Positions 1 through 64,000 of a stretch of 64,000 nucleotides of DNA are shown piece after piece. The notes beneath the pieces are model-generated. The model ran no database searches and was not told the origin of the DNA. It saw only the letters and a program-made list of their open reading frames with translations. Source of the stretch: Pseudohongiella sp. (GTDB lineage: Bacteria; Pseudomonadota; Gammaproteobacteria; Pseudomonadales; Pseudohongiellaceae). A program made the position numbers and the translations under genes. The stretch is taken from positions 124,001 through 188,000 of the forward strand of contig JAUSCD010000035.1 in the NCBI GenBank assembly GCA_030651695.1, in the 5' to 3' direction. Numbering within the stretch: the stretch's first letter is position 1; every line of letters starts with the position of its first letter.

Positions 1-2021
1 ATAATTTTATGGTGATCTTTGGCCTGCTGCTGGCGCTGGGTATGCTGATTGACGGCGCCATTGTACTGGTGGAATACGCCGACCGGAAAATGGCTGAAGG
101 TCACAACCGCGCCGATGCCTATGAAGAAGCAGTCTCGCGTATGTTCTGGCCTATTATTTCATCAACCCTGACAACTCTCGCAGCCTTCCTGCCACTGTTG
201 TTCTGGCCCGGTGTTGCCGGCGAATTCATGAGTTATCTGCCAACCACAGTATTTGCTGTTTTGATTGGATCACTGTTGTACGCGCTGCTGTTTGCACCCT
301 TGATAGGATCATTCGTCGGCAGCCGTACAGCTCACAAGCACATAGACATCAGTAAAAACGATGACACGCTGGTCACCGAATTCAGAGGCCCTATTCGTGC
401 TTACGTCGGTATCCTGCGGTTTGGCATTCGCAATCCGGGTGTAATTTTCCTGGGCAGCATCGGCGTACTGGTCAGTATTGTGATGGCCTATGTCAGCCTC
501 GGCCGCGGTTTCGAATTCTTCGCCAGTGTGGATCCAAGTCAGACACGTGTGCAGATTTTTGCGCGCGGCAACTACTCGCCTGAAGAAATCCGCGACATTG
601 TGCGCGACGTTGAGTCACGCATTGAAGCTGTCGGCCACTTCAAAAGTATTGTGACGCAGTCAGGCGCCAGTCGCAGTATGGGTGGCGGCATGGGCGCGGC
701 ACCGGATCTGATCGGCACCATATTCCTGGAGTTCACTGACCGGCGCGAACGCGACATCAACGGCTTTGAGATTGAAAATCTGTACCGCCAGGCCATTGCT
801 GACCTGCCGGGTATCCGCGCGGAGATCTCCACCCCCGAGCAAGGCCCGCCCGTGGGCAAACAGTTGCAGCTGGAATTTTATGGTGAAGATCTGCGCACTC
901 TGATTGATGAGGCACGGCGTGTCCGCGATCATCTGGAAAACGGCATGGAAGGCCTTATCGATGTTGATGACACCACACCGGTGCCCGGCATTGAATGGCA
1001 GATTACCGTTGACCGCGCGCGCGCAGCCATGTCAGGTGCCAGCATGCAGGAAATTGGCACGGCCATTCAGTTGCTGACCAACGGCGTGCTGATGGGCGAC
1101 TACCGCCCCGATGACAGCGAAGAAGAAGTGGAAATTCGTGTGCGCTACCCTGAGGAGTATCGCGGCATCGAGCAGATCGACAACATCCGCATCAATACTG
1201 CAGGCGGTCTGGTCCCCATCAGCAGCTTTATCACACGCGAAGCATTGCCCAGCGTCAGTTCGATTCAGCGCGTGGACAGTGAACGGGTGATATATGTCAG
1301 AGCCAACCCTGCTCCGGGTTTTATTACGGATAACAAAGTCAGCGAGTTGGGACAATGGTTGCAGGCCAATCCGCTTGCTCCCGGCGTCAACTACCGCTTC
1401 CGCGGTGCCAACGAAGAGCAGGAAGCCTCTATGGCATTCCTCAGTTTTGCATTTTTGTTGGCACTGGCACTGATGGCCGTTGTACTCGTGACACAATTTA
1501 ACAATTACTATCAGACTCTGCTGATTCTCTCTGCCGTATTGTTATCAACTACCGGCGTACTTCTGGGCTTGCTGATAACAGGGCAGACTTTCAGCGTGAT
1601 CCTGACCGGTGTGGGCGTTGTCGCGTTGGCCGGTATTATTGTGAATAACAATATTATTCTGATTGATACCTACAATGTGCTCAGCCGCAATCACCCGGAC
1701 TGGAGTCTGACGGATGTGATAGTCCAGACAGGAGTGCAGCGTCTTCGCCCGGTATTCCTGACCACGTTCACTACCGGTTTTGGTTTGCTGCCGCTGGCAC
1801 TGGGTGTTTCGATTGATCTTGCCGGGGCAGAAATTGAAGTTGGCGGACCAGTAGCGTCGCAATGGATGCAGTTGGCTAACGCAGTGGTGTTTGGATTGGC
1901 GTTTGGTAGCGTGCTGACGCTGATTGTTACACCGGCGCTGCTGGCTCTGCCTCATAAATTGCGCGAGTACATCAATCGTATCAAAGCAATGTTCACTCGT
2001 AACAAACCGGCTTTTAACTGA
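1..2021 (+). CDS. RND-family efflux transporter permease, 3' part (5' end outside window)
   Basis: Inner-membrane proton-driven efflux permease of the RND (AcrB/HAE1-like) superfamily. The frame is open from the left edge, and about 672 of the usual 1000-1100 residues are present, starting just before transmembrane helix 4. The TM4 segment reads LALGMLIDGAIVLVEYADRK, which corresponds to the AcrB helix carrying the Asp-Asp proton-relay pair. Here the second Asp is Gly. A large periplasmic loop follows, then a second helix bundle with GIIVNNNIILIDTYN, where AcrB has its relay Lys and this protein has Asn. These substitutions probably mark a subfamily rather than a defect. A membrane-fusion partner would be expected upstream, outside the window. 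The gene ends just before a strong hairpin terminator. The substrate cannot be predicted. The family call is firm. Confidence 0.93.
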   Translation, partial: NFMVIFGLLLALGMLIDGAIVLVEYADRKMAEGHNRADAYEEAVSRMFWPIISSTLTTLAAFLPLLFWPGVAGEFMSYLPTTVFAVLIGSLLYALLFAPLIGSFVGSRTAHKHIDISKNDDTLVTEFRGPIRAYVGILRFGIRNPGVIFLGSIGVLVSIVMAYVSLGRGFEFFASVDPSQTRVQIFARGNYSPEEIRDIVRDVESRIEAVGHFKSIVTQSGASRSMGGGMGAAPDLIGTIFLEFTDRRERDINGFEIENLYRQAIADLPGIRAEISTPEQGPPVGKQLQLEFYGEDLRTLIDEARRVRDHLENGMEGLIDVDDTTPVPGIEWQITVDRARAAMSGASMQEIGTAIQLLTNGVLMGDYRPDDSEEEVEIRVRYPEEYRGIEQIDNIRINTAGGLVPISSFITREALPSVSSIQRVDSERVIYVRANPAPGFITDNKVSELGQWLQANPLAPGVNYRFRGANEEQEASMAFLSFAFLLALALMAVVLVTQFNNYYQTLLILSAVLLSTTGVLLGLLITGQTFSVILTGVGVVALAGIIVNNNIILIDTYNVLSRNHPDWSLTDVIVQTGVQRLRPVFLTTFTTGFGLLPLALGVSIDLAGAEIEVGGPVASQWMQLANAVVFGLAFGSVLTLIVTPALLALPHKLREYINRIKAMFTRNKPAFN

Positions 2022-2040
2022 TAAAACCCGGCGTCCTGAC

Positions 2041-2092
2041 AAAAAAGCCGTACAAATATTGAACACTTGTTCGTTATTTGTACGGCTTTTTT
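2041..2092. terminator. Bidirectional intrinsic terminator
   Basis: Perfect 18-bp inverted repeat: AAAAAAGCCGTACAAATA at 2041-2058 and its exact complement at 2075-2092. The loop holds a further GAAC/GTTC pairing. The arms end in A6 and T6, so either strand gives a GC-containing stem followed by a U-run. It lies 20 bp after the RND stop codon and can also stop transcription of the eight-gene minus-strand operon that ends at 2379. Confidence 0.9.
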
Positions 2093-2378
2093 ACACAATT
2101 GTGATTCCACGTGACAACAATCCAAACGCTTTGCAACATTTTGTCACCTGCGATTCCATGCAAAAACCCCTGTGCTAGTATCAATCCAGGTTGTGACGCG
2201 ACCGGTTGACGGACATCAACCAGAATTCAATTTCAAAGCCGCTCACAAACAGTCAGAGCAAGGTAGTGGGCAGTTTTTCTCTGTTCCCCCCTATCAAACG
2301 TGGAATTATTTTCCGCTGCCTTGCTCCGGCGAACTTCTCTCACACAAATCAACACAGCCTGCGGTCAACGGCAAGTGA
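2093..2378. other. Intergenic region between convergent genes, no gene recognised
   Basis: 286 bp separate the terminator from the stop codon of the BatA-like gene. A 68-codon frame on the + strand is present but has no recognisable protein character. A short inverted repeat, GGTTGA/TCAACC, lies near 2200-2220, and TAGTAT near 2177 could be a weak -10 box. I see nothing here I would annotate with confidence. Confidence 0.4.
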
Positions 2379-4421
2379 TTAACGATAGGTCCTGTTAGCA
2401 ACCCAGGCCTCCGCCACCAGCAACATCATTACCAGCAGCACAATCCACCACCACAACCGTTGCGGCTGCTCAATATCTGACAGCAGTTGTGCCGTGCGCA
2501 CACGCTGTGAAATCAGCGGAGTTGTTTCCGGGTTGATGATGCGGTCTGTGAGTGTGGCGATATCCAGTTTTGTCAGATTGGCCGCCTCGGGTGCGATATT
2601 TATCGCCAGTTTTGTATCCCCTGCTGTCACAAATCCCGGCATACGCGCTCTGTAAAAGGGATTGTCCATCCGAACACGAATGCTTGTACCGTCTGGCTCT
2701 ATCAGCCCCAGTTCACCCGATTCCGGTATGAAGGCAGACAGATCTATCATTTGCCCCACCAGATAAGCACGCTCACGACTGGGTGGCTGGATGAGATAAG
2801 TCAGCACCTCGTGGGCAAACGGCAGGTACAGTCCCTGCAGAGGAAAGTTGCTCCATCCAAGATCCAGAGCCGAGCTCAGCAACATGGTGCGGCCTTCTCC
2901 CGCTTGACGTTCGCTCAACATCACTGAGCCGTTGTCAAAACGCATCAGAATACCGGCATCCGACGCTGGCTCTGTGCGCCAGAAACCACGAAATCGCGCG
3001 CCAAAATCCACACTCAGCGCCCGCAACGCGGGGTGGCGCCGGTCAATATCGGCAATCAGTTGATAATCATTGGATGGCAATACTTCTTGCGAAATCAGGC
3101 GAGCAGGGCTGATTTCACCGAATTGGGAATTGTAGGCTTCAGCAACCACACGATCGCCTGGAGCCAGCCATAATGCGCCACCCTGCTGCGTGACAAATTG
3201 GTTGATGGCATTGACCAGATTATTACCGAGAGCAGGTGTATTGAGTAACACCACAGCATCCTGCTCACGTAACATCGCCGGGGCAAGCGCCTCGACCGTG
3301 GACGTCTGCACATCAAACGGTGAGTTCTCCATGCCTTGCAAGGCCAACACAAACCAGTGCGCCTCATCGTCATACCAGTCCGCAGAAGGATCACCGTTGA
3401 CTACCAGCACCCGCATGCGCGGCAGCACGTCCAGAGAAAAATACCAGCGGTTGTCCAGTTCAAAATCATCACCGGACAAGGCCAGTTCACCGGTATAGGA
3501 GCCTGAAGCATCGAGTGTCAACGGCAGGCTGACGACCGCCTCAGAACGTTCATTAAGCTGGATCGGCTGGGCTGCCGGTGCTATGCCGAGCGCACCCGGG
3601 GACTCACTGACAAGATTGAGCGACAGATTGCCCCGATCCAGAAATACGCTACCGGTACTGCGCACACGGGCCAGCACCTCGTAGTCACTCTGATTCTCAA
3701 GCAGTTGCTGCGGTGAACGCACATCGGTCAAACTCAGGTTGCTGCTGCGCTCGTCTCCTACATCAATCGGGCGAAATCCTGTGCCCGCCGCAAGCATGAA
3801 TCCGGCATCGTCAGCAACCACGCCTGATGCTTTGAAATCAGAGATCAGCACCAGCTGGCGGTTTTCATGTTGTGACTGTTCCAGCATGTCATTGGCCAAC
3901 TCCAATGTCGGATAGAAACGCACCCGGTCATACCCGGGTTCGTTCAGGCCATTGATAAACGCCCGCAAACCATCAATATCTGTGCTCAGCTCACGAACAC
4001 TCAGAGTGCCATCGGCGAAGGTCAGCACTGCGGCTTCATCACCGACATTTAAACTGTTCAGCACGTCCAGCGCCTGCTCTCTGGCACGTTCAAAGCGTTG
4101 ACCAAACCGCATGCTAAGGGAAGTATCCAGCAGAATGGCTACAGACCTTGGTTCAGCATCGATCAGGCGGGCCATACTGCCCTGATAAAACAGAGGCCGG
4201 GCAAACGCCAGCACCAGCAAACAGATCAAAGCGGCCCGCATCAACAACAACAACCACTGTTGAATCTGCTGAAACAGGATAAGTTTTTTGGTGGTTTGTT
4301 TCATGAAACGAAGCGTGCCAAACATCACCTTGGGCGGGTTTTCACGCCGGATCAGATGTATGGCAATCGGGATGGCTGCAGCCAGCAATCCCAATAAAAA
4401 AAGAGGCGTCAGGAAACCCAT
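2379..4421 (-). CDS. BatA-like VWA membrane protein
   Basis: 680-residue inner-membrane protein. The N-terminus (residues 1-80) matches the BatA/aerotolerance-regulator N-terminal domain: one hydrophobic helix, a basic loop beginning RRENPPKVMFGTLRFM, then a second helix. A von Willebrand A domain follows, with the MIDAS motif DTSLS near residue 99. The later region (about 330-560) resembles the GATase-like fold often attached in this family. A final membrane helix near 655-675 (WWWIVLLVMMLLVAEAW) anchors the C-terminus. It is the last gene of the eight-gene MoxR operon and starts one base after the DUF58 stop, which implies translational coupling. VWA proteins of this kind are thought to work with MoxR ATPases in assembling or maturing envelope proteins; the actual client is unknown. 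Confidence 0.85.
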   Translation of the reverse strand: MGFLTPLFLLGLLAAAIPIAIHLIRRENPPKVMFGTLRFMKQTTKKLILFQQIQQWLLLLMRAALICLLVLAFARPLFYQGSMARLIDAEPRSVAILLDTSLSMRFGQRFERAREQALDVLNSLNVGDEAAVLTFADGTLSVRELSTDIDGLRAFINGLNEPGYDRVRFYPTLELANDMLEQSQHENRQLVLISDFKASGVVADDAGFMLAAGTGFRPIDVGDERSSNLSLTDVRSPQQLLENQSDYEVLARVRSTGSVFLDRGNLSLNLVSESPGALGIAPAAQPIQLNERSEAVVSLPLTLDASGSYTGELALSGDDFELDNRWYFSLDVLPRMRVLVVNGDPSADWYDDEAHWFVLALQGMENSPFDVQTSTVEALAPAMLREQDAVVLLNTPALGNNLVNAINQFVTQQGGALWLAPGDRVVAEAYNSQFGEISPARLISQEVLPSNDYQLIADIDRRHPALRALSVDFGARFRGFWRTEPASDAGILMRFDNGSVMLSERQAGEGRTMLLSSALDLGWSNFPLQGLYLPFAHEVLTYLIQPPSRERAYLVGQMIDLSAFIPESGELGLIEPDGTSIRVRMDNPFYRARMPGFVTAGDTKLAINIAPEAANLTKLDIATLTDRIINPETTPLISQRVRTAQLLSDIEQPQRLWWWIVLLVMMLLVAEAWVANRTYR

Positions 4422-5315
4422 TTACGCACTCCTTGTGCGGCGCGATAAATACGAAGCCAGCGCCTTATCCAATGGTTGCGAGGTATCCAGCAGACAATAA
4501 TCCACACCCCTGCTCTGACATTTCTTTTTGCAGTCATCCAGATATCTTTGCAGATTGTCCAGATAGGCATTGCGTATGGCTTGTGGTGAGGTGATATGGG
4601 TTTCAGCAGTCTCCATATCAACGAATTCGGTGGACTCGTTAAAGTTGAAATACAACTCCTGATTGTCCAGCACGTGGAACACAATCACTTCATTGCCCAT
4701 GGCGCGCAACTGTTGCAGGGTCTTGATAGTCGCCTGCTCGTCTTCCAGCATGTCACTGATCAGAATAACCAGACTCTTCTTGTTCAAAGTCATGGCCAGC
4801 TCACTCAGAGGTCTGACGCTGTTGGTTTGACCACCGGCTGTTAATTCAGCCAGGCTGCGCAGAATACGGATGAGATGAACCTGCCGGGCTTTGGCGGGAA
4901 TGTAGTCTTTGACTTTGTCAGAAAATGTGATCAGACCAACAGCATCACGCTGGCGCATGATAAAGTACGCCAGTGCAGAGGCCAGAGTGCGGCCATAATC
5001 CAGTTTGCTCATGGCTGCGGACGAATAGGCCATTGATGCGCTGCTGTCGAGCAGAATGTAACAGCGTACGTTGGTTTCATCTTCGTACTGCTTGATATAC
5101 ATCTTGTCCGAGCGCCCGTAGAGCTTCCAGTCTACATGGCGCATGTCATCACCACGTATGTAATGGCGATAATCAGTGAACTCTACACTAAAACCACGTT
5201 TGGGGCTTTTGTGCAGGCCAGCAACAAATCCTTCCACGATGACACGCGCACGCATCTCCAGATTATCGAGCGTCGCGAGTACAGTCGGATCTATAAAATT
5301 CGTGCTTTGTGCCAT
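4422..5315 (-). CDS. DUF58 domain protein (VWA-like MoxR partner)
   Basis: About 297 residues with the start at MAQSTNFIDPT. This ATG lies one base after the moxR stop codon; an in-frame ATG 36 bp further upstream lies inside moxR and is less likely. The DUF58 signature RRGFSVEFTDYRHYIRGDD followed by HVDWKLYGRSDKMYIKQYE is clear. It leads into a VWA-like fold with the metal-binding motif LLDSSASM. DUF58 proteins are almost always encoded next to MoxR ATPases and are presumed cytoplasmic or membrane-associated partners of the MoxR chaperone ring. No membrane segment is apparent. The gene sits between moxR and the BatA-like gene in one transcription unit. Confidence 0.9.
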   Translation of the reverse strand: MAQSTNFIDPTVLATLDNLEMRARVIVEGFVAGLHKSPKRGFSVEFTDYRHYIRGDDMRHVDWKLYGRSDKMYIKQYEDETNVRCYILLDSSASMAYSSAAMSKLDYGRTLASALAYFIMRQRDAVGLITFSDKVKDYIPAKARQVHLIRILRSLAELTAGGQTNSVRPLSELAMTLNKKSLVILISDMLEDEQATIKTLQQLRAMGNEVIVFHVLDNQELYFNFNESTEFVDMETAETHITSPQAIRNAYLDNLQRYLDDCKKKCQSRGVDYCLLDTSQPLDKALASYLSRRTRSA

Positions 5316-5316
5316 C

Positions 5317-6354
5317 TTATGCGCCCGGCGCGCGCACGGTGTCGAGCACACGGCGTATCAGTTCGTCGGTAGTGATGCGCTCGGCTTCCGCATGGAAATT
5401 GAGCTGGATTCGATGACGCAACACAGACGGAGCCAGCGCACGGATATCATTAAACGAGACATTGTAACGGCCATGCAGCAGCGCCCTCACCTTACCTGCC
5501 AGCACCAGATTCTGTGAAGCACGAATACCGGCTCCCCAGGTTACCCAGTCTTTCACAAATTGCGGAGACACCGGGCTTTGCGGTCGAGTGGAATGCACCA
5601 GATGTACAGCGTATTGCACAACGGCCTGCGCGGCGGGCACCTGGCGCGCAACACGCTGGAATGCCAGAATATCTTCGCCACTTAATGGATGCGACACGGT
5701 ACGGTCAACCACACGCGTGGTGCTGCTGACCACCTGCACTTCCTCTTCTTCAGTCAGATAACCCAACTCCATCTTGAACATAAAACGGTCAAGCTGCGCT
5801 TCCGGCAGTGGATATGTACCCTCAAGCTCAATCGGGTTCTGCGTCGCCAGCACAAAAAACGGGCTGGACATTTTGTGAGTAACACCGGCAGCGGTGACCT
5901 GTCTCTCTTCCATAGCCTCCAGCAAAGAAGACTGGGTTTTAGGTGGTGTCCGGTTGATTTCGTCTGCCAGCAGGATGTTGGTGAAAATCGGGCCTTTAAC
6001 AAATACCAGTTTGCGCCGGCCGTCACTCTCCTCAACAATCTCTGAACCCACCACATCAGACGGCATCAGGTCAGGCGTAAACTGAATACGGCTGAAATTG
6101 AGCTGGAGAATGTCAGCAACCGTTTTAATCAACAGTGTTTTTGCCAGACCCGGAACACCAGTCACCAGACAGTGGCCGCCAGCAAACAAGGCAATCAGCA
6201 ACTCTTCGATTACAGAGTCCTGACCCACAATCACCTTGCGGATTTCGTGGACCATCTGATCGCGCCCGGCCTGCATCTTTTTAACAAGCGTCAGATCGTC
6301 ATTGTCTTCAAGACCAGCTACGTGGGCGTCATCGATAATGTTGGTGTCTGTCAT
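5317..6354 (-). CDS. MoxR-family AAA+ ATPase
   Basis: Cytoplasmic AAA+ ATPase of the MoxR/RavA group, about 345 residues. Walker A GVPGLAKT lies near residue 66. Walker B is in ILLADEINRTPPKTQSSLLEAMEERQV. The sensor-1 region ATQNPIELEGTYPLPEAQLDRF and the C-terminal lid are complete. Two ATGs lie six bases apart. The second is chosen because an AGGA sits seven bases before it but only one base before the first. MoxR proteins act as chaperones for VWA-domain partners, and here the partners flank it: DUF58 and the BatA-like protein downstream, a second VWA protein upstream in the operon. The family call is certain and the client protein is unknown. Confidence 0.95.
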   Translation of the reverse strand: MTDTNIIDDAHVAGLEDNDDLTLVKKMQAGRDQMVHEIRKVIVGQDSVIEELLIALFAGGHCLVTGVPGLAKTLLIKTVADILQLNFSRIQFTPDLMPSDVVGSEIVEESDGRRKLVFVKGPIFTNILLADEINRTPPKTQSSLLEAMEERQVTAAGVTHKMSSPFFVLATQNPIELEGTYPLPEAQLDRFMFKMELGYLTEEEEVQVVSSTTRVVDRTVSHPLSGEDILAFQRVARQVPAAQAVVQYAVHLVHSTRPQSPVSPQFVKDWVTWGAGIRASQNLVLAGKVRALLHGRYNVSFNDIRALAPSVLRHRIQLNFHAEAERITTDELIRRVLDTVRAPGA

Positions 6355-6394
6355 GGTCATGTCCTGTAATGGTGTCTTTTCGAACTGATAAATT

Positions 6395-7381
6395 TTAGTG
6401 TGTATAGGCGTAGATCAAATAGTTAATACCCAGGCGGTAGGCTTCGTTGGTCATCTGCGTGGGATACATTTCCAGAAACGTGTGCTCCCAGCCGTCACCC
6501 ATATCCGAATTAAAATTTGCCACCAACATCACACGACCAAGGTCGTCCAGAATGGCGTGCACCGCAGGCGGATATCTGGGATCGTTAAGTGTGACGTAGC
6601 CATAATCCCAGGTCACTGCCCGACCCGGCACCTGTGGCACTTCCTTGATGTCGTAAAACATGCGGAAAATTTCATGATTCATATCCAATTGCACTAACTC
6701 ACGATCCGGAAATACTTTTGCGATTTCAATCAGAAAATCCTGAAAATGCGCTTCGCCCCAGAAATCATCGAGCATGACAAAACCGCCTCGGTGCATAAAC
6801 TCACGCAACGCTTCCACCTCCTCCGGATTAAAGTTGGGCCCGCTACGCATGGTGCCAATTGGCACACGTTTCATGGTCATGTATAAAAACATGTGCTCGA
6901 ATAACTGTGGATCGGTCAGATCAATCCAGCGTGGACTGGTTGTTGTGGTTTCTATATAAGTGTAGCGCTGCACACCGCGCATAAAATTGCGCTCGGCGTC
7001 CGGGTAATCGGTATCCCACCAGCCCCCGCGCCGCCCACCGCGACCTCCTGCATAATTATCGTAGCGACCACGAATCCAGGTGAATTCCGGACTGGAATCG
7101 GCGCTATTGTTGCTTACCTGAGCAGGGCTGGTGTTCTGACCGGAAAGACTCTCGCGCAAACTACGGATATCGAAGTCCTGGGGGAAAACCACGCCATCAC
7201 CTGTCCCTGGCCGGACGTCGGGCATTCGGACCGGCGGTATGCTGACAGGAGGCATCCTGATTTCATTTGCTGTGTTGCCTGGTTGCTGGGCGCTTGCGTC
7301 GTCCGGGGCCAGCAACACTGATGTACACAAAGCTGCCGCCATCAACACGGGAACCCTCGTGAGCAGCACTTTAAGCCGCAT
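6395..7381 (-). CDS. DUF4159 domain protein, exported
   Basis: About 328 residues beginning with a Sec signal peptide (MRLKVLLTRVPVLMAAALCT, cleavage probably after ASA). A proline-rich stretch (RMPPVSIPPVRMPDVRPG) follows, then the DUF4159 domain. That domain has the typical pattern of a GATase-like fold: FMRGVQRYT, LFEHMFLYMTMKR, GGFVMLDDFWGE and VMLVANFNSDMGDGWE. The start is uncertain: an alternative ATG at 7447 lies one base after the TPR gene stop and has AGGAG nine bases before it, but it would place 22 extra residues before the signal peptide. DUF4159 proteins co-occur with MoxR, VWA and DUF4175 genes, as here; no biochemical function is established. The likely location is the periplasm. 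Confidence 0.85.
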   Translation of the reverse strand: MRLKVLLTRVPVLMAAALCTSVLLAPDDASAQQPGNTANEIRMPPVSIPPVRMPDVRPGTGDGVVFPQDFDIRSLRESLSGQNTSPAQVSNNSADSSPEFTWIRGRYDNYAGGRGGRRGGWWDTDYPDAERNFMRGVQRYTYIETTTTSPRWIDLTDPQLFEHMFLYMTMKRVPIGTMRSGPNFNPEEVEALREFMHRGGFVMLDDFWGEAHFQDFLIEIAKVFPDRELVQLDMNHEIFRMFYDIKEVPQVPGRAVTWDYGYVTLNDPRYPPAVHAILDDLGRVMLVANFNSDMGDGWEHTFLEMYPTQMTNEAYRLGINYLIYAYTH

Positions 7382-7448
7382 CAGCCCACCAATAGCGCAA
7401 TAGTCTGCCGCCAATCCCGACAACGATACCCCGCCCACGCTAATCATG

Positions 7449-10289
7449 TCAGGGTGCTCCTGACGCGGATCGGGTTTGTTCCACAGCACGCAACAGAATA
7501 TCCTGCGCCCGTTCATATCCCGGTGCGGTTTCAAGTGCTCTGAGCACCGTGCGGCGGGCGTCCTCAATCTGACGATTATCAAGATAGGCGCCAGCCAGGT
7601 TGGTTCTTGTATCCACTGGATCGCGCTGATCCAGAGTCACCAACACTTCAAACTCCTGCACTGCACGTTGTGTATCACCCTGTCGCTGCGCCAGTCGGGC
7701 ACTGGTCTGGTGAATCTCTGGCCGGTAAGGATTGACAGACAAAGCGCGGCTTATGTAGTAGTCCGCCTGCTCAAGATTGCCGGCAATCATCGCAGCGTCT
7801 GCCAACTTGAGTGCAGATTCAAAGTCATGCTGTTGATTCTGCAGCATGACTTCCAGTTCCTGCATCATGGCCTGAGTATCACCTTGTGCCTCAAACACCT
7901 GTGACAGCACCAGCGAAGGGCTCGGGTAACCAGCATAATCCGGCAAAATAGCTTTCGCCGATTGCAGATGAATGATGGCCTGATCGTAACTGCGCTCCCT
8001 GAACAACAGTATGCCAAGTTGCAAATGCGCCTGGAAATCACGCGGCTCGCGCTCTATACGGCCCTGCATGTGCTGTTTCAGAGACTCATTGTTGTAAAGC
8101 TCAGCCAACACCGCGCTGTTGTTCTCGCGCACACCATGACCATGGCCAGCACCTTCATCGGGACTGTCTTCAACATGTACATAAACATTGATGTCATCAA
8201 CACGTTGCTGAATCCACTCGCGGAAACCGGTATCAAACGTCTGCATGTCGATATCAAAAACATTAGCAAACATTTCACTTTCCGGGCGTACCACGGCGTA
8301 TTCCAGAATCAGTTCGCGCAGCTTGTCAAAGCCATGCTGTTCAGCAATATATTCCACCACCAGGTAGGACTGGAAGTAAGCGAAACTCAGGTCAGCATCA
8401 CTATTGGCGCCGGTAAATCCTTTGTTAAGATCACCGACCGGCAGCAGCCTGTTCTGTTGCACAGCACGCACCAGCTCCAGCCCAAGACGACGCCCCCACT
8501 CAGGACGCGCCTGGCGCTCTTCCCAAGTGGAAATGCCTTCGGACAGCCAGCGCGGCATTTTATTATTGGTCATCTGTAACGTGAACACATGCACCAGCTC
8601 ATGCCAGAGAATTTCCTGCCAGTTGGCACTCAGTGTGTCCGGCGAAATCAGGGTAACCACTTTACCAAAACAGATACCAACAAGCGGTCCGATATCCGGC
8701 AGACCTACCGAGCGCACTGCAAAATCCTCAGTACGCTCGAACACCTGAATGACAACTGGCACATCTGGCTCAAACTGATACTTTTCAACCAGGCGCTCCC
8801 AGCTTTCTTCGAGCAGAGGCTCCATATAAGGCCAGAGAATCTGCGCATCACGATGGCTCATATTGACGCGAAAATGCTCACTCTCTAACGTGGCATAACC
8901 TTCAAGCACATCAAACACCTGAAGCATATTGGAGGTTAGTACGTTGAACGGATCGTTATCAAAAGCCTGTTCGAGATGCTGTTTGCCCTCGATTTCCTCA
9001 CCCAGACGCACCAGATTGCCGCCCAGCACCGTGTGTGCATGCCAGTTGGTGGGATCAGTCTGAATTGCCTGGCGGGCGTAGGCCACCGCTTCGGTAAACC
9101 GATAGTTATTACCCAGGTATTCTGCCACCGACGCGTAAAACTCGGCACTACCGGGACTGAATGCATTGACCTGCTGCACAATGTTGTCAAAGGCCTGCCT
9201 GTCTTCATTGATCGCAGCAAGTGCTGCGAGTGTGGACAACGCAGGAATCGATTCAGGATTGATTCGTAATGCCTGCTGCAGATAACCGCGGCCGGCGTCT
9301 TCCTGATAGTTTCTCACCATCAGCCGCCCGTATGTTTCCAGTGCTGCCACGTTTCGGGAATTGGCTTCAAGGCTCATAGCCAGATAACGCTCAGCGCTGC
9401 CTATACGTGCCATCCCAACCAATGCCGGTGCATAACGTCGGTTGATGGTGAGCACCTGGTTGTAGTTGGCTTCTGCGTCAGCATCGTTAAACTTTTCCTG
9501 AAACAAATCCCCCCAGAGAGTCAACGCTTCAAGATTGTTGCCATCCAGACGCACCGCTTCAGAAAATAATGCATTGGCATCGTGGAATTCATCCAGCTTC
9601 CAGGCTGCCAGTGCCACCATACCAACCTCAGCCGAGTCAAAAACAAGTCCACCGTCATAGCGCGCCAGTGCTGCATTGAATTGCGCGGCGGCTTGTTCTT
9701 TTTTGCCGCGCAGACCGAGCACCAGACCATATTGCACCAAAGCGCGCACTGGCGGATTCAGCTGTCCGCCTACGACCTGCGCAAGCATGGTCTCCGCCTC
9801 CTCCGACAGGCCTGTCATACGGTAGAGCTCTGCCATCTGAGTAGCAAGCAGAGGGCTGTCAGCCGGATTGCGAATCAATGGACGTATTGCGGCCATGGCT
9901 TGTTCATACTGACCGGTCAGCATATGCGCATGACTGATCCCGAGCGCTGCCTGCTCTCTCCAGGCATTGTCACGCACGCCGTTAAATGCTTCGATAGCGC
10001 CCAGATAGGAGCCACGCAGCAGAAGTTCATTGCCCCGATCGAGATTGTCCAGTGCAGATAATTCAGGTTGCTGCGCCTGCGCAGACTGATTGATACGAAT
10101 AATGTAATCACCGCCTGCCAGCACCAAATCCGGCAGCGGCAAAACCGTCAGCGCAGTGACAGCAAACATGGCGCCGGCAGCCAGGCTGGCCCGCCGCATA
10201 CCGGATTCAACACATACCCGTAATCTGGCGGATTTGTTTAATGCAGACGCATAAGATCGCTGTATTTTTAATGGCTCAGGGCAGCTCAT
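7449..10289 (-). CDS. TPR-repeat protein with gluzincin (HEXXH) peptidase-like domain
   Basis: About 946 residues. The N-terminus has a basic stretch and a hydrophobic segment (ASLAAGAMFAVTALTVLPLP), so it is exported or membrane-anchored. Tetratricopeptide repeats fill roughly residues 70-440 and return near 730-930. Between them is a peptidase MA-type domain with H563-E-L-V-H567 (HELVHVFTLQ) and a downstream glutamate in WLSEGIS, the zinc-ligand pattern of gluzincin metalloproteases. The start is the ATG with GGAG five bases before it, overlapping the caspase-like gene by 14 bp. In this operon it may be the scaffold that presents, and perhaps cleaves, a substrate. All zinc ligands appear intact, so activity is plausible but unproven. 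Confidence 0.85.
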   Translation of the reverse strand: MSCPEPLKIQRSYASALNKSARLRVCVESGMRRASLAAGAMFAVTALTVLPLPDLVLAGGDYIIRINQSAQAQQPELSALDNLDRGNELLLRGSYLGAIEAFNGVRDNAWREQAALGISHAHMLTGQYEQAMAAIRPLIRNPADSPLLATQMAELYRMTGLSEEAETMLAQVVGGQLNPPVRALVQYGLVLGLRGKKEQAAAQFNAALARYDGGLVFDSAEVGMVALAAWKLDEFHDANALFSEAVRLDGNNLEALTLWGDLFQEKFNDADAEANYNQVLTINRRYAPALVGMARIGSAERYLAMSLEANSRNVAALETYGRLMVRNYQEDAGRGYLQQALRINPESIPALSTLAALAAINEDRQAFDNIVQQVNAFSPGSAEFYASVAEYLGNNYRFTEAVAYARQAIQTDPTNWHAHTVLGGNLVRLGEEIEGKQHLEQAFDNDPFNVLTSNMLQVFDVLEGYATLESEHFRVNMSHRDAQILWPYMEPLLEESWERLVEKYQFEPDVPVVIQVFERTEDFAVRSVGLPDIGPLVGICFGKVVTLISPDTLSANWQEILWHELVHVFTLQMTNNKMPRWLSEGISTWEERQARPEWGRRLGLELVRAVQQNRLLPVGDLNKGFTGANSDADLSFAYFQSYLVVEYIAEQHGFDKLRELILEYAVVRPESEMFANVFDIDMQTFDTGFREWIQQRVDDINVYVHVEDSPDEGAGHGHGVRENNSAVLAELYNNESLKQHMQGRIEREPRDFQAHLQLGILLFRERSYDQAIIHLQSAKAILPDYAGYPSPSLVLSQVFEAQGDTQAMMQELEVMLQNQQHDFESALKLADAAMIAGNLEQADYYISRALSVNPYRPEIHQTSARLAQRQGDTQRAVQEFEVLVTLDQRDPVDTRTNLAGAYLDNRQIEDARRTVLRALETAPGYERAQDILLRAVEQTRSASGAP

Positions 10290-11319
10290 TGTATCTCCTC
10301 GTGCGGGTTGCCAGATCAATCAACAGGGCTTCCAGCCGATTCCAGTAATCCTCTTCCAGAAAGTTGCTCTTCTGATTTCGCAGAATAAATATGTCGCGCT
10401 CAATATTTTGCATCTCCGCTTGCAGGCTCTGCGCTTCAGGAGAGGTTTTCTGAGTCCCGCTGCTCAGTACATTGATATAGGCAATCTCTGCCAACATCCC
10501 ATCGGCCTGACCGAGTCCCGGCTCGCGGCTGAACAAGCCGTCTCCCGAATCGTCCAGCACGGCATTCTCTGTGGACAAACGTTGCTGCTCGCGATACCAC
10601 TCGGTAACACGTCCGTTGGCATAGTTGAATATTTCCAGCACTGAGACCCGGCCGTTGCGATCGATGTCTGCGCGTTTTTGCTGCATCGCCGACACCATAA
10701 AACCACCAAACGTGGGGTCGTAGCGCTCGGCGGGTGAACGCGTTGCCGACACCACTACTCGCCCGAGAGCAGACAGCTCGCGGGAAAATTCAAAGCTTGC
10801 ACTGGTGGTATTAAAGATCACCATATCCACACCACTTAGCGGTGCGAGCATTTCGGCAAATCCGGCGCCTGTCATATCCGGGCCGACATTATTAAACTTG
10901 GCTTCGCCAAAGGTACTGGAGCCGTGACCGAACAGGAATATATTCAGCTGATCTCCAGCGCTGGCACCCGCCTGAATCCGCGAGATGGCCGCAGAGATAT
11001 CCTCTATGCCTGAACCCGCTCTCACAATAGGTGCCGCATCACCCACGTTCACACCATCATCCATCAACAACTGTATACGATTAGCGCTGTAACCGTAGTC
11101 GTCGCGCAGGCTGGCATGTAAATCTTTAGCCCAGCCACGCAAGCGCTGACGGATCTGATCTGAAGCTGAGGCGCCTACAATAATCAGCGCAAATTTATTA
11201 TTGTCGGGAGTCTGCCGGAACCAGGGTGTGTCTTCGCCGGAAGAAGCAGCCGAACCCGGACTCTGAGCATACACCGCTGATGTCGTAAACAGACACAATG
11301 CAAGCAGCAGACGTTTCAT
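10276..11319 (-). CDS. Caspase-like (clan CD) protein, probable pseudoenzyme, exported
   Basis: About 347 residues with a signal peptide (MKRLLLALCLFTTSAVYAQ). The ATG overlaps the upstream VWA stop by ATGA and has a G-rich site five bases before it. The fold resembles caspase/legumain peptidases: an opening strand FALIIVGAS, then the His-Gly motif at H132 in FLFGHGSSTF. The next core strand, which should end in the catalytic Cys, reads MVIFNTTSASFEF, and no cysteine is present there. A later segment DIDRNGRVSVLEIFNYA looks like a calcium-binding EF-hand-type loop. I infer a catalytically dead caspase-like protein, probably serving as a binding module in this MoxR operon. I believe the NT(A/T)SAS pattern recurs in relatives, but I cannot check that here. 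Confidence 0.8.
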   Translation of the reverse strand: MKRLLLALCLFTTSAVYAQSPGSAASSGEDTPWFRQTPDNNKFALIIVGASASDQIRQRLRGWAKDLHASLRDDYGYSANRIQLLMDDGVNVGDAAPIVRAGSGIEDISAAISRIQAGASAGDQLNIFLFGHGSSTFGEAKFNNVGPDMTGAGFAEMLAPLSGVDMVIFNTTSASFEFSRELSALGRVVVSATRSPAERYDPTFGGFMVSAMQQKRADIDRNGRVSVLEIFNYANGRVTEWYREQQRLSTENAVLDDSGDGLFSREPGLGQADGMLAEIAYINVLSSGTQKTSPEAQSLQAEMQNIERDIFILRNQKSNFLEEDYWNRLEALLIDLATRTRRYNELP

Positions 11320-13619
11320 GATAACCCCCGGTAACGTCTCGCCATCCAGTCCATGCACATCAGGGCAATCAGCAGCGCCAGTAGCCAGGGTTTGTCCCAA
11401 AGATCTTCCTGCACTTCCCGCGAATACGCGCCGGGCACGTGGTCTATATCCGTCAGCAATTGTCGCGCATCGGACAGATCGTAATACCGCCCGCCACTGC
11501 TTTCGGCAATACGCGCCAGCATACCCACATCGCGACCGGCATTGTTGAATTCACGCAATGACGGGGTTACCACAAAAGCCGCCGGCTTTTCTGTCTCCAG
11601 ACCCGACCCTGCGGCGCTCGCAACATCAACCAGCACACGATAGACCCCCTCTTCTGTCGCCTCAAAACGGCTGACATAGGTGCCGTCCTGATTGATATCC
11701 CACTCCATTGCCAGATCCGCGCTATTGCCGAGCGGATCAGTACGTTGAATCCACAACGAAGCGTTGTTGTCCGGCTTGTACCGGGCGTCAAGCACCTTGA
11801 CCGAGACATTGACCGTGTCGCCGGCATTATAGAATGCCTTGTCAAAATTGATGGTGACACGCTCCAGCGAATCCTGCGCCAGCCATCGCAACATCTGGCG
11901 CCAGAGCCGCTCATGGGACTCATCTTGTGAAGACATCAGCATCTGCCAGCGCCAGGTACTGGCAGTATTGATATTCATGCTGCGCCCGCTGCCATAGCGT
12001 TGAGTCGCAATCACCGGCAGGGCCTGATTCTGGTACTGCAACACAGGGTGCTCTAGCAGAACAGTGGCACCGGGTTTGGCGCGACCGGTGACATACACCC
12101 CTTGCAGTGTCGGCAGCTCACTCCACAGGCGCCGATTACTGGCATCATCGCTATCCAGACGCAGCAACTGTGAAAACTCACCTGCCGCAGTCAGTCGCGG
12201 GGCATACAACTCGCCGGTAGCGTGCATGCCACGGCGAATTCCACCCTGTAAAAAGCCCGGCAAGGTATCTGATCTGGCAAGTGTCAGCGGCATAACATCG
12301 GCCAGTACGCTATCTGCAAAGGCGTCGTCCAGCATACCTGCCACTACCAGGCCGCCACCGCGCTCTGCGACAAAATCCTGCAGCATTTTAAGTTGATCGT
12401 CGGTAAAAAAGTCGCGCCCGATATCACCCATTACGACCGCTTGGTATTGATAGAGATCTTCGACCCGGGTTGGAAAGCCGTTACTCAGCTCCAGTGGCGA
12501 ATTGATACCCTGCCGGTAAAAACGCCCCGGGCCTGTGCGCAAATATGAGGCCAGCCGCAGATTGGTGTCGCTTTCTACCGCTCGGCGGATAAATTTGAAT
12601 TCATTTCGGGGGTGGCCCTCCACATACAGAATATTCAGTGCAGGCTGTTCGCTGTTATCCACCAGAAACTGGTAGCGATTGTTTTGCAGCACAATCTCGC
12701 CGTCCAGTTCGTCCACCCGGAGTTCATACAGAATAGGTTCTTTGCGTTCAGGAGTGACTTCCAGATCAAAACGTCGGCTGCTGCCATCCTCACCCAGTGT
12801 CACAAGCCGCGATGCCACCTCTGTTTCCCCGTCCATCACCCGCAGGTTGACCTGGCGGCCGCTATACCCTTGCTGTACAACATCTACCTGAACATCAAAC
12901 ACTGTGTTGTCAAGAATGGTGTTGGCAGCGGAAACGCTGTTGATACCCACATCACGTGGAATCTGCTCTTGCCCAACACCCACAGTGAAAACCGGAATCT
13001 GTCTTGCTGCCAGTTCGCGCGCACTGACAAGCGGATCGGCGCCGGAATTATCCGCGCCATCGCTGATCATCAGCACTGCGCTCAGTGGCAGCCCGCCCAA
13101 CTGATCTGCAACCTGCCGCATGGCCTGATCAAGTCCGGATGCGTTACCTTCTGCACGGAGCTCGGCAGCGTCACTGACACGCCTTACCGATTGGTTAAAA
13201 GCGAAGGTGCGCACCTGATAACGCTCCGACAATCCTGCAAGTATTCCGTTGTCGCCATAAAGCGTGTTGGTCACAGCCTGTTGCCGGGAAACTGCGCCCG
13301 GGGTGTCTGTTATCTGCATGCTGGCAGAATCATCCACCAGAACTGCCAGGTAGGTTTCCTGGGGATTGACCTGAAATGTTGTGATGATCGGGCGCATCAG
13401 CATGAACAGAAGCAATATAAGCACCGCCGAGCGCAAGCCAACAAGAAATGACTTCCAGCGTGGTGTCAGCGGACGTGTGGTACGTCTGTATAAAAACCAG
13501 ACCAGTGCCGGAATCAGAGCCAGCAACAGCAAAACAATTAATGGATGCGGGCCATAAGCGAAGGCGAAGCGACCATCACGTATAGCATCTATGACATAAG
13601 CATCCAGAAAAAAACTCAT
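11316..13619 (-). CDS. VWA and GATase-like membrane protein
   Basis: 767 residues. Two N-terminal membrane helices (VLLLLALIPALVWFLY and VLILLLFMLMRPI) precede a VWA domain with DDSASM near residue 97. Next comes a GATase-1-like region beginning NILYVEGHPRNEFKFIRRAV. A beta-sandwich-like region and a final membrane helix (WLLALLIALMCMDWMARR) follow. The domain order (membrane, VWA, GATase-like, membrane) is typical of large VWA proteins encoded beside DUF4175 and DUF4159. It lies second in the operon, 30 bp after the DUF4175 gene, and overlaps the caspase-like gene by 4 bp. The domains face the periplasm. Its role is presumably paired with the MoxR ATPase; the ligand is unknown. Confidence 0.87.
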   Translation of the reverse strand: MSFFLDAYVIDAIRDGRFAFAYGPHPLIVLLLLALIPALVWFLYRRTTRPLTPRWKSFLVGLRSAVLILLLFMLMRPIITTFQVNPQETYLAVLVDDSASMQITDTPGAVSRQQAVTNTLYGDNGILAGLSERYQVRTFAFNQSVRRVSDAAELRAEGNASGLDQAMRQVADQLGGLPLSAVLMISDGADNSGADPLVSARELAARQIPVFTVGVGQEQIPRDVGINSVSAANTILDNTVFDVQVDVVQQGYSGRQVNLRVMDGETEVASRLVTLGEDGSSRRFDLEVTPERKEPILYELRVDELDGEIVLQNNRYQFLVDNSEQPALNILYVEGHPRNEFKFIRRAVESDTNLRLASYLRTGPGRFYRQGINSPLELSNGFPTRVEDLYQYQAVVMGDIGRDFFTDDQLKMLQDFVAERGGGLVVAGMLDDAFADSVLADVMPLTLARSDTLPGFLQGGIRRGMHATGELYAPRLTAAGEFSQLLRLDSDDASNRRLWSELPTLQGVYVTGRAKPGATVLLEHPVLQYQNQALPVIATQRYGSGRSMNINTASTWRWQMLMSSQDESHERLWRQMLRWLAQDSLERVTINFDKAFYNAGDTVNVSVKVLDARYKPDNNASLWIQRTDPLGNSADLAMEWDINQDGTYVSRFEATEEGVYRVLVDVASAAGSGLETEKPAAFVVTPSLREFNNAGRDVGMLARIAESSGGRYYDLSDARQLLTDIDHVPGAYSREVQEDLWDKPWLLALLIALMCMDWMARRYRGLS

Positions 13620-13649
13620 CGTTTGTGTACTGTCCTTTACTGCATCTGT

Positions 13650-16600
13650 TTATTGCGTCGGAACCTGTCTCTCGGCTGGGGGTGCAGAATTGCCAGAGTC
13701 AGTGTTTCTGGCTCCTGCGGTTCCGGTTTCGGATAGTGCCCTGTAGTACGACTCAACCAGCTGTCTGTACTGATCCGGAATATCTTCTTCGGAGACCGTA
13801 AACAGGCGACGGCTGATTTGAGCCAGCTCTGCGCGGGCCCGCAAATCGCTTTCCAGCGCTATCAGAGGCTGCAAAACACCCCGCAGCAACTCAGGCTGAT
13901 TCATAAAATCTTCCAGCGACTGCCGGGTAATTTCAGAGCTGATAGAACGTGCATTGCCCCACAAGGCAGCTTCGCCCTGTTCCGGAATGCCCCCCAGCCC
14001 CTGCTGTCGCTGCGCGTCCGTCGGGCCACCAGCAAGCTGGCCGCCAGAAGTATTGCCGCCGCCTTGTTGCTGACCTGGCTGGCCTTGCTGACCTGGCTGA
14101 CCCGGCTGGCCCTGACCAGGTTGTCGCCCTTGTTGCTGAGCCTGCTGACGCGCCTGCTGACCGCGCTGTGATTGGCCACGCTGCCCGGGCTGCTGGCCAG
14201 TTGCCTGACCGTTCTGGTCCAGCTGTTGTGCCAATTGCTGAGCCAGCTGTTGCGAGCGCGCAAGCTGCTCACGCATTTCTGCAATCGAGGCTTCACCCTG
14301 CTGTCCGGCCTGACGGGCATCAATTTCCTGTTGCAGACGCTCGAGTTCCTGGCGTAAGGCACTGGCGTCGGCCGCCGCTTGCATAACCGGATCTCCCACT
14401 GCCTGACCCGGTACCTGACCACCATTACCCAAGGCCTGCAGGTTTTGTCCAAGCTGTTGCAATGAGTCGGAAACCTCTCCTTCGATATCGACTGCAAGAT
14501 TTACCATTCCGTTGCGCAGTACCCGGTTAGCCGTGTCCATTTGTTCACGTATATTTCGCAGCGAGCGATTGGCTTGTTGCGCCTGTGATAACAACTGTTG
14601 TTCTTCATTACCTGCGCGTGCAATCACGGCCCGCAGCATACGTTCGATTTCTTCCAGTTCCTGACGGTTGCGTTCCTGTTGCTGCACCAGACTCTGGACA
14701 TCTTCCGAGGTGCTCGCTGCCTGACGGGTCTGCCCCAATCCCTGCTGCTGACTGAGCTGCTGCAACTGTTGCTGCAAAGCGCGCTGCTGTTCAATCAATT
14801 GCTGCCCACGCTGAGACAGATTCTGCGCCAACTGATTGGCTGAGTTCTCCGGTTGTTGTGCCATCTGGCGCTGTTGCTCACGCAGACTTTCCAACGCACG
14901 CTGACTTCTCGCAGCGGCCTGCGCGGGCGAATCTGCCTGCGCCGCCTCCTGCATTTGTTCCAGAGCGCGCTGCATCTGCGAATCTGTCGGCGAAGCGCCT
15001 GACTGGCCACCGGATTGCTGTGAATTCTGAGCTTGCTGCGATTGCTGGCGACGATTCATCTGTTGCTGCAACTGCGCAAGCTCCGTGCTGAGCTGCTCCT
15101 GTTCGCGACGCAGTCTTTCCAGCTCACGCCGACGCTGCTCTTCCTCCATATCTTCCATGCGGCGAGCGAGATTGCGCTGAGCGCGCGTCAGACTCTCCTG
15201 GCGCCTTGCAAGCTCTTCAAGCCGACTGGATTCCTCGGTGTTCTGCTGTTGGCCACCACCGGCCTGGCGTGGGGTTTCATAGCGGTTCTCGTTCTGGCCC
15301 ATTTCCATTTCAAACAGTTCGCGCAGATCCTGATTCTCCTGCTGACCGCCACCACCGCCACCACCACCGGCCTGACGCTGGAAATTGACATCAGTACGGT
15401 TGATCTCAGCCTCAGCGCGCAGGATAAATTGCAGTGCCTGCTGCTCCGGTTTCATCGCAGTTGTCAGCGCCTGGCTATCAAGCTCAACAGCCGCAAGTTC
15501 CATCTGTTCGATAGCCCGCTGTAAATGCGTCACAGCATTGCCGTAACTGTCGTCCGCGAAATTCAGCCGCTCTGACAGGCGCTGAATTGACATGTTTGCA
15601 CGTTCTTTAGCCTCTCGCTGGGATTCCGCAAGAACAGCCACGTCGGCGATGAACTGCTGCTGATCCATGTTCAGTTGCTGCTGACGAAGGCGCCAGGTAG
15701 CAGCAATAATGTCTTTCTGCAGGGTAACCAATGCGCTGCTGCTGTTGTCTCCACCACCGCCGCCTCCGCCACCGCCCTGCTGCCCTGCGCTGGCACGCCG
15801 GAATTCCTGATCAGTCGGCACCACCTGCAGGAAATAAATATCTGAAACGATTTGCTGAGGCCCACGCAGGCCGTTGTTATCGGCCAGCGTCATGTAGTAA
15901 CTCACGAAATCACCCGGCTGTACGACCAGATCTTCCATGTAAATCATCTGGTTGCCGGTAATGCTGCGGGTGTGTTCCTGCGGCAGAAAATCGATTGCCT
16001 GTTCATCTGTGCCGACCACACTGTAATGCAGTATGAATTCGCTGAGACCATAATCGTCACTGGCATCCACTTCCAGTATCACTTCCTCCAGCGGCATCAC
16101 ATCCTGATCCCGACCCGGACTGCGCAGTGTGAGCACTGGCGGCTGATCGGGAATAGACCTGATGTAATACACGTCCGGATCTTCGGTCTGCAAACGGTCA
16201 AAGTCAGTCGCTACAATGCGATATCCTGTATCGCGATCCACGGTCAGGGTCGCACGACCTGAAATACCATCGACGGTCATCGGCACCCGACTATCGTCGT
16301 CGAACACGATCTCGGCTTGCTGTACTGCTTTATTGAAGACGACATTCATGGCGACTGAAGTACCTTCTGGTACAACCATGTCGCCGCTGTCAGTTTCAGA
16401 GGAATTTTCAAATCCGGTGTAAGCCGGGAAGGTGTATGCCAGATCAATCTGCTCTGCCTGTGGCAGGTCATACAGGGAAATCGTGTATTGCCGCGTGCGC
16501 TGCTCTCCCGCTGCCGCCGGATCTTCAATGCTGACGTAGTAGACCAGGTCGTCTGTGACCGCCGGCATGTAATACGAGTAAGCGGCTCCGTTGCTGCCTG

Positions 16601-17432
16601 AACCTTCTTCGCGCATGGAGACGTCGTACCAGTTGAGCTGGTCGGATTGCATACGCATGCGCACATTGGCCGGCGCTCCATTCTCTATACGAACGTTGAT
16701 ACTGGCAGAACGGCCACGCTGCATCCTGACATCACCGGGCTCGACGGTGATGATCAGCTCTACCGGTTCAACGGGAATCTGTGCGACTGGCACCTCGACA
16801 GCAACAGGACGTAGCGAAAACGGCCAAAGCAGTTGACCACCTGCACGCAACAAGGATTCAGAACTGACAAAAGCCACAACAGTTACCAGCGCGGCAGCGC
16901 AGGCAACAGAAACGGACAACATGGGAGTGCGCGAATCAGAAACCTGCTCCAGTTGTTGATGCTGTTCACGCAGATGTTCCTCAGCATCGACCCACAACTG
17001 CTCAACAAACTGCGTCGAGACACCGGCACGTTTTGCAGCTTCTGCGTCATTGGAAAACTCAAGAGAGGTGAGCAGCCTCTGCTCCAGATCCGGCATACGC
17101 GATTCAACAAACTGCGCCAGCTGATTGTCATCAGCGCGCACTCGTCGCAGATTGCTGGCATAGCGCCATGTGATAAACACCGTCAGCGCGCCAAAACCGG
17201 CAAAAAGAAACAATTGCAGGAGATAGGCATCCGGCAACCAGAGACTGATCAGGCTGAGAGACAATAAGACGCCGGCAAGGGCGATAACAACAAGACTCGT
17301 TTGATGCAGAAAAGCAAGTCTGCTGCGGCGACGGCGCACGGCTGATAGCGCTGCACGCAAGTTTTCCACAGTGGAGGCAGTCCCTCTGGACTGCGGGCTG
17401 GCCGATGGATCGGGTGGCGACTGGATCGACAT
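13650..17432 (-). CDS. DUF4175 family membrane protein with long Gln/Arg-rich coiled coil
   Basis: 1260 residues and first gene of the operon. Two N-terminal membrane helices (LVVIALAGVLLSLSLISLW, then LLQLFLFAGFGALTVFITW) are followed by a third near residue 190. Beta-sandwich-like periplasmic segments fill about 215-540. After a poly-glycine hinge (15766-15777) comes a region of roughly 500 residues dominated by Gln, Arg and Glu with long heptad-like stretches, interrupted by a second poly-Gly run near 15350-15370. A Gln/Gly/Pro-rich linker (about 14040-14170) precedes a conserved C-terminal part. This matches the DUF4175 family in length and layout. The low-complexity region is coding, not a DNA repeat array. 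The function is unknown; a long coiled coil suggests a structural or tethering role in the envelope. Confidence 0.85.
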   Translation of the reverse strand: MSIQSPPDPSASPQSRGTASTVENLRAALSAVRRRRSRLAFLHQTSLVVIALAGVLLSLSLISLWLPDAYLLQLFLFAGFGALTVFITWRYASNLRRVRADDNQLAQFVESRMPDLEQRLLTSLEFSNDAEAAKRAGVSTQFVEQLWVDAEEHLREQHQQLEQVSDSRTPMLSVSVACAAALVTVVAFVSSESLLRAGGQLLWPFSLRPVAVEVPVAQIPVEPVELIITVEPGDVRMQRGRSASINVRIENGAPANVRMRMQSDQLNWYDVSMREEGSGSNGAAYSYYMPAVTDDLVYYVSIEDPAAAGEQRTRQYTISLYDLPQAEQIDLAYTFPAYTGFENSSETDSGDMVVPEGTSVAMNVVFNKAVQQAEIVFDDDSRVPMTVDGISGRATLTVDRDTGYRIVATDFDRLQTEDPDVYYIRSIPDQPPVLTLRSPGRDQDVMPLEEVILEVDASDDYGLSEFILHYSVVGTDEQAIDFLPQEHTRSITGNQMIYMEDLVVQPGDFVSYYMTLADNNGLRGPQQIVSDIYFLQVVPTDQEFRRASAGQQGGGGGGGGGDNSSSALVTLQKDIIAATWRLRQQQLNMDQQQFIADVAVLAESQREAKERANMSIQRLSERLNFADDSYGNAVTHLQRAIEQMELAAVELDSQALTTAMKPEQQALQFILRAEAEINRTDVNFQRQAGGGGGGGGQQENQDLRELFEMEMGQNENRYETPRQAGGGQQQNTEESSRLEELARRQESLTRAQRNLARRMEDMEEEQRRRELERLRREQEQLSTELAQLQQQMNRRQQSQQAQNSQQSGGQSGASPTDSQMQRALEQMQEAAQADSPAQAAARSQRALESLREQQRQMAQQPENSANQLAQNLSQRGQQLIEQQRALQQQLQQLSQQQGLGQTRQAASTSEDVQSLVQQQERNRQELEEIERMLRAVIARAGNEEQQLLSQAQQANRSLRNIREQMDTANRVLRNGMVNLAVDIEGEVSDSLQQLGQNLQALGNGGQVPGQAVGDPVMQAAADASALRQELERLQQEIDARQAGQQGEASIAEMREQLARSQQLAQQLAQQLDQNGQATGQQPGQRGQSQRGQQARQQAQQQGRQPGQGQPGQPGQQGQPGQQQGGGNTSGGQLAGGPTDAQRQQGLGGIPEQGEAALWGNARSISSEITRQSLEDFMNQPELLRGVLQPLIALESDLRARAELAQISRRLFTVSEEDIPDQYRQLVESYYRALSETGTAGARNTDSGNSAPPAERQVPTQ

Positions 17433-17600
17433 AATAGGCGGCTCTGTTTTGTAATTCAGGTCAACAACTCAGATCTGACAAGACCTGGCAGCCAGCGGTT
17501 TTTAATCTCACCTTCTGACCAACTATCCCATTAGGGACCGGACAAGGCAAGCAAATCTGTCGTAGCCTGAGGTCGCTCTGACGACATCGCACACACGCGA

Positions 17601-18188
17601 TTAAAGAGGCCTTGCCAATGGCTGGTAGTAGTCTGAATTCTCAGGAAAAACATGAATTTCTGCACTTTTCATGGCTGCGCATAACTCACCCAGTGTTTGA
17701 TACGGCAACAGACTTTTCAAGGTAAATGCAGTAGGTACAGGCAGGCGGATAAGCCCGGCACTGTGCGCCTGCAGCGCTGCGTCAGGACTCAGCCACTGAT
17801 AGTCCAGAATCTCGTCATCATCGACCACAATCTCGACATCATTGTGCAATGGACAAAGAAAAAACCAGGTGGCATAACGACGCGATAAACCGAGTGGCGT
17901 TGTCCAGTGAGCTATCGGGATCAGATAATCAGGACTCAGGATCAACCCGGCCTCTTCCTGTGTTTCCCGTATTCCGGCATTGATGGCGGCCTGATGATCC
18001 AGCTGCCCGGGAGACAGTTCTCCCGGCGTCGCAGGATAATCACAGGCATCAACCTTGCCTCCGGGAAATACCCAGGCTCCGCCCTCAAACGTCAAAGCGG
18101 AGTTACGCAGTAACAGCAGCGTTTCAACACCATTGTTTTCAGCGCTTTCCCGCACCAGAACTACTGTGCTCGCCGGCCTGGGTTTCAT
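17601..18188 (-). CDS. Nudix hydrolase, NUDT19/CoA-diphosphatase-like
   Basis: 195-residue cytoplasmic pyrophosphohydrolase. The Nudix signature is present as FPGGKVD (about 41-47) and RETQEEAG (74-81), with about 27 residues between the glycines and the RExxEExG helix. That is longer than the canonical box. This extended spacing occurs in the NUDT7/NUDT19 group, which cleaves CoA esters, so an acyl-CoA substrate is a reasonable guess; it cannot be proven from sequence. It follows a GST gene by 37 bp and an acyl-CoA synthetase further upstream on the same strand, and the pairing with an acyl-CoA synthetase fits CoA metabolism. Confidence 0.85.
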   Translation of the reverse strand: MKPRPASTVVLVRESAENNGVETLLLLRNSALTFEGGAWVFPGGKVDACDYPATPGELSPGQLDHQAAINAGIRETQEEAGLILSPDYLIPIAHWTTPLGLSRRYATWFFLCPLHNDVEIVVDDDEILDYQWLSPDAALQAHSAGLIRLPVPTAFTLKSLLPYQTLGELCAAMKSAEIHVFPENSDYYQPLARPL

Positions 18189-18225
18189 ATTACAGTCTCT
18201 TGTTATTTTCCAGCGCTGGCGGCAT

Positions 18226-18864
18226 TCAAGGCCTGAAAGCCGCTGCCTGACGCTGATCTTCTCTTATGCTTTTAACGGAATCACGCTGTTCCAGCAAGTC
18301 CAGCAGTGTTTTTATACCAGGTTCAGTTGCGAAAACATCCCAGTCCAAAGCCTTTTTGGTAACCCGCGTAACCAGGCCGACGCTGAACAGAAAATAGAAA
18401 TCGGCATACGTCATTTCATCACCAGCCAGATAAGGACCGAACTTTGCCAGCTTTGCCAGTGCTGCAAAACCTTTCTTGAGTTCTTTACGCACAGATTCCT
18501 TTTCCGTATCACTTGCCGGGCGTCCGAAAAATACATCACCGTATAATCGTCGCGCGGGCAGCTCGATATACAGTTCCAGATAACGGATCAACTCACGCAC
18601 CTTGGCTTTTTCGAAAGCATCAACCGGATAAAACGAGGGGCCAAGACCAAGACTGTCGATGTAGTCGATAATCACTTCTGTTTCGGTCAGGAATCCTTGC
18701 TCAGTTTCAATACAGGGCACCTTACCCATTGGGCTTCGCGACAGATAGTCGACCTCCTGATTCGGACGCACTTCCACTTCCTCAAACTCCATGCCTTTTT
18801 CCAACAGAGCCATTTTTACCATGTTGTAATAATTACTGATGGCAAAACCATATAGCTTGATCAT
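18226..18864 (-). CDS. Glutathione S-transferase family protein
   Basis: 212 residues, the usual GST length. The N-terminal thioredoxin-like half begins MIKLYGFAISNYYNMVKMAL and carries the cis-proline and glutathione-binding segment SPMGKVPCIETEQGFLTETEVI. An all-helical C-terminal half includes GDEMTYADFYFLF. GGGAG lies eight bases before the ATG. It sits between the acyl-CoA synthetase gene (63 bp upstream) and the Nudix gene (37 bp downstream), probably in one transcript. The substrate is unknown; the family call is firm. Confidence 0.9.
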   Translation of the reverse strand: MIKLYGFAISNYYNMVKMALLEKGMEFEEVEVRPNQEVDYLSRSPMGKVPCIETEQGFLTETEVIIDYIDSLGLGPSFYPVDAFEKAKVRELIRYLELYIELPARRLYGDVFFGRPASDTEKESVRKELKKGFAALAKLAKFGPYLAGDEMTYADFYFLFSVGLVTRVTKKALDWDVFATEPGIKTLLDLLEQRDSVKSIREDQRQAAAFRP

Positions 18865-18927
18865 CTGACAGTCTCCCTTCTTTGTTTTCAGTGGTTTTAT
18901 TCCCGGTGGTAAATTCCCGGTAAAAAT

Positions 18928-20523
18928 TTAATGCGCTTTGTCTGTGTACCTGAGTTTGTGTTTAAGCACTTTGCCGGACGGTGCGGTTGGCAACGGTTCC
19001 ATAAATTCAATTCTGGAGGGGCGCTTGTACGCTGTCAGTAAAGGTTTTATGTACGCCTGCAATGCGGTCGCACTCAATTCGCTGCCGCTGGTGCGCTGCA
19101 CATACGCAATCACATTTTCATTGCCATCCACCGTCTCGCCGACCACTGCACACAACAGCACTTCAGGATGTTTGGATATCACACCTTCCACTTCCGGCGG
19201 ATACACATTAAAACCGGAGTGAATAATCAACTCTTTGCTGCGACCGGCGATATGTACATTACCCTGTTCGTCCAGACGTACCATGTCACCCGTGTTAAGA
19301 AACCCTTCAGCGTTAATCGCTGCAGCTGTAGCTGAAGGGTTACGGTAATAACCAGCCATGATATTGGGACCACGCACGTGCAACTCACCCACTTCTCCGG
19401 GCATCACCTTCCGCCCGTCAGTGCCGATCAAGCGTACTTCCATACCAGGCAAAGGCCGGCCGACGCTACAATTGTCGAGCGGCTCGTTAAATCTTACCTG
19501 ACAGATGGTCGGACCACTTTCAGTCATGCCGTAACCATTCAGCAGCGGCAGACCAAACAATTTTTCCGTCTTTTCCTTGATTGCCGGATCCAGCGGAGCG
19601 CCTCCGCTGTACATAAAACGCAGACGCGGCCACAGACGCTTGTGATCCGCTTTGCTGATGCCCTGCTCACGCGCGAAGTCCACCAATTTTGCAAACATGG
19701 CCGGCACACCAAAAATGCCGCTGATGCCTTGGTGCTCAAAACCGGAAAACGACAGCGCCGGATCAAAACGATCAGCAATAATCAACTCAGCGCCGGCATA
19801 AATGGCAGCCAGAAACACTGCCGAGATTCCAAATACATGTGAGACCGGCAGCACCAGATAAATTTTGTCTTCCGCTTTTAATCCCCGCAATGCTCCGCTA
19901 ACTGCTGCCACATATAACATGTTGCGGTGTGTCAGCATGACACCTTTGGGGTCACCGGTGGTGCCCGTGGTGTATATCAGAGTAAACACTCCCTGCTCAC
20001 TCAATTTACCTTCGTCGTTATCTTCGCCGACTTCAAAGACGCAGATCCCGACCTGACCGCCCGCCAGTTCCAGTTCTCGACAAACAAGAGTCTGATCTGC
20101 TGCAGCGGCAATAAAATGGCTCGCTGCAGCGGCGGAATCCAGCAGATACAAAACCAGCCGGGGCTGACTGTGGATGCGTATACGTTCTATTTCACCAGCA
20201 GCCATACGCGCATTAACGACCACTGGCCAGGCGCCGAGCTCGCTCAGTGCCAGTATCAGAACCAGCAACGGCAGGCAGTTCTCATTAACCAACAGCACCC
20301 GGTCACCGGTTGTGATACCCAGATTGACAAGTTGCTGCTGCGCAGCACGCACTGCAGCAGCAAGTTCGGCGTATGTTAATGTGTGTCCGGCCTGATCACG
20401 CAGCGCCGGTGAATCCGGCGCAGCCAGTGCTCTTTGAAAAAGAGGTGTACTGACCCGGGCGGGCAACGAGGCCACCAGCGACTGCGGCGATTGACCCAGC
20501 AGTTGTTCATCATTAGATTGCAT
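18928..20523 (-). CDS. Class I adenylate-forming acyl-CoA synthetase/ligase
   Basis: 531 residues from the ATG at MQSNDEQLLGQ, which has AGAGAAG five bases before it. The frame stays open 213 bp upstream, but that stretch overlaps the divergent gene and has no protein character. It carries the full AMP-binding set: phosphate loop YTTGTTGDPKGVML, motif NGYGMTESGP, hinge and acceptor GFLNTGDMVRLDEQGNVHIAGRSKELI, and the catalytic Lys in APSGKVLKHKLR. It activates a carboxylic acid, most likely fatty or aryl, as the adenylate and then the CoA ester. It has no carrier domain and lies 12 kb from the NRPS cluster, so a general metabolic role is more likely than a loading role. It is divergent from the QTMAN-like gene across only 44 bp. 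Confidence 0.9.
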   Translation of the reverse strand: MQSNDEQLLGQSPQSLVASLPARVSTPLFQRALAAPDSPALRDQAGHTLTYAELAAAVRAAQQQLVNLGITTGDRVLLVNENCLPLLVLILALSELGAWPVVVNARMAAGEIERIRIHSQPRLVLYLLDSAAAASHFIAAAADQTLVCRELELAGGQVGICVFEVGEDNDEGKLSEQGVFTLIYTTGTTGDPKGVMLTHRNMLYVAAVSGALRGLKAEDKIYLVLPVSHVFGISAVFLAAIYAGAELIIADRFDPALSFSGFEHQGISGIFGVPAMFAKLVDFAREQGISKADHKRLWPRLRFMYSGGAPLDPAIKEKTEKLFGLPLLNGYGMTESGPTICQVRFNEPLDNCSVGRPLPGMEVRLIGTDGRKVMPGEVGELHVRGPNIMAGYYRNPSATAAAINAEGFLNTGDMVRLDEQGNVHIAGRSKELIIHSGFNVYPPEVEGVISKHPEVLLCAVVGETVDGNENVIAYVQRTSGSELSATALQAYIKPLLTAYKRPSRIEFMEPLPTAPSGKVLKHKLRYTDKAH

Positions 20524-20567
20524 ATCGACTTCTCTGACTCTCTGGTTTTTGTGGATCCTAACTTCCG

Positions 20568-21722
20568 ATGTCAAATCACCGCCGCATCCTGCTGTTAAGC
20601 GCCTATGACGCAGCCAGTCACCAGCAATGGCGGCAAACACTGTGCGACATGTTTCCTCTATGGCATTGGACCTGCCTGAGCCTGCCAGCCCGCCATTTTT
20701 CCTGGCGGGTAAGGGGAAACAGTATGAGCTGGGCATTTAACCACCGCCGCGAGCTGACTGACAACCATGATCTTGTTATTGCGACCTCGCTCACTGACCT
20801 TGCCAGTCTGCGTGGTTTTGTACCCGAACTGGCACAGATTCCGACCCTGTTGTATTTCCACGAAAACCAGTTTGCTTATCCAGTCGGCGGCCAGCAACGC
20901 CACTCCATAGAACCGGCCATGGTCAATCTTTACAGCGCCCTGTGCGCAGACCATATTGCATTTAACAGCGAGTGGAATCGCAGCAGTTTTCTTGCGGGTG
21001 TAGACGCGTTGTTGACTAAACTGCCGGATCACGTCCCTCAGGGCCTGGTGACATTGCTGCGTGAGAAATCGTCCGTACTGCCGGTCCCCTTACCCGATCA
21101 GTTGTTTGTGCCGCTGCCCTTTGCTGACAAGAAATCAAGACCATCATCTGATTGCCTGGAAATTGTGTGGAACCATCGTCATGAATATGACAAGGGGCCT
21201 GATTTATTGCTCGCCATCGTTGCGCAGCTCGTACAGCGCGGATTGCGATTCCGGCTGCATCTTCTCGGACAACGCTTCCGCAGAAGGCCTGATGCGTTCG
21301 AAGGCATCGAGTCGCTATTACTGAATTATTATCGCGAAAATAAAATTGAGCCGGGCATTAATGCGTTTATGCCCGATAGAGAATCGTATGAGCAGCTAGT
21401 GCGACAAAGCGATCTCGTGTTATCTACGGCGCTGCATGACTTTCAGGGGCTGTCCATGCTGGAAGCGACCGCATTGGGTTGTTACCCTATTGCGCCAGAT
21501 GCGTTGGCTTATCCAGAATACCTGCCAGCCGAAGCGTTGTATGCGGTGAACGGGCTTGACCTGCCGGCACAGGCAGCATCAGCTGCAGACGTGATCTGCA
21601 GGCGTGCAGCGCAGGCAGATAAAACCGGCTTGCCAGCACTACAGCACCCGCTTGCAGCGCTGAGTGCCAGCAATCTGACTACAACATGGCAACAAACAAT
21701 GCTTTCGCTGCTGAAATTGTGA
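20568..21722 (+). CDS. DUF3524 glycosyltransferase, tRNA-queuosine alpha-mannosyltransferase-like
   Basis: 384 residues. The N-terminal DUF3524 domain is well marked: ILLLSAYDAASHQQWRQTL, SLPARHFSWRVRGNSMSWA, TSLTDLASLRGFVPEL and LLYFHENQFAYP. A GT-B C-terminal half follows, with WNHRHEYDKGPDLLL and a nucleotide-sugar site in VLSTALHDFQGLSMLEATALGCYPIAPD. Animal homologues (GTDC1/QTMAN) mannosylate queuosine in tRNA-Asp, and bacterial members are usually annotated by this domain. I infer GDP-mannose-dependent tRNA modification, but the bacterial substrate is untested. It starts 44 bp from the divergent acyl-CoA synthetase gene, so the two share a regulatory region. Confidence 0.85.
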   Translation: MSNHRRILLLSAYDAASHQQWRQTLCDMFPLWHWTCLSLPARHFSWRVRGNSMSWAFNHRRELTDNHDLVIATSLTDLASLRGFVPELAQIPTLLYFHENQFAYPVGGQQRHSIEPAMVNLYSALCADHIAFNSEWNRSSFLAGVDALLTKLPDHVPQGLVTLLREKSSVLPVPLPDQLFVPLPFADKKSRPSSDCLEIVWNHRHEYDKGPDLLLAIVAQLVQRGLRFRLHLLGQRFRRRPDAFEGIESLLLNYYRENKIEPGINAFMPDRESYEQLVRQSDLVLSTALHDFQGLSMLEATALGCYPIAPDALAYPEYLPAEALYAVNGLDLPAQAASAADVICRRAAQADKTGLPALQHPLAALSASNLTTTWQQTMLSLLKL

Positions 21723-21759
21723 TGAATCGGTAATACTGGCAGCGGCATCTTTAAAACGC

Positions 21760-21788
21760 TTGTCCTCGACAGCCTCAGTGGCTAAAGT
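21760..21788 (+). promoter_or_regulatory. Possible sigma-70 promoter before the MltB-like gene
   Basis: TTGTCC at 21760-21765 and TAAAGT at 21783-21788 are spaced 17 bp apart, each matching four of six consensus bases. The pair lies 57 bp before the ATG of the transglycosylase gene and after the end of the preceding gene. No regulator site is evident. Confidence 0.35.
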
Positions 21789-21845
21789 CCGAGGCTACAA
21801 AAAAGTTGCTTATGTAAGCCACCTGCAATTAATGATGGAGTCTGT

Positions 21846-22946
21846 ATGCCTAAGGAATTTTCAGCCAATACCCGCGTTTTTATCCCAGCCAAAAGCCTTA
21901 GACGCTCATTACTTTGCGGAGCGCTTTTACTGGCTGCTGGCGGGCTGCTGCACGCCCAGGAATCGGCAGTCGTTTCCGAGGCTCAGGACGATGCCGCCTT
22001 TACCGCATGGCTGGCAGACTTCCGCACTGATGCCCTTTCCAGAGGCATCAGTGCAGCCACCCTGGACGCCGTACTGCCTACCATTTCCCAGGAACGCCAG
22101 GTCATTCAGGCCGACCGCAGTCAGGCAGAATTTGTGAATACCTATGCCAATTATCTGCAGCGCGTGAACACCAGTCGTATTGAAGCGGGCAAAGCGCTGA
22201 TGCAGCAACACGGTGACATGATCCGCGAGGTGTCTGCTCATTATGGTGTGCAACACCGGTTTGTTGTGGCGATTCTGGGACTGGAAAGTAACTACGGCGC
22301 CTTCCCCATCACACAGCCATTGTTCAGCGTTATTGCAACGCTGGCCTACGATGGTCGACGGGCAGAGTTTTTTCGCAGCGAACTCTATGCCGCATTGGAA
22401 ATTGTGGACAAGGGGTATGCCACTGCTGACATGATGAAAAGCTCATGGGCTGGTGCACTGGGTATCGCCCAGTTCACGCCCAGCAGTTATCTGAACCTGG
22501 CAGTTGACCATGATGGCGACGGGCGTATTGATCTGTGGAGCATGGGCCCGGATGTGATCGCATCAGTGGCAAACTACCTTAAATCCCATGGATGGCAAAA
22601 CGATCAGACCTGGGGCCGCACTGTAAGTCTGCCCCCCGGCGGAGAACAGTCTTTGCAAACACCGCAGGATGCAGGGATGCGACCTGACGCCACTTGCCGC
22701 TCATTCAACACGATGGGTGCTTGGCGTCCGCTGCCAGACTGGCAGCAACTGGGGGTCCGGCGCACCAATGGTGATAATCTGCCCACCCGAAACCTGCCAG
22801 CGGCCTTGCTGATAGGTGACGAGGGTGACGACAAAGGTTATCTGGTTTACCGGAATTTCTGCTCGATCATGCGTTACAACCCGGCTTTCCGGTATGCACT
22901 GTCGGTCAGTTTGCTGGCGGATGCCATTGATGACATCCCCGAGTAG
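21846..22946 (+). CDS. Lytic murein transglycosylase, MltB family
   Basis: 366-residue exported enzyme that cleaves the MurNAc-GlcNAc bond of peptidoglycan to give 1,6-anhydro ends. A signal peptide (RRSLLCGALLLAAGGLLHAQ) begins about 20 residues in. No lipobox Cys is visible, so a soluble periplasmic (SltB-like) form is more likely than a lipoprotein. The catalytic glutamate is E147 in LGLESNYGAFPIT. Further family motifs are SSWAGALGIAQFTPSSYL and DHDGDGRIDLWSMGPDVIASVANYL. TGGAG lies five bases before the ATG. It is convergent with an MltD-type gene, whose end lies 18 bp beyond. Confidence 0.93.
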   Translation: MPKEFSANTRVFIPAKSLRRSLLCGALLLAAGGLLHAQESAVVSEAQDDAAFTAWLADFRTDALSRGISAATLDAVLPTISQERQVIQADRSQAEFVNTYANYLQRVNTSRIEAGKALMQQHGDMIREVSAHYGVQHRFVVAILGLESNYGAFPITQPLFSVIATLAYDGRRAEFFRSELYAALEIVDKGYATADMMKSSWAGALGIAQFTPSSYLNLAVDHDGDGRIDLWSMGPDVIASVANYLKSHGWQNDQTWGRTVSLPPGGEQSLQTPQDAGMRPDATCRSFNTMGAWRPLPDWQQLGVRRTNGDNLPTRNLPAALLIGDEGDDKGYLVYRNFCSIMRYNPAFRYALSVSLLADAIDDIPE

Positions 22947-22964
22947 TATTTAAAAACCAGCTGA

Positions 22965-25133
22965 TCAGACATCATCTACACGGGCAACAATCGGCACAAC
23001 AATGGTCTGTCCTACACGTACCCGCGAAAAGTTCAGATCAGGATTGTACTGGCGCAGCAGCCATAGAGGTACCGAGTAACGCTGACGCGCCAGCACATCA
23101 ATAGTTTCGTTTGCTGCAAGCTGGTGCTGGTTTATGTTTGCAATTCTGTACTCACGGAAAAAACGCTCCTGCTGAGCCAGATGGTATTGTCTGCGACGTA
23201 ATTCAAACTCATCTTTGGAGACGTTGCTGAAAGGCACTTTGATGCGCTGACCAACGATGATGCCCTGATTGGTACGCATGCTGTTAAAACTACGTACATC
23301 CTGCGAGCGCACACCGGCCCATTCTGCAAAATGTCCCAAAGTTTCGGTAGGATGAATTTCTACAGAACTGTCTGCTGCGACGGAATAGTCCGATGGATCC
23401 GCAGTGAGATCGAGCGAAGCCTGTGCATTACCGGCTAAAACATCCTCTTCAACCAGCTCAAATGCGAGCTCTACGGAATCTTCAGGGCCCGGCTCAGTCG
23501 CTCCCGCCAGACCCGCTTCAGTCAGGATCGGCGCCTCAACTGCATCGGTGTAGGCAGCCGCCAGTACGCGGGCATCGCCATCGGCGGGCAAGCGCAACTG
23601 CTGTCCGATTCTGAGCCGGTTCGGATTGGTAATACCGTTCAGGCGCAATATATCTGACTCATTTACCCGATAACGGCGCGCTATTGAAGAGATGGTATCG
23701 CCGGAGCGCACGGCGTAGGCACCACCGGCCTGCACAGGAGCGGGCTCCGTAGCTGCCACCAGTGTCTGTGTGATCATATTGGTATCATGCGGCAGCAACA
23801 GCACCTGGCCAACCCGGATGCGGTGGGCATCAGTGAGTTGGTTCAGAGAAACCAGTTGTGATACCGAAGTATTAAACCGGGAGGCAACCGCAGAAAGACT
23901 GTCTCCGCGTTGAATCGTGTAATTGATATCCGGTGTCTGATAAGCGTAAAGCTGTGTACCAGGCATACGGGAGATCAGAGAAGCAAGGGAGCCGTTGATA
24001 GAGTCTTTCTGTATCTTCAGTTTGAAACCGCGCGGAATACGCTTTCCACCCTCCCAGACCACCGGACGTATGGCCGGGTTATCAAACTTGAGTTGCGCGA
24101 TTGTGACACCCAGGGCCGAGGCAAGTACATCAGCCTCTACATAGGCATCGAGCTCCAGTTCGTCGTATTCAGGCGCAGGATCAAGATGCAACATTCCAAA
24201 CAAGGCCTGGGCCTGGCGCTCTACATCCAGCACTGCCAGAAACTGCGGATAGAAATTACGCCCGGCAAATCCGAAATTGCGTCCTTTATAGTTTGCAACA
24301 ATAGTAGCAATATTGTCGGTACCCAGCTCGCGCACAGCGCGCGACATCGCCCCTGCGCCCTGATTGTAGGCAGTCAGCGCCAGTGGCCAGCTGTTCAGCA
24401 ATCCATGGTTGAACTCCAGCAGGCTCATGGCAGCATACGTAGCTGCGTAGGGGTCCATACGTTCATCAACGATATTATCGATGCGCATATAACGTTGGCC
24501 TGTTGTCCGAATAAACTGCCACATGCCAGCAGCATTGGCGTGAGAGTAAGCCCCGGGATGAAAAGACGATTCAACGTGTGGCAAAGCCGCCAGTTCAATC
24601 GGGAGGCCGCGCTCGCGCGCTACTTTTTCTATGTGTTCGCGGTATGCTCCCGACCGGATGAGGCCACCTACAAAACGGTCAGACTGCCCCAACTGAAAAC
24701 GGACGTTATTGACTGCTGCGGCCAGCACTGAATTGCTGACGCCGGGGCCGCCCCAGGCGTCGAGTACTTCCTGCTGTGTCAGGGTCAGGTTCGTGCGCTT
24801 GCCGCTGGCAAGAATCTGGAGATCTTCCTGAATGCGGCGTCGGTAGCTCTCCAGCTCCTGACGGTTGTAGTCAACGCGGCGATATATGACTGACACATTT
24901 TCAGCGTCGTGCAGGAAACCGCTCTCGGTATCAACTTCAGTATAAACCCGTGTCCAGAATTTGATGGCCGGTTCAAGCTCGGCGGGTCGGGGAAACAGCG
25001 GATTGCCATTGTGGTTCTGCGCCAGGGCAGTTGCACTGTTACAGATCAGTAAAATTGCAGACAGGGCTGACAGACAATAGGTGGAAAAGCGGTTCAGGCT
25101 GGTTAGTTTCATGCTGGTTTTTCTTGTATGCAT
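22965..25133 (-). CDS. mltD: MltD-type lytic transglycosylase with LysM repeats
   Basis: About 722 residues. A signal peptide (STYCLSALSAILLICNSATA) is followed by an SLT domain with catalytic E188 in LPHVESSFHPGAYSHANAAGMWQF. The C-terminal half has two clear LysM modules (YTIQRGDSLSAVASRF and YAVRSGDTISSIARRYRV). Two weaker ones follow (IHPTETLGHFAEWAGV and an ANETIDVLARQRY segment), each ending in the VGQ-hydrophobic-P pattern. It cleaves glycan strands in the periplasm and binds peptidoglycan through LysM. Three starts compete within 27 bp (TTG 25139, ATG 25133, ATG 25112); none has a strong ribosome site, and the second is chosen because both ATG options keep the signal peptide. Confidence 0.93.
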   Translation of the reverse strand: MHTRKTSMKLTSLNRFSTYCLSALSAILLICNSATALAQNHNGNPLFPRPAELEPAIKFWTRVYTEVDTESGFLHDAENVSVIYRRVDYNRQELESYRRRIQEDLQILASGKRTNLTLTQQEVLDAWGGPGVSNSVLAAAVNNVRFQLGQSDRFVGGLIRSGAYREHIEKVARERGLPIELAALPHVESSFHPGAYSHANAAGMWQFIRTTGQRYMRIDNIVDERMDPYAATYAAMSLLEFNHGLLNSWPLALTAYNQGAGAMSRAVRELGTDNIATIVANYKGRNFGFAGRNFYPQFLAVLDVERQAQALFGMLHLDPAPEYDELELDAYVEADVLASALGVTIAQLKFDNPAIRPVVWEGGKRIPRGFKLKIQKDSINGSLASLISRMPGTQLYAYQTPDINYTIQRGDSLSAVASRFNTSVSQLVSLNQLTDAHRIRVGQVLLLPHDTNMITQTLVAATEPAPVQAGGAYAVRSGDTISSIARRYRVNESDILRLNGITNPNRLRIGQQLRLPADGDARVLAAAYTDAVEAPILTEAGLAGATEPGPEDSVELAFELVEEDVLAGNAQASLDLTADPSDYSVAADSSVEIHPTETLGHFAEWAGVRSQDVRSFNSMRTNQGIIVGQRIKVPFSNVSKDEFELRRRQYHLAQQERFFREYRIANINQHQLAANETIDVLARQRYSVPLWLLRQYNPDLNFSRVRVGQTIVVPIVARVDDV

Positions 25134-25330
25134 AGTCAATCAAACTCGTGGTGACGTCCTTGGGCGATAACGACCTGAGCACAGCCTCGCTCAGGGCCTT
25201 GGGGGCGATACCGGTCGCATTGCCTGTAAATCATATGGCAGGCCGGATGAGTCGATCTTGCCCTTGCCAACACGCAGTGTCAACCCGCAGTAACAAGCGC
25301 AGCCAGGTGCTACCTTACGCAAGATTTCAC

Positions 25331-25361
25331 TTGTGCATCAACAGAGCACTTACTCTATACT
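25331..25361 (+). promoter_or_regulatory. Probable promoter of panP
   Basis: A good -10 box TATACT (25356-25361, five of six) lies about 30 bp before the panP ATG. The best -35 candidate is TTGTGC at 25331-25336, with a long 19-bp spacer. The 252-bp gap separates panP from the divergent mltD gene, so regulatory sites for both genes must lie here. Confidence 0.4.
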
Positions 25362-25391
25362 GCGCTCCCCGTTTCCGGATGAGCATCTCTG

Positions 25392-27035
25392 ATGAGCGAG
25401 AACAAAAAACTGGCGAAAGCCAGCCTGGAGTCTCTGTATCGTATTTTTACAGTGCCGGAAGCCCCGGAATCCACGCTCGGCCGCATAGATCAGTCAATCT
25501 CCCAAAACCTGACAGGTTTTCTGCAAGAACATATTGTTGCTGCAGAGCGAAGCCTTGCGGACATTGAACGCGATTTTGCGGATCCGCATATTCCGGAACA
25601 CCCGACATTCGTCTCTGACCAGATTCAGTTTGTGCTGGATAAACTGGTTGCCCAGTCGGTGCATATTTCCGCTCCCAGCTTCGTCGGCCATATGGCTTCA
25701 GCACTGCCCTACTTTATGCTGCCGCTGTCGCGCATCATGATGGCACTGAACCAGAACCTGGTGAAAGTGGAAACATCCAAGGCATTTACGCCGATGGAAC
25801 GCCAGGTGATTGGCATGATTCACCATCTGATTTACCAGCAGGATGATGAGTTTTACGGCAAATGGATGCATGACAGGGCGCACGCGCTGGGCAGCTTCTG
25901 CTCAGGCGGTACTATCGCGAACCTCACGGCCTTGTGGGCTGCCCGTAACAATGTACTGGCGCCTCGCGAAGGTTTCGCCGGCATCGGTCAGGAAGGCCTG
26001 ATGGCGGGCATGCAACACTACGGTTACAACGGCCTGGCGGTGCTGGTGTCCGAACGTGGACACTACTCGCTGGGCAAGGCTGCCGATATCCTGGGTATCG
26101 GACGTCGCTCCCTGATTCCTGTTGAAACCGATGCCAGCAACAGGATTCGTACAGATCTGTTAGCGCAGAAGTGTGATGAGCTGGCAGCCCGAAACATCAA
26201 GGTGATGGCGATTATTGGCATTGTCGGCACCTCGGAAACCGGCAATGTGGATCCATTGGACGCCATCGCTGACATCGCTGAAAAACGCGGCATCCACTTT
26301 CACGTTGACTCAGCCTGGGGTGGTCCCACGCTGTTCTCCAGTACCTACCGTTCATTGTTGAAAGGTATTGAACGGGCAGACTCAGTGACTTTTGACGCCC
26401 ACAAGCAATTGTATGTGCCTATGGGCGCGGGTATTTGTGTGTTCAAGCGTCCTGAAACTCTCTCCAGCGTTGAGCACCACGCCGAATACATCATCCGCAA
26501 AGGCTCCAAGGATCTCGGCAGCCACACTGTCGAAGGTTCACGCCCGGGCATGGCCATCCTGGTCCATTCCGGCCTGCATATCATCGGTCGGCAGGGTTAC
26601 GAGTTGCTGATAGATCAGGGTATACAAAAGGCCCGGGCCTTTGCCGACATGATCAAAGCCAACCCCGACTTTGAGCTGATCAGCGAACCTGAGCTGAATA
26701 TTCTGACTTACCGCTACGTACCTGAAGAAATTCAGCGCGCCTTACTCGAGGCACCACCGAGTCTGCGCAGCGAAGTGAACGACCAATTGAACGTACTGAC
26801 CAAGCGCATTCAGAAAACCCAGAGAGGACATGGTCGCTCATTTGTCTCACGCACCAGGCTCAACCCGGTCAAACACGGTCGTGATCCTGTCATCGTGTTC
26901 CGTGCGGTGCTGGCAAACCCGTTAACCACGCTGGAAATTCTGAAGGATATGCTGGCCGAACAGCAGGAGATCGTAAAAGAGCCGCAAATTCAGGTCCTGA
27001 TCAAACAGATCCGCAACACCTTCTGCGGCTGCTGA
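25392..27035 (+). CDS. panP: PLP-dependent aspartate 1-decarboxylase, PanP type
   Basis: 547 residues, the length of the PanP family. PanP is a group II PLP decarboxylase that makes beta-alanine from aspartate for pantothenate and CoA in gammaproteobacteria lacking PanD. Visible elements are an N-terminal SAPSFVGHMASALPYFMLP, cofactor-pocket segment FCSGGTIANLTALWAARN, the aspartate in HVDSAWGG that pairs with the pyridine nitrogen, and the Schiff-base lysine K338 in SVTFDAHKQLYVPMGAG. The family has also been annotated as a glutamate decarboxylase, which is the main alternative. The gene has its own promoter region and ends at a palindromic repeat. Confidence 0.88.
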   Translation: MSENKKLAKASLESLYRIFTVPEAPESTLGRIDQSISQNLTGFLQEHIVAAERSLADIERDFADPHIPEHPTFVSDQIQFVLDKLVAQSVHISAPSFVGHMASALPYFMLPLSRIMMALNQNLVKVETSKAFTPMERQVIGMIHHLIYQQDDEFYGKWMHDRAHALGSFCSGGTIANLTALWAARNNVLAPREGFAGIGQEGLMAGMQHYGYNGLAVLVSERGHYSLGKAADILGIGRRSLIPVETDASNRIRTDLLAQKCDELAARNIKVMAIIGIVGTSETGNVDPLDAIADIAEKRGIHFHVDSAWGGPTLFSSTYRSLLKGIERADSVTFDAHKQLYVPMGAGICVFKRPETLSSVEHHAEYIIRKGSKDLGSHTVEGSRPGMAILVHSGLHIIGRQGYELLIDQGIQKARAFADMIKANPDFELISEPELNILTYRYVPEEIQRALLEAPPSLRSEVNDQLNVLTKRIQKTQRGHGRSFVSRTRLNPVKHGRDPVIVFRAVLANPLTTLEILKDMLAEQQEIVKEPQIQVLIKQIRNTFCGC

Positions 27036-27045
27036 GAAATGTGAA

Positions 27046-27080
27046 ATGGGGACGGAGGACTATTAGTCCTCCGTCCCCAT
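27046..27080. repeat. Perfect 15-bp palindrome, REP-like element or terminator
   Basis: ATGGGGACGGAGGAC (27046-27060), loop TATTA, then the exact complement (27066-27080). It begins 11 bp after the panP stop. GGGGAC...GTCCCC palindromes of this style recur as REP-like elements in marine gammaproteobacteria and are linked to Y1/RAYT transposases; that is from memory, and no such gene is in this window. It lacks a T-run, so rho-independent termination is only possible, not typical. Confidence 0.75.
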
Positions 27081-27100
27081 TCCCCTCATTCCCCTCCCAA

Positions 27101-27181
27101 GCCCGCCGGGTGGCGGGATGAGAGCGAAGGACAATCAGACGCGAAGCGTCGTCCTGAGGAGCATCCCGGTAGCCGGCGGGC
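27101..27181. repeat. Imperfect 20-bp inverted repeat with nested hairpins
   Basis: Outer arms at 27101-27120 and 27162-27181 pair at 17 of 20 positions (GCCCGCCGG and GGGATG blocks match exactly). Inside, AGGAC/GTCCT flank a perfect GACGC-GAA-GCGTC hairpin. The 81-bp structure lies 20 bp after the perfect palindrome, between the convergent panP and outer-membrane barrel genes. It looks like a small non-coding repeat element (MITE or BIME style). No second copy was noticed in this window. Confidence 0.65.
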
Positions 27182-27195
27182 GTCCCAGACAAAAA

Positions 27196-28425
27196 TCAAA
27201 GCGAGTATTTGAGACTCAGCACAGAGTTGGCCTGCTGGGCATTAAAGCTTGAGAATCCTGAATGCTCTGCATCCTGCGAAAAAACGTTTGTCATGAAAAT
27301 CATTTCAAAGTGAGAGTTGATCTGCCAACCGAGTTCCACGTCCAGCTCATACCGTTCAATTACTACCGGCGTGTTTTGAAGCTCGGTTCTGTTGTAACTT
27401 GGACCCATTCTCAGATACAGGTTTGGCGACAGTGCCAGGGCCCCGCCAACAAAAATGTTCTCATCAAAGATGCCACCTGAATTCGGAATATTGGTTTCGT
27501 GGAATCTTCTGTTGGCGGCAAACATCAGCGTGAGCTTGTCGTTGGCTGCATAATTCAATCTGCCGCTGCCCACCCAGGCATTCTCGATATCGGGTATCCT
27601 GGCGCTCTTGAAGCGTTGCGTGAAGCGGAAGATATCTACGTCTCCCGAAAACTTGTCGACCTGATACTCAGCACCAATACCATAACGGTTCTCATCAGAG
27701 TTGCGCTCCGCCAGAGCCGGCGTGGAACTGGATTGGTATTTCAGAGTCTGTGTGCCGCCAAACAGGAATGCCTTGCCCCAGCTGAAATGGCGACCGCCAA
27801 GCAGAACATAATCCCGTTCCGACCTGTTCAGAGCATCATCCTCAAATCCCGATTTGGTCTTGGAGGTGACTTTGTCATTACGAGCCATGACGTTGGCGAA
27901 ATAGCGGGAGTTGTCAATTTCAAATATGGCTTCGACGCGCTGGTTATGCTCCAGACCGCTAGTGAAATTATTGAGCTGCTCCGACTGGGTTTTGCCCAAT
28001 ATGTCTTCTTCATCTATGAACAGTAAGCGCAGATTGGTCAACTCGGACGTGACAAACCGACCGAAAACGGTTGCTCTTGTCGCATCAAGATCCATGTCCT
28101 GATATGCATTGTCCCGGAAATCCTGCGAGTAGTGCTCCAGAGTTCCGATGATCAGGTGGCGCTCACCGCCCGAAGTCAATGTGGAAGACAGAGCCAACTG
28201 GGTCGCTTCGGAACTGAGGTGACTTGAATCCCTGTAGACGTTATTGGTTGTCATCAATCCCGCCGTTACCCCGGCATCCAGATGCAGAGAACCCAAAGCT
28301 TTGCCAGAGGGCTGCGGAAAACCAGCCGGAATCGGAATGTCGTCAAACAGAGCGTTCTGCGCCATCGCGCTCTGCGCGAGACAAACGAGTAACGGCGTGA
28401 ATACAACTTTGAAGGTCGCTTTCAT
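27196..28425 (-). CDS. Outer-membrane beta-barrel protein, function unknown
   Basis: 409 residues with a clear signal peptide (MKATFKVVFTPLLVCLAQSA, cleavage after AMA). The rest alternates polar and hydrophobic residues in short strands, typical of an outer-membrane barrel. The last strand reads SVLSLKYSL, ending in Leu rather than the usual Phe. Segments such as LHLDAGVTAGLMTTNNVYRD and YGIGAEYQVDKFSGDVDIFRF recall the putative beta-barrel porin-2 (EpsL-like) group often found with exopolysaccharide genes. No such genes are adjacent, so the role is open. AGGA lies 11 bases before the ATG. The gene ends at a palindromic repeat. Confidence 0.7.
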   Translation of the reverse strand: MKATFKVVFTPLLVCLAQSAMAQNALFDDIPIPAGFPQPSGKALGSLHLDAGVTAGLMTTNNVYRDSSHLSSEATQLALSSTLTSGGERHLIIGTLEHYSQDFRDNAYQDMDLDATRATVFGRFVTSELTNLRLLFIDEEDILGKTQSEQLNNFTSGLEHNQRVEAIFEIDNSRYFANVMARNDKVTSKTKSGFEDDALNRSERDYVLLGGRHFSWGKAFLFGGTQTLKYQSSSTPALAERNSDENRYGIGAEYQVDKFSGDVDIFRFTQRFKSARIPDIENAWVGSGRLNYAANDKLTLMFAANRRFHETNIPNSGGIFDENIFVGGALALSPNLYLRMGPSYNRTELQNTPVVIERYELDVELGWQINSHFEMIFMTNVFSQDAEHSGFSSFNAQQANSVLSLKYSL

Positions 28426-28515
28426 AGGATGTGAGTCCTCTCAGGACAGACTGATATCAGGGGAAAATGAGGTGGAACGAGGCAGTGCCAGATGAGGCAG
28501 GGACCGGACATACAA

Positions 28516-28698
28516 TCAAGTACTTTTTTTCACAGTTTTGGGCGATGTCACCAGTAATACCAGAGCCATGATGACGGGAGACAAAATCAGCGAAAAAGTG
28601 AATATACCGGCGAATCCAATGGAGCGATTTCGCCCCAAAAAACCGACAATAGCGCACACGGGGACATAGATCATAAGCAAAATCGGGTTAAACAGCAT
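28516..28698 (-). CDS. Small two-helix membrane protein
   Basis: 60 residues from the ATG at MLFNPILLMIY, with CGGAG nine bases before it; in-frame TTG and GTG codons lie a few codons upstream. It has two predicted membrane helices: ILLMIYVPVCAIVGFLG, then FAGIFTFSLILSPVIMALVLLV. They are joined by the conserved-looking turn GRNRSIGF, and a basic tail KTVKKST follows. Similar short GxNRxIGF...SP proteins occur widely without a known role. It lies between a DUF697 gene (upstream, ending in a terminator) and the outer-membrane barrel gene, so it may have its own promoter. It could be a chance frame, but the hydropathy and ribosome site argue otherwise. Confidence 0.6.
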   Translation of the reverse strand: MLFNPILLMIYVPVCAIVGFLGRNRSIGFAGIFTFSLILSPVIMALVLLVTSPKTVKKST

Positions 28699-28720
28699 CG
28701 CCTGTGCTCCGTGCACACTC

Positions 28721-28770
28721 AAAAATTAAACTGGAAACTGCTCCGCGCGAACGTGCAGCGCAGTTTCCAG
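28721..28770 (-). terminator. Intrinsic terminator after the DUF697 gene
   Basis: On the minus strand an 11-bp perfect stem, CTGGAAACTGC (28760-28770) and its complement (28731-28741), encloses an 18-base loop that is partly self-complementary. It is followed directly by TTTAATTTTT. It lies 58 bp beyond the DUF697 stop codon. Confidence 0.65.
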
Positions 28771-28828
28771 AAGACAAGAACCGCGAACGACCTTATCACT
28801 CTGCAGTGCTTCCCCGGCCAGAGCCGGA

Positions 28829-29344
28829 TCAGACCTTCTTGGCAGATTTGGAAGTAAATGCGCTCTTCAGGTCGTCTTTTATTTTGTCCACATCAAAGTT
28901 TGCCAGAGTGCCGCCACCTTCAAAGTGATTGACGAACACTTTTCCCACTGCATATGAAGCCGCTGCACCCAGCGCACCCATGCTCACACCGCCGGCAACG
29001 GAACCCAGGCCAGGAATGACTTTAGCGGTTGAGAATGCAACCGGCGCAGCAAGACCCGCAGTTGTCAGCGTGCCCAGCAGAGTAGCAACCGTCGTTTTAA
29101 TGGCTTCCTGCTTTACGGTCTTGCCGTAGAGATCTGCCAGATCGCTGACCATTTTTACCTGAACGGCTGCAAGTCCCGCCAGATCGAGGTAGGGAACCGG
29201 AATAAAACCGGCAGCCGCACTCCATTTGCATTTGTTGGAAATAATTGCGGATGCTTTTTCCAGACGTCCAATCTTATCCGATTCCATGGGTTCGATCTGA
29301 GTTTCGACCTGTGCTTCTGTCTGGGTTTCTGTTTTGGTAGTCAC
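28829..29344 (-). CDS. DUF697 domain protein
   Basis: 171 residues from a GTG start with an excellent AAGGAG six bases before it. After a Thr/Glu-rich N-terminal tail (TETQTEAQVETQIE) comes the DUF697 domain: IISNKCKWSAAAGFIPVPYLDLAGLAAVQVKMV, then a long Ala/Gly-rich hydrophobic stretch (about 85-140) likely to form membrane helices. Proteins with this domain are inner-membrane associated (the YcjF group), and their molecular role is unsettled. It stands alone, with its own terminator downstream, and lies 153 bp after the last gene of the PKS/NRPS cluster. It is probably not part of the pathway. Confidence 0.8.
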   Translation of the reverse strand: MTTKTETQTEAQVETQIEPMESDKIGRLEKASAIISNKCKWSAAAGFIPVPYLDLAGLAAVQVKMVSDLADLYGKTVKQEAIKTTVATLLGTLTTAGLAAPVAFSTAKVIPGLGSVAGGVSMGALGAAASYAVGKVFVNHFEGGGTLANFDVDKIKDDLKSAFTSKSAKKV

Positions 29345-29497
29345 ATTACACTCCTTGCAAAATAAACTGCTGGTTAACTAAAAATTGAGTATCCGTAAAT
29401 TGTTTTACTGACACTTTTGAAATAAATGGGCGCGGGCCAGAATGATGTTCCAGCTTTTTTCGTTTTTTGCACCGGGTGCCGCGAAACTATCCCAAAT

Positions 29498-30466
29498 TTA
29501 AACCCGAGATTCAAGTTCTTTCTCCCTGCAGATCAGGCCTTCCAGCTTCTCTGCACAGTCGGTGAACTTTTCGATGAAATTTAAAATTAACGCGACACTC
29601 TTGACTGGATTGTCAAGCATGACGGCATGACCTGCTCGTGGCACAACGGAGAGTTCACCGCGGGAACCGAGCACTTTCATCATCTTCACGGCCAAACCAG
29701 GTTCAAGAATCGACGACGCCTGACCTCGTACGATATGAACCGGCAGATCAAGCGAGCCAAGCGCATTCCAGATCTGTTCGCTCAACTCCCCTTTATCCTT
29801 GCGCAACGCCCGAAACTCCGGGTTTTTGTGCCAGATGCCAGGCGTGAAGGCCGGATCGCTTTTTGCCCTCAGCATGCCCTGACTGATGCGCAAGCCGAAA
29901 CTGGCTACATGCTCCAATGCTTCGGTGTCTGCCATCACATAAATACGCGACAGGGAATCCAGATAGGCTGGCAAATCGGCGTAAGATCCCGGCAGTCGCA
30001 TGACGTCGTTCACCAGTCGTTCGCCGGCTTCCGCACTGACTTCCGGCCCGGCATCGACAAGCGTCAGGGTGGCAATGTTGTTGCGGACCGATCCACGGGG
30101 ACTTCGCATCGATTCCAGCGCCAGCAATGCAACCCTGGCGCCCAGCGAATGCCCCACGATATGCACCGTGGCATCGCCAAACTCTTGCAAAAAATCCTGC
30201 AAATCGTCGGCGAGCTGCCAATGCGAGTACTTATGCTCAGGATCCCAGTCCGAGTCTCCATGGCCACGATGGTCCAGCGCAATCACATGATGAGTGCGTT
30301 GTAACTCAGAGGCCAGCCCGTCCCAGACATGTGCATCGTTGGTAAAACCATGCAGCAGAATGCAGTAGCTCTTGCAGTCCGCAACTGCAGAGACAGGGCT
30401 TAAACAGGGATGGTTCAAGTAATGCAACCGCAATCCATCCCGTGTTCTGAAGAATCGACTTTCCAT
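29498..30466 (-). CDS. Alpha/beta hydrolase, last gene of the PKS/NRPS operon
   Basis: 322 residues, no signal peptide, so cytoplasmic. Typical alpha/beta-hydrolase landmarks are the oxyanion HGF in CILLHGFTNDAHVWDGL, then VIALDHRGHGDSDW, the nucleophile elbow GHSLGA with S107, and a late catalytic His in PRAGHAVMLDNP. It begins 3 bp after the serine-hydrolase stop, itself 42 bp from the NRPS stop, so all three are probably co-transcribed. In an assembly line without an integrated thioesterase it could serve as the release enzyme or a type II editing thioesterase. It does not look like a classical type II thioesterase (no GxDxxFxLGGHS-type region), so that role is inference from position. Confidence 0.8.
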   Translation of the reverse strand: MESRFFRTRDGLRLHYLNHPCLSPVSAVADCKSYCILLHGFTNDAHVWDGLASELQRTHHVIALDHRGHGDSDWDPEHKYSHWQLADDLQDFLQEFGDATVHIVGHSLGARVALLALESMRSPRGSVRNNIATLTLVDAGPEVSAEAGERLVNDVMRLPGSYADLPAYLDSLSRIYVMADTEALEHVASFGLRISQGMLRAKSDPAFTPGIWHKNPEFRALRKDKGELSEQIWNALGSLDLPVHIVRGQASSILEPGLAVKMMKVLGSRGELSVVPRAGHAVMLDNPVKSVALILNFIEKFTDCAEKLEGLICREKELESRV

Positions 30467-30469
30467 AAA

Positions 30470-32581
30470 CTACTCGCCGTACAGGATTTCGAGAATGCCT
30501 TCCAGCATCACTTCGTTGACGTTGGAAATGTGGAAATTCCCATCCGCGTCGAATTCCGTCAGCAAGGTGCGGTTCAGCAATACCGCCATTGCTGTGCCCG
30601 TGCCCGTGACGTCATTGGGATTGCGGTAGTGGTATTGCCACGAAGCGTCATATCCCACAATTTGTCCTCTGTGACCGAAGGCCTGTATGCCCAGATCCTG
30701 CACAACACCCTGCAGCATGTTGATGCCTTCACCAAAGGCACTTCCAACCTGGAAAGGCTCGCGCATCAGCGCCTGGGTAGCCGGGCTCAGCAGTGTCCCT
30801 TCCATCACAGCATTCGCCCATTTCACCAGATCGGCCGCGGTTGAGATCATTGCGCCGGAACCCATGGTATATGAGGGATCGGTGTTGGATCTTTCAACAT
30901 CAGTGTGCGGGAAGCCAAACAGATCAGCCACGTAAGGTCCCTGGTTATCAGCCCAGTTGACATAACCGCGCGCGTAAGTCCCCTGCTGTCGCAACTGACC
31001 TGGCGAAGGCACAATGGTATTAGTCAAACCCAATGGCTGCACAAAGCGGGTGCGAATCTCATGTTCCCAGCTATTCCTGGTGATCTTTTCTGCGATTTCC
31101 TGCAGCAATACATAGTGAGTATTTGAATAGTTCCACTTTTCACCGGGTTTATTGACCAGGTACGGACGGCTCTCGGTCGCGTTGTTGCTTGCAAAGGAGG
31201 AATTGACCGCAGCGCCAATATTCACCAGTTCACCAGGCCCATAGACAAAACCCGGCATGCCGATATAACGCACAAACCAGAGGTCAGTCATGCTCGGCTC
31301 AACATTCATGGTGACGCCAAACGCATTTTCGAAATCCGGGAATTCGTTGGTGAAACTGAAAATTCCGGCAGTGTGGTTCAATAGCATCTTGACGGTGATC
31401 AGATCACCGAACGGAAACTGGCCAGGGAAAAACTCATCCAGTTTCTGGTCCAGTCGTAGTTTGCCCTCATCTACCAGTTGCATGATCAGCAAGCCGGTGA
31501 AGGATTTGGTGGCGCTGCCGATACGGAACTTGTGCAGAGGAGTCATGACCTCGCCTGTGCGGGTATCCGCCACACCGGCAGCGGTGTGCCAGACTTCGCC
31601 GTTAGGCAGCTCGATCGACAGAGAAACGCCGGGAATGGATTTTTCTTGCAGCCGCGTAATCATGTAGCTCTGAATTTCCAGTTTCTGGAAATTGACTTCT
31701 GCCGCGACCTCTGTGTAACTGACTGCTCCGGCGTTCACCCCTCTTGCTGCTGTGACCAGCGCACTGTACTGACCACCAAAGCTGGTACTTGTCAGATTCG
31801 TCTCCGCCAACGGCGAAGCAAGTGACTGTTTCGTTGCGGAGGCGATGTGGATGCCGTTGACACTGTTGTTGTCTTTGTCCAGCGAACCCAGGACCTGCAA
31901 TGACCGCAGATAGGCCGGATCTTTTTCACCAAGCGTAAACAGTGATGCGTAGGGAATCGCTTTTGCCTGAGTATTCGAGACAGGGTTGCCCAACCCAAGT
32001 GCACCGATACTGAAAGCCACAGGACTGCCATCTACAGCATAGAATCTACCCTGAGAGTCAGTCATGCTCCTTTTGGTACCGGACACATAGTCAAGACCGC
32101 CAATGGGCACAGACAGTCTTCCGGGCGTCACGGGCCAGAGGTTTTTCAGCTGAAACAACGACGCTGGCGCGGTAACTGACTGCAGCGCCTGCAGTTCTGC
32201 GGCGTAATAACGACCATCGATCGCCAACACAGGAATGCTCAGGGTGTTGGTCGTAAAACGCCCCGAGTGGTCATAATGACTGTCAGGCGTACCAGCCGCG
32301 CCGATCAGGCGGGAGTCGGAGACTTGCAGAATTTCGGTTCCTGAGGATGAAATCAGCGTAAGCTCCACGCTGAACAGATCCCCACCGAAGGCAAGTTCCG
32401 GCAGTACTATTTTGCCATTGGAAAACTCCGGTATTTCTCTGCCATCGACGGCATCGGCAATGGCGTTTTGTCCCGCCACACCCGCCCAGAACAAGACCAG
32501 AACAAAAAAAAGCGCACTGCCATCGATCCGGGGCAGTCGCAGCCAGCGGTCAGCATTAAGCAAACGAGTTTTCATGAACAT
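30470..32581 (-). CDS. Secreted S12/class C beta-lactamase-family serine hydrolase with extra N-terminal domain
   Basis: About 703 residues from the ATG with AAGGA four bases before it; a second ATG lies six bases on. A hydrophobic stretch near residues 20-40 (ALFFVLVLFWAGVAGQ, then NAIADA) looks like a Sec signal, placing the enzyme in the periplasm. Residues about 50-310 form an unassigned beta-rich region. The C-terminal half is a serine beta-lactamase/penicillin-binding fold: S356-A-T-K359 (SxxK), Y485-S-N (YxN) and H637-R-G (HxG, KTG-equivalent). It has no C-terminal membrane helices, unlike the prodrug peptidase ClbP. Candidate roles are periplasmic maturation of the cluster product, self-protection, or PBP-type release. 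The last is disfavoured by the signal peptide but suggested by the terminal E domain. Confidence 0.85.
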   Translation of the reverse strand: MFMKTRLLNADRWLRLPRIDGSALFFVLVLFWAGVAGQNAIADAVDGREIPEFSNGKIVLPELAFGGDLFSVELTLISSSGTEILQVSDSRLIGAAGTPDSHYDHSGRFTTNTLSIPVLAIDGRYYAAELQALQSVTAPASLFQLKNLWPVTPGRLSVPIGGLDYVSGTKRSMTDSQGRFYAVDGSPVAFSIGALGLGNPVSNTQAKAIPYASLFTLGEKDPAYLRSLQVLGSLDKDNNSVNGIHIASATKQSLASPLAETNLTSTSFGGQYSALVTAARGVNAGAVSYTEVAAEVNFQKLEIQSYMITRLQEKSIPGVSLSIELPNGEVWHTAAGVADTRTGEVMTPLHKFRIGSATKSFTGLLIMQLVDEGKLRLDQKLDEFFPGQFPFGDLITVKMLLNHTAGIFSFTNEFPDFENAFGVTMNVEPSMTDLWFVRYIGMPGFVYGPGELVNIGAAVNSSFASNNATESRPYLVNKPGEKWNYSNTHYVLLQEIAEKITRNSWEHEIRTRFVQPLGLTNTIVPSPGQLRQQGTYARGYVNWADNQGPYVADLFGFPHTDVERSNTDPSYTMGSGAMISTAADLVKWANAVMEGTLLSPATQALMREPFQVGSAFGEGINMLQGVVQDLGIQAFGHRGQIVGYDASWQYHYRNPNDVTGTGTAMAVLLNRTLLTEFDADGNFHISNVNEVMLEGILEILYGE

Positions 32582-32623
32582 ACCTTCCTTAAACGTTTGT
32601 TGATCCAACAGTTAAATGGCAAA

Positions 32624-35600
32624 TCAGAAACTCTCCAATTTGCGCTGCAGCCTTTCCCAGCACGACCGCATGGTCCCGGACTCAAATACGCCAGGTGCCC
32701 ATGCTACCTGTAATTCAAGTGCGTTATCTACAACATAAAACTCAATATGCAAAGGAACATCCACCGCAGAGCCGGGAGCCATGGCATTGGTGAATACCTT
32801 GCCCGTCAGTCTGAACAGATCGTCCGTGTGCTGGCTGTTGCCGAATTCGCCAAGATAATTAAAGCTTATCAGCGCAGGCAGCGCCCCGCGCAACGCGGGT
32901 TCGGCAGCCACACAGGCAAACACATCAGGCTGCCCCGAAGGGTCTGCGCGTAACACCCGATTGGCCTGCAACAACGCGTCATCGCCTTTAAATATCCTGG
33001 TATCGAGATTGAACAGGCGGGCACGGGTCAGCCAGGCAACCTGCCGCGCCAGATTCAGCGTGCCATCACGGCCGTGACTTTCTACCATGAGCGGGACGCA
33101 CTCAATGGGTAGCAGGTCACACAGTTCACTGAGCGCCGTTGCCAACAGCAGGTCCTGCAGTCTGAATTCGATGAGCTGCTGTTCTGACATTCTGCGCAAG
33201 GCCTCTCGCAATCTCGTCAGGCCGGCAGCAGCAACATGCAGATGTAAAGTTTCCAGTTCGCCGTGCGTGCCGCAATCAAGTGCCAGAGCATCCATGGTGC
33301 ACACCGCTCTGTGGTAACTTTCTGACACTGCCGGCGGTATTAGAATCTGTTCCGCCGAGCGTGCAGCCGCAATTTCCGCAAGCAGATGTTGTGGCCTCAG
33401 GTGCGATACCAAAAGTTCCCCACTATCAAATGCACTGTCTTCAACTCCGCTTTCCAGCAAGGCCCGTGTCAGTGCATTGAGGTCTGCGATCAGTATTCGC
33501 AGTGAAACCCAATCAGCGATCAGGTGATGCAGAGCCAGCACCAGCGACTGGCTGCCGCCATTTGTTTCCTGCACCAGCACACAGCGGAATAAAGGACCTG
33601 CTGCCAGTGAAAACGGGTAACATGCAAGTTCTTCAATTGCCAGATCGTCGGCCTGCGGCATGTTTGCGTGTGTGCGCTGATAACAATTGAGCACCTCATC
33701 CAGATCGAGCGATTCACGTATCTGCTGTATCCAGCTACCGTCCTGCTGGTAAAAACACGCGCGCAGGGAATCGTGATTGTGTATCAGCGCAGACAAGGCC
33801 TTTTTCAGCAGCCCGACTGATAGACCAGCCGGCATTTCAAGTTCTGTCACGATATTGAAGTGCGCGGCTGTTTTAGAGTCGCGTGAACGCAAAAACCAGT
33901 TTTGTGTCGGCAGCAACGCGACATTACCGCCAAGCGGTTGACTGTGGTCTTCGGTCACACGCCAGGGTGACATCGCCGCGGCCATATCTGCCAACAGCGG
34001 AGCGGCAAAGAAGTCTTTTAATGCGCAGCTAAAGCCTTTTGCTCTTAGCGTGTTGATGACTTCGAGCGCTTTGATGGAATCTCCGCCCAGGGCAAAAAAA
34101 TCGTCATAACGACCCACAACTCCGGTTTTGAGTGCACGCAGCCAGGCTTGGGCAAGTATGCGTTCTGCTTCTGTAACAGGTGCCACAAATCCGGCGTCCG
34201 GGGAACGGGCATGTACAGAGGCAAATTCAAGCAGTGCAGCGCGATCGATCTTTCCTGCGGAGGACAGCGGGAAGACATCCAGCAGCAACAGATCACCGGG
34301 AATCATATGGCGCGGTAATGTTCTGCCAAGTTCTGCCCGAATCTGCGATTTTAATGGCGTGTCATCCGCCGTCTGAGCTGATTGAGCCAGGCAAACCAAC
34401 AACAGCCCCAATTCCGGATGCACAAGCGCAATCGCATCGCTGACGCCGTCGACGCTACGCGCGACATGTTCGATCTCGCCGGGTTCAATACGATATCCGC
34501 GTATTTTTATTTGTGAATCCGTGCGACTCAGGTATTCCAACAGACCGTCTTCACGCCAGCGCACCAGATCCCCCGAGCGATACCAACGGCCTTGTTCCGG
34601 CTCACCGGGAATGGAACCAAACTTCTGCGCGCTGAGCTCGGGCGCCGCATAATATCCTGCAGCCAGCGTTGCACCACCAATGTACAACTCACCGGCACTG
34701 CCCACCGGAACACGCGCACCGGTGGCATCGCGCACACTCAGCAATACCCCCGGCAGCGGTTTGCCGATAGGAACACCAAAAGGCCATTCATCCTGTTCCT
34801 TCACCACATAGGTGCTGGCGCACACCGACGTTTCAGTCGGGCCATAGGCATTTATCACCCGTAGCGACGCCGCGTAGTGCCGCATATCTGCAGCGATGGC
34901 CGCCTCTCCTGCGGTGATCAGTACACGAAGTTTGCCAAGCGGCCGTTTGTCGAGCGCGCGCAGGAATACCGGCGGCAGTGTGATCACGCTGATTTTTTTG
35001 TCACACAACCAACGCATAAACAGCTCTATGTCACTGCGTGTTTCATCCGGGGCGATTGCCAGCGACGCGCCGGCACGCAATGCGAGGAATATTTCCGACA
35101 GCGAGGCATCAAATGTCAGCGCAGCAAATTGTCCGCACACATCATCGTGTCTGACATCAAATGCAGATATCTGCTGTTCTATCATTGCAGCAAATGCTGC
35201 ATGGGAAATCTGTACGCCTTTAGGTTTCCCGGTCGATCCGGACGTAAAAATCATGTAGGCGATATCGGCGTCGCTGCGCTTTACCAGATCGCAGCTTGTG
35301 TGGTCAGGCGCATCGGTATAGTGCCGATGTTGTAACGCAGGAAGCTGAACATGGAGTTTTTGTGTCAGTACGCTGGCAAGTTCTGCCCCCGGCTCGTCTG
35401 TACTCAGCAGAATATCAACCGCACCTTCGAGGATGATCATTTGCAACCTGTCTACCGGGTTGCCCATATCCAGTGGAATATAGACTGCGCCTGCATTCAT
35501 CACACCGAGCATCGCAGCAATACTGCGCGCGCTGCGCTTGCCGATCACACCAATATGAGTCTGTTTATGGCTTGAGACTGGTATCGCAGCAAAAAGCAAC

Positions 35601-38600
35601 GCACCTATGCGCTGCATTTCCGCATCGAGTTCAGCGTAAGACCAGTCAACCACGGTGTCGCTGATCCTGCCTGTCGCCGTGGTGGCAACATGGCTGAACA
35701 ACGCGGGTAGCCACGTCTGTTTGCTGTCGACCACTTCTCTGTCAGGTTCAGAACCTTCAAAAGTCTGAACGCGGGCAAGATCACTCTCCTGCAGCCATGG
35801 CACTTGCACCAGTTTTTTACTGTGACTATCGGTAAGGCCTTTAATGACACGGTCAACGCAACGCAGGATCAGGCTGATGTTCGCAGCCGAATAAATGACG
35901 CTATCGTATTCTGCAATCAGTTTCAGTGTCCCGTCCGCTGCAGGGAAGGCACTCAGGGTGAGGTCGTACTGACTGGTGGTGGATGCCATCTCATGCACCC
36001 CGGCGACATGCGCACCGAATCGCAGATCTTCCATGTCTGTGTTCTGCAGCACCAACAGCACATCAAACAAGGGCGTGCGGCCAGGATCTCTGACCAGGTC
36101 CAGACCAGATACAATAGTGTCAAATGGCACACTCTGATGTGACAGGCAGCCATTGACTTCTGTTGCCACAGCTTGCAAAAAAGCGGCAACGTCATTATCC
36201 GGGTTCATGGTCGTTCTGAGCGGCAATAGGTTTACAAAAAAACCGATCACTGATTCCAACTGCTGATGCTGCCTGCCCGCCACCGCTGTGCCGATACAAA
36301 AGTTCTGCTGTCCGGAAAGACGGGCCAGCACAAGCTGCACTGCTGCAAACAAGCCAGCAAAACTACCGATGCCCAGCGTGGCCAGAGATCGTGTGAAGGG
36401 TGTCCAGACTGCTGACTCAATATCCAGCTGAACCGAAGCGCCCTGACTCTGCATCAGGGCCGGCCTGGGTGCGGCAGCCGGCAGCTGCAACGCTTCAAGC
36501 GGACGTGCAAAGTGTTCTTGCCAGAACTGTGCCGCACGTGATCCCGCCTCCGAGTCCAGCCATTGCAACTGCCAACTGGCGAAATCCCGGAACTGCAGAC
36601 GCTCAGTGTGTGCCTGATCTTCAGTGTCAACCGTAAGCTGGCCTTCGCTGGCTTTCAGGTAAAGATCGCTTAACTCACGGGAAAAAATTCCGATCGACCA
36701 GCCATCACTGATGATGTGATGCATGGTGATAAAAAGCACCTGCCGACCGGACGTCAATTCACCGGCAGAAATGCGAATAAGAGGCGCTTTGCTCAGATCG
36801 AAGGCAATGGTGTTTTCTTGCTGAGCCATAGCATCCAGCTCTGCATCTTCCAGCACGCCTTGTATCCAGCGCGCACTGGTTTGTATTGCTGAGACCGGCA
36901 CAATCACCTGTCTGAGCGCACCTTCGGCATTTTCCCGGAAACAGGTGCGCAGAGCATCGTGACGTTGATACAAATGTATGAGAGCCAGGTTCAGAGCCTG
37001 TCGGTCTATCTGTCCTTCAACCGTCAGCGTGGCATGCATATGAAACGGCGAAGGCCCTGAAGAGCGAATATTTTCTACCATCCACAAGCGCGATTGTCCG
37101 GGCGAAACCGGATAGCTCTCGGATATTGGCAAAACCTTCAGCACCGGCGCCTGGGCTGCTCCGTTGTCAATAACCCGATTGTCAGCAACAAACGCATCGG
37201 CATCAATCCGCGCAGCCAGCCCGGCCAGCGACGGATGCGCCTGCAGATCCCGGAAGTCCAGGGTCAGCCCGTAGCGCGCGGCAATGCGCGAAAACAGCAT
37301 CATCGCTTTGAGGCTGTGACCACCGAGATCATGGAATGTATCCTCCCTGAAAATTTCCGCTTGCCCCAGCAGCTCAGTGAAGAAACCGGCAAGCGTCAAC
37401 TCAGTGGGCGTGCCGGGCCTGGTTTTTTGTGCAGCATTGCCGGCGCCAGTGCCGGTTTTCTGTATCACGCCCTGATGCTGCAATTGTTGCAATATCACAG
37501 TACCGCAGTTCAGAGTGCCTGCAAGATGATGGTAGTAGCGTGACGTTCTGGCAGACAAGTGCACGGTGTCGACAGCAACAGGCTGAGTTTCTTCAGCGCG
37601 TGTCGTACTTTCTGCATGAGACACGTCACTGCCACTGTCATCTGTGCCTGGCAACCACCGGGATGACTCAGCCACCGGCAGACAGAATTGCCAGGCTGCA
37701 GCACCCGGCTGCCCGGCCGAAGATGTCGCTGTGATGCTTTGCAGAAATTGCAGCGCAGGGGCATTACGCGCGAGTCTGACAAAGTCCACGCGCAGTTCAT
37801 CAACGCCACTTATTGCGGCTTCCTGTGCCAGCGCCCGCAGTATGGAATGCTCAACACCGCGACCCAGCACCCGGCAACTGAGCATCAGACCAAATACTGT
37901 CCATGCCTGCGGACCACGCCGGATGAATACACTGCCGGTCAGTCCATAATCGCCGTACTTGTCTGTCACACTGATGCAGCGGATATCGGTATCAGCATCT
38001 TCGAGCAGGCTGGTGAGTTCTGCTTCCTGGTAGCGGATGCCGGTGGTATTGAACTGATTTGTGCGCTGGGACAATTGCGCCGTACGCGACAAATCATCCT
38101 GAGTCAGTTTGCGCATATCAACATGGATATCCAGCGACAACAGGAATTCTTCATAGCTCGCGGTTGCCTTTTTTGCACTGGCTCGCTGCAGCTCCTCAGC
38201 ATACATCTGCGCGCGCGCAGCATCCTCACGGGTGGCTGCGCGCGCGTCAAGCAGCCAGAGGTGAGCCAGAAATGCGTCGCGATCCTGGGCCGGCGGCAGC
38301 TGAATGGCCAGCACGCCCGGACAGGCAGCCAGCACCTGCTCACACTCCAGCGGGCTGTCGTCGATAAAAACAAAACTGTCCAGACCCAGCGACAGATCAT
38401 CAGCAAGGGTCAGAATACTGTCGGACTTTGGACCCCAGCTGGCGCACACCCGCGTCAGGTGGTTCCAGCGTAACGGCATGTCACGCTGCTCGAATACCGC
38501 ACGCACATCGTCTTCATTGTTTTTGGTCGCCAGACAAATGAGTGCGCCAGCGGCGCGCGCAGCAAGTAACTGTTGTTGCAAGCGCATGTGTACGGGATCA

Positions 38601-41600
38601 AGTCTGATGCCATGCACCCCCTCCTCGCCCACGATGCCACCCCACAGCGTGTCGTCTGCATCAACAACATACACTTTTACGGGTCTTCTGATTTGCAGAT
38701 CGCGCTGTCTGACGAGCCTGTTTGCGAGAGCGGCAAAAAATGCTTCTGTGTAGGGGATATCACCAAAAACAAGCGCTGGCGGAAAACAGGGTTCCGCCAG
38801 CGCATAGGTATCGGCAAGGTCCTCAAGACCCAGCACGTCAGCATTGTGAACTCCGGCAAGTTCGCCGCTGACATACGCCATAAATTCACGGTACACGGGC
38901 CAATTGCAGTCCGGCCAGGGACAGGGCACAAAATACAGATGGCTGCGCGGACAGGCACGGACATAGACGGCCAGTGCAGCAGCAAGCTCCGTTAACTGTG
39001 CAGAGGCGGCGGACTCCATAATGCGGCCCTGTTCGTCAGTCACCGGGCGCCACAACACAACATGATGCTGTGGTTGCAGGTGCCTGAGCCGTGAGTTCGG
39101 ATTGATCAACTCCTGCACACTCTGGTCGTATGGCAACAACGTGACTGCGCCTGAGTTGCCACTGATGTATTCGTGATACTGCAGCAGGCCGACTATGCTG
39201 TCCGCAGTGAAATTAGCCGATACTGTCCAAGCTCTGGCACCTGGGCTGAGTAATGTATCGAGCGAGCGTCTGGGTTCCAGCAATCCGGCCAACAGCGCGC
39301 ACAAATCCGCACCCATTTTTTTAAGCCCGTCCTGCAGATACAGACTACCATCGGCAATAAAACGGAAACTGAGGTCCTTGCTTAAGGGTGCGACAATCAA
39401 ACCAAACTCAAAGTGCATGGGATCAAATATTTCCTGCGGCTGCCATTGCCAGCGTGAAACAGCGTCAGATGCAGGATAATTCTCAAATACCAGCGCGTGC
39501 GTCACAAGCCCGGCACGCGCAGGTGATAAAGTCTGGATTTCTGCCAGCGTCAGATGACCAAAGCTCATACTTTCAGCAAATTGCTGCGCGGTATCACGCA
39601 CCAGGTCAGCAAACACTGTCGCGTCTCTGGCTCTGATGCGCACAGGCAATGTGTTGATCAACATGCCTGCGATATTGCCGACGCCTGCCACGTCAATATC
39701 ACGACCGGATACCGTGGCACCAAACACAATATCGTCGCTGCCTGTCAGACGTCCAAGAAATATCCCCCACAAAGCCTGTACAACAGCATTCATGGTGAGG
39801 CCATGTTGCTCACACCAAATCATCAGGTCAGCATGCAGCGCAGCACCTGTGCGGATCTCGACAAACAGCGGTGCGGGTTCTTCAGCAGGCATTCTTGGCA
39901 GGTGCGTGGGTATATCAGAGCGACCTTGATAGTCCCCTAACAAAGTCTGCCAATAATCTCTGGCCTTCTCTTGCGGTTGCCGGCCCAGCCATTCGAAATA
40001 AGATCGCATGCCGCGCGTGGTTTTGTTGTCACTGCGGCTGGTTTCTGCATTGCTTTCAATAAAGTAAAGCGCTTCCAGCCTCTGCAACAACAGTGCACTG
40101 GTCCAGCCATCAATTGCCATGTGATGAAAATCGATAATGAGTTCAAAGCAGCTGTTGTTGAGACGTACCAGCGTCAGGTTAAACAACGGATCACGCAGCA
40201 GGTCTCTGGCTTTACTGCGTAGCGATACGCGCAACCGGGCCAGGTCATGCTCAAACTCGTTACTTGATGCAGTGCCGCTGCCGGACTGATCGATGTACTG
40301 ATAGTTACCCGTTCGCTCACGGAAAACAATCTGAAGCAGTTCGCCATACGGTGTTTGTGCGAATCCGGCGCGAAGGGCCTGGGTTTCCGCCACCAGCGCA
40401 CCTGCGGCTGCCTCAAAACGTGCTGCGTCAAGCGGCTGATGCAGGCGCAGCGCCACCTGATCCTGATAGGCCGTCGGATGTGTCGCGCAGTGCAACCACA
40501 TCCCCGACTGCATCCCGGTCAAAGGCAGAATTTCTTCTACACCTGCAGCTGGCAGACGCAGTGCAGCAAGCGTGGCATCGAGCTCTGCAAGTGAAGCAAA
40601 AGCCACCAGACTATCGGATAGTGACAACAGGTAGCCATCGGTGGCATGACCTGCGGCGGTTTCCTTCAGGCGCGTCGCAAGTGTACCAAGTTCATGCAGC
40701 CACTCTGCGACGAGTGCATCAAGCGCTACCGGTTCGCCCGCTGCTGTTTTGCCAGACTCCTGACCGCCGGCAATGCGGCGATGCGGCTCATACCCACGCA
40801 ATGTCAGTTCAAACTGACCGTCGGTGATGCGTGCGAGCACGTCGAGTTTAAATGGTTCGGCAACATCTGCCCCATGGTCGTCACCGGCCGGCTCAAGCGC
40901 AGCATTCAGCCATGCGTCCTGATCGTTAACCGTTTCACCGAGGTAATTGAAACTGAGTTGCGGCTTGAGCGTCAGTGTGGTTCGCACCTCTTCACTGCTG
41001 TAATAACGCAGAGGCAAATATGTAAAACCTTTGGATGGCAAACGCCTGACACAGTCTTTTACTTCGCGGTAGAGATCAAAAAATTGCGGAGTTGCTCTTT
41101 CAGAACTACTGACAGAACTGCTGACAAAACTGCCAAGAGAAGCGCTGGAGAACACAAAGGGGTACAAGGAGGTGAACCAGCCCATGGTCGAGCTACAATC
41201 ACCCAGGCCTTCGAACGGTTCGCGTCCGTGGCCTTCCAGAGAAAAGACACAATCCACCTGACCCAGTGTGCGCTGCCATGCTCTGATAAAGGCCGCCAGC
41301 AGTAACTCCTGTGGCGTTGTGCGCAGCTGCGTTGCCCCCAACTGCAACAGAGTCTGCGTCTGCTCGCGAGAAAGCGTCTGTTCTGCTGCGCCGCGCGTTG
41401 ACTGCAGTTTGCTGAACAGATGTTGCTGTTGATCAAGAATTTCACGGCCGCGTGCGACAGCGTCCTGCCAGTAGGTAAGATCGCTGTCCATCGCCCCGCG
41501 CTCTGCCGTTGCCTTTAGCTGAGCAGCCCAGTTGATGAGGCCCAGTGCTTCCTGCACGGGCTGTTGCATGACATTACTTATGCTGCCGGGCTGGGTGGCC

Positions 41601-44600
41601 TGAAGGTTTTGTGTCAGGTGCTTGTGATACAGCCGCTGCAAATTTTCCGCAAACAAACGGCCGGAGACTTCATCTGCCGCAATATGGTGGACCACAATCG
41701 CCAGGTAGCTTACATCCGCCTGCGAAACCACACCCACGGCAAGCAGAACGCCTGAGTCCAGATCAATGGCGTGCTGCAGTTCCTGCCAGCACCGCTGTCG
41801 CGATTGCCCGGCAGCAAATTCGCGCAACACATATTGTCCCTTGTCCCGAATACGTTGCTGGTGCGTTTGCATGTCCAATGTCAGGCGCAGCGCCGGATGC
41901 AGCGCCAGCAAGTCATCGAGCGCCGCGCGCAAAACGGCTACGTCAACAGGCTCTGCGACCTTGAACACACTGGACAAATTGAAATGATTGGCAGGCACAC
42001 CTGTCTGGTCCAGCCACCATAGCTGCGTGGGACTCATTGGTCCGGAATCCAGCACAAGCTCAGTTGCAACGCGCGGCACTACGTTTGCCGCTGCGGCCAG
42101 GCCAGCCAGTGTCTCCGAAGCAAAGATATCCTTGAGCGTAAAGTGGTAACCCTCAGACCGTGCCAGTGATACCAGCTGAATGGCACGGATGGAATCGCCG
42201 CCCAAAGAGAAAAAGTTGGCGTCGCGATCGATGCCGTGTGCCGCATTTACTGTCAGACCCAGCACCGTGGCGTACAAGCGTGCAAGATCCTGTTCCGGTT
42301 TCGTTTGCAATAGATTGTGTTGTTGGCCGGCCGGTTGACTATCTGCGTCTTCGGGCAGCGGCAGCGCGTTGACATCAACCTTGCCGCTGGCATTCAGTGG
42401 CAATCGCTGCAGGCAGACAACTTTAGCCGGCAGCATATAATTCGGCACATTGCCTTTTAAAGCTTCGCGCACATCAGCAACACTGGCAGCGCTTCCGGCT
42501 GGTACAACAAGCCAGGCGAGCAACTCACTGATACCCGCCTCTCCGCGCGCCTGCACAAATGCGTCAGAAACACCGGGCAAAGTACGCAGGTGATACTCCA
42601 CTTCACCCAGTTCAACACGGAAACCACGCACTTTTACTTGCCGGTCATTACGCCCAAGAAATATCAGCTCGCGTTTGTGATTCCATTTGGCGAGATCACC
42701 GGTTCTGTACAAACGACCGGTACCGGCGTCCACAAACGGATCAGGCAGAAATACCTCCCGCTGCCCGTTGAGACCACCAGACTGCTGGTTGATGTAGCCA
42801 CGTGCAATGCCGTCACCGCCGCAATAAATCTCGCCGGGCACACCAATGGGTACCGGCTGCATATTCTGATCCAGCAAATAAATGCGACTGTTGGCAATCG
42901 GCCTGCCAATCGGAATGGTAGCCAGCGCCAGGTCGTCCGCAGTAATGCGGTGCCAGGTTGAGAAAGTTGTGTTTTCGGTCGGGCCGTAGACATGCAGAAC
43001 GTTTAAAGCGGGCTGCGCCTGCATCAGTTTCCTGATGTGCTCGACAGAAATTTTTTCGCCGCCGGTCAGCACGGTCTGCAATCTGGAAAAAGCCGCCGCA
43101 CTGTTGTCGACGAGCTGGTTAAACAGCCCCGTGGTGAGGAATGCAGTATCTATCTGGTAGTGATCTACCAGCGCCTGAAACTCATGCACTTCCAGCAAGG
43201 TTGTGCCGGCCGGAATACAAACACAACCGCCATTGAGTAAAGGCCCCCAGATTTCAAATGTGGCCGCATCAAAGGCGAGCGAACCGGTCAGCAATACGCG
43301 CTCTTCAGCCTGTACCTGATGGTAATCGGTATTACACACCAACCTGAGCACTGCACGCTGTTCGATTAGTGTGCCCTTGGGTTTGCCCGTCGATCCGGAT
43401 GTAAACATCAGGTAAGCCGGTTCGGGCGCCGCAGGTGCAGGGCCGGCTGTCTTTATGTTGACCAGCGGTCTGGTTTTGGAGAACGGCAGCACATTACTCG
43501 CATGGCCGGAAGCAGGCGATGAGTCAGTACGTCCTGTTTCACCATCGCGTAGCAGCGCATCCGTATCCATCAACGCAATACCCAACGGGTGCAACTCTTT
43601 TATGCGGTTTGTTTCCGCAAACAGCAACCGCACTTCGCCTGCCTCAATAACATCTGCCACGCGTTCCAACGGTGTGTTGGCGGCAAGTGGCACATAAACG
43701 CTGCGGGTTTTCAGAATGGCGAGAATGACAATCAGTGCGCGTTCGTCCTTCTCCAGCATCAACGCAATGCGGCAACCTGCTGAGTATGCAGGCTGATGCA
43801 CAATGAGTTGAGCCAGCTCATCGGATAACTGATCAAGAAGATCATAACTCAGCTGCACTTCGCCGGCATGAACGGCAATGGCGTTGGGTGATCGCTGCAC
43901 GGACTTGCGGAACTCGTCAACCAGGGTCGCGCGCTGAGGATAAGGCCGCGCTGTAGCATTTACCTGCTCCAGCAATAAACTGCGATCGACAACACTCTGC
44001 AACGCAAACTCACCCAGTTTACGCAAAGGCTGTTTTGGCAATTCAATAGCCAACAAGCGCCATGCTTCACACAAACGCTGCGCAGTTGCTTCGAGCAGGA
44101 TGCCGCTGGCGTATTCCAGATCAAGGCGCAGGCTGGCGTCACTGCCCTTCTCGAAGTGGAAAGTCAGATCGACCTTGCTGAATGCCAGCGGGATTCGCAA
44201 CGCGCGGCCGACACTGTCACCCTCCCGAACGGCAGCACCCGCGCTTTCTGCGCCCGGAGTGCCCCTGAAACTCAGACGCTGATCGTCGGCTGAGGTAAGC
44301 CCGAGCATCACATCATATAAAGGCGAGCGGCTGGGATCTTTGGCAAAACCCAACTCAGTCACCACCTCATCAAATGCCAGTCCCTGGTGCTGAAAACCCT
44401 CAAGCACGCTGCGACGTACCTGCATCAACAGTTCCGGAAAGGTTTTAGTACGATCAATGGGCTGGCGCAAAGCAATGGTGTTTACAAAAGGGCCGACTAC
44501 CTTGTCGAACTGTGCGCCAGGCCTGCCGGCGACCGGTGTACCCAGTGTCACTTCGCTGACATTCGCAAAACGCGCCAGCAGCAGTTGTACCAGTGCCACC

Positions 44601-45544
44601 AGGCCCATATACAAGGTGGCATTATGCGCATGGCAAAAGCCTTCGAAGGCGGCAGCGTCTGCAGTGGACAGCGTCAGCGCAACCGAGCGGCCACTGAAAT
44701 CTTTTAATACCGGTCTTGGCAGATCCGGCAGCGCATCCAGCGTCTCGGGCGGACTTGCGAAGATGTGTTTCCAGTAAGTTCTGGCTTTGCTGTTGTCAGC
44801 GCTGGTTTCATATTCTACGTAGTCGCGGAATTGCAGGTGGCTGGGCAAGGCAGCAGCTTCTTCCGGGGCACCCGCCTCTCCGTAGTACTGTGCCAGCTCG
44901 CGGATCATGCTGGTAATCGACAGACCATCACAGACGATGTGATGGATCACAACAACAAGACCCGCAGCTCCGGCAGCGCTCTCGCAGTAAATCACTCTGA
45001 TCAACCAGTCCTGCTGCAGATCGAAGGGTGTCGCGGCTTCTTCGCTGGCCAATTGCAGCAATTGTGTGTCCACATCGTGTTCCGCCGCCAGCTTACGCGT
45101 GTGCATTCTCCAGTCATCGGCATCGCGCGGCATCTGCAACAGCTCGTTGCCTTCGTGCGTAAACGCCGATCTGAGCACCTCATGGCTGGCAAGCAGCTTG
45201 CGCCATGCACGCTGAAGCCGCTCCGGCTCCAGAGCGTTATCAAAACAGAATGCGGCTGCGATGTTGTAGGCTGCGCTGGCGTCATTGCCCATCTGGGACA
45301 GCATCCACAGACGACGCTGCGCCAGACTCAGTGGATAAGGCGATCCGGCTGCGTGACTACCTTGTTGCGGCAGCGTTTGCGGATCTGTTTGTTGCCCCTT
45401 AGGCTGTGCCTGTTGCCCGATTGCCTGCGGAGCCTGTTGCCGCTCCTGTTGCTCGCGCAAGCGGGAAATCTGCTGCAGCAGCGCTGCGCGCTGTTCAGGC
45501 GACAGATTTTCCAGACGCGCTCGCAAAGCCTCTTTATTGTCCAC
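32624..45544 (-). CDS. NRPS: C-A-PCP-E-C-FkbH-PCP-C-A-PCP-E (4306 aa)
   Basis: Three-module NRPS starting at a GTG two bases after the previous stop. The N-terminal helix LENLSPEQRAALLQQ is typical of NRPS docking. Domains (approximate motif residues): C (HHIVCDG 201), A (FTSGSTGKPKG about 712), PCP (S1118), E (HHIAADEVS 1286, EGHGRE, NYLGE), C (HHMAIDG 1807), FkbH region (about 2109-2610; D2295-A-D2297), PCP (S2744), C (HHIISDG about 2941), A (about 3429), PCP (S3823), E (HHLIADWVS about 4005). Specificity codes read by eye against GrsA: A1 DAFFLGVTF(K), branched aliphatic Ile/Val-like; A2 DASTIAAVC(K), Tyr-like. The middle module has no A domain; its FkbH should load a glyceryl unit from 1,3-bisphosphoglycerate. 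There is no thioesterase. Product details are inference. Confidence 0.93.
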   Translation of the reverse strand: MDNKEALRARLENLSPEQRAALLQQISRLREQQERQQAPQAIGQQAQPKGQQTDPQTLPQQGSHAAGSPYPLSLAQRRLWMLSQMGNDASAAYNIAAAFCFDNALEPERLQRAWRKLLASHEVLRSAFTHEGNELLQMPRDADDWRMHTRKLAAEHDVDTQLLQLASEEAATPFDLQQDWLIRVIYCESAAGAAGLVVVIHHIVCDGLSITSMIRELAQYYGEAGAPEEAAALPSHLQFRDYVEYETSADNSKARTYWKHIFASPPETLDALPDLPRPVLKDFSGRSVALTLSTADAAAFEGFCHAHNATLYMGLVALVQLLLARFANVSEVTLGTPVAGRPGAQFDKVVGPFVNTIALRQPIDRTKTFPELLMQVRRSVLEGFQHQGLAFDEVVTELGFAKDPSRSPLYDVMLGLTSADDQRLSFRGTPGAESAGAAVREGDSVGRALRIPLAFSKVDLTFHFEKGSDASLRLDLEYASGILLEATAQRLCEAWRLLAIELPKQPLRKLGEFALQSVVDRSLLLEQVNATARPYPQRATLVDEFRKSVQRSPNAIAVHAGEVQLSYDLLDQLSDELAQLIVHQPAYSAGCRIALMLEKDERALIVILAILKTRSVYVPLAANTPLERVADVIEAGEVRLLFAETNRIKELHPLGIALMDTDALLRDGETGRTDSSPASGHASNVLPFSKTRPLVNIKTAGPAPAAPEPAYLMFTSGSTGKPKGTLIEQRAVLRLVCNTDYHQVQAEERVLLTGSLAFDAATFEIWGPLLNGGCVCIPAGTTLLEVHEFQALVDHYQIDTAFLTTGLFNQLVDNSAAAFSRLQTVLTGGEKISVEHIRKLMQAQPALNVLHVYGPTENTTFSTWHRITADDLALATIPIGRPIANSRIYLLDQNMQPVPIGVPGEIYCGGDGIARGYINQQSGGLNGQREVFLPDPFVDAGTGRLYRTGDLAKWNHKRELIFLGRNDRQVKVRGFRVELGEVEYHLRTLPGVSDAFVQARGEAGISELLAWLVVPAGSAASVADVREALKGNVPNYMLPAKVVCLQRLPLNASGKVDVNALPLPEDADSQPAGQQHNLLQTKPEQDLARLYATVLGLTVNAAHGIDRDANFFSLGGDSIRAIQLVSLARSEGYHFTLKDIFASETLAGLAAAANVVPRVATELVLDSGPMSPTQLWWLDQTGVPANHFNLSSVFKVAEPVDVAVLRAALDDLLALHPALRLTLDMQTHQQRIRDKGQYVLREFAAGQSRQRCWQELQHAIDLDSGVLLAVGVVSQADVSYLAIVVHHIAADEVSGRLFAENLQRLYHKHLTQNLQATQPGSISNVMQQPVQEALGLINWAAQLKATAERGAMDSDLTYWQDAVARGREILDQQQHLFSKLQSTRGAAEQTLSREQTQTLLQLGATQLRTTPQELLLAAFIRAWQRTLGQVDCVFSLEGHGREPFEGLGDCSSTMGWFTSLYPFVFSSASLGSFVSSSVSSSERATPQFFDLYREVKDCVRRLPSKGFTYLPLRYYSSEEVRTTLTLKPQLSFNYLGETVNDQDAWLNAALEPAGDDHGADVAEPFKLDVLARITDGQFELTLRGYEPHRRIAGGQESGKTAAGEPVALDALVAEWLHELGTLATRLKETAAGHATDGYLLSLSDSLVAFASLAELDATLAALRLPAAGVEEILPLTGMQSGMWLHCATHPTAYQDQVALRLHQPLDAARFEAAAGALVAETQALRAGFAQTPYGELLQIVFRERTGNYQYIDQSGSGTASSNEFEHDLARLRVSLRSKARDLLRDPLFNLTLVRLNNSCFELIIDFHHMAIDGWTSALLLQRLEALYFIESNAETSRSDNKTTRGMRSYFEWLGRQPQEKARDYWQTLLGDYQGRSDIPTHLPRMPAEEPAPLFVEIRTGAALHADLMIWCEQHGLTMNAVVQALWGIFLGRLTGSDDIVFGATVSGRDIDVAGVGNIAGMLINTLPVRIRARDATVFADLVRDTAQQFAESMSFGHLTLAEIQTLSPARAGLVTHALVFENYPASDAVSRWQWQPQEIFDPMHFEFGLIVAPLSKDLSFRFIADGSLYLQDGLKKMGADLCALLAGLLEPRRSLDTLLSPGARAWTVSANFTADSIVGLLQYHEYISGNSGAVTLLPYDQSVQELINPNSRLRHLQPQHHVVLWRPVTDEQGRIMESAASAQLTELAAALAVYVRACPRSHLYFVPCPWPDCNWPVYREFMAYVSGELAGVHNADVLGLEDLADTYALAEPCFPPALVFGDIPYTEAFFAALANRLVRQRDLQIRRPVKVYVVDADDTLWGGIVGEEGVHGIRLDPVHMRLQQQLLAARAAGALICLATKNNEDDVRAVFEQRDMPLRWNHLTRVCASWGPKSDSILTLADDLSLGLDSFVFIDDSPLECEQVLAACPGVLAIQLPPAQDRDAFLAHLWLLDARAATREDAARAQMYAEELQRASAKKATASYEEFLLSLDIHVDMRKLTQDDLSRTAQLSQRTNQFNTTGIRYQEAELTSLLEDADTDIRCISVTDKYGDYGLTGSVFIRRGPQAWTVFGLMLSCRVLGRGVEHSILRALAQEAAISGVDELRVDFVRLARNAPALQFLQSITATSSAGQPGAAAWQFCLPVAESSRWLPGTDDSGSDVSHAESTTRAEETQPVAVDTVHLSARTSRYYHHLAGTLNCGTVILQQLQHQGVIQKTGTGAGNAAQKTRPGTPTELTLAGFFTELLGQAEIFREDTFHDLGGHSLKAMMLFSRIAARYGLTLDFRDLQAHPSLAGLAARIDADAFVADNRVIDNGAAQAPVLKVLPISESYPVSPGQSRLWMVENIRSSGPSPFHMHATLTVEGQIDRQALNLALIHLYQRHDALRTCFRENAEGALRQVIVPVSAIQTSARWIQGVLEDAELDAMAQQENTIAFDLSKAPLIRISAGELTSGRQVLFITMHHIISDGWSIGIFSRELSDLYLKASEGQLTVDTEDQAHTERLQFRDFASWQLQWLDSEAGSRAAQFWQEHFARPLEALQLPAAAPRPALMQSQGASVQLDIESAVWTPFTRSLATLGIGSFAGLFAAVQLVLARLSGQQNFCIGTAVAGRQHQQLESVIGFFVNLLPLRTTMNPDNDVAAFLQAVATEVNGCLSHQSVPFDTIVSGLDLVRDPGRTPLFDVLLVLQNTDMEDLRFGAHVAGVHEMASTTSQYDLTLSAFPAADGTLKLIAEYDSVIYSAANISLILRCVDRVIKGLTDSHSKKLVQVPWLQESDLARVQTFEGSEPDREVVDSKQTWLPALFSHVATTATGRISDTVVDWSYAELDAEMQRIGALLFAAIPVSSHKQTHIGVIGKRSARSIAAMLGVMNAGAVYIPLDMGNPVDRLQMIILEGAVDILLSTDEPGAELASVLTQKLHVQLPALQHRHYTDAPDHTSCDLVKRSDADIAYMIFTSGSTGKPKGVQISHAAFAAMIEQQISAFDVRHDDVCGQFAALTFDASLSEIFLALRAGASLAIAPDETRSDIELFMRWLCDKKISVITLPPVFLRALDKRPLGKLRVLITAGEAAIAADMRHYAASLRVINAYGPTETSVCASTYVVKEQDEWPFGVPIGKPLPGVLLSVRDATGARVPVGSAGELYIGGATLAAGYYAAPELSAQKFGSIPGEPEQGRWYRSGDLVRWREDGLLEYLSRTDSQIKIRGYRIEPGEIEHVARSVDGVSDAIALVHPELGLLLVCLAQSAQTADDTPLKSQIRAELGRTLPRHMIPGDLLLLDVFPLSSAGKIDRAALLEFASVHARSPDAGFVAPVTEAERILAQAWLRALKTGVVGRYDDFFALGGDSIKALEVINTLRAKGFSCALKDFFAAPLLADMAAAMSPWRVTEDHSQPLGGNVALLPTQNWFLRSRDSKTAAHFNIVTELEMPAGLSVGLLKKALSALIHNHDSLRACFYQQDGSWIQQIRESLDLDEVLNCYQRTHANMPQADDLAIEELACYPFSLAAGPLFRCVLVQETNGGSQSLVLALHHLIADWVSLRILIADLNALTRALLESGVEDSAFDSGELLVSHLRPQHLLAEIAAARSAEQILIPPAVSESYHRAVCTMDALALDCGTHGELETLHLHVAAAGLTRLREALRRMSEQQLIEFRLQDLLLATALSELCDLLPIECVPLMVESHGRDGTLNLARQVAWLTRARLFNLDTRIFKGDDALLQANRVLRADPSGQPDVFACVAAEPALRGALPALISFNYLGEFGNSQHTDDLFRLTGKVFTNAMAPGSAVDVPLHIEFYVVDNALELQVAWAPGVFESGTMRSCWERLQRKLESF
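37710..39220 (-). other. In-line FkbH (glyceryl transferase/phosphatase) domain within the NRPS
   Basis: Segment of the 4306-residue NRPS between a C domain and a PCP, roughly residues 2109-2610. Its N-terminal part (ANFTADSIVGLL, TLLPYDQSVQELINPNSRL) matches the extension of long FkbH proteins. The HAD core has VDADDTLWGG (D2295, D2297), CLATKNNEDDV and FIDDSPLECEQV. The acyltransferase-like end has SQRTNQFNTTGIRY and DKYGDYGLTG. All hallmark motifs are intact, so glyceryl loading on the following PCP (S2744) is expected. Boundaries are approximate. Confidence 0.85.
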
Positions 45545-45546
45545 GA

Positions 45547-48500
45547 TCAGCTGTCCCGGCGCTTGTCTGACACGTCGGCTAGCAGCGCTTCGATCGCGTC
45601 GAGTCCGACATCTTCAATAGCCATATCTTTCAGCAACGCAGCAATGTCGTCATCTGCTGCGCTTGCCTGTGATCCGGGTTTTGCACACAAGGCTGCTTGC
45701 TGACGTGGCGTCGGGAATTCAAAAACGTCCGCTACATTCACGCTAAAACCAAAACGTGTTTGCAGCACATCGACCAGCGTCAAGGCCTTCAGACTGTGTC
45801 CGCCGATCTCAAAGAAGTTGGTCAGCGGGCCAATCTGTTTATGTTCCAGCACGTGCTGCCAGGCATCGATGATCTTGCGTTCAATGTCAGTTGGTGGCTC
45901 TGCGGCAGGTGCTTGCACCAGATAAAATGGATCCGGCAGTGCTGCCCGATCGATTTTCCCGTTGTTTGTCATCGGCAGCGCATCCAGCCATAAGGTGTAG
46001 GCAGGAATCATGTAGTCCGGCAACCGTGTCGACAGCCATGGCCGCCACTGTGCGGGCGCAGCCGTTTCATCACCCACCAGATAAGCAACCAGCTCTGTGC
46101 CATGCGTATTTTCGATCGGCATGACCAAGGCCTCTGCGACGCTCTGGTGATTTTCAAGACAGCGTGCGATTTCCTCGCATTCAACGCGGAAACCACGCAC
46201 CTGCACCTGATGGTCGTTGCGCCCCAGATACACCAGGCCAAGCTCCGGGCTGATATAACCGACATCACCCGACCAATAACAGCGCTGATTGTCGGTGCCG
46301 TTTTTCCCGGCGCTGGCAAGCAAAGCAAATTTGCGCGTCGTCAGTTCCGGCCGGTTCAGATAACCCATACCCACACCACTGCCACTGACCACAATCTCGC
46401 CAGCGATGCCCGGAGGTTGCAATTGGCCGCAGCGGTCGACAATCCATACTCCGGTCTCCGGCAAAGGCCGTCCTACCAGATTGAGATGGGAACCATTGAG
46501 CACATCCGCCTCGCTGACTTCGCGGTAACTGACATGTACAGTGGTTTCTGTGATGCCATACATGTTCACCAGTTTCACACGGGTGACCGGAAACGCCGCC
46601 ACCCATGGTGCCAGTCTGTTGCAGGCAAGAGAATCACCGCCAAACACAACAAGGCGCAAGGCGGCAAGATCGGTCGCAGGTTTTTTTAAAGCCGCCCTGA
46701 TAAATTGATAAAACGCAGCCGGCGTCTGATTCAGTACCGTGACTTGATGACGGGCCACCAGATCGACAAAGGTCTCGACGTTGCGTACGTCGGCAACTGC
46801 CGGAATCACCAGCGTGCCACCATTCAGCAACGCTCCGTACATTTCCCACACAGAAAAATCGAAACAGAACGAGTGGGCAACTATCCAGACATCCTTGTGA
46901 TCAAAATCAAAATCCAAATCCTGATTGCGCAGCAGGCGCACCACATTACGATGTGATATTTCGCAACCCTTGGGCTCACCAGTAGAACCAGAGGTGTAAA
47001 TCACATAGGCAGCCGATTCCTGCGAGAACCGGGGCAAACTGCCGGGGTCTGCAGTATGATTCGACAGGCTGTTGATATCGACCCGCCGAGCACCAAGGTT
47101 CAGCTCTGGCATACCATCGGCAGTCAGCACCAATGCCGCCGCACTGTCCTGTACGATAAAACGCAGACGCGCTTCCGGGTAAACAGGATCAAGTGCCACA
47201 TAACTGCCACCCGCCGCCAGCACAGCCAACATACCTGTAATCATCTCGCGGTTGCGTGGCAGCCATAACGCCACCCGCCGGCCTGGTGCAAAATCTTCGC
47301 AGGCCAGTAGACCGGCAGCCACGGCTTGCACACGGGCATACAATTCAGCATGCGTGATCGCTCCGTGTTCATCGCGCAGCGCAATACCTTCGCCATTGCG
47401 GCTGGCGGCGTCGCTGTACAAGTCGTATAGCGTAGGATCAGTGGGATAAGCTGACTGGCGCTGATTCCACTGATCAAAAAGCCAGGAATTTTCTGCCGGC
47501 GTCAGCAGATCCAGCGAGGCCAGAGCCTGATCCGGGGCATGCACCAGTACCTGCACAACATGAGCAAAGTGCTCTGCCAGATGTTCAATCTGCCGGGAGG
47601 GATACACGGCAGCATCAAACAGGAAAGTAGCTTCGAGACCAGCGGACGTTGGCACCAGCACCAGATTCAGCGGCAAGTCGGTGCGCTCGTAGGCACGAAT
47701 ATCTGAAATGCTGACAGCCGCAGCATTATCCGCACCGGCACTGCTCTTCACAGCGCTCTGATGCACATCCTTCTCATGCGCATCAGTCCCGCGCAATGCT
47801 GCATCCATCGGATAGTTTTCAAGCACCACCAGATGGTCAAACAGAGGTTCTCGCGCTCGCAGATCCGGCGCAGCCGCCTGAATCTCCGCCAGGCTGAGGT
47901 ATTCATGATGACGACTGGCATTGGCCTGCTGCTGAACAAGCGTCAGCGCATCGTTTGCAGTGATGACGTCATCCAGAACAAACCGTACAGGTACCGTATT
48001 GATGAACAACCCGACAGCGCTATCAATGCCGGCAACTTCGGCTGGCCGGCCGGAGACAACAGTGCCGTAAACAACGTCTGCACTATTGCTGAATCTTGCC
48101 AACAACACAGCCCAGGCCAGCCTGATAACACTGCTCAATGTTGCATTTTTTGATGCGCCAAAAGCCCGCATGCCCGTGGTCAGTGCCGGAGACAACTGTA
48201 CTGTGTGGCGCTGCAACTGGTAACCCTTGCGCTGATCAACAGGCTCTGTATCCAGACGTGGCCAGGGCAGCAGACGTGTAGGTAGCTCCACACCGGTTAG
48301 CAGTGTTGACCAATAACCAGTGCTGACGCTCTTGTCGCGCGCAGCAAGCCAGCGGAAATAATCCTGGTTTAATCTGTTGTTGCCAACATCAACACTTTTG
48401 GCATTGTTTGCGCCGGCAGTTGCCGCGCCAACAGTAAGGTTGTCATAACAATGCATCAAGCGGTCGAACAATATGCCAACACACCAACCATCCATGATCA

Positions 48501-51500
48501 GATGATGATGTGTCCAGATGACATGCACGCGGCTGGCCGGTGCAGTTGTCGGTTTTTTCCCCTGTTTCTGTAAGGTGAACAGCTGCACCCGCATCAAAGG
48601 TGCCCGCGAGATATCAAACTGTGTGAGCTGATCCGTTTCTCGCGCCTCGTCGAGCACGCGTTGTTGTTGCTGTGGTGTCAGCCCGCTCAAATCGTGGCAT
48701 ACAACAGGCAATGTCACAGAGTTTCTGATCAGCTGCGCCGTGCGACCATTGCTGCCAACCACAAATCCCGCGCGCAGCAGCGGAAATTCCTCAAGCAGGC
48801 GCTGGAACGCCAGCGCTAGTCTGTCTGCCTCCACACCGTGCAGCGTGAAATCTACCTGTTCGAGGTATGCCAGATCATCAGGCCTGCTCCTGGCATGAAA
48901 GATAAGTCCACTCTGCATCGCGGTCACCGGCACGATATTGGCAACGTCGGTGCGGTTGATGCTGTTGGCATCCAGCAGACCCAGGTATTCATTCAGTGGC
49001 CAGTCGGTTTCCACAAAGTCCACCGGTGAGGGAAGAACCGGTTCTGTCAGAGCCTGACACGCAGCTGCAAGATCCAGCGTCTGGTGCCGGAATGTATCCA
49101 GTATCTGTTCAAATATTTCTGAGTCTACCAACGCGGCATCTGCCGACATCGACACATGCAGGCCGGCATCGTCTGCGAAACACACCAGCTCAAGCGCCGG
49201 CAGCAGACCCGATTCACCCATGCTGTCACCAGCAGGTGTTTCGTCGAGCATTGCAAAATCAACATCGGCATGGTGTTTAAACCGTCCCAGATAGTTGAAG
49301 GCAAACTCAGGTGCAGCAGTCGCCAGCGCGTCGTGTTTTACGATATGCCTGAGCACACCATAACCAACACCCTGCTCTGGTACTCGCATGGTCAGCTCAC
49401 GGACACGTTCGACCTTTTCCGCCCAGTCTTCCGTGTGTTTGCCGGAACCCAGTGAATCAAAACGCAACGGGTAAGCCGAAGTCATCCAACCCAATGTCGT
49501 GGAGAAATCAGCATCGGCATAAGTCTGCGCTCTGCCGTTAGACTCCATCAGTACGGTGACCGCATCAATTTTGCAGACGCTGGCGACCGCATTGGTAAAC
49601 GCGGCAAGCAAGAGATCACTGCCGCGGCTGCGGAATACGCGGTGACCTGTGGCTAGCAGGGTTTCGGCCACTTGCGTGTCAAAGCGTGTAGCAAGATGCA
49701 GACGTTGATGCGCTTGTTTTTGCCGATTGTTGTCAACCGTAAACACCGGTTTGCAAGCTGCCGCCATCGCTAGCCAGAACGGCGCTTCTGACAAGGATTT
49801 GTGGCGCGCTTCTTCACTATGCAAGACACTTGCAAACTGGCGCATGGTGGCGCCTTCAGGAAGCTCGCGCATGCGCTTGCCCTGTTCAATATCTGCCCAA
49901 AGCTGCGCCCATTGGCTTTGCAACAACTGCCAGGATACTGCGTCTACAATAAAATGGTGAAACACCACCAGTGCCCGCGTGTGTGCCCCGGTGCGCACCA
50001 GCACAAGCCTCATCAAGGGGCCATGCTGCAAATTTATGTCGGCGTGTGCGGCCAGGGCAACGGCATCCGGATCTGCCCCGGATTCCTGCTCGGTACAGTG
50101 CACAAGTTTATCGATGGACAACGCACAAGTGTCCTGAAATACCGCATGCTGTTTAGCCCAGTGACGGCATAGCTCAGTGACCTGTACCAGTGTGATACCC
50201 GATGGCAAGCGCAGCCAGGCAGCCTGCGTGAAGGCATTGGGATCACCTTTGTTGGTCGCGGAAAACCATAGCTGCATGGGTGTTGGTAGCAGTACCGCCG
50301 ACGATGGCAATACACGACCGGGTTTACTGCCCTTAAGTTTTATATTACGTGCAAGGTCGGACAATACGGGATTACGGAACAACTCGTTCACATCCAGCAA
50401 ATAACCTGCTTCATTCAGACGCGAAGCCAACACAATCGCCTGAATTGAATCTCCACCTGCACTGAAATAGTTGTCACCGGGTTTAAGATCGGGCCGACCC
50501 AGAATTTCCCGACAATGACTCAACAACAGCGCCAGGTTGCTATCAATTGGCAGTGACTCCACGATGTCGGCTGCAATACCCGTTGTTGCAACGTCAGCGG
50601 GTGGCACCAGCGCGCGGCGATTCAGTTTGCCGCTTGGCAGCATCGGCAAGCTGGCAACTGAATGCAAGGCCGCAGGCACCATCCACGCGGGTAATACTGT
50701 CAGCAGATTTTCGCGCCAACCGACCGGCACAGCATCGGCCACGACCCAGGCATGCAGGCTCGCGCTGTTGCCTTTATCGATAACGTTGACTGCTACTTCG
50801 CTCAGCCCGAGCTGACTGCGCAGCGCCGTTTCAACGTCATCAAGTTCAATACGATAACCGTTGACCTTGACCTGCCCATCGTCTCTGCCTTTGAATTCCA
50901 GGGCACCCGTGTCAAGCAGGCGGGCGACATCGCCGGTGTCGTAACAACGTATATTGCCGAGCGCAGACAGGCAGCGGAATTTGCTATTTGTTGTCAGTTC
51001 ATCGCCCGCATAACCTTTTGCCAGACCAATGCCAGTGACCCACAAACGCCCCCAGACGCCGGTTGGAAGCGGACGTTCCTGTTCATCAAGGATGAATACC
51101 TGAGTATTGGCTATCGGCCAACCTATGGTGACGCGGTCCAGGTCTGGGCTAAGCCGCCCGCCACTGACCACGACGCTGCATTCGGTGGGTCCGTATTCGT
51201 TCCACAATTCAACCATCGGGACGCAGGCAAAATGTGCCTGCATCAGATCGGGCGCAAGCTTTTCGCCAGCCACAGTAACAAAACGCAAGGATGAAACTGA
51301 TGCGGGTATCCGCTCAAGCAGCACACGGTACAAGGTAGGCGTCAACAGGATGGAAGTGACATGGTGTTGTTCGATGTTTTCCCTGATGCGCTCAACCGAA
51401 CGCTTGGATGCGGTATCAATCATCACCAGACGCCCGCCACTCAGCAGCGCACTCAGAATGTCGATCAGCGAAGCGTCAAACCCCGCGCTCGGCATCTGCA

Positions 51501-54500
51501 GTGTGGTATCTGCGCGCCCAAGCCGATATTCCCGGATTCGCCAGGCAACCGAGTTGGTGATGCCTGAATGGAGAATTTCAACACCCTTGGGCACACCGGT
51601 ACTGCCAGATGTGAAAATGACATAGGCGACATCTTCCGCTTGCGGTGCTTGCAGAGACTGATGCCGTGTTGTCGCAATGGCACGCTTGTTGAGCACTTCC
51701 ATCGCGATACATTCGACCGTCTTTGAGTCTGTCAGCTCAGGGACACAGGCATGTCCTGTCGCATGGATCAGATAGTGCGCATCACATTGCTGCAGGATCA
51801 AACGCACACGCGCCAGTGGCGTATCGGGAGTGACCGGCACATAGACCGCACCCATCGAAAACAAGGCGAGCATCGCCGTGATGAGGTCAATCGACGAGTC
51901 GAGACTGACAACCACTCTGTCACCGGCTCTGACGCCATAGAGGTTAAACAGCGTGAATGCAGTTTCCGTGACCAGATTATCGACTTGTGCATAAGTCAGC
52001 TGACGATCGCCTTCGATCAACGCAATCGTGTGCGCGCCGCTGGCAACCTGCTGCTTCCACTGACTGTAAATTGTGTCGGGTGTAACTCTGGCACTTGCTG
52101 TCTGTGGAACCTTTGCTGATTTTGCCGTTGATCTGGTCGCAGTCCTGGAGCCACTGTGCAACATTGCCACACGTGCGCCGACGTTCGCCGGCGGCGTAGG
52201 TTCCGGAACGGTAAATGCAGAATTCACCCAATCAACAACGGTTCCGGCGTCGCCCGCTACCAGGGTTTCAAGCAAGGTCAGGTACTCACCTATGCGTCTG
52301 GTCATAGTGGCTTCGCTGAACAGGCTTTCTGCATACGCGCAGTTGATCAACACGCTGTTCTCGGCTTCGATCAGATCGAGGCTGATGTCAAACATACCAG
52401 CGCCTTCATACTGGGTCAGCGTTTCGCCCTCAAAGCTGTTGGTTTTGATGGTGCGCGAACCGGCATTCTCGTACGAGAACATGACGTCGAACAGCGGGTT
52501 GCGATTGGCACGGTGACTGATATTGAGTGCGCCAAGCAAGGCGCTGAATGGATAGTCACTGTGCGCCTGCACCTCAAACAGTTGGTCGCGGATCTGTTGC
52601 AGGAACTCGTTGACACTACTGTGCTCGTTGATGCTCGCCGGAAATGCAAGTGTGTTGACAAACATACCCACGGCATTGTCGGCTGCGGCATCAGGGCGTC
52701 CTGATCCGGGCAAACCGACAACAAACTGCCGCTGTCGTGCATAGCGCCAGGTCCAGGCCACAAACACAGCGAACAAAGCGCCGAACGTGGAAATACGCGA
52801 TCGGGTGCAGAAGCGATGTAACGCCGCCGTGGACTCAGTGTCCAGCTTGAGCGCAATACGCCTGCCAGCAAAACTTGTCACCGGCGGCCGGCTGAAGTCT
52901 GGCGAAAGATCAAACGTCTCCTGTGTTGCAACAAAGGGCGTCAGCGTTTCCAGCCAGTAACGCGAATCTTCCCTGGCCCGGTCGCCTGCCAGATACTGCG
53001 TAATGGCATCCTGCACATGGCGCGTCTGACTGCGGACGGGCTCAAGTCGCTCCCCATCGTAAAGCGCCAGAATTTCCTGCAACACCACATTCATCGATAA
53101 GCCATCGGCCACGATATGGTGCACATCCATCAGCAGCAGGTGGGTGCCGTTATTTTCAGCGGCCAGAGCAACACGAATCAGCGGCGGCTCCAGTAGATTG
53201 AAAGGCTGAATATAGGCGTCCAGCAACTCATCAACCGCTTCCGGGCCTGCGTCAATACGATCAAGAAAAAAGCGCGGCTCGGCTATTATGCGTTGGTAAA
53301 ACTCGCCATCGACAACAACAAAAGCAGTGCGCAGTGATTCGTGGCGGATAATGACCTGATGGATACAATCTTCCAGACGCGCAGCATCCACCGTGCCTCT
53401 GAGGCGCCAGGCGCCGGCAAGGTGGTAAGGTTTCTCAGCGCCTTCACGTTGGGTTATGGCATAAAGCCGCTTCTGAACCGACGACATGGGCAGGTACTGG
53501 CGGCGCAGCCTGTCCGCGCGGAATACAAAACCGCCAGCGCGCAGTTGTTCTACTGCATAGACGATTGCGGCTAATAATTGATCCGCGTCTTCCTGCGTAT
53601 GTTCCGTGGATAAATTGGCGACATGCAGTTCCCAGGTGTAAATACCTTTTTCCAGCAACAGATAGAAAAACAGCTCGAGTTCAAATGCCGACGCAAAACT
53701 TTCGAACTTGAACTGCGTGCCAAAATACGTCAGACGCAGTGGCACCGCGTTGCGCTCAAACCACACATTGATACGATCGGCCAGTTGGTGCATGCGCATG
53801 CGTGCAGCATGGAACAGATCAGGATTATTCTCGATGTGGTCAAGCACAGCGGCGGCCGCAGCAAGCGCCACCGGGTGTTTGTTGTGTGTGCCACCGGTGG
53901 CTATGGAGTCCGTCAATGGCGCGCTGTTATCACCGTAATGCCATACGCCCCCATCTATCCACTGCATCAGTTCGGCATTGCCGGCAATAACGCTCAGTGG
54001 ATAACCACCACCGATAATTTTGCCGTATGTCGACATATCGGCCTTCACACCAAACCACTCCTGCATACCGCCGGGCGCCTGACGGAAACCGTTAACCATT
54101 TCGTCGAAAATCAGCGGAATGTTCAGCTCGGTACACAAGGCTCGCAACTGGCGCAGGAAGCGTTGTGGTTGTAGCGCCGGGTTGCGGCTCTGTACCGGTT
54201 CGACCAGCACACCGGCAAGTTGATCAGCAAGCTCACGGATTCGGCCAAGGGATTCAGGTGCGTCATAGTCCAGCACAATGAGGTCATTGACGATGCCGGT
54301 CGGCAAACCAGGCGACATCGGCACTGCGCCGCTTTCACCCTGTCCCGCCAGCACATCGCTGCAGATGCCATGATAGGCACCGGCGAACATCACCACTTTG
54401 TCGCGGGCGCGGGCGGCACGCACCAGACGCAATGCAAGCATAACGGCGTCGGAACCGGTGACAAAAAACGCCGCGCGTTGGTGACCGGTCAGCGCACATA

Positions 54501-55521
54501 TCCGGCGTGCGACATCTGGCGCCAGACGGGACTGTGGTCCCAACGCAAGATTACTTTCGAGCTGCGTACGCACGGCATCGTCAATAAAACGCGGAGAATG
54601 GCCGAAATAATGCACGCCCATGCCCATGGCGATGTCCACATACTCATTGCCGTCAACATCGGTAAAACGCGAGCCTGAGGCAGTTTCGCACACCACAGGA
54701 AAACGTAACTCTTTAAGATCCTGTTTGAACTGCAGCGAGTATTTCCAGTCAGACAGATACTCTCTGCCCTCTTCCGCCATTTGTTTGCTGAGTCTGCATC
54801 GCGCAGACAGGCGCGCTGTAAGCTGCCCGATAAAGTCGCGCTGTTGGGTACTGAGTTCTTCTTTCTGCGTGACGATACCGCTGAATTTTTTACGGGTTTC
54901 TACAGCATCGTTGTGATTTGCGGTCTGCGGAGCAGGCGCTGGCCTGCTGATCGCGGCCGGAGCAATGTTTAAGCCCGGGCTTGCGGGAACTGTTGTATGT
55001 CTGCCAGCGGCTACGCCATCCAGATAACGCCGCATCAGTGCCATGTGTGCTGACATCACTGTGTTGACATCTGCAGCGGCGGCGCTGCCAGCAATTGGGG
55101 CTGCCTGCTGCGCTGGCGTAGCGGGATACAGAGGGAGTTGCGGCAAAACGCTTTGTTGTAATACCGGCGCACTGTTCTGTGATACATGCTGCTGGGCTTC
55201 TGTCGCCGGGTTCTGCTTCAGTTCCTGCGCTTCTTTCTGCGCTTCTTTCTGCACTTCTTCCTGAGCTGCGTCCAAGGGCGAACCGTTGGCAGCAAGATGA
55301 TCAGCCAGCGCACCCAGGTTGGAGAGTTCGTCGTAAAAACGCTTCATTGAAATCTCGACGCGGTATTGGCTCTCCAGCACACGACCGATACGCACAAACA
55401 TCAGCGAATCAAGACCCAGATCCAATAGGTCGGTGTCCCGGTTCAGATCGCTGACGCTGACACCGCTGATCGATTCGATAATCGCGGAGACTGCATCGAG
55501 AGTAGAATGTTGCTGCGACAT
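45547..55521 (-). CDS. PKS/NRPS hybrid: ACP-aminotransferase-C-A-PCP-E-C-A-PCP (3324 aa)
   Basis: Opens with an ACP (GLDSLM, S39) that completes the KS-AT module of the preceding protein. A Lys/Glu/Gln linker follows, then a class III PLP aminotransferase (K501 in STYGKIIGGGYP) of the kind in mycosubtilin, iturin and microcystin synthetases, which turns a beta-keto thioester into a beta-amino one. Next: C (HHIVADG about 800), A (FTSGSTGVPKG about 1300), PCP (S1692), E (HHFIVDAVSW about 1854, ESNGR, NYLGRF), C (HHLIMDG about 2337), A (about 2839), PCP (S3243). Codes by eye: A1 DAILTAEVV(K), which matches nothing I know; A2 DFWNVGMVH(K), essentially the threonine code. The E domain implies a D-residue at position one. 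The C-terminal tail is acidic and probably docks to the next synthetase. Confidence 0.93.
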   Translation of the reverse strand: MSQQHSTLDAVSAIIESISGVSVSDLNRDTDLLDLGLDSLMFVRIGRVLESQYRVEISMKRFYDELSNLGALADHLAANGSPLDAAQEEVQKEAQKEAQELKQNPATEAQQHVSQNSAPVLQQSVLPQLPLYPATPAQQAAPIAGSAAAADVNTVMSAHMALMRRYLDGVAAGRHTTVPASPGLNIAPAAISRPAPAPQTANHNDAVETRKKFSGIVTQKEELSTQQRDFIGQLTARLSARCRLSKQMAEEGREYLSDWKYSLQFKQDLKELRFPVVCETASGSRFTDVDGNEYVDIAMGMGVHYFGHSPRFIDDAVRTQLESNLALGPQSRLAPDVARRICALTGHQRAAFFVTGSDAVMLALRLVRAARARDKVVMFAGAYHGICSDVLAGQGESGAVPMSPGLPTGIVNDLIVLDYDAPESLGRIRELADQLAGVLVEPVQSRNPALQPQRFLRQLRALCTELNIPLIFDEMVNGFRQAPGGMQEWFGVKADMSTYGKIIGGGYPLSVIAGNAELMQWIDGGVWHYGDNSAPLTDSIATGGTHNKHPVALAAAAAVLDHIENNPDLFHAARMRMHQLADRINVWFERNAVPLRLTYFGTQFKFESFASAFELELFFYLLLEKGIYTWELHVANLSTEHTQEDADQLLAAIVYAVEQLRAGGFVFRADRLRRQYLPMSSVQKRLYAITQREGAEKPYHLAGAWRLRGTVDAARLEDCIHQVIIRHESLRTAFVVVDGEFYQRIIAEPRFFLDRIDAGPEAVDELLDAYIQPFNLLEPPLIRVALAAENNGTHLLLMDVHHIVADGLSMNVVLQEILALYDGERLEPVRSQTRHVQDAITQYLAGDRAREDSRYWLETLTPFVATQETFDLSPDFSRPPVTSFAGRRIALKLDTESTAALHRFCTRSRISTFGALFAVFVAWTWRYARQRQFVVGLPGSGRPDAAADNAVGMFVNTLAFPASINEHSSVNEFLQQIRDQLFEVQAHSDYPFSALLGALNISHRANRNPLFDVMFSYENAGSRTIKTNSFEGETLTQYEGAGMFDISLDLIEAENSVLINCAYAESLFSEATMTRRIGEYLTLLETLVAGDAGTVVDWVNSAFTVPEPTPPANVGARVAMLHSGSRTATRSTAKSAKVPQTASARVTPDTIYSQWKQQVASGAHTIALIEGDRQLTYAQVDNLVTETAFTLFNLYGVRAGDRVVVSLDSSIDLITAMLALFSMGAVYVPVTPDTPLARVRLILQQCDAHYLIHATGHACVPELTDSKTVECIAMEVLNKRAIATTRHQSLQAPQAEDVAYVIFTSGSTGVPKGVEILHSGITNSVAWRIREYRLGRADTTLQMPSAGFDASLIDILSALLSGGRLVMIDTASKRSVERIRENIEQHHVTSILLTPTLYRVLLERIPASVSSLRFVTVAGEKLAPDLMQAHFACVPMVELWNEYGPTECSVVVSGGRLSPDLDRVTIGWPIANTQVFILDEQERPLPTGVWGRLWVTGIGLAKGYAGDELTTNSKFRCLSALGNIRCYDTGDVARLLDTGALEFKGRDDGQVKVNGYRIELDDVETALRSQLGLSEVAVNVIDKGNSASLHAWVVADAVPVGWRENLLTVLPAWMVPAALHSVASLPMLPSGKLNRRALVPPADVATTGIAADIVESLPIDSNLALLLSHCREILGRPDLKPGDNYFSAGGDSIQAIVLASRLNEAGYLLDVNELFRNPVLSDLARNIKLKGSKPGRVLPSSAVLLPTPMQLWFSATNKGDPNAFTQAAWLRLPSGITLVQVTELCRHWAKQHAVFQDTCALSIDKLVHCTEQESGADPDAVALAAHADINLQHGPLMRLVLVRTGAHTRALVVFHHFIVDAVSWQLLQSQWAQLWADIEQGKRMRELPEGATMRQFASVLHSEEARHKSLSEAPFWLAMAAACKPVFTVDNNRQKQAHQRLHLATRFDTQVAETLLATGHRVFRSRGSDLLLAAFTNAVASVCKIDAVTVLMESNGRAQTYADADFSTTLGWMTSAYPLRFDSLGSGKHTEDWAEKVERVRELTMRVPEQGVGYGVLRHIVKHDALATAAPEFAFNYLGRFKHHADVDFAMLDETPAGDSMGESGLLPALELVCFADDAGLHVSMSADAALVDSEIFEQILDTFRHQTLDLAAACQALTEPVLPSPVDFVETDWPLNEYLGLLDANSINRTDVANIVPVTAMQSGLIFHARSRPDDLAYLEQVDFTLHGVEADRLALAFQRLLEEFPLLRAGFVVGSNGRTAQLIRNSVTLPVVCHDLSGLTPQQQQRVLDEARETDQLTQFDISRAPLMRVQLFTLQKQGKKPTTAPASRVHVIWTHHHLIMDGWCVGILFDRLMHCYDNLTVGAATAGANNAKSVDVGNNRLNQDYFRWLAARDKSVSTGYWSTLLTGVELPTRLLPWPRLDTEPVDQRKGYQLQRHTVQLSPALTTGMRAFGASKNATLSSVIRLAWAVLLARFSNSADVVYGTVVSGRPAEVAGIDSAVGLFINTVPVRFVLDDVITANDALTLVQQQANASRHHEYLSLAEIQAAAPDLRAREPLFDHLVVLENYPMDAALRGTDAHEKDVHQSAVKSSAGADNAAAVSISDIRAYERTDLPLNLVLVPTSAGLEATFLFDAAVYPSRQIEHLAEHFAHVVQVLVHAPDQALASLDLLTPAENSWLFDQWNQRQSAYPTDPTLYDLYSDAASRNGEGIALRDEHGAITHAELYARVQAVAAGLLACEDFAPGRRVALWLPRNREMITGMLAVLAAGGSYVALDPVYPEARLRFIVQDSAAALVLTADGMPELNLGARRVDINSLSNHTADPGSLPRFSQESAAYVIYTSGSTGEPKGCEISHRNVVRLLRNQDLDFDFDHKDVWIVAHSFCFDFSVWEMYGALLNGGTLVIPAVADVRNVETFVDLVARHQVTVLNQTPAAFYQFIRAALKKPATDLAALRLVVFGGDSLACNRLAPWVAAFPVTRVKLVNMYGITETTVHVSYREVSEADVLNGSHLNLVGRPLPETGVWIVDRCGQLQPPGIAGEIVVSGSGVGMGYLNRPELTTRKFALLASAGKNGTDNQRCYWSGDVGYISPELGLVYLGRNDHQVQVRGFRVECEEIARCLENHQSVAEALVMPIENTHGTELVAYLVGDETAAPAQWRPWLSTRLPDYMIPAYTLWLDALPMTNNGKIDRAALPDPFYLVQAPAAEPPTDIERKIIDAWQHVLEHKQIGPLTNFFEIGGHSLKALTLVDVLQTRFGFSVNVADVFEFPTPRQQAALCAKPGSQASAADDDIAALLKDMAIEDVGLDAIEALLADVSDKRRDS
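55225..55260 (-). repeat. Three 12-bp tandem repeats in the ACP-aminotransferase linker
   Basis: Three near-identical 12-bp units (pattern TCTGCGCTTCTT on the + strand) encode repeated Gln-Lys-Glu-Ala on the minus strand. They lie in the flexible linker after the first ACP. They are in frame, so copy-number change would alter only linker length. Confidence 0.7.
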
Positions 55522-55528
55522 AATTTTG

Positions 55529-58500
55529 TTACCTGTTTCTTTCAGTCAGGGCGAGATACTGATCTACCACCGCCATGTGTTCGAGCATCACACGATGAAT
55601 ATCGGCGTCGGAACCTGAGGAGTATGGGGCGACGGTCGCCAGGCTGGCAGCGGGATTGGCTGGCGCCGCGGCATCGGCTTTGGTTTTGGCTTTAGCTTTA
55701 GCTTTGACTTCAGTCTGGTCTGCAGACATTTTGTTTAAAGAACAACTGTCCGCTGCCAAATGCTGCCCCCGCTCTGCCGCTGCCGACCAGCAGCGCTGTC
55801 TGTCAAAACGATAAGTTGGCAGACGAACCAGAGCTTCTGGCTCTGTTACGCGGGCGGGATTAAGGCCAAGGCAATACAACTTGCCCAGCGATTCCAGCAT
55901 TCGCACCCGATCGTCAGTACCGTTTCTGAGGCTTGGCACCCATACACCTTTGGAACCCACGGCGTCGCGGATTTCCTGAAAACAAAGGTCCAGTCCCATC
56001 ATCACCGGTTCCGGACTGAGATCGATAAAGGCGTCGTATTTTGCAGCGTGTAAAGCATGCATGCCTTTCATAAATTGCACAGGCTCACGCGAATGGCGCA
56101 ACCAATAGTCAACGGTGGTGATACTGTCGTCGGCGACAGCGCCGGTCACATTTGAGATCAGCGGGATTGTTGGCGCAGAAAAGTGCACCTTCTCCAACAC
56201 CTGACGGAAATGCGGCAACACCGCATCCACCAGTGGCGAGTGAAATGCGCGATCTATGGGCACACTGGTGGTACGTCCGCCGTCAGCATCGATGCGCCGG
56301 GCAATATCGGCGATGCTGCCGGCGGTGCCTGCGATCAGGATAATGCCGGGGCCATTCACCGCCGCGATACTGGCATCAGAAAAATCATCAACAATAGTCT
56401 GCACCGCTATTTCATCGTGGAACGCGGTGATCATTGCGCCTGGTGGTGTATGTGCATCCATCAGACGTGCGCGTTCGGCAATCAGCATCACGGCGTCTTC
56501 CAGCGAAAACACCTCTGCCAGACAAGCCGCTGTGTATTCACCAAGGCTGTGCCCCAACAATGCTTTTGGCTCTACGCCCCAAGCCCGCCATTGCTGGGCA
56601 AGGCCGTACTGAACACAAAAAATTCCCAGTTGCGCGTGCAGGGTTTTGCCAAGATCGCCCTGAACCGTAATGCCTTGCAGTAATTTCCCGGTAGCCGGCT
56701 TCCCGGTTTTTTTACCGTCTGCGTCTGCTGACGCATGCAAAAGTGTGCGCAAATCGCTGCCATAGTATTGGCTGGCGATAGCGCTTGCGCGATCAAACGC
56801 AGCTCTGAAAACGGGTTCTGCCTGATATAACACGGCTGACATACCGTGGTATTGTGCGCCGTGGCCACCACAGATCATTGCAACTGCCAGTCGTCCTGAA
56901 CGGGTCTGCGCAGCGCCACTGGAGCAACCCTTTGCCTTGCCGGCTTCCGCAAAACGTCGCAGCCGGGTAATGGCTTCTTCGCGGCCAGCTGAGACCAGTG
57001 CAAAGCGATTGACCTGACGCTTTCTGCGAGTTGCCCAGGTATGACAAACCTGTGCCAGAGAAACGTCGGGATGGCTTTGCATCCAGTCTGCGAGCGCGGC
57101 AGCAGATTGTTGCAGTGATGCCGGCGTAGCAGCACTCAGCATCAACAGCTGTTGTTGTTCGGACGTTGCCGCAGCTGCTGCCACCGCAGGTGCTTCCGCA
57201 AGAATAACGTGAGCATTCGTGCCGGAGAAACCGAAGCCACTAAGCCCTGCAACTCGCCTGCGGCGTGCTCTGGGCCATGGCCTGCCCTGCGCACAAACTT
57301 CGAGGGCTTCGTTGGCCCAGTCTATGTCCGGATGACCCTCAGAATAATTCAGGTGTTGTGGTATATATTCGTTGCGCAGCGCCAGCAGCAGTTTGATAAA
57401 ACCGACAATACCGGCAGAGGCCTCCATGTGTCCGAAATTGGTTTTCACCGATCCGACCAGCAAAGGCTGCGTACGCGGCGTTCTGCAGTAAACCTCGAGC
57501 AAGGCGTTTAACTCGGTGGGATCACCCAGCGCCGTGGCTGTGCCGTGCGCCTCTATAACATCAATGTTGTCTGAATCAATTGCAGCGGCTTTGAGCGCAG
57601 CCTGCATCACGGCTTTTTGTGAGTTACCACTGGGCGCCATCAGACTTGAGCTGGCACCATCCTGGCTGATTGCGGAACCGAGAATCACGCCATCGATGCG
57701 GTCGCCATCACGCAGTGCTGCGTCCAGACGCTTAAGCACCACCATACCACCACCTTCAGCACGCACAACGCCGTGAGCATCTTTGTCGAAGGTTTTGACA
57801 ACGCCGTCTTCGCACAGCATCCCGACTTTGTCAAAGTTTATGCTCATGCCTGGCGCCAGAATCAGGTTGGCAGCGCCGACCAAAGCCAATGTGGACTCTC
57901 CCTGCCGCAGACTCTGGCAGGCGTTATGCAGCGCAACCAACGACGACGAACAGGCGGTATCCACAACGTACGATGGTCCATTGAAGTCGAATGTATAAGA
58001 AATGCGACCTGCTGCCGGGCTGGTTGCGCAACCCGTGCCAACATAAGGAGTAATCTCACGCAGACTTTCTTCGGTCATATGCTGGGCTGCGAAATCAAAG
58101 CCGCTCTGCCCGACAAAAACGCCGGTTGCCGAACCCCTGAGCGCCTCCATATTCATGTTGGCGTCTTCCAGCGCTTCCCACGCCAGTTCCAGCAACAGAC
58201 GCTGCTGCGGATCCATAAAGCTGGCTTCGACCGGGGAGATGCCAAACAATCGACAATCAAAATCTTCAACTCTGCCCAGAAAAGATCCGTAACGACAGCG
58301 CATCTTGCCAGGCGCGTCCGGATCAGCGTCATAGTATTGGTCCACCGGCCAGCGGTAAGCCGGTACTTCCGTGATGGTGCATTGACCTTCTTTCAGGATA
58401 TTCCAGAATGCTTCCGGATTATCGCCGGCGCCAGGCGTGCGGCAAGCAAAACCGATGACAGCAATGGGCGCCAGCAACGGACTCTCCTGCTGCTGCGTTG

Positions 58501-58621
58501 CAAGGGTGTTGCCAGCACGCAAGTGCGCGTTTTCCGCTTTTAAACGGCGTATCTCAGCTAGCGCTTTTACAATGATGTCGTCATCGCCGGCATCAGGGTT
58601 ATTATTGGATGGATTGTTCAC
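55529..58621 (-). CDS. Type I PKS protein, KS-AT (no KR, no ACP)
   Basis: 1030 residues from a GTG overlapping the fkbH stop by 4 bp, with TGGAG six bases before it. An N-terminal coiled-coil-like docking helix (ALAEIRRLKAENAHL) precedes the KS: C224 in DTACSSSL, EAHGTATALGDP and KTNFGHMEAS. The AT follows, with S692 in GHSLGEYTAA and AFHSPL. GHSLG with xAFH is the pattern of malonyl-type ATs rather than methylmalonyl ones, but it does not tell malonyl-CoA from hydroxymalonyl-ACP. There is no KR and no ACP: the carrier is the first domain of the next protein, so the module is split between two polypeptides. The tail has a Lys/Ala repeat linker and ends with VMLEHMAVVDQYL, resembling a linker in the partner protein. 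The beta-keto group is left for the downstream aminotransferase. Confidence 0.93.
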   Translation of the reverse strand: MNNPSNNNPDAGDDDIIVKALAEIRRLKAENAHLRAGNTLATQQQESPLLAPIAVIGFACRTPGAGDNPEAFWNILKEGQCTITEVPAYRWPVDQYYDADPDAPGKMRCRYGSFLGRVEDFDCRLFGISPVEASFMDPQQRLLLELAWEALEDANMNMEALRGSATGVFVGQSGFDFAAQHMTEESLREITPYVGTGCATSPAAGRISYTFDFNGPSYVVDTACSSSLVALHNACQSLRQGESTLALVGAANLILAPGMSINFDKVGMLCEDGVVKTFDKDAHGVVRAEGGGMVVLKRLDAALRDGDRIDGVILGSAISQDGASSSLMAPSGNSQKAVMQAALKAAAIDSDNIDVIEAHGTATALGDPTELNALLEVYCRTPRTQPLLVGSVKTNFGHMEASAGIVGFIKLLLALRNEYIPQHLNYSEGHPDIDWANEALEVCAQGRPWPRARRRRVAGLSGFGFSGTNAHVILAEAPAVAAAAATSEQQQLLMLSAATPASLQQSAAALADWMQSHPDVSLAQVCHTWATRRKRQVNRFALVSAGREEAITRLRRFAEAGKAKGCSSGAAQTRSGRLAVAMICGGHGAQYHGMSAVLYQAEPVFRAAFDRASAIASQYYGSDLRTLLHASADADGKKTGKPATGKLLQGITVQGDLGKTLHAQLGIFCVQYGLAQQWRAWGVEPKALLGHSLGEYTAACLAEVFSLEDAVMLIAERARLMDAHTPPGAMITAFHDEIAVQTIVDDFSDASIAAVNGPGIILIAGTAGSIADIARRIDADGGRTTSVPIDRAFHSPLVDAVLPHFRQVLEKVHFSAPTIPLISNVTGAVADDSITTVDYWLRHSREPVQFMKGMHALHAAKYDAFIDLSPEPVMMGLDLCFQEIRDAVGSKGVWVPSLRNGTDDRVRMLESLGKLYCLGLNPARVTEPEALVRLPTYRFDRQRCWSAAAERGQHLAADSCSLNKMSADQTEVKAKAKAKTKADAAAPANPAASLATVAPYSSGSDADIHRVMLEHMAVVDQYLALTERNR

Positions 58622-59760
58622 GACAGTCTCCAGTCCATCTCAGGATCGATGTCCAATTGCATATAATCAGGCAGTGCGGGAATTCTGGTCAGATCGTTAA
58701 GCAGCCGCTCACCATCTTCCTTAAAACCGGCGAAGCGATAAGTGACAAACATCATCCGATTGCGGTCTGTTTCCCTGAATTGCGCCGCGAGTCTGATCTG
58801 CCGGTTGTGACAACTGGTACGCAATGCGGTCAGAATAACGCCACCAACACCGCGGGACATCACACGGCAGGACATCAGGAACAGATCTACACACCAGAGG
58901 TCTGGTTCTTCCGATATCAGCAAAAGGCCAATGGCACCGTAGGAGCCATATTTATCTTCCAGTTCCGCAACGATTACCTGATGGTGCTGCGACTCAATCA
59001 GGTCGCGCAACTGTTCTGCAGAATAGGTCACACCGGTGGTGTTGAGCTGGTTGGTACGCACAGTCAATTCTTCGGCGCGGTATAAATCTTCCTCCCTCGC
59101 TGGTTTCAGTCGCAACTTCAGACCAAGTGTGCGAAGAAACGCGTCCTGAGGACCTTTGAACTCTTCCTCCGCCTGCGTACGCAGAGCTTCTTTCTGATAC
59201 ATCTCACGACGATTTTTTGAATCCTCAGTCAGATGTAACGGGTTGAAGTCTTCAACCTCAGGCAGACGCTCAAGCCCTGCTTCGGTGAAAGTCCTGATCA
59301 TCGGATGTACCGACAGAACTTCATCACGCTCAAAAACCTGATCATCTATAAAAGCAAAGGTATCGATGCCGATGTTCAGCTTTCCTGCAATGGTACTGAT
59401 AGCCTGTGATTTTGAGTTCCAGCTGATCTGCGGATAAAGAAAATAATGATCAAGTCCATGTGCTGCCAGTGCAGCCATTGCCGGGCCAGGCTCATTTCTC
59501 GACGCCACTGACTGCAGGATGCCACGCCGGTCAAGCGCCTCAATCACGTCTCGCACATAAGGTCGCAACTGCGGCACGCTCGTGCTTTCCAGCAGCACAC
59601 CTTCCCATACCGTGTTGTCGAGATCCCATACCACACACTTGATACGGTTTTTGGCTGTGCGGGTGTCGATCGAATGGGTGTCGATTGAATGGGTGTCGAT
59701 TGAATTGGAGTCGAGTGAAGGGGTGTGTATTGCGCTGACGTCCATCGCCACCTGGTTCAT
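58618..59760 (-). CDS. Free-standing FkbH-like glyceryl-ACP loading enzyme
   Basis: 380 residues. HAD-type motifs D46-L-D48 in VVWDLDNTVWEG, VASRNEPG and FIDDQVFERDEV, then TVRTNQLNTTGVTYS and EDKYGSYGAIG, define the short FkbH class. FkbH takes 1,3-bisphosphoglycerate, removes phosphate and puts glycerate on the small ACP of the pathway. The adjacent ACP, acyl-CoA dehydrogenase and 3-hydroxyacyl-CoA dehydrogenase genes complete the hydroxymalonyl-ACP route. The N-terminal 34 residues include repeated Ser-Ile-Asp-Thr-His encoded by 15-bp tandem repeats. This tail is unusual for the family and probably dispensable. It overlaps the KS-AT gene by 4 bp. A separate FkbH domain sits inside the downstream NRPS. 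Confidence 0.93.
   Translation of the reverse strand: MNQVAMDVSAIHTPSLDSNSIDTHSIDTHSIDTRTAKNRIKCVVWDLDNTVWEGVLLESTSVPQLRPYVRDVIEALDRRGILQSVASRNEPGPAMAALAAHGLDHYFLYPQISWNSKSQAISTIAGKLNIGIDTFAFIDDQVFERDEVLSVHPMIRTFTEAGLERLPEVEDFNPLHLTEDSKNRREMYQKEALRTQAEEEFKGPQDAFLRTLGLKLRLKPAREEDLYRAEELTVRTNQLNTTGVTYSAEQLRDLIESQHHQVIVAELEDKYGSYGAIGLLLISEEPDLWCVDLFLMSCRVMSRGVGGVILTALRTSCHNRQIRLAAQFRETDRNRMMFVTYRFAGFKEDGERLLNDLTRIPALPDYMQLDIDPEMDWRLS
59661..59720 (-). repeat. Four 15-bp tandem repeats in the 5' end of the fkbH-like gene
   Basis: Units GGGTGTCGATTGAAT on the + strand at 59661-59675 (one mismatch), 59676-59690, 59691-59705 and a diverged fourth at 59706-59720. They encode Ser-Ile-Asp-Thr-His repeats. 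The period is a multiple of three, so slippage keeps the frame. Confidence 0.85.
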
Positions 59761-59762
59761 TG

Positions 59763-60959
59763 TCAGTCCCCTGTCATCAGGCGCTTGCGCCTGAGCGCGG
59801 ACTGCACAAATTCACCCATGCCATTTTGCGCAATCATGATCTGCTGCATCTGGTTACTGCCTTCTATTATTTCCGTAATTTTAAGATCGCGATAAAAACG
59901 CTCAGTGCGACTTTCACCGGCGCTGCAGCCTGCTGCACCATGAATTTGCACCGCCTGATTCGCCACGGAGACAGCATGTGTGGAAGCAAAATATTTGGCG
60001 GTGGCAGTTTCCACCGCGGCCATCGGATCACCAGCTGCACGCAGCTCTGCGGCATGCAGACAAAGACGTTCGGCCGCTTTGTACGAGGTGATCATATCGG
60101 CGAGCATCTGCTGAATAAGTTGATGTCTGGACAGTGACTGACCGAACTGTTTGCGTTGTTTGGCGTAATTCACAGAATCTGTGACACAGGCTTCCATCGC
60201 ACCCAGACTGCCAAAGGCAATCGCCAGCCGGCCCAGATCGAGCGCGCCCGCGGCGACGTAGTTGATGCCAGCGCCTTTGCGGCCAATCAGATTGGCAGCA
60301 GGTATCACACAGTCGGTCATCTCGATTTCACCGAGCATTGCTGCGCGAAAACCTAACAATCCTTTCATTGGTGTGATGCGCAGGCCCGGCGTATCGGTCG
60401 GCAACAGGCAGGCTACGGCACTATTGTCTTCGGGCCCGCCATCCTGCAGTTTGCCAAATACCAGTAACACATCTGCCCTGGCTGCGTACGAAATCCACTT
60501 TTTTCTGCCGCTCACGCGGTAACCTTCGTCGCATGCAACCAGCGTTGTCTGAATGCCAGTTGCTTCGCTGCCAAAATCAGGTTCTGTGAGCGCGAACGCC
60601 CCAATTTTTTTCCCTTTGGCCAACGCTGGCAACCACTCGGCACGTTGCTGATCGGTACCTGACAAGCGAATAGCCTCCATCACCATACTATGCACAGTGA
60701 CAATGCTGAGCAGCGACAGACTGGACTGGCCAAACTCCGCGCACAGTAATCCGAACGACACGGCGTCCCAGCCTCTGCCACCATGTTCAGTACTGATAAA
60801 AGTACCCAGAAGCCCGGCCTCAGCCAACAACCCAGGAATTGCGGCAGGCAGGCTTTCTGCCTGATCCCAGGCAGTGATATCTGCCGGCGCGAAACCTGCC
60901 AGTAGTCTGGCGGCCTCCAGCCTGTGTTGTGAGCGCAGGGATGCGTCAGTCTTATTCAT
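59763..60959 (-). CDS. Acyl-CoA dehydrogenase-like enzyme (FkbI type) for hydroxymalonyl-ACP
   Basis: 398 residues from the ATG at MNKTDASL, which overlaps the small ACP gene by 8 bp; the frame is open further upstream but only as antisense-like sequence. The FAD dehydrogenase fold is clear: FALTEPDFGSEATGIQTT, KKWISYAA, YAKQRKQFGQSLSRHQLIQQMLADM, IHGAAGCSAGESRTERFYRD and the catalytic-base region EIIEGSNQMQQ. In the FK520/oxazolomycin/zwittermicin-type pathways this enzyme acts on the ACP-bound glyceryl intermediate, helping oxidise it to hydroxymalonyl-ACP. The surrounding fkbH, ACP and dehydrogenase genes support that role over fatty-acid oxidation. Confidence 0.9.
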   Translation of the reverse strand: MNKTDASLRSQHRLEAARLLAGFAPADITAWDQAESLPAAIPGLLAEAGLLGTFISTEHGGRGWDAVSFGLLCAEFGQSSLSLLSIVTVHSMVMEAIRLSGTDQQRAEWLPALAKGKKIGAFALTEPDFGSEATGIQTTLVACDEGYRVSGRKKWISYAARADVLLVFGKLQDGGPEDNSAVACLLPTDTPGLRITPMKGLLGFRAAMLGEIEMTDCVIPAANLIGRKGAGINYVAAGALDLGRLAIAFGSLGAMEACVTDSVNYAKQRKQFGQSLSRHQLIQQMLADMITSYKAAERLCLHAAELRAAGDPMAAVETATAKYFASTHAVSVANQAVQIHGAAGCSAGESRTERFYRDLKITEIIEGSNQMQQIMIAQNGMGEFVQSALRRKRLMTGD

Positions 60960-61230
60960 GAGCCGGCGCCGAGATTTTGTGCATGAATGCATCCATCCTC
61001 GCAATGCTGCGGAAGTTGTCCAGATCCAGATCCTCGCTTTCAACGCGGGTCTCCAGTGTCTTTTCCACAAACAGCACCAGTTGCATGGCCATCAGCGAGC
61101 TCACCAGGCCGAGTTCAAAAATGTCATCATCGTCGGAAAAGTCCTCCTCTCCGACGAAGTTCTCCAGAAAGTTGCGTATGTCTTGTCTGTAGTTTGAGCC
61201 CGGGTTTACGTTCGAGTTTGTGTTGGTCAC
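60952..61230 (-). CDS. Small discrete acyl carrier protein (FkbJ type)
   Basis: 92 residues from a GTG that shares one base with the upstream TAG stop. The carrier motif is FELGLVSSLMAMQLVLF with S45 as the likely phosphopantetheine site. The form GLV-x-SL rather than LGxDSL is typical of dedicated FkbJ-like carriers. Acidic residues around the motif (EEDFSDDDDIF) are usual for an ACP. It should carry the glyceryl unit loaded by FkbH through oxidation to hydroxymalonyl-ACP and present it to the AT of the PKS. Genes for all partner enzymes flank it in the same operon. Confidence 0.92.
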   Translation of the reverse strand: MTNTNSNVNPGSNYRQDIRNFLENFVGEEDFSDDDDIFELGLVSSLMAMQLVLFVEKTLETRVESEDLDLDNFRSIARMDAFMHKISAPAHE

Positions 61231-62135
61231 TATTTTTCTACCACTGTCGTTGTTTTTGGCTTGTTGGGTACTGCCTGATGCAAATTGGGATATTTAAAAA
61301 ACCCCTCGCCGGATTTGCGACCGTGCAAGCCAGCATCCACCATCTTGCGCAGCAGCGGAGCGGGCCTGAATTTGGGGTCGTTGTAACTTTCGTAAAGCAC
61401 ATCGAGCGAGAACAGGATGGTATCCAGTCCGATCAGGTCGGCGGTTTCCAGCGGCCCCATTTTATGTCCGAAACACCCTTTAAAGATGCGATCCACGTCA
61501 CGCGGTGACGAAACCCGATCCTGCACCACAAATACCGCTTCGTTCACGGTCAGCATAAGAATGCGGTTGGAAACAAAACCCGGCATATCATTAACAACAA
61601 CAGCCTCTTTGCCAAGCTGGGCCAGGAACTGTTTTGCCCTGTTAATGGTTGCCTCACTGGTATGGTGGGCGCGAATGACTTCCACCAGTGGCTTCATCGG
61701 CACCGGGTTCATAAAATGCATGCCTACCACCTGGTCAGCACGCTGGGTCCAGCTAGCTACCCGGGTGATCGATATCGCAGAGGTATTCACCGCAAATACA
61801 CAATCGCTACTGCAGATGTTATCCAGTTGCGGGTACAGGTCTTGTTTGATGGCTACTTTCTCGCTGACGTTCTCAACAAGAAAATCCGCATTCACAAGCT
61901 TGCCAAGGTCGGTTGTAAACTCAATACGCGCAAAAACGTCATCCGCCGACTCTGCAACAGCTTTTTTTTCCAGCATTGCAGCAAAACGGATGGCCTGACG
62001 AATTTCGTTGTCAGCCGCCGTCAGGATCTCGTCAGAGACATCAAGCAGCACAACTCGCATACCCTTCTGCGCCGCAGCCTGTGCAACACCTCTTCCCATT
62101 ACGCCGGCGCCTACAACGCCAAGTGTATTAATCAT
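61230..62135 (-). CDS. 3-hydroxyacyl-CoA dehydrogenase-like enzyme (FkbK type)
   Basis: 301 residues from an ATG with AGGAG five bases before it. A Rossmann motif GVVGAGVMGRGVAQAAAQKG is followed by DVSDEILTAAD, the catalytic region VVGMHFMNPVPMKPLVEVI and PGFVSNRILMLTVNEAVFVV. This is the 3-hydroxyacyl/3-hydroxybutyryl-CoA dehydrogenase family. In this setting it matches FkbK, which uses NAD(P)+ to oxidise the glyceryl-ACP alcohol on the way to hydroxymalonyl-ACP. It begins 2 bp after the PKS stop codon and overlaps the ACP start by one base, so the set is tightly coupled. A general butyrate-pathway role is unlikely given the neighbours. Confidence 0.9.
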   Translation of the reverse strand: MINTLGVVGAGVMGRGVAQAAAQKGMRVVLLDVSDEILTAADNEIRQAIRFAAMLEKKAVAESADDVFARIEFTTDLGKLVNADFLVENVSEKVAIKQDLYPQLDNICSSDCVFAVNTSAISITRVASWTQRADQVVGMHFMNPVPMKPLVEVIRAHHTSEATINRAKQFLAQLGKEAVVVNDMPGFVSNRILMLTVNEAVFVVQDRVSSPRDVDRIFKGCFGHKMGPLETADLIGLDTILFSLDVLYESYNDPKFRPAPLLRKMVDAGLHGRKSGEGFFKYPNLHQAVPNKPKTTTVVEK

Positions 62136-62137
62136 GC

Positions 62138-64000
62138 CTACTCCTGAAGATCGATTTCGTTAGCAAGTTGCCTGAGCAGTTCCGACCGATCCGGTTTTGC
62201 CGTAATAGCAGTGCCATGTGTCTCATGTAACGGCTGCAGAGCCTGCAACTGAAGCAGCAACTCGCGGGCCATCACAGTAATATTCGGATAATCCAGAATC
62301 AGCGTGGACTTCAACTTAAGGCCCAGCGCAGACTCCAGTTTTTTGCGCATTTCGAGTGACGCAAGCGAGTCGATGCCCATGTCGAGGAAACCGGTATCGA
62401 AGTCGATGCGGTCCTTGCCACCAGGGTTTGTCATATCAGCGACGAGGCCAGCCAGATAATTCTGTAACAACTCTCCTGCAGCCCTTTGACTCAACGCCAG
62501 CAACTCTGTGGCGAAGGCCGGTTGTTTGAGCCGGGCAGTCTGCACCGATGCCAACTTGTTAGCCGTTGCAACTCCACCTGAACTGATAACACCGCTTGCA
62601 TGAGCTGGAAAGAATCCTGCTGCACCGGGCAATTCTGCGAGCTTGTTGGTATCTGCTGCCAGAATAGCGATCTCACTGACAGCAGGATTTGCAAGATAAC
62701 GGCCAAGCAGACTGAAGCCTGTATCAACGGTAAGAAAGCCGTACCCTGTGCTGCTGATTCGCGCCAGGTGACTTTCGTTTAGCGTTGCTGTCATGCCGGT
62801 CTGATTCCAGGGACCCCACGCTACGCTGATTGTGTGACAACCGCTGCCTGAGTATTGATTGGCAAGGCTGTCAAGAGCCGCGTTGGAAGCACAGTAGTTG
62901 CTCTGGCCAGCGCCGCCGAGCCAGCCTGCAATAGAGGAATAATAAACGATGTATCTCGGCTTGAGCGCTTCAAACGCCTTCTGCAGATTGATGGCCGCCA
63001 CAGCTTTCGCCTGCATCAGCGCGGAAAAATCATCGTCTTGCAGCGAGGCAACAAGCCCGTCACGGCGAACGCCTGCGGCATGTATGATGGTTTCCACCGG
63101 CGCCAGCTGCTCTGCTCTTGCCGCTAATGCAGCAACCTGCCCGTAATCACTGACATCGCACTGACAGACCTCTGTACGCGCTCCTTGCTCTTCCAGTGTG
63201 GCGAGAACGGCTTCTGCCTCCTTTGAAGCAGAGGAGCGGCCCGCAAGCAGGAAGTTGCGTGCACCACGCCAGAACATCCACTGAACAGTGAGCAGACCAA
63301 GGCCGCCCAGTCCACCGGTGATGACTTGCAGCTTGTCAGCCGCAAAACTGATCTCCGCAGAGCCGGGGATCAACACTTCAGCTTTCAGTGTGTACACGGC
63401 ACCGGCCTGAATGCGCAACCTGAGCCCGGAATCCACAACCGTGTTCAACAAACCCAGCAGCGCGTGAACACTGCCCGGCTCCTGGTCCATTTCCACTGCG
63501 CGGATATTCCAGTCCTGCAGTTCGTGCGCCGCCGCTACAGCCTGAACAGCAAGCGCGGAACGGCTTGCTACCGTGAGCACAGCAGAAGACTTGTCAGCAG
63601 GCACCCCACCAGGGGGCTGCGTCAATGCAGTCACCACAAGAATCTGGCTGACTGTTGCCGGGCTGGATTGAAGCGAAGCGAGGAAACGGTTCAACGCCGC
63701 ACAGGACTGTGCATCACTGGCGCCACGCGTGGAGGCGTCATCCATGCGATCAACATAAATAAGCGGCAGGCGACTGTCAGGCTTTTCCGCTACAACCAGT
63801 TGCTCTATCAGTAACGGTTCGACACCGGCGCTGCGCAGCTGGGCAGCAAGCCGTTTCACATCTTCAGCATTACCTGCCAGCCATACGCTGTCGACTGCGT
63901 CCGCGAGCTCAACAGCAGATCTGCCGCTGTTTCTGTTGCCACTTTCTCTGACCTCCCAATGACGGGTAAACAGCCTTGGCAACAAACCAGGGCTCCTGGT
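62138..64000 (-). CDS. Type I PKS, C-terminal part: KR-ACP (5' end outside window)
   Basis: About 620 residues are visible and the frame is open at the right edge. The first part (AVELADAVDSVWLAGNAEDV onward) is the structural half of a split ketoreductase. The catalytic half has the NADPH site ITGGLGGLGLL, then IHAAGVRRDGLV, and the active-site set YYSSIAGWLGGAGQSNYCASN (Ser, Tyr, Asn present). The retained Asp of the LDD-type motif and the absence of Trp eight residues before Tyr suggest a B-type KR, giving a D-hydroxyl. No DH or ER is seen in the visible part. An ACP follows with Ser in MGIDSLASLE. This module acts before the KS-AT protein. Its start codon, KS and AT must lie upstream. Confidence 0.92.
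   Translation of the reverse strand, partial: TRSPGLLPRLFTRHWEVRESGNRNSGRSAVELADAVDSVWLAGNAEDVKRLAAQLRSAGVEPLLIEQLVVAEKPDSRLPLIYVDRMDDASTRGASDAQSCAALNRFLASLQSSPATVSQILVVTALTQPPGGVPADKSSAVLTVASRSALAVQAVAAAHELQDWNIRAVEMDQEPGSVHALLGLLNTVVDSGLRLRIQAGAVYTLKAEVLIPGSAEISFAADKLQVITGGLGGLGLLTVQWMFWRGARNFLLAGRSSASKEAEAVLATLEEQGARTEVCQCDVSDYGQVAALAARAEQLAPVETIIHAAGVRRDGLVASLQDDDFSALMQAKAVAAINLQKAFEALKPRYIVYYSSIAGWLGGAGQSNYCASNAALDSLANQYSGSGCHTISVAWGPWNQTGMTATLNESHLARISSTGYGFLTVDTGFSLLGRYLANPAVSEIAILAADTNKLAELPGAAGFFPAHASGVISSGGVATANKLASVQTARLKQPAFATELLALSQRAAGELLQNYLAGLVADMTNPGGKDRIDFDTGFLDMGIDSLASLEMRKKLESALGLKLKSTLILDYPNITVMARELLLQLQALQPLHETHGTAITAKPDRSELLRQLANEIDLQE

Follow-up and report, generated by a model that had tools for sequence, protein, structure and literature searches.

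In modules of the cystomanamide and vioprolide synthetases, the adenylation (A) domain is replaced by FkbH (PMC8949500). Cystomanamide comes from Cystobacter fuscus (Etzbach et al. 2014, as cited in PMC9581180 and PMC8949500), and its synthetase is tabulated in a review as C-A-T-E, C-C-A-T, C-A-T-E, C-FkbH-T and C-A-T-E-TE, with glycerate followed by Tyr (PMC9581180). For vioprolide, an ester-forming C domain has been reported upstream of FkbH (Auerbach et al. 2018, as cited in PMC8949500), and module 2 of the corramycin line is given as C-HAD(FkbH)-T, as in the NRPS described below (PMC10099666). The mid-chain C-FkbH-T module is therefore of a kind already known. New in the present locus are its taxonomic reach, the agreement between C-domain subtype and donor context and, within one operon, the presence of a full FkbH/I/J/K cassette.

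The window analyzed is a stretch of 64,000 nucleotides from Pseudohongiella sp., a marine bacterium. The FkbH module lies within N2, one of two NRPS proteins (N1 and N2) encoded with the following genes:

29498..30466, minus strand: alpha/beta hydrolase (GHSLG), no obvious export signal; candidate trans-thioesterase
30470..32608, minus strand: PF00144 serine hydrolase, 712 aa, signal-peptide-like N-terminus; candidate maturation/resistance enzyme
32624..45544, minus strand: N2, NRPS of 4306 aa, C-A-T-E-C-FkbH-T-C-A-T-E by domain map
45547..55521, minus strand: N1, NRPS of 3324 aa, ACP-AMT-C-A-T-E-C-A-T
55529..58621, minus strand: KS-AT protein
58618..59760, minus strand: free-standing FkbH (254 bits against TIGR01686), in another clade than FkbH of the domain type
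59763..61070 (open reading frame as listed), minus strand: FkbI-like acyl-CoA dehydrogenase; as its first 37 codons overlap with the ACP gene, a true start near 60959 is likely
60952..61230, minus strand: FkbJ-like ACP, 92 aa, GTG start
61230..62135, minus strand: FkbK-like 3-hydroxyacyl-CoA dehydrogenase
62138..63985, minus strand: KR-ACP, the C-terminal part of a FAAL-ACP-KS-AT-DH-KR-ACP protein of 2508 aa that extends past the window (L003:139-7665)

Apart from an extra C domain and a TE in cystomanamide, the order of NRPS modules across N1 and N2 is that of the cystomanamide table (PMC9581180). In both, C-FkbH-T is the fourth NRPS module and a Tyr-type module comes after glyceric acid, and in both the start is a beta-amino fatty acid, as predicted for the present line. 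The second C domain tabulated for module 2 of cystomanamide is absent here, and N2 ends with an E domain whereas cystomanamide has a terminal TE. The residues before glycerate also differ, being Asn-Asn-Phe in cystomanamide but specified here by Thr-like and Ile/Val-like codes, and the FAAL-PKS, the KS-AT protein and the FkbH/I/J/K cassette set this line apart from cystomanamide as tabulated. The comparison rests on the review's table because the cystomanamide cluster was not met in 377 sampled Myxococcota genomes (2 candidates scored per genome); nor was it met in 29 genomes of one family.

The C-FkbH-T module of vioprolide, as described in PMC8949500, resembles that of N2 in that FkbH replaces the A domain, but it is module 2, takes a fatty acyl donor from FAAL-ACP and has no E domain before it. 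Corramycin likewise differs from N2, as FAAL-ACP-C-HAD-T opens its line, and C-methylation of its glycerate has been proposed (PMC10099666). In suomilide and aeruginosin, FkbH puts glycerate on an NRPS PCP, as predicted for N2, but does so in a loading module with no C domain upstream (PMC8609519, PMC13122637); the FkbH of N2 has a C domain directly upstream and an E-terminated module before it, and is thus not part of a loading module.

The module and its neighbors in N2 were delimited as follows:

32639..37099, minus strand: C-A-T module after FkbH, ending in E and lacking a TE; the A code, DASTIAAVC, is Tyr-like
37196..40513 (approximate), minus strand: C-FkbH-T (glycerate) module, the seventh of 8
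37196..37399, minus strand: PCP of the FkbH module (LGGHSL)
37652..38701, minus strand: FkbH HAD/acyltransferase domain with Asp2295, Asp2297, Lys2373, Asp2395 and Cys2557 (SCR motif)
38702..39217, minus strand: long-form FkbH N-terminal region (ANFTAD... PYDQ..QEL..P), common to long FkbH proteins elsewhere
39272..40513, minus strand: C domain of this module, with HHMAIDGW; it groups among C domains that come after E domains
40739..42055, minus strand: E domain that closes the module before FkbH, about residues 1164-1602, with HHIAADEVS and EGHGR

An earlier note on this DNA had described a mid-chain C-FkbH-PCP module without an A domain, lying between an E domain and a C-A-PCP module of the 4306-residue NRPS, and both the composition and the order were borne out by the domain map and Pfam. 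The span given there, 37240..40300, marks the right module with both ends slightly clipped. The catalytic motifs are intact: the HHxxxDG motif of the C domain (HHMAIDGW, residue 1807) and DADDT (residue 2295) are present, as is LGGHSL (about residue 2741) of the PCP. The FkbH domain matches TIGR01686 at 303-306 bits (E about 1e-90) against a curated cut-off of 146.65 bits, and the whole genome contains only 2 FkbH, so the match is not due to chance. The HAD Asp pair, Lys, Asp and the SCR Cys, which we take to be the catalytic residues, are all intact, and an alignment of 29 FkbH (N2 and 28 others) shows no variation at the positions of Asp/Asp/Thr, Lys, Asp and SCR. A hidden A domain was sought in residues 2100-2790, where Pfam (E up to 0.1) returned PP-binding only, and the two AMP-binding stretches in all of N2 belong to the modules flanking the FkbH module. 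FkbH therefore fills the place of an A domain between the C domain and the PCP, as in modules of the vioprolide/cystomanamide type. The terminal E domain after the next C-A-T module does not appear in the earlier note; the two E domains of N2 depart from the usual motif (HHIAADEVSG and HHLIADWVSL), a point against the reading given below.

The scaffold is less unusual than had been claimed. Besides the cystomanamide and vioprolide precedents, a C domain precedes FkbH in 16 of the best 80 of at least 553 confirmed public FkbH loci, and half of these 16 (8 loci) come after a visible peptide module. In a tree of 93 C domains, which includes no named reference C domains and whose bootstrap had not settled, the C domain of the N2 module falls among 12 rows that form a supported group (99/89), all of them preceded by an E domain, either within the same open reading frame or in the one before it. 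C-FkbH rows with no known preceding E fall elsewhere. The 19 C-FkbH rows are scattered on this tree, requiring 11 label changes of which at least 6 are forced by starred branches, and the idea that glycerate-accepting C domains form a clade of their own was accordingly rejected. On the FkbH tree the C-FkbH label needs 12 changes; as only 1 of these is forced, that tree alone is no proof of several origins. The C domain of C-FkbH-T thus appears to fit its donor rather than to form a special glycerate class, and the module would be a general mid-chain means of placing an ester in a peptide backbone.

Taken together, these features indicate that C-FkbH-T is probably a working elongation module that adds an ester-linked glyceryl unit where an amino acid would be expected. 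From D-1,3-bisphosphoglycerate, the FkbH domain would form an acyl-enzyme through its conserved Cys; its HAD site would strip the phosphate, leaving glyceryl on the PCP. The after-E-type C domain would accept a peptidyl chain with a D terminal residue (Ile/Val-like) and link it to the 2-OH or 3-OH of glyceryl-PCP, giving an ester; the next C domain would form an ordinary amide between the glycerate carboxylate and Tyr, the last E domain would convert Tyr to D, and release would occur in trans. The A codes of the line are DAILTAEVV, DFWNVGMVH, DAFFLGVTF and DASTIAAVC, among which we assume Thr-like and Ile/Val-like codes and, as the only Tyr-like one, DASTIAAVC. The predicted backbone is a FAAL-primed polyketide with beta-amine - D-X - Thr - D-Ile/Val - O-glycerate - D-Tyr. 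In this respect the interpretation in the earlier note, partly supported as a whole, is supported for the internal glycerate ester, as a prediction from sequence.

The module is present at full length in 6 of 15 Pseudohongiella genomes, its own included, and in none of 41 other relatives outside the genus. Its orthologues contain no internal stop codon, and together with the FkbH score and the spread in the genus this led us to reject chance or an assembly artefact as its origin. A metagenome-assembled genome from Opitutaceae (Verrucomicrobiota) carries the whole assembly line, its arrangement unchanged and its A codes near-identical, at 39-42% protein identity, and a second genome of that taxonomic order has most of the components, rearranged. 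Presence in the genus and in Verrucomicrobiota with conserved A codes argues for a maintained pathway, and this orphan line of Gammaproteobacteria and Verrucomicrobiota makes a glycerate lipodepsipeptide predictable, so that it can be sought. No match was found in a viral collection, nor a paper on this cluster in Pseudohongiella among open-licence papers.

Skipping of the glycerate module or rapid cleavage of its ester, which would leave D-Ile/Val as the end of the main product and glycerate-D-Tyr as a leaving group or missing altogether, is unlikely. Tyr with glyceric acid is described in only one of cystomanamides A-D and is missing from the descriptions of A, C and D (PMC9581180), so the glycerate unit may not persist in every product. 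Vioprolide, as reported, is made as an acylated precursor and then hydrolysed, and corramycin was found without the acyl chain that its FAAL activates. Against such loss, purifying selection acts on FkbH, its C and T domains and the following Tyr-like module, whose A code is unchanged across phyla. In the closest pair, dN/dS for FkbH was 0.081, the lowest of 11 N2 regions (others 0.092-0.228); in a second pair (G014), for which dS was saturated, it was 0.108 and not the lowest.

Cleavage could be served by the PF00144 hydrolase, which adjoins N2 in the Pseudohongiella clusters. A hydrophobic, signal-like N-terminus was seen by eye and by hydropathy in all five copies examined (G000, G002, G007, G012 and G014), and a role as PBP-type thioesterase was rejected on this ground. 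In the Opitutaceae genome, a relative with 29% identity is encoded on the opposite strand, about 3.5 kb upstream of the gene for the FAAL-PKS. Among loci L034-L119, however, with flanks of at most 10-12 kb, a relative occurs only in the orthologue L041, and none was found in the 30.6-kb G597 contig; a general partnership with C-FkbH-T is not supported. It is a rather doubtful proposal that the ester to glycerate serves as a programmed weak link, the ester-held glycerate-D-Tyr tail of an exported lipodepsipeptide being cut by the secreted hydrolase to mature or disarm it. If so, C-FkbH-T would be a recurrent cleavable-bond device in nonribosomal peptides, with more than one origin by FkbH-for-A exchange.

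The genes at 58618-62135 bring together a free-standing FkbH, an ACP, an acyl-CoA dehydrogenase and a 3-hydroxyacyl-CoA dehydrogenase, as in the methoxymalonyl-ACP FkbH/I/J/K cassette as described in PMC3679948, but no O-methyltransferase was recognized among the scanned proteins of the operon. Hydroxymalonyl-ACP is for this reason the likelier product, and the polyketide part would be alpha-hydroxy if the cassette supplies it. With FkbI- and FkbK-like genes in the same operon, the FkbH domain of N2 might instead serve extender supply, FkbK and FkbI oxidizing its glyceryl-PCP to a hydroxymalonyl unit so that it would not act as acceptor. This is very improbable: the operon has its own free-standing FkbH, of a separate clade, and its own ACP; the N2 module has an intact after-E-type C domain and no adjoining KS; and FkbI/FkbK matches were absent from the other fetched C-FkbH-T loci (L044-L119). 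With N2 adding a glyceryl unit to the backbone, one operon would join two FkbH routes, the other likely providing a polyketide extender.

Amination of the glyceryl unit before condensation, giving an amide bond in place of the ester, is scarcely plausible. N1 does contain an aminotransferase domain, but it is located directly after the ACP at the PKS-NRPS junction, and it occupies the same place in the Opitutaceae line, a position that fits beta-amination of the polyketide.

The NRPS N2 is encoded by a 4306-residue ORF with the domain order C-A-T-E-C-FkbH-T-C-A-T-E. A profile search scored its FkbH domain at 303-306 bits against TIGR01686 (cut-off, 146.65 bits), and no A-domain-like sequence was found between the C and T domains of the FkbH module. 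This bears out the earlier note, which had described a C-FkbH-PCP module without an A domain at coordinates that proved correct within ∼200 bases at each end. The C-FkbH-T module of N2 is real and conserved, and formation of a glycerate ester is a plausible function for it. The genes of the assembly line, and of a hydrolase adjoining it, are as follows.

30470-32608, minus strand: PF00144 hydrolase with a ∼300-residue N-terminal region and a signal-like start; adjoins the NRPS in Pseudohongiella clusters
32624-45544, minus strand: N2
Upstream of N2, same strand: NRPS N1, ACP-AMT-C-A-T-E-C-A-T
Upstream of N2, same strand: KS-AT protein
Upstream of N2, same strand: free-standing FkbH
Upstream of N2, same strand: FkbI-like dehydrogenase
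Upstream of N2, same strand: FkbK-like dehydrogenase
60952-61230, minus strand: FkbJ-like ACP of 92 residues, between the FkbK- and FkbI-like genes; absent from the ORF listing
Upstream of N2, same strand: FAAL-ACP-KS-AT-DH-KR-ACP protein, extending past the window edge

The FkbJ-like gene, which is likewise found at the equivalent position in genome G014 and in an Opitutaceae MAG, completes the FkbH/I/J/K cassette. If modules are counted from FAAL, C-FkbH-T comes seventh of eight. The genome's eight condensation-family matches all lie within N1 and N2, so no other protein of this genome extends the chain past the last E domain; we infer that the chain is released in trans, with the alpha/beta hydrolase at 29498-30466 as a possible agent. 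A relative of the PF00144 hydrolase (29% identity) lies near the Opitutaceae cluster.

Full-length C-FkbH-T (65-93% identity) was present in 5 of 14 other genus genomes examined (6 of 15 with its own genome) and in none of the 20 family or 21 order genomes examined, a sample that includes incomplete genomes (e.g. 72-85%). When the search was widened to 390 order genomes (E ≤ 1e-120, two candidates scored per genome), it returned G000, G007, and three PKS-type FkbH proteins. FkbH dN/dS was the lowest among 11 regions in the closest pair, G000-G002 (0.081); against G014 it was 0.108, not the lowest, with dS >1.

Among the best 80 loci of at least 553 confirmed public FkbH stretches, 16 have a C domain before FkbH within the same ORF. 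An amino-acid-type module or E domain is visible before C-FkbH in eight of these, either in the same ORF (L040, L041, L053, L116, and L119) or in the ORF before (L045, L103, and L110), and two of the eight are orthologous to the window. In L053, the Opitutaceae MAG, the entire line is present in the same gene order, with proteins 39-66% identical; at the nine specificity positions read, A3 is identical, A2 and A4 differ at no more than one position, and A1 differs at two. The A-domain codes of the line include Thr-like, Ile/Val-like, and Tyr-like ones. G597, of the same order as that MAG, has FAAL-PKS, FkbH, FkbI, FkbK, KS-AT-T-AMT, and C-A-T-E-C-FkbH-T-C-A-T-E on one contig (A codes DAFFMGVTF and DASTIAAVC), the NRPS part of N1 falling outside it. 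The arrangement is altered relative to the window and L053, and that the parts stay together despite this argues for one pathway. A third genome, G567, has a T-E-C-FkbH fragment.

A phylogeny of 93 C and E domains, labeled from domain context without named references and with unsettled bootstrap and several long branches, contains a group of 12 (support 99/89) that joins FkbH-module C domains (Pseudohongiella, Opitutaceae, Microbulbifer, Latescibacterota, and Balneolales loci) with ordinary C domains following E. An E domain precedes all 12, in the same ORF in nine and in the ORF before in three. The other 12 C-FkbH rows fall outside the group and, where visible, their upstream neighbor is T, ACP, or KS. 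From this placement, the FkbH-module C domain is read as suited to a D-configured donor.

This glycerate module type is already known, and the window adds another case. As tabulated in a review, cystomanamide is made by (C-A-PCP-E)(C-C-A-PCP)(C-A-PCP-E)(C-fkbH-PCP)(C-A-PCP-E-TE) and comprises Asn-Asn-Phe-GA-Tyr on 3-amino-9-methyldecanoic acid, cystomanamide B being the form with Tyr and glyceric acid (PMC9581180). The window line is thus cystomanamide-like but not a member, because it lacks the TE and second C domain and has other residues. Published accounts of vioprolide (PMC8949500) and corramycin (PMC10099666) describe FkbH at the position of A, together with an ester-forming C domain; the vioprolide acyl chain is removed (PMC10099666). 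Specific to this work are the maintenance of the line across phyla, the rule for C subtypes, and the presence of a hydroxymalonyl-type cassette alongside the module.

Other FkbH architectures were also observed. A Leptolyngbyaceae MAG (L058:3864-5123) joins C, a C-terminal A-domain remnant (profile positions 302-430, YKTGD motif present), and FkbH in a single ORF, as though FkbH had been exchanged for an A domain and left a trace of it. It may instead be a chimera, since it occurs in one MAG only, with matches in none of the other 62 genomes of the order at 1e-70. Microbulbifer halophilus (L116/L141-L142) has C-FkbH-T behind an E domain midway in a long NRPS; there, C and FkbH are separated by an insert of >100 residues, which is missing from the other aligned modules. 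KS...T-C-FkbH-T in a single ORF, placing the glycerate acceptor downstream of a polyketide module, was seen in a Niallia taxi megaplasmid (L038) and SAR324 (L044). Verrucomicrobiota loci L081, L094, L102 (an Akkermansia MAG), and L107 encode FkbH-T-KS-AT-T-AMT-C-A-T, an order in which polyketide extension and amination come after a glycerate starter.
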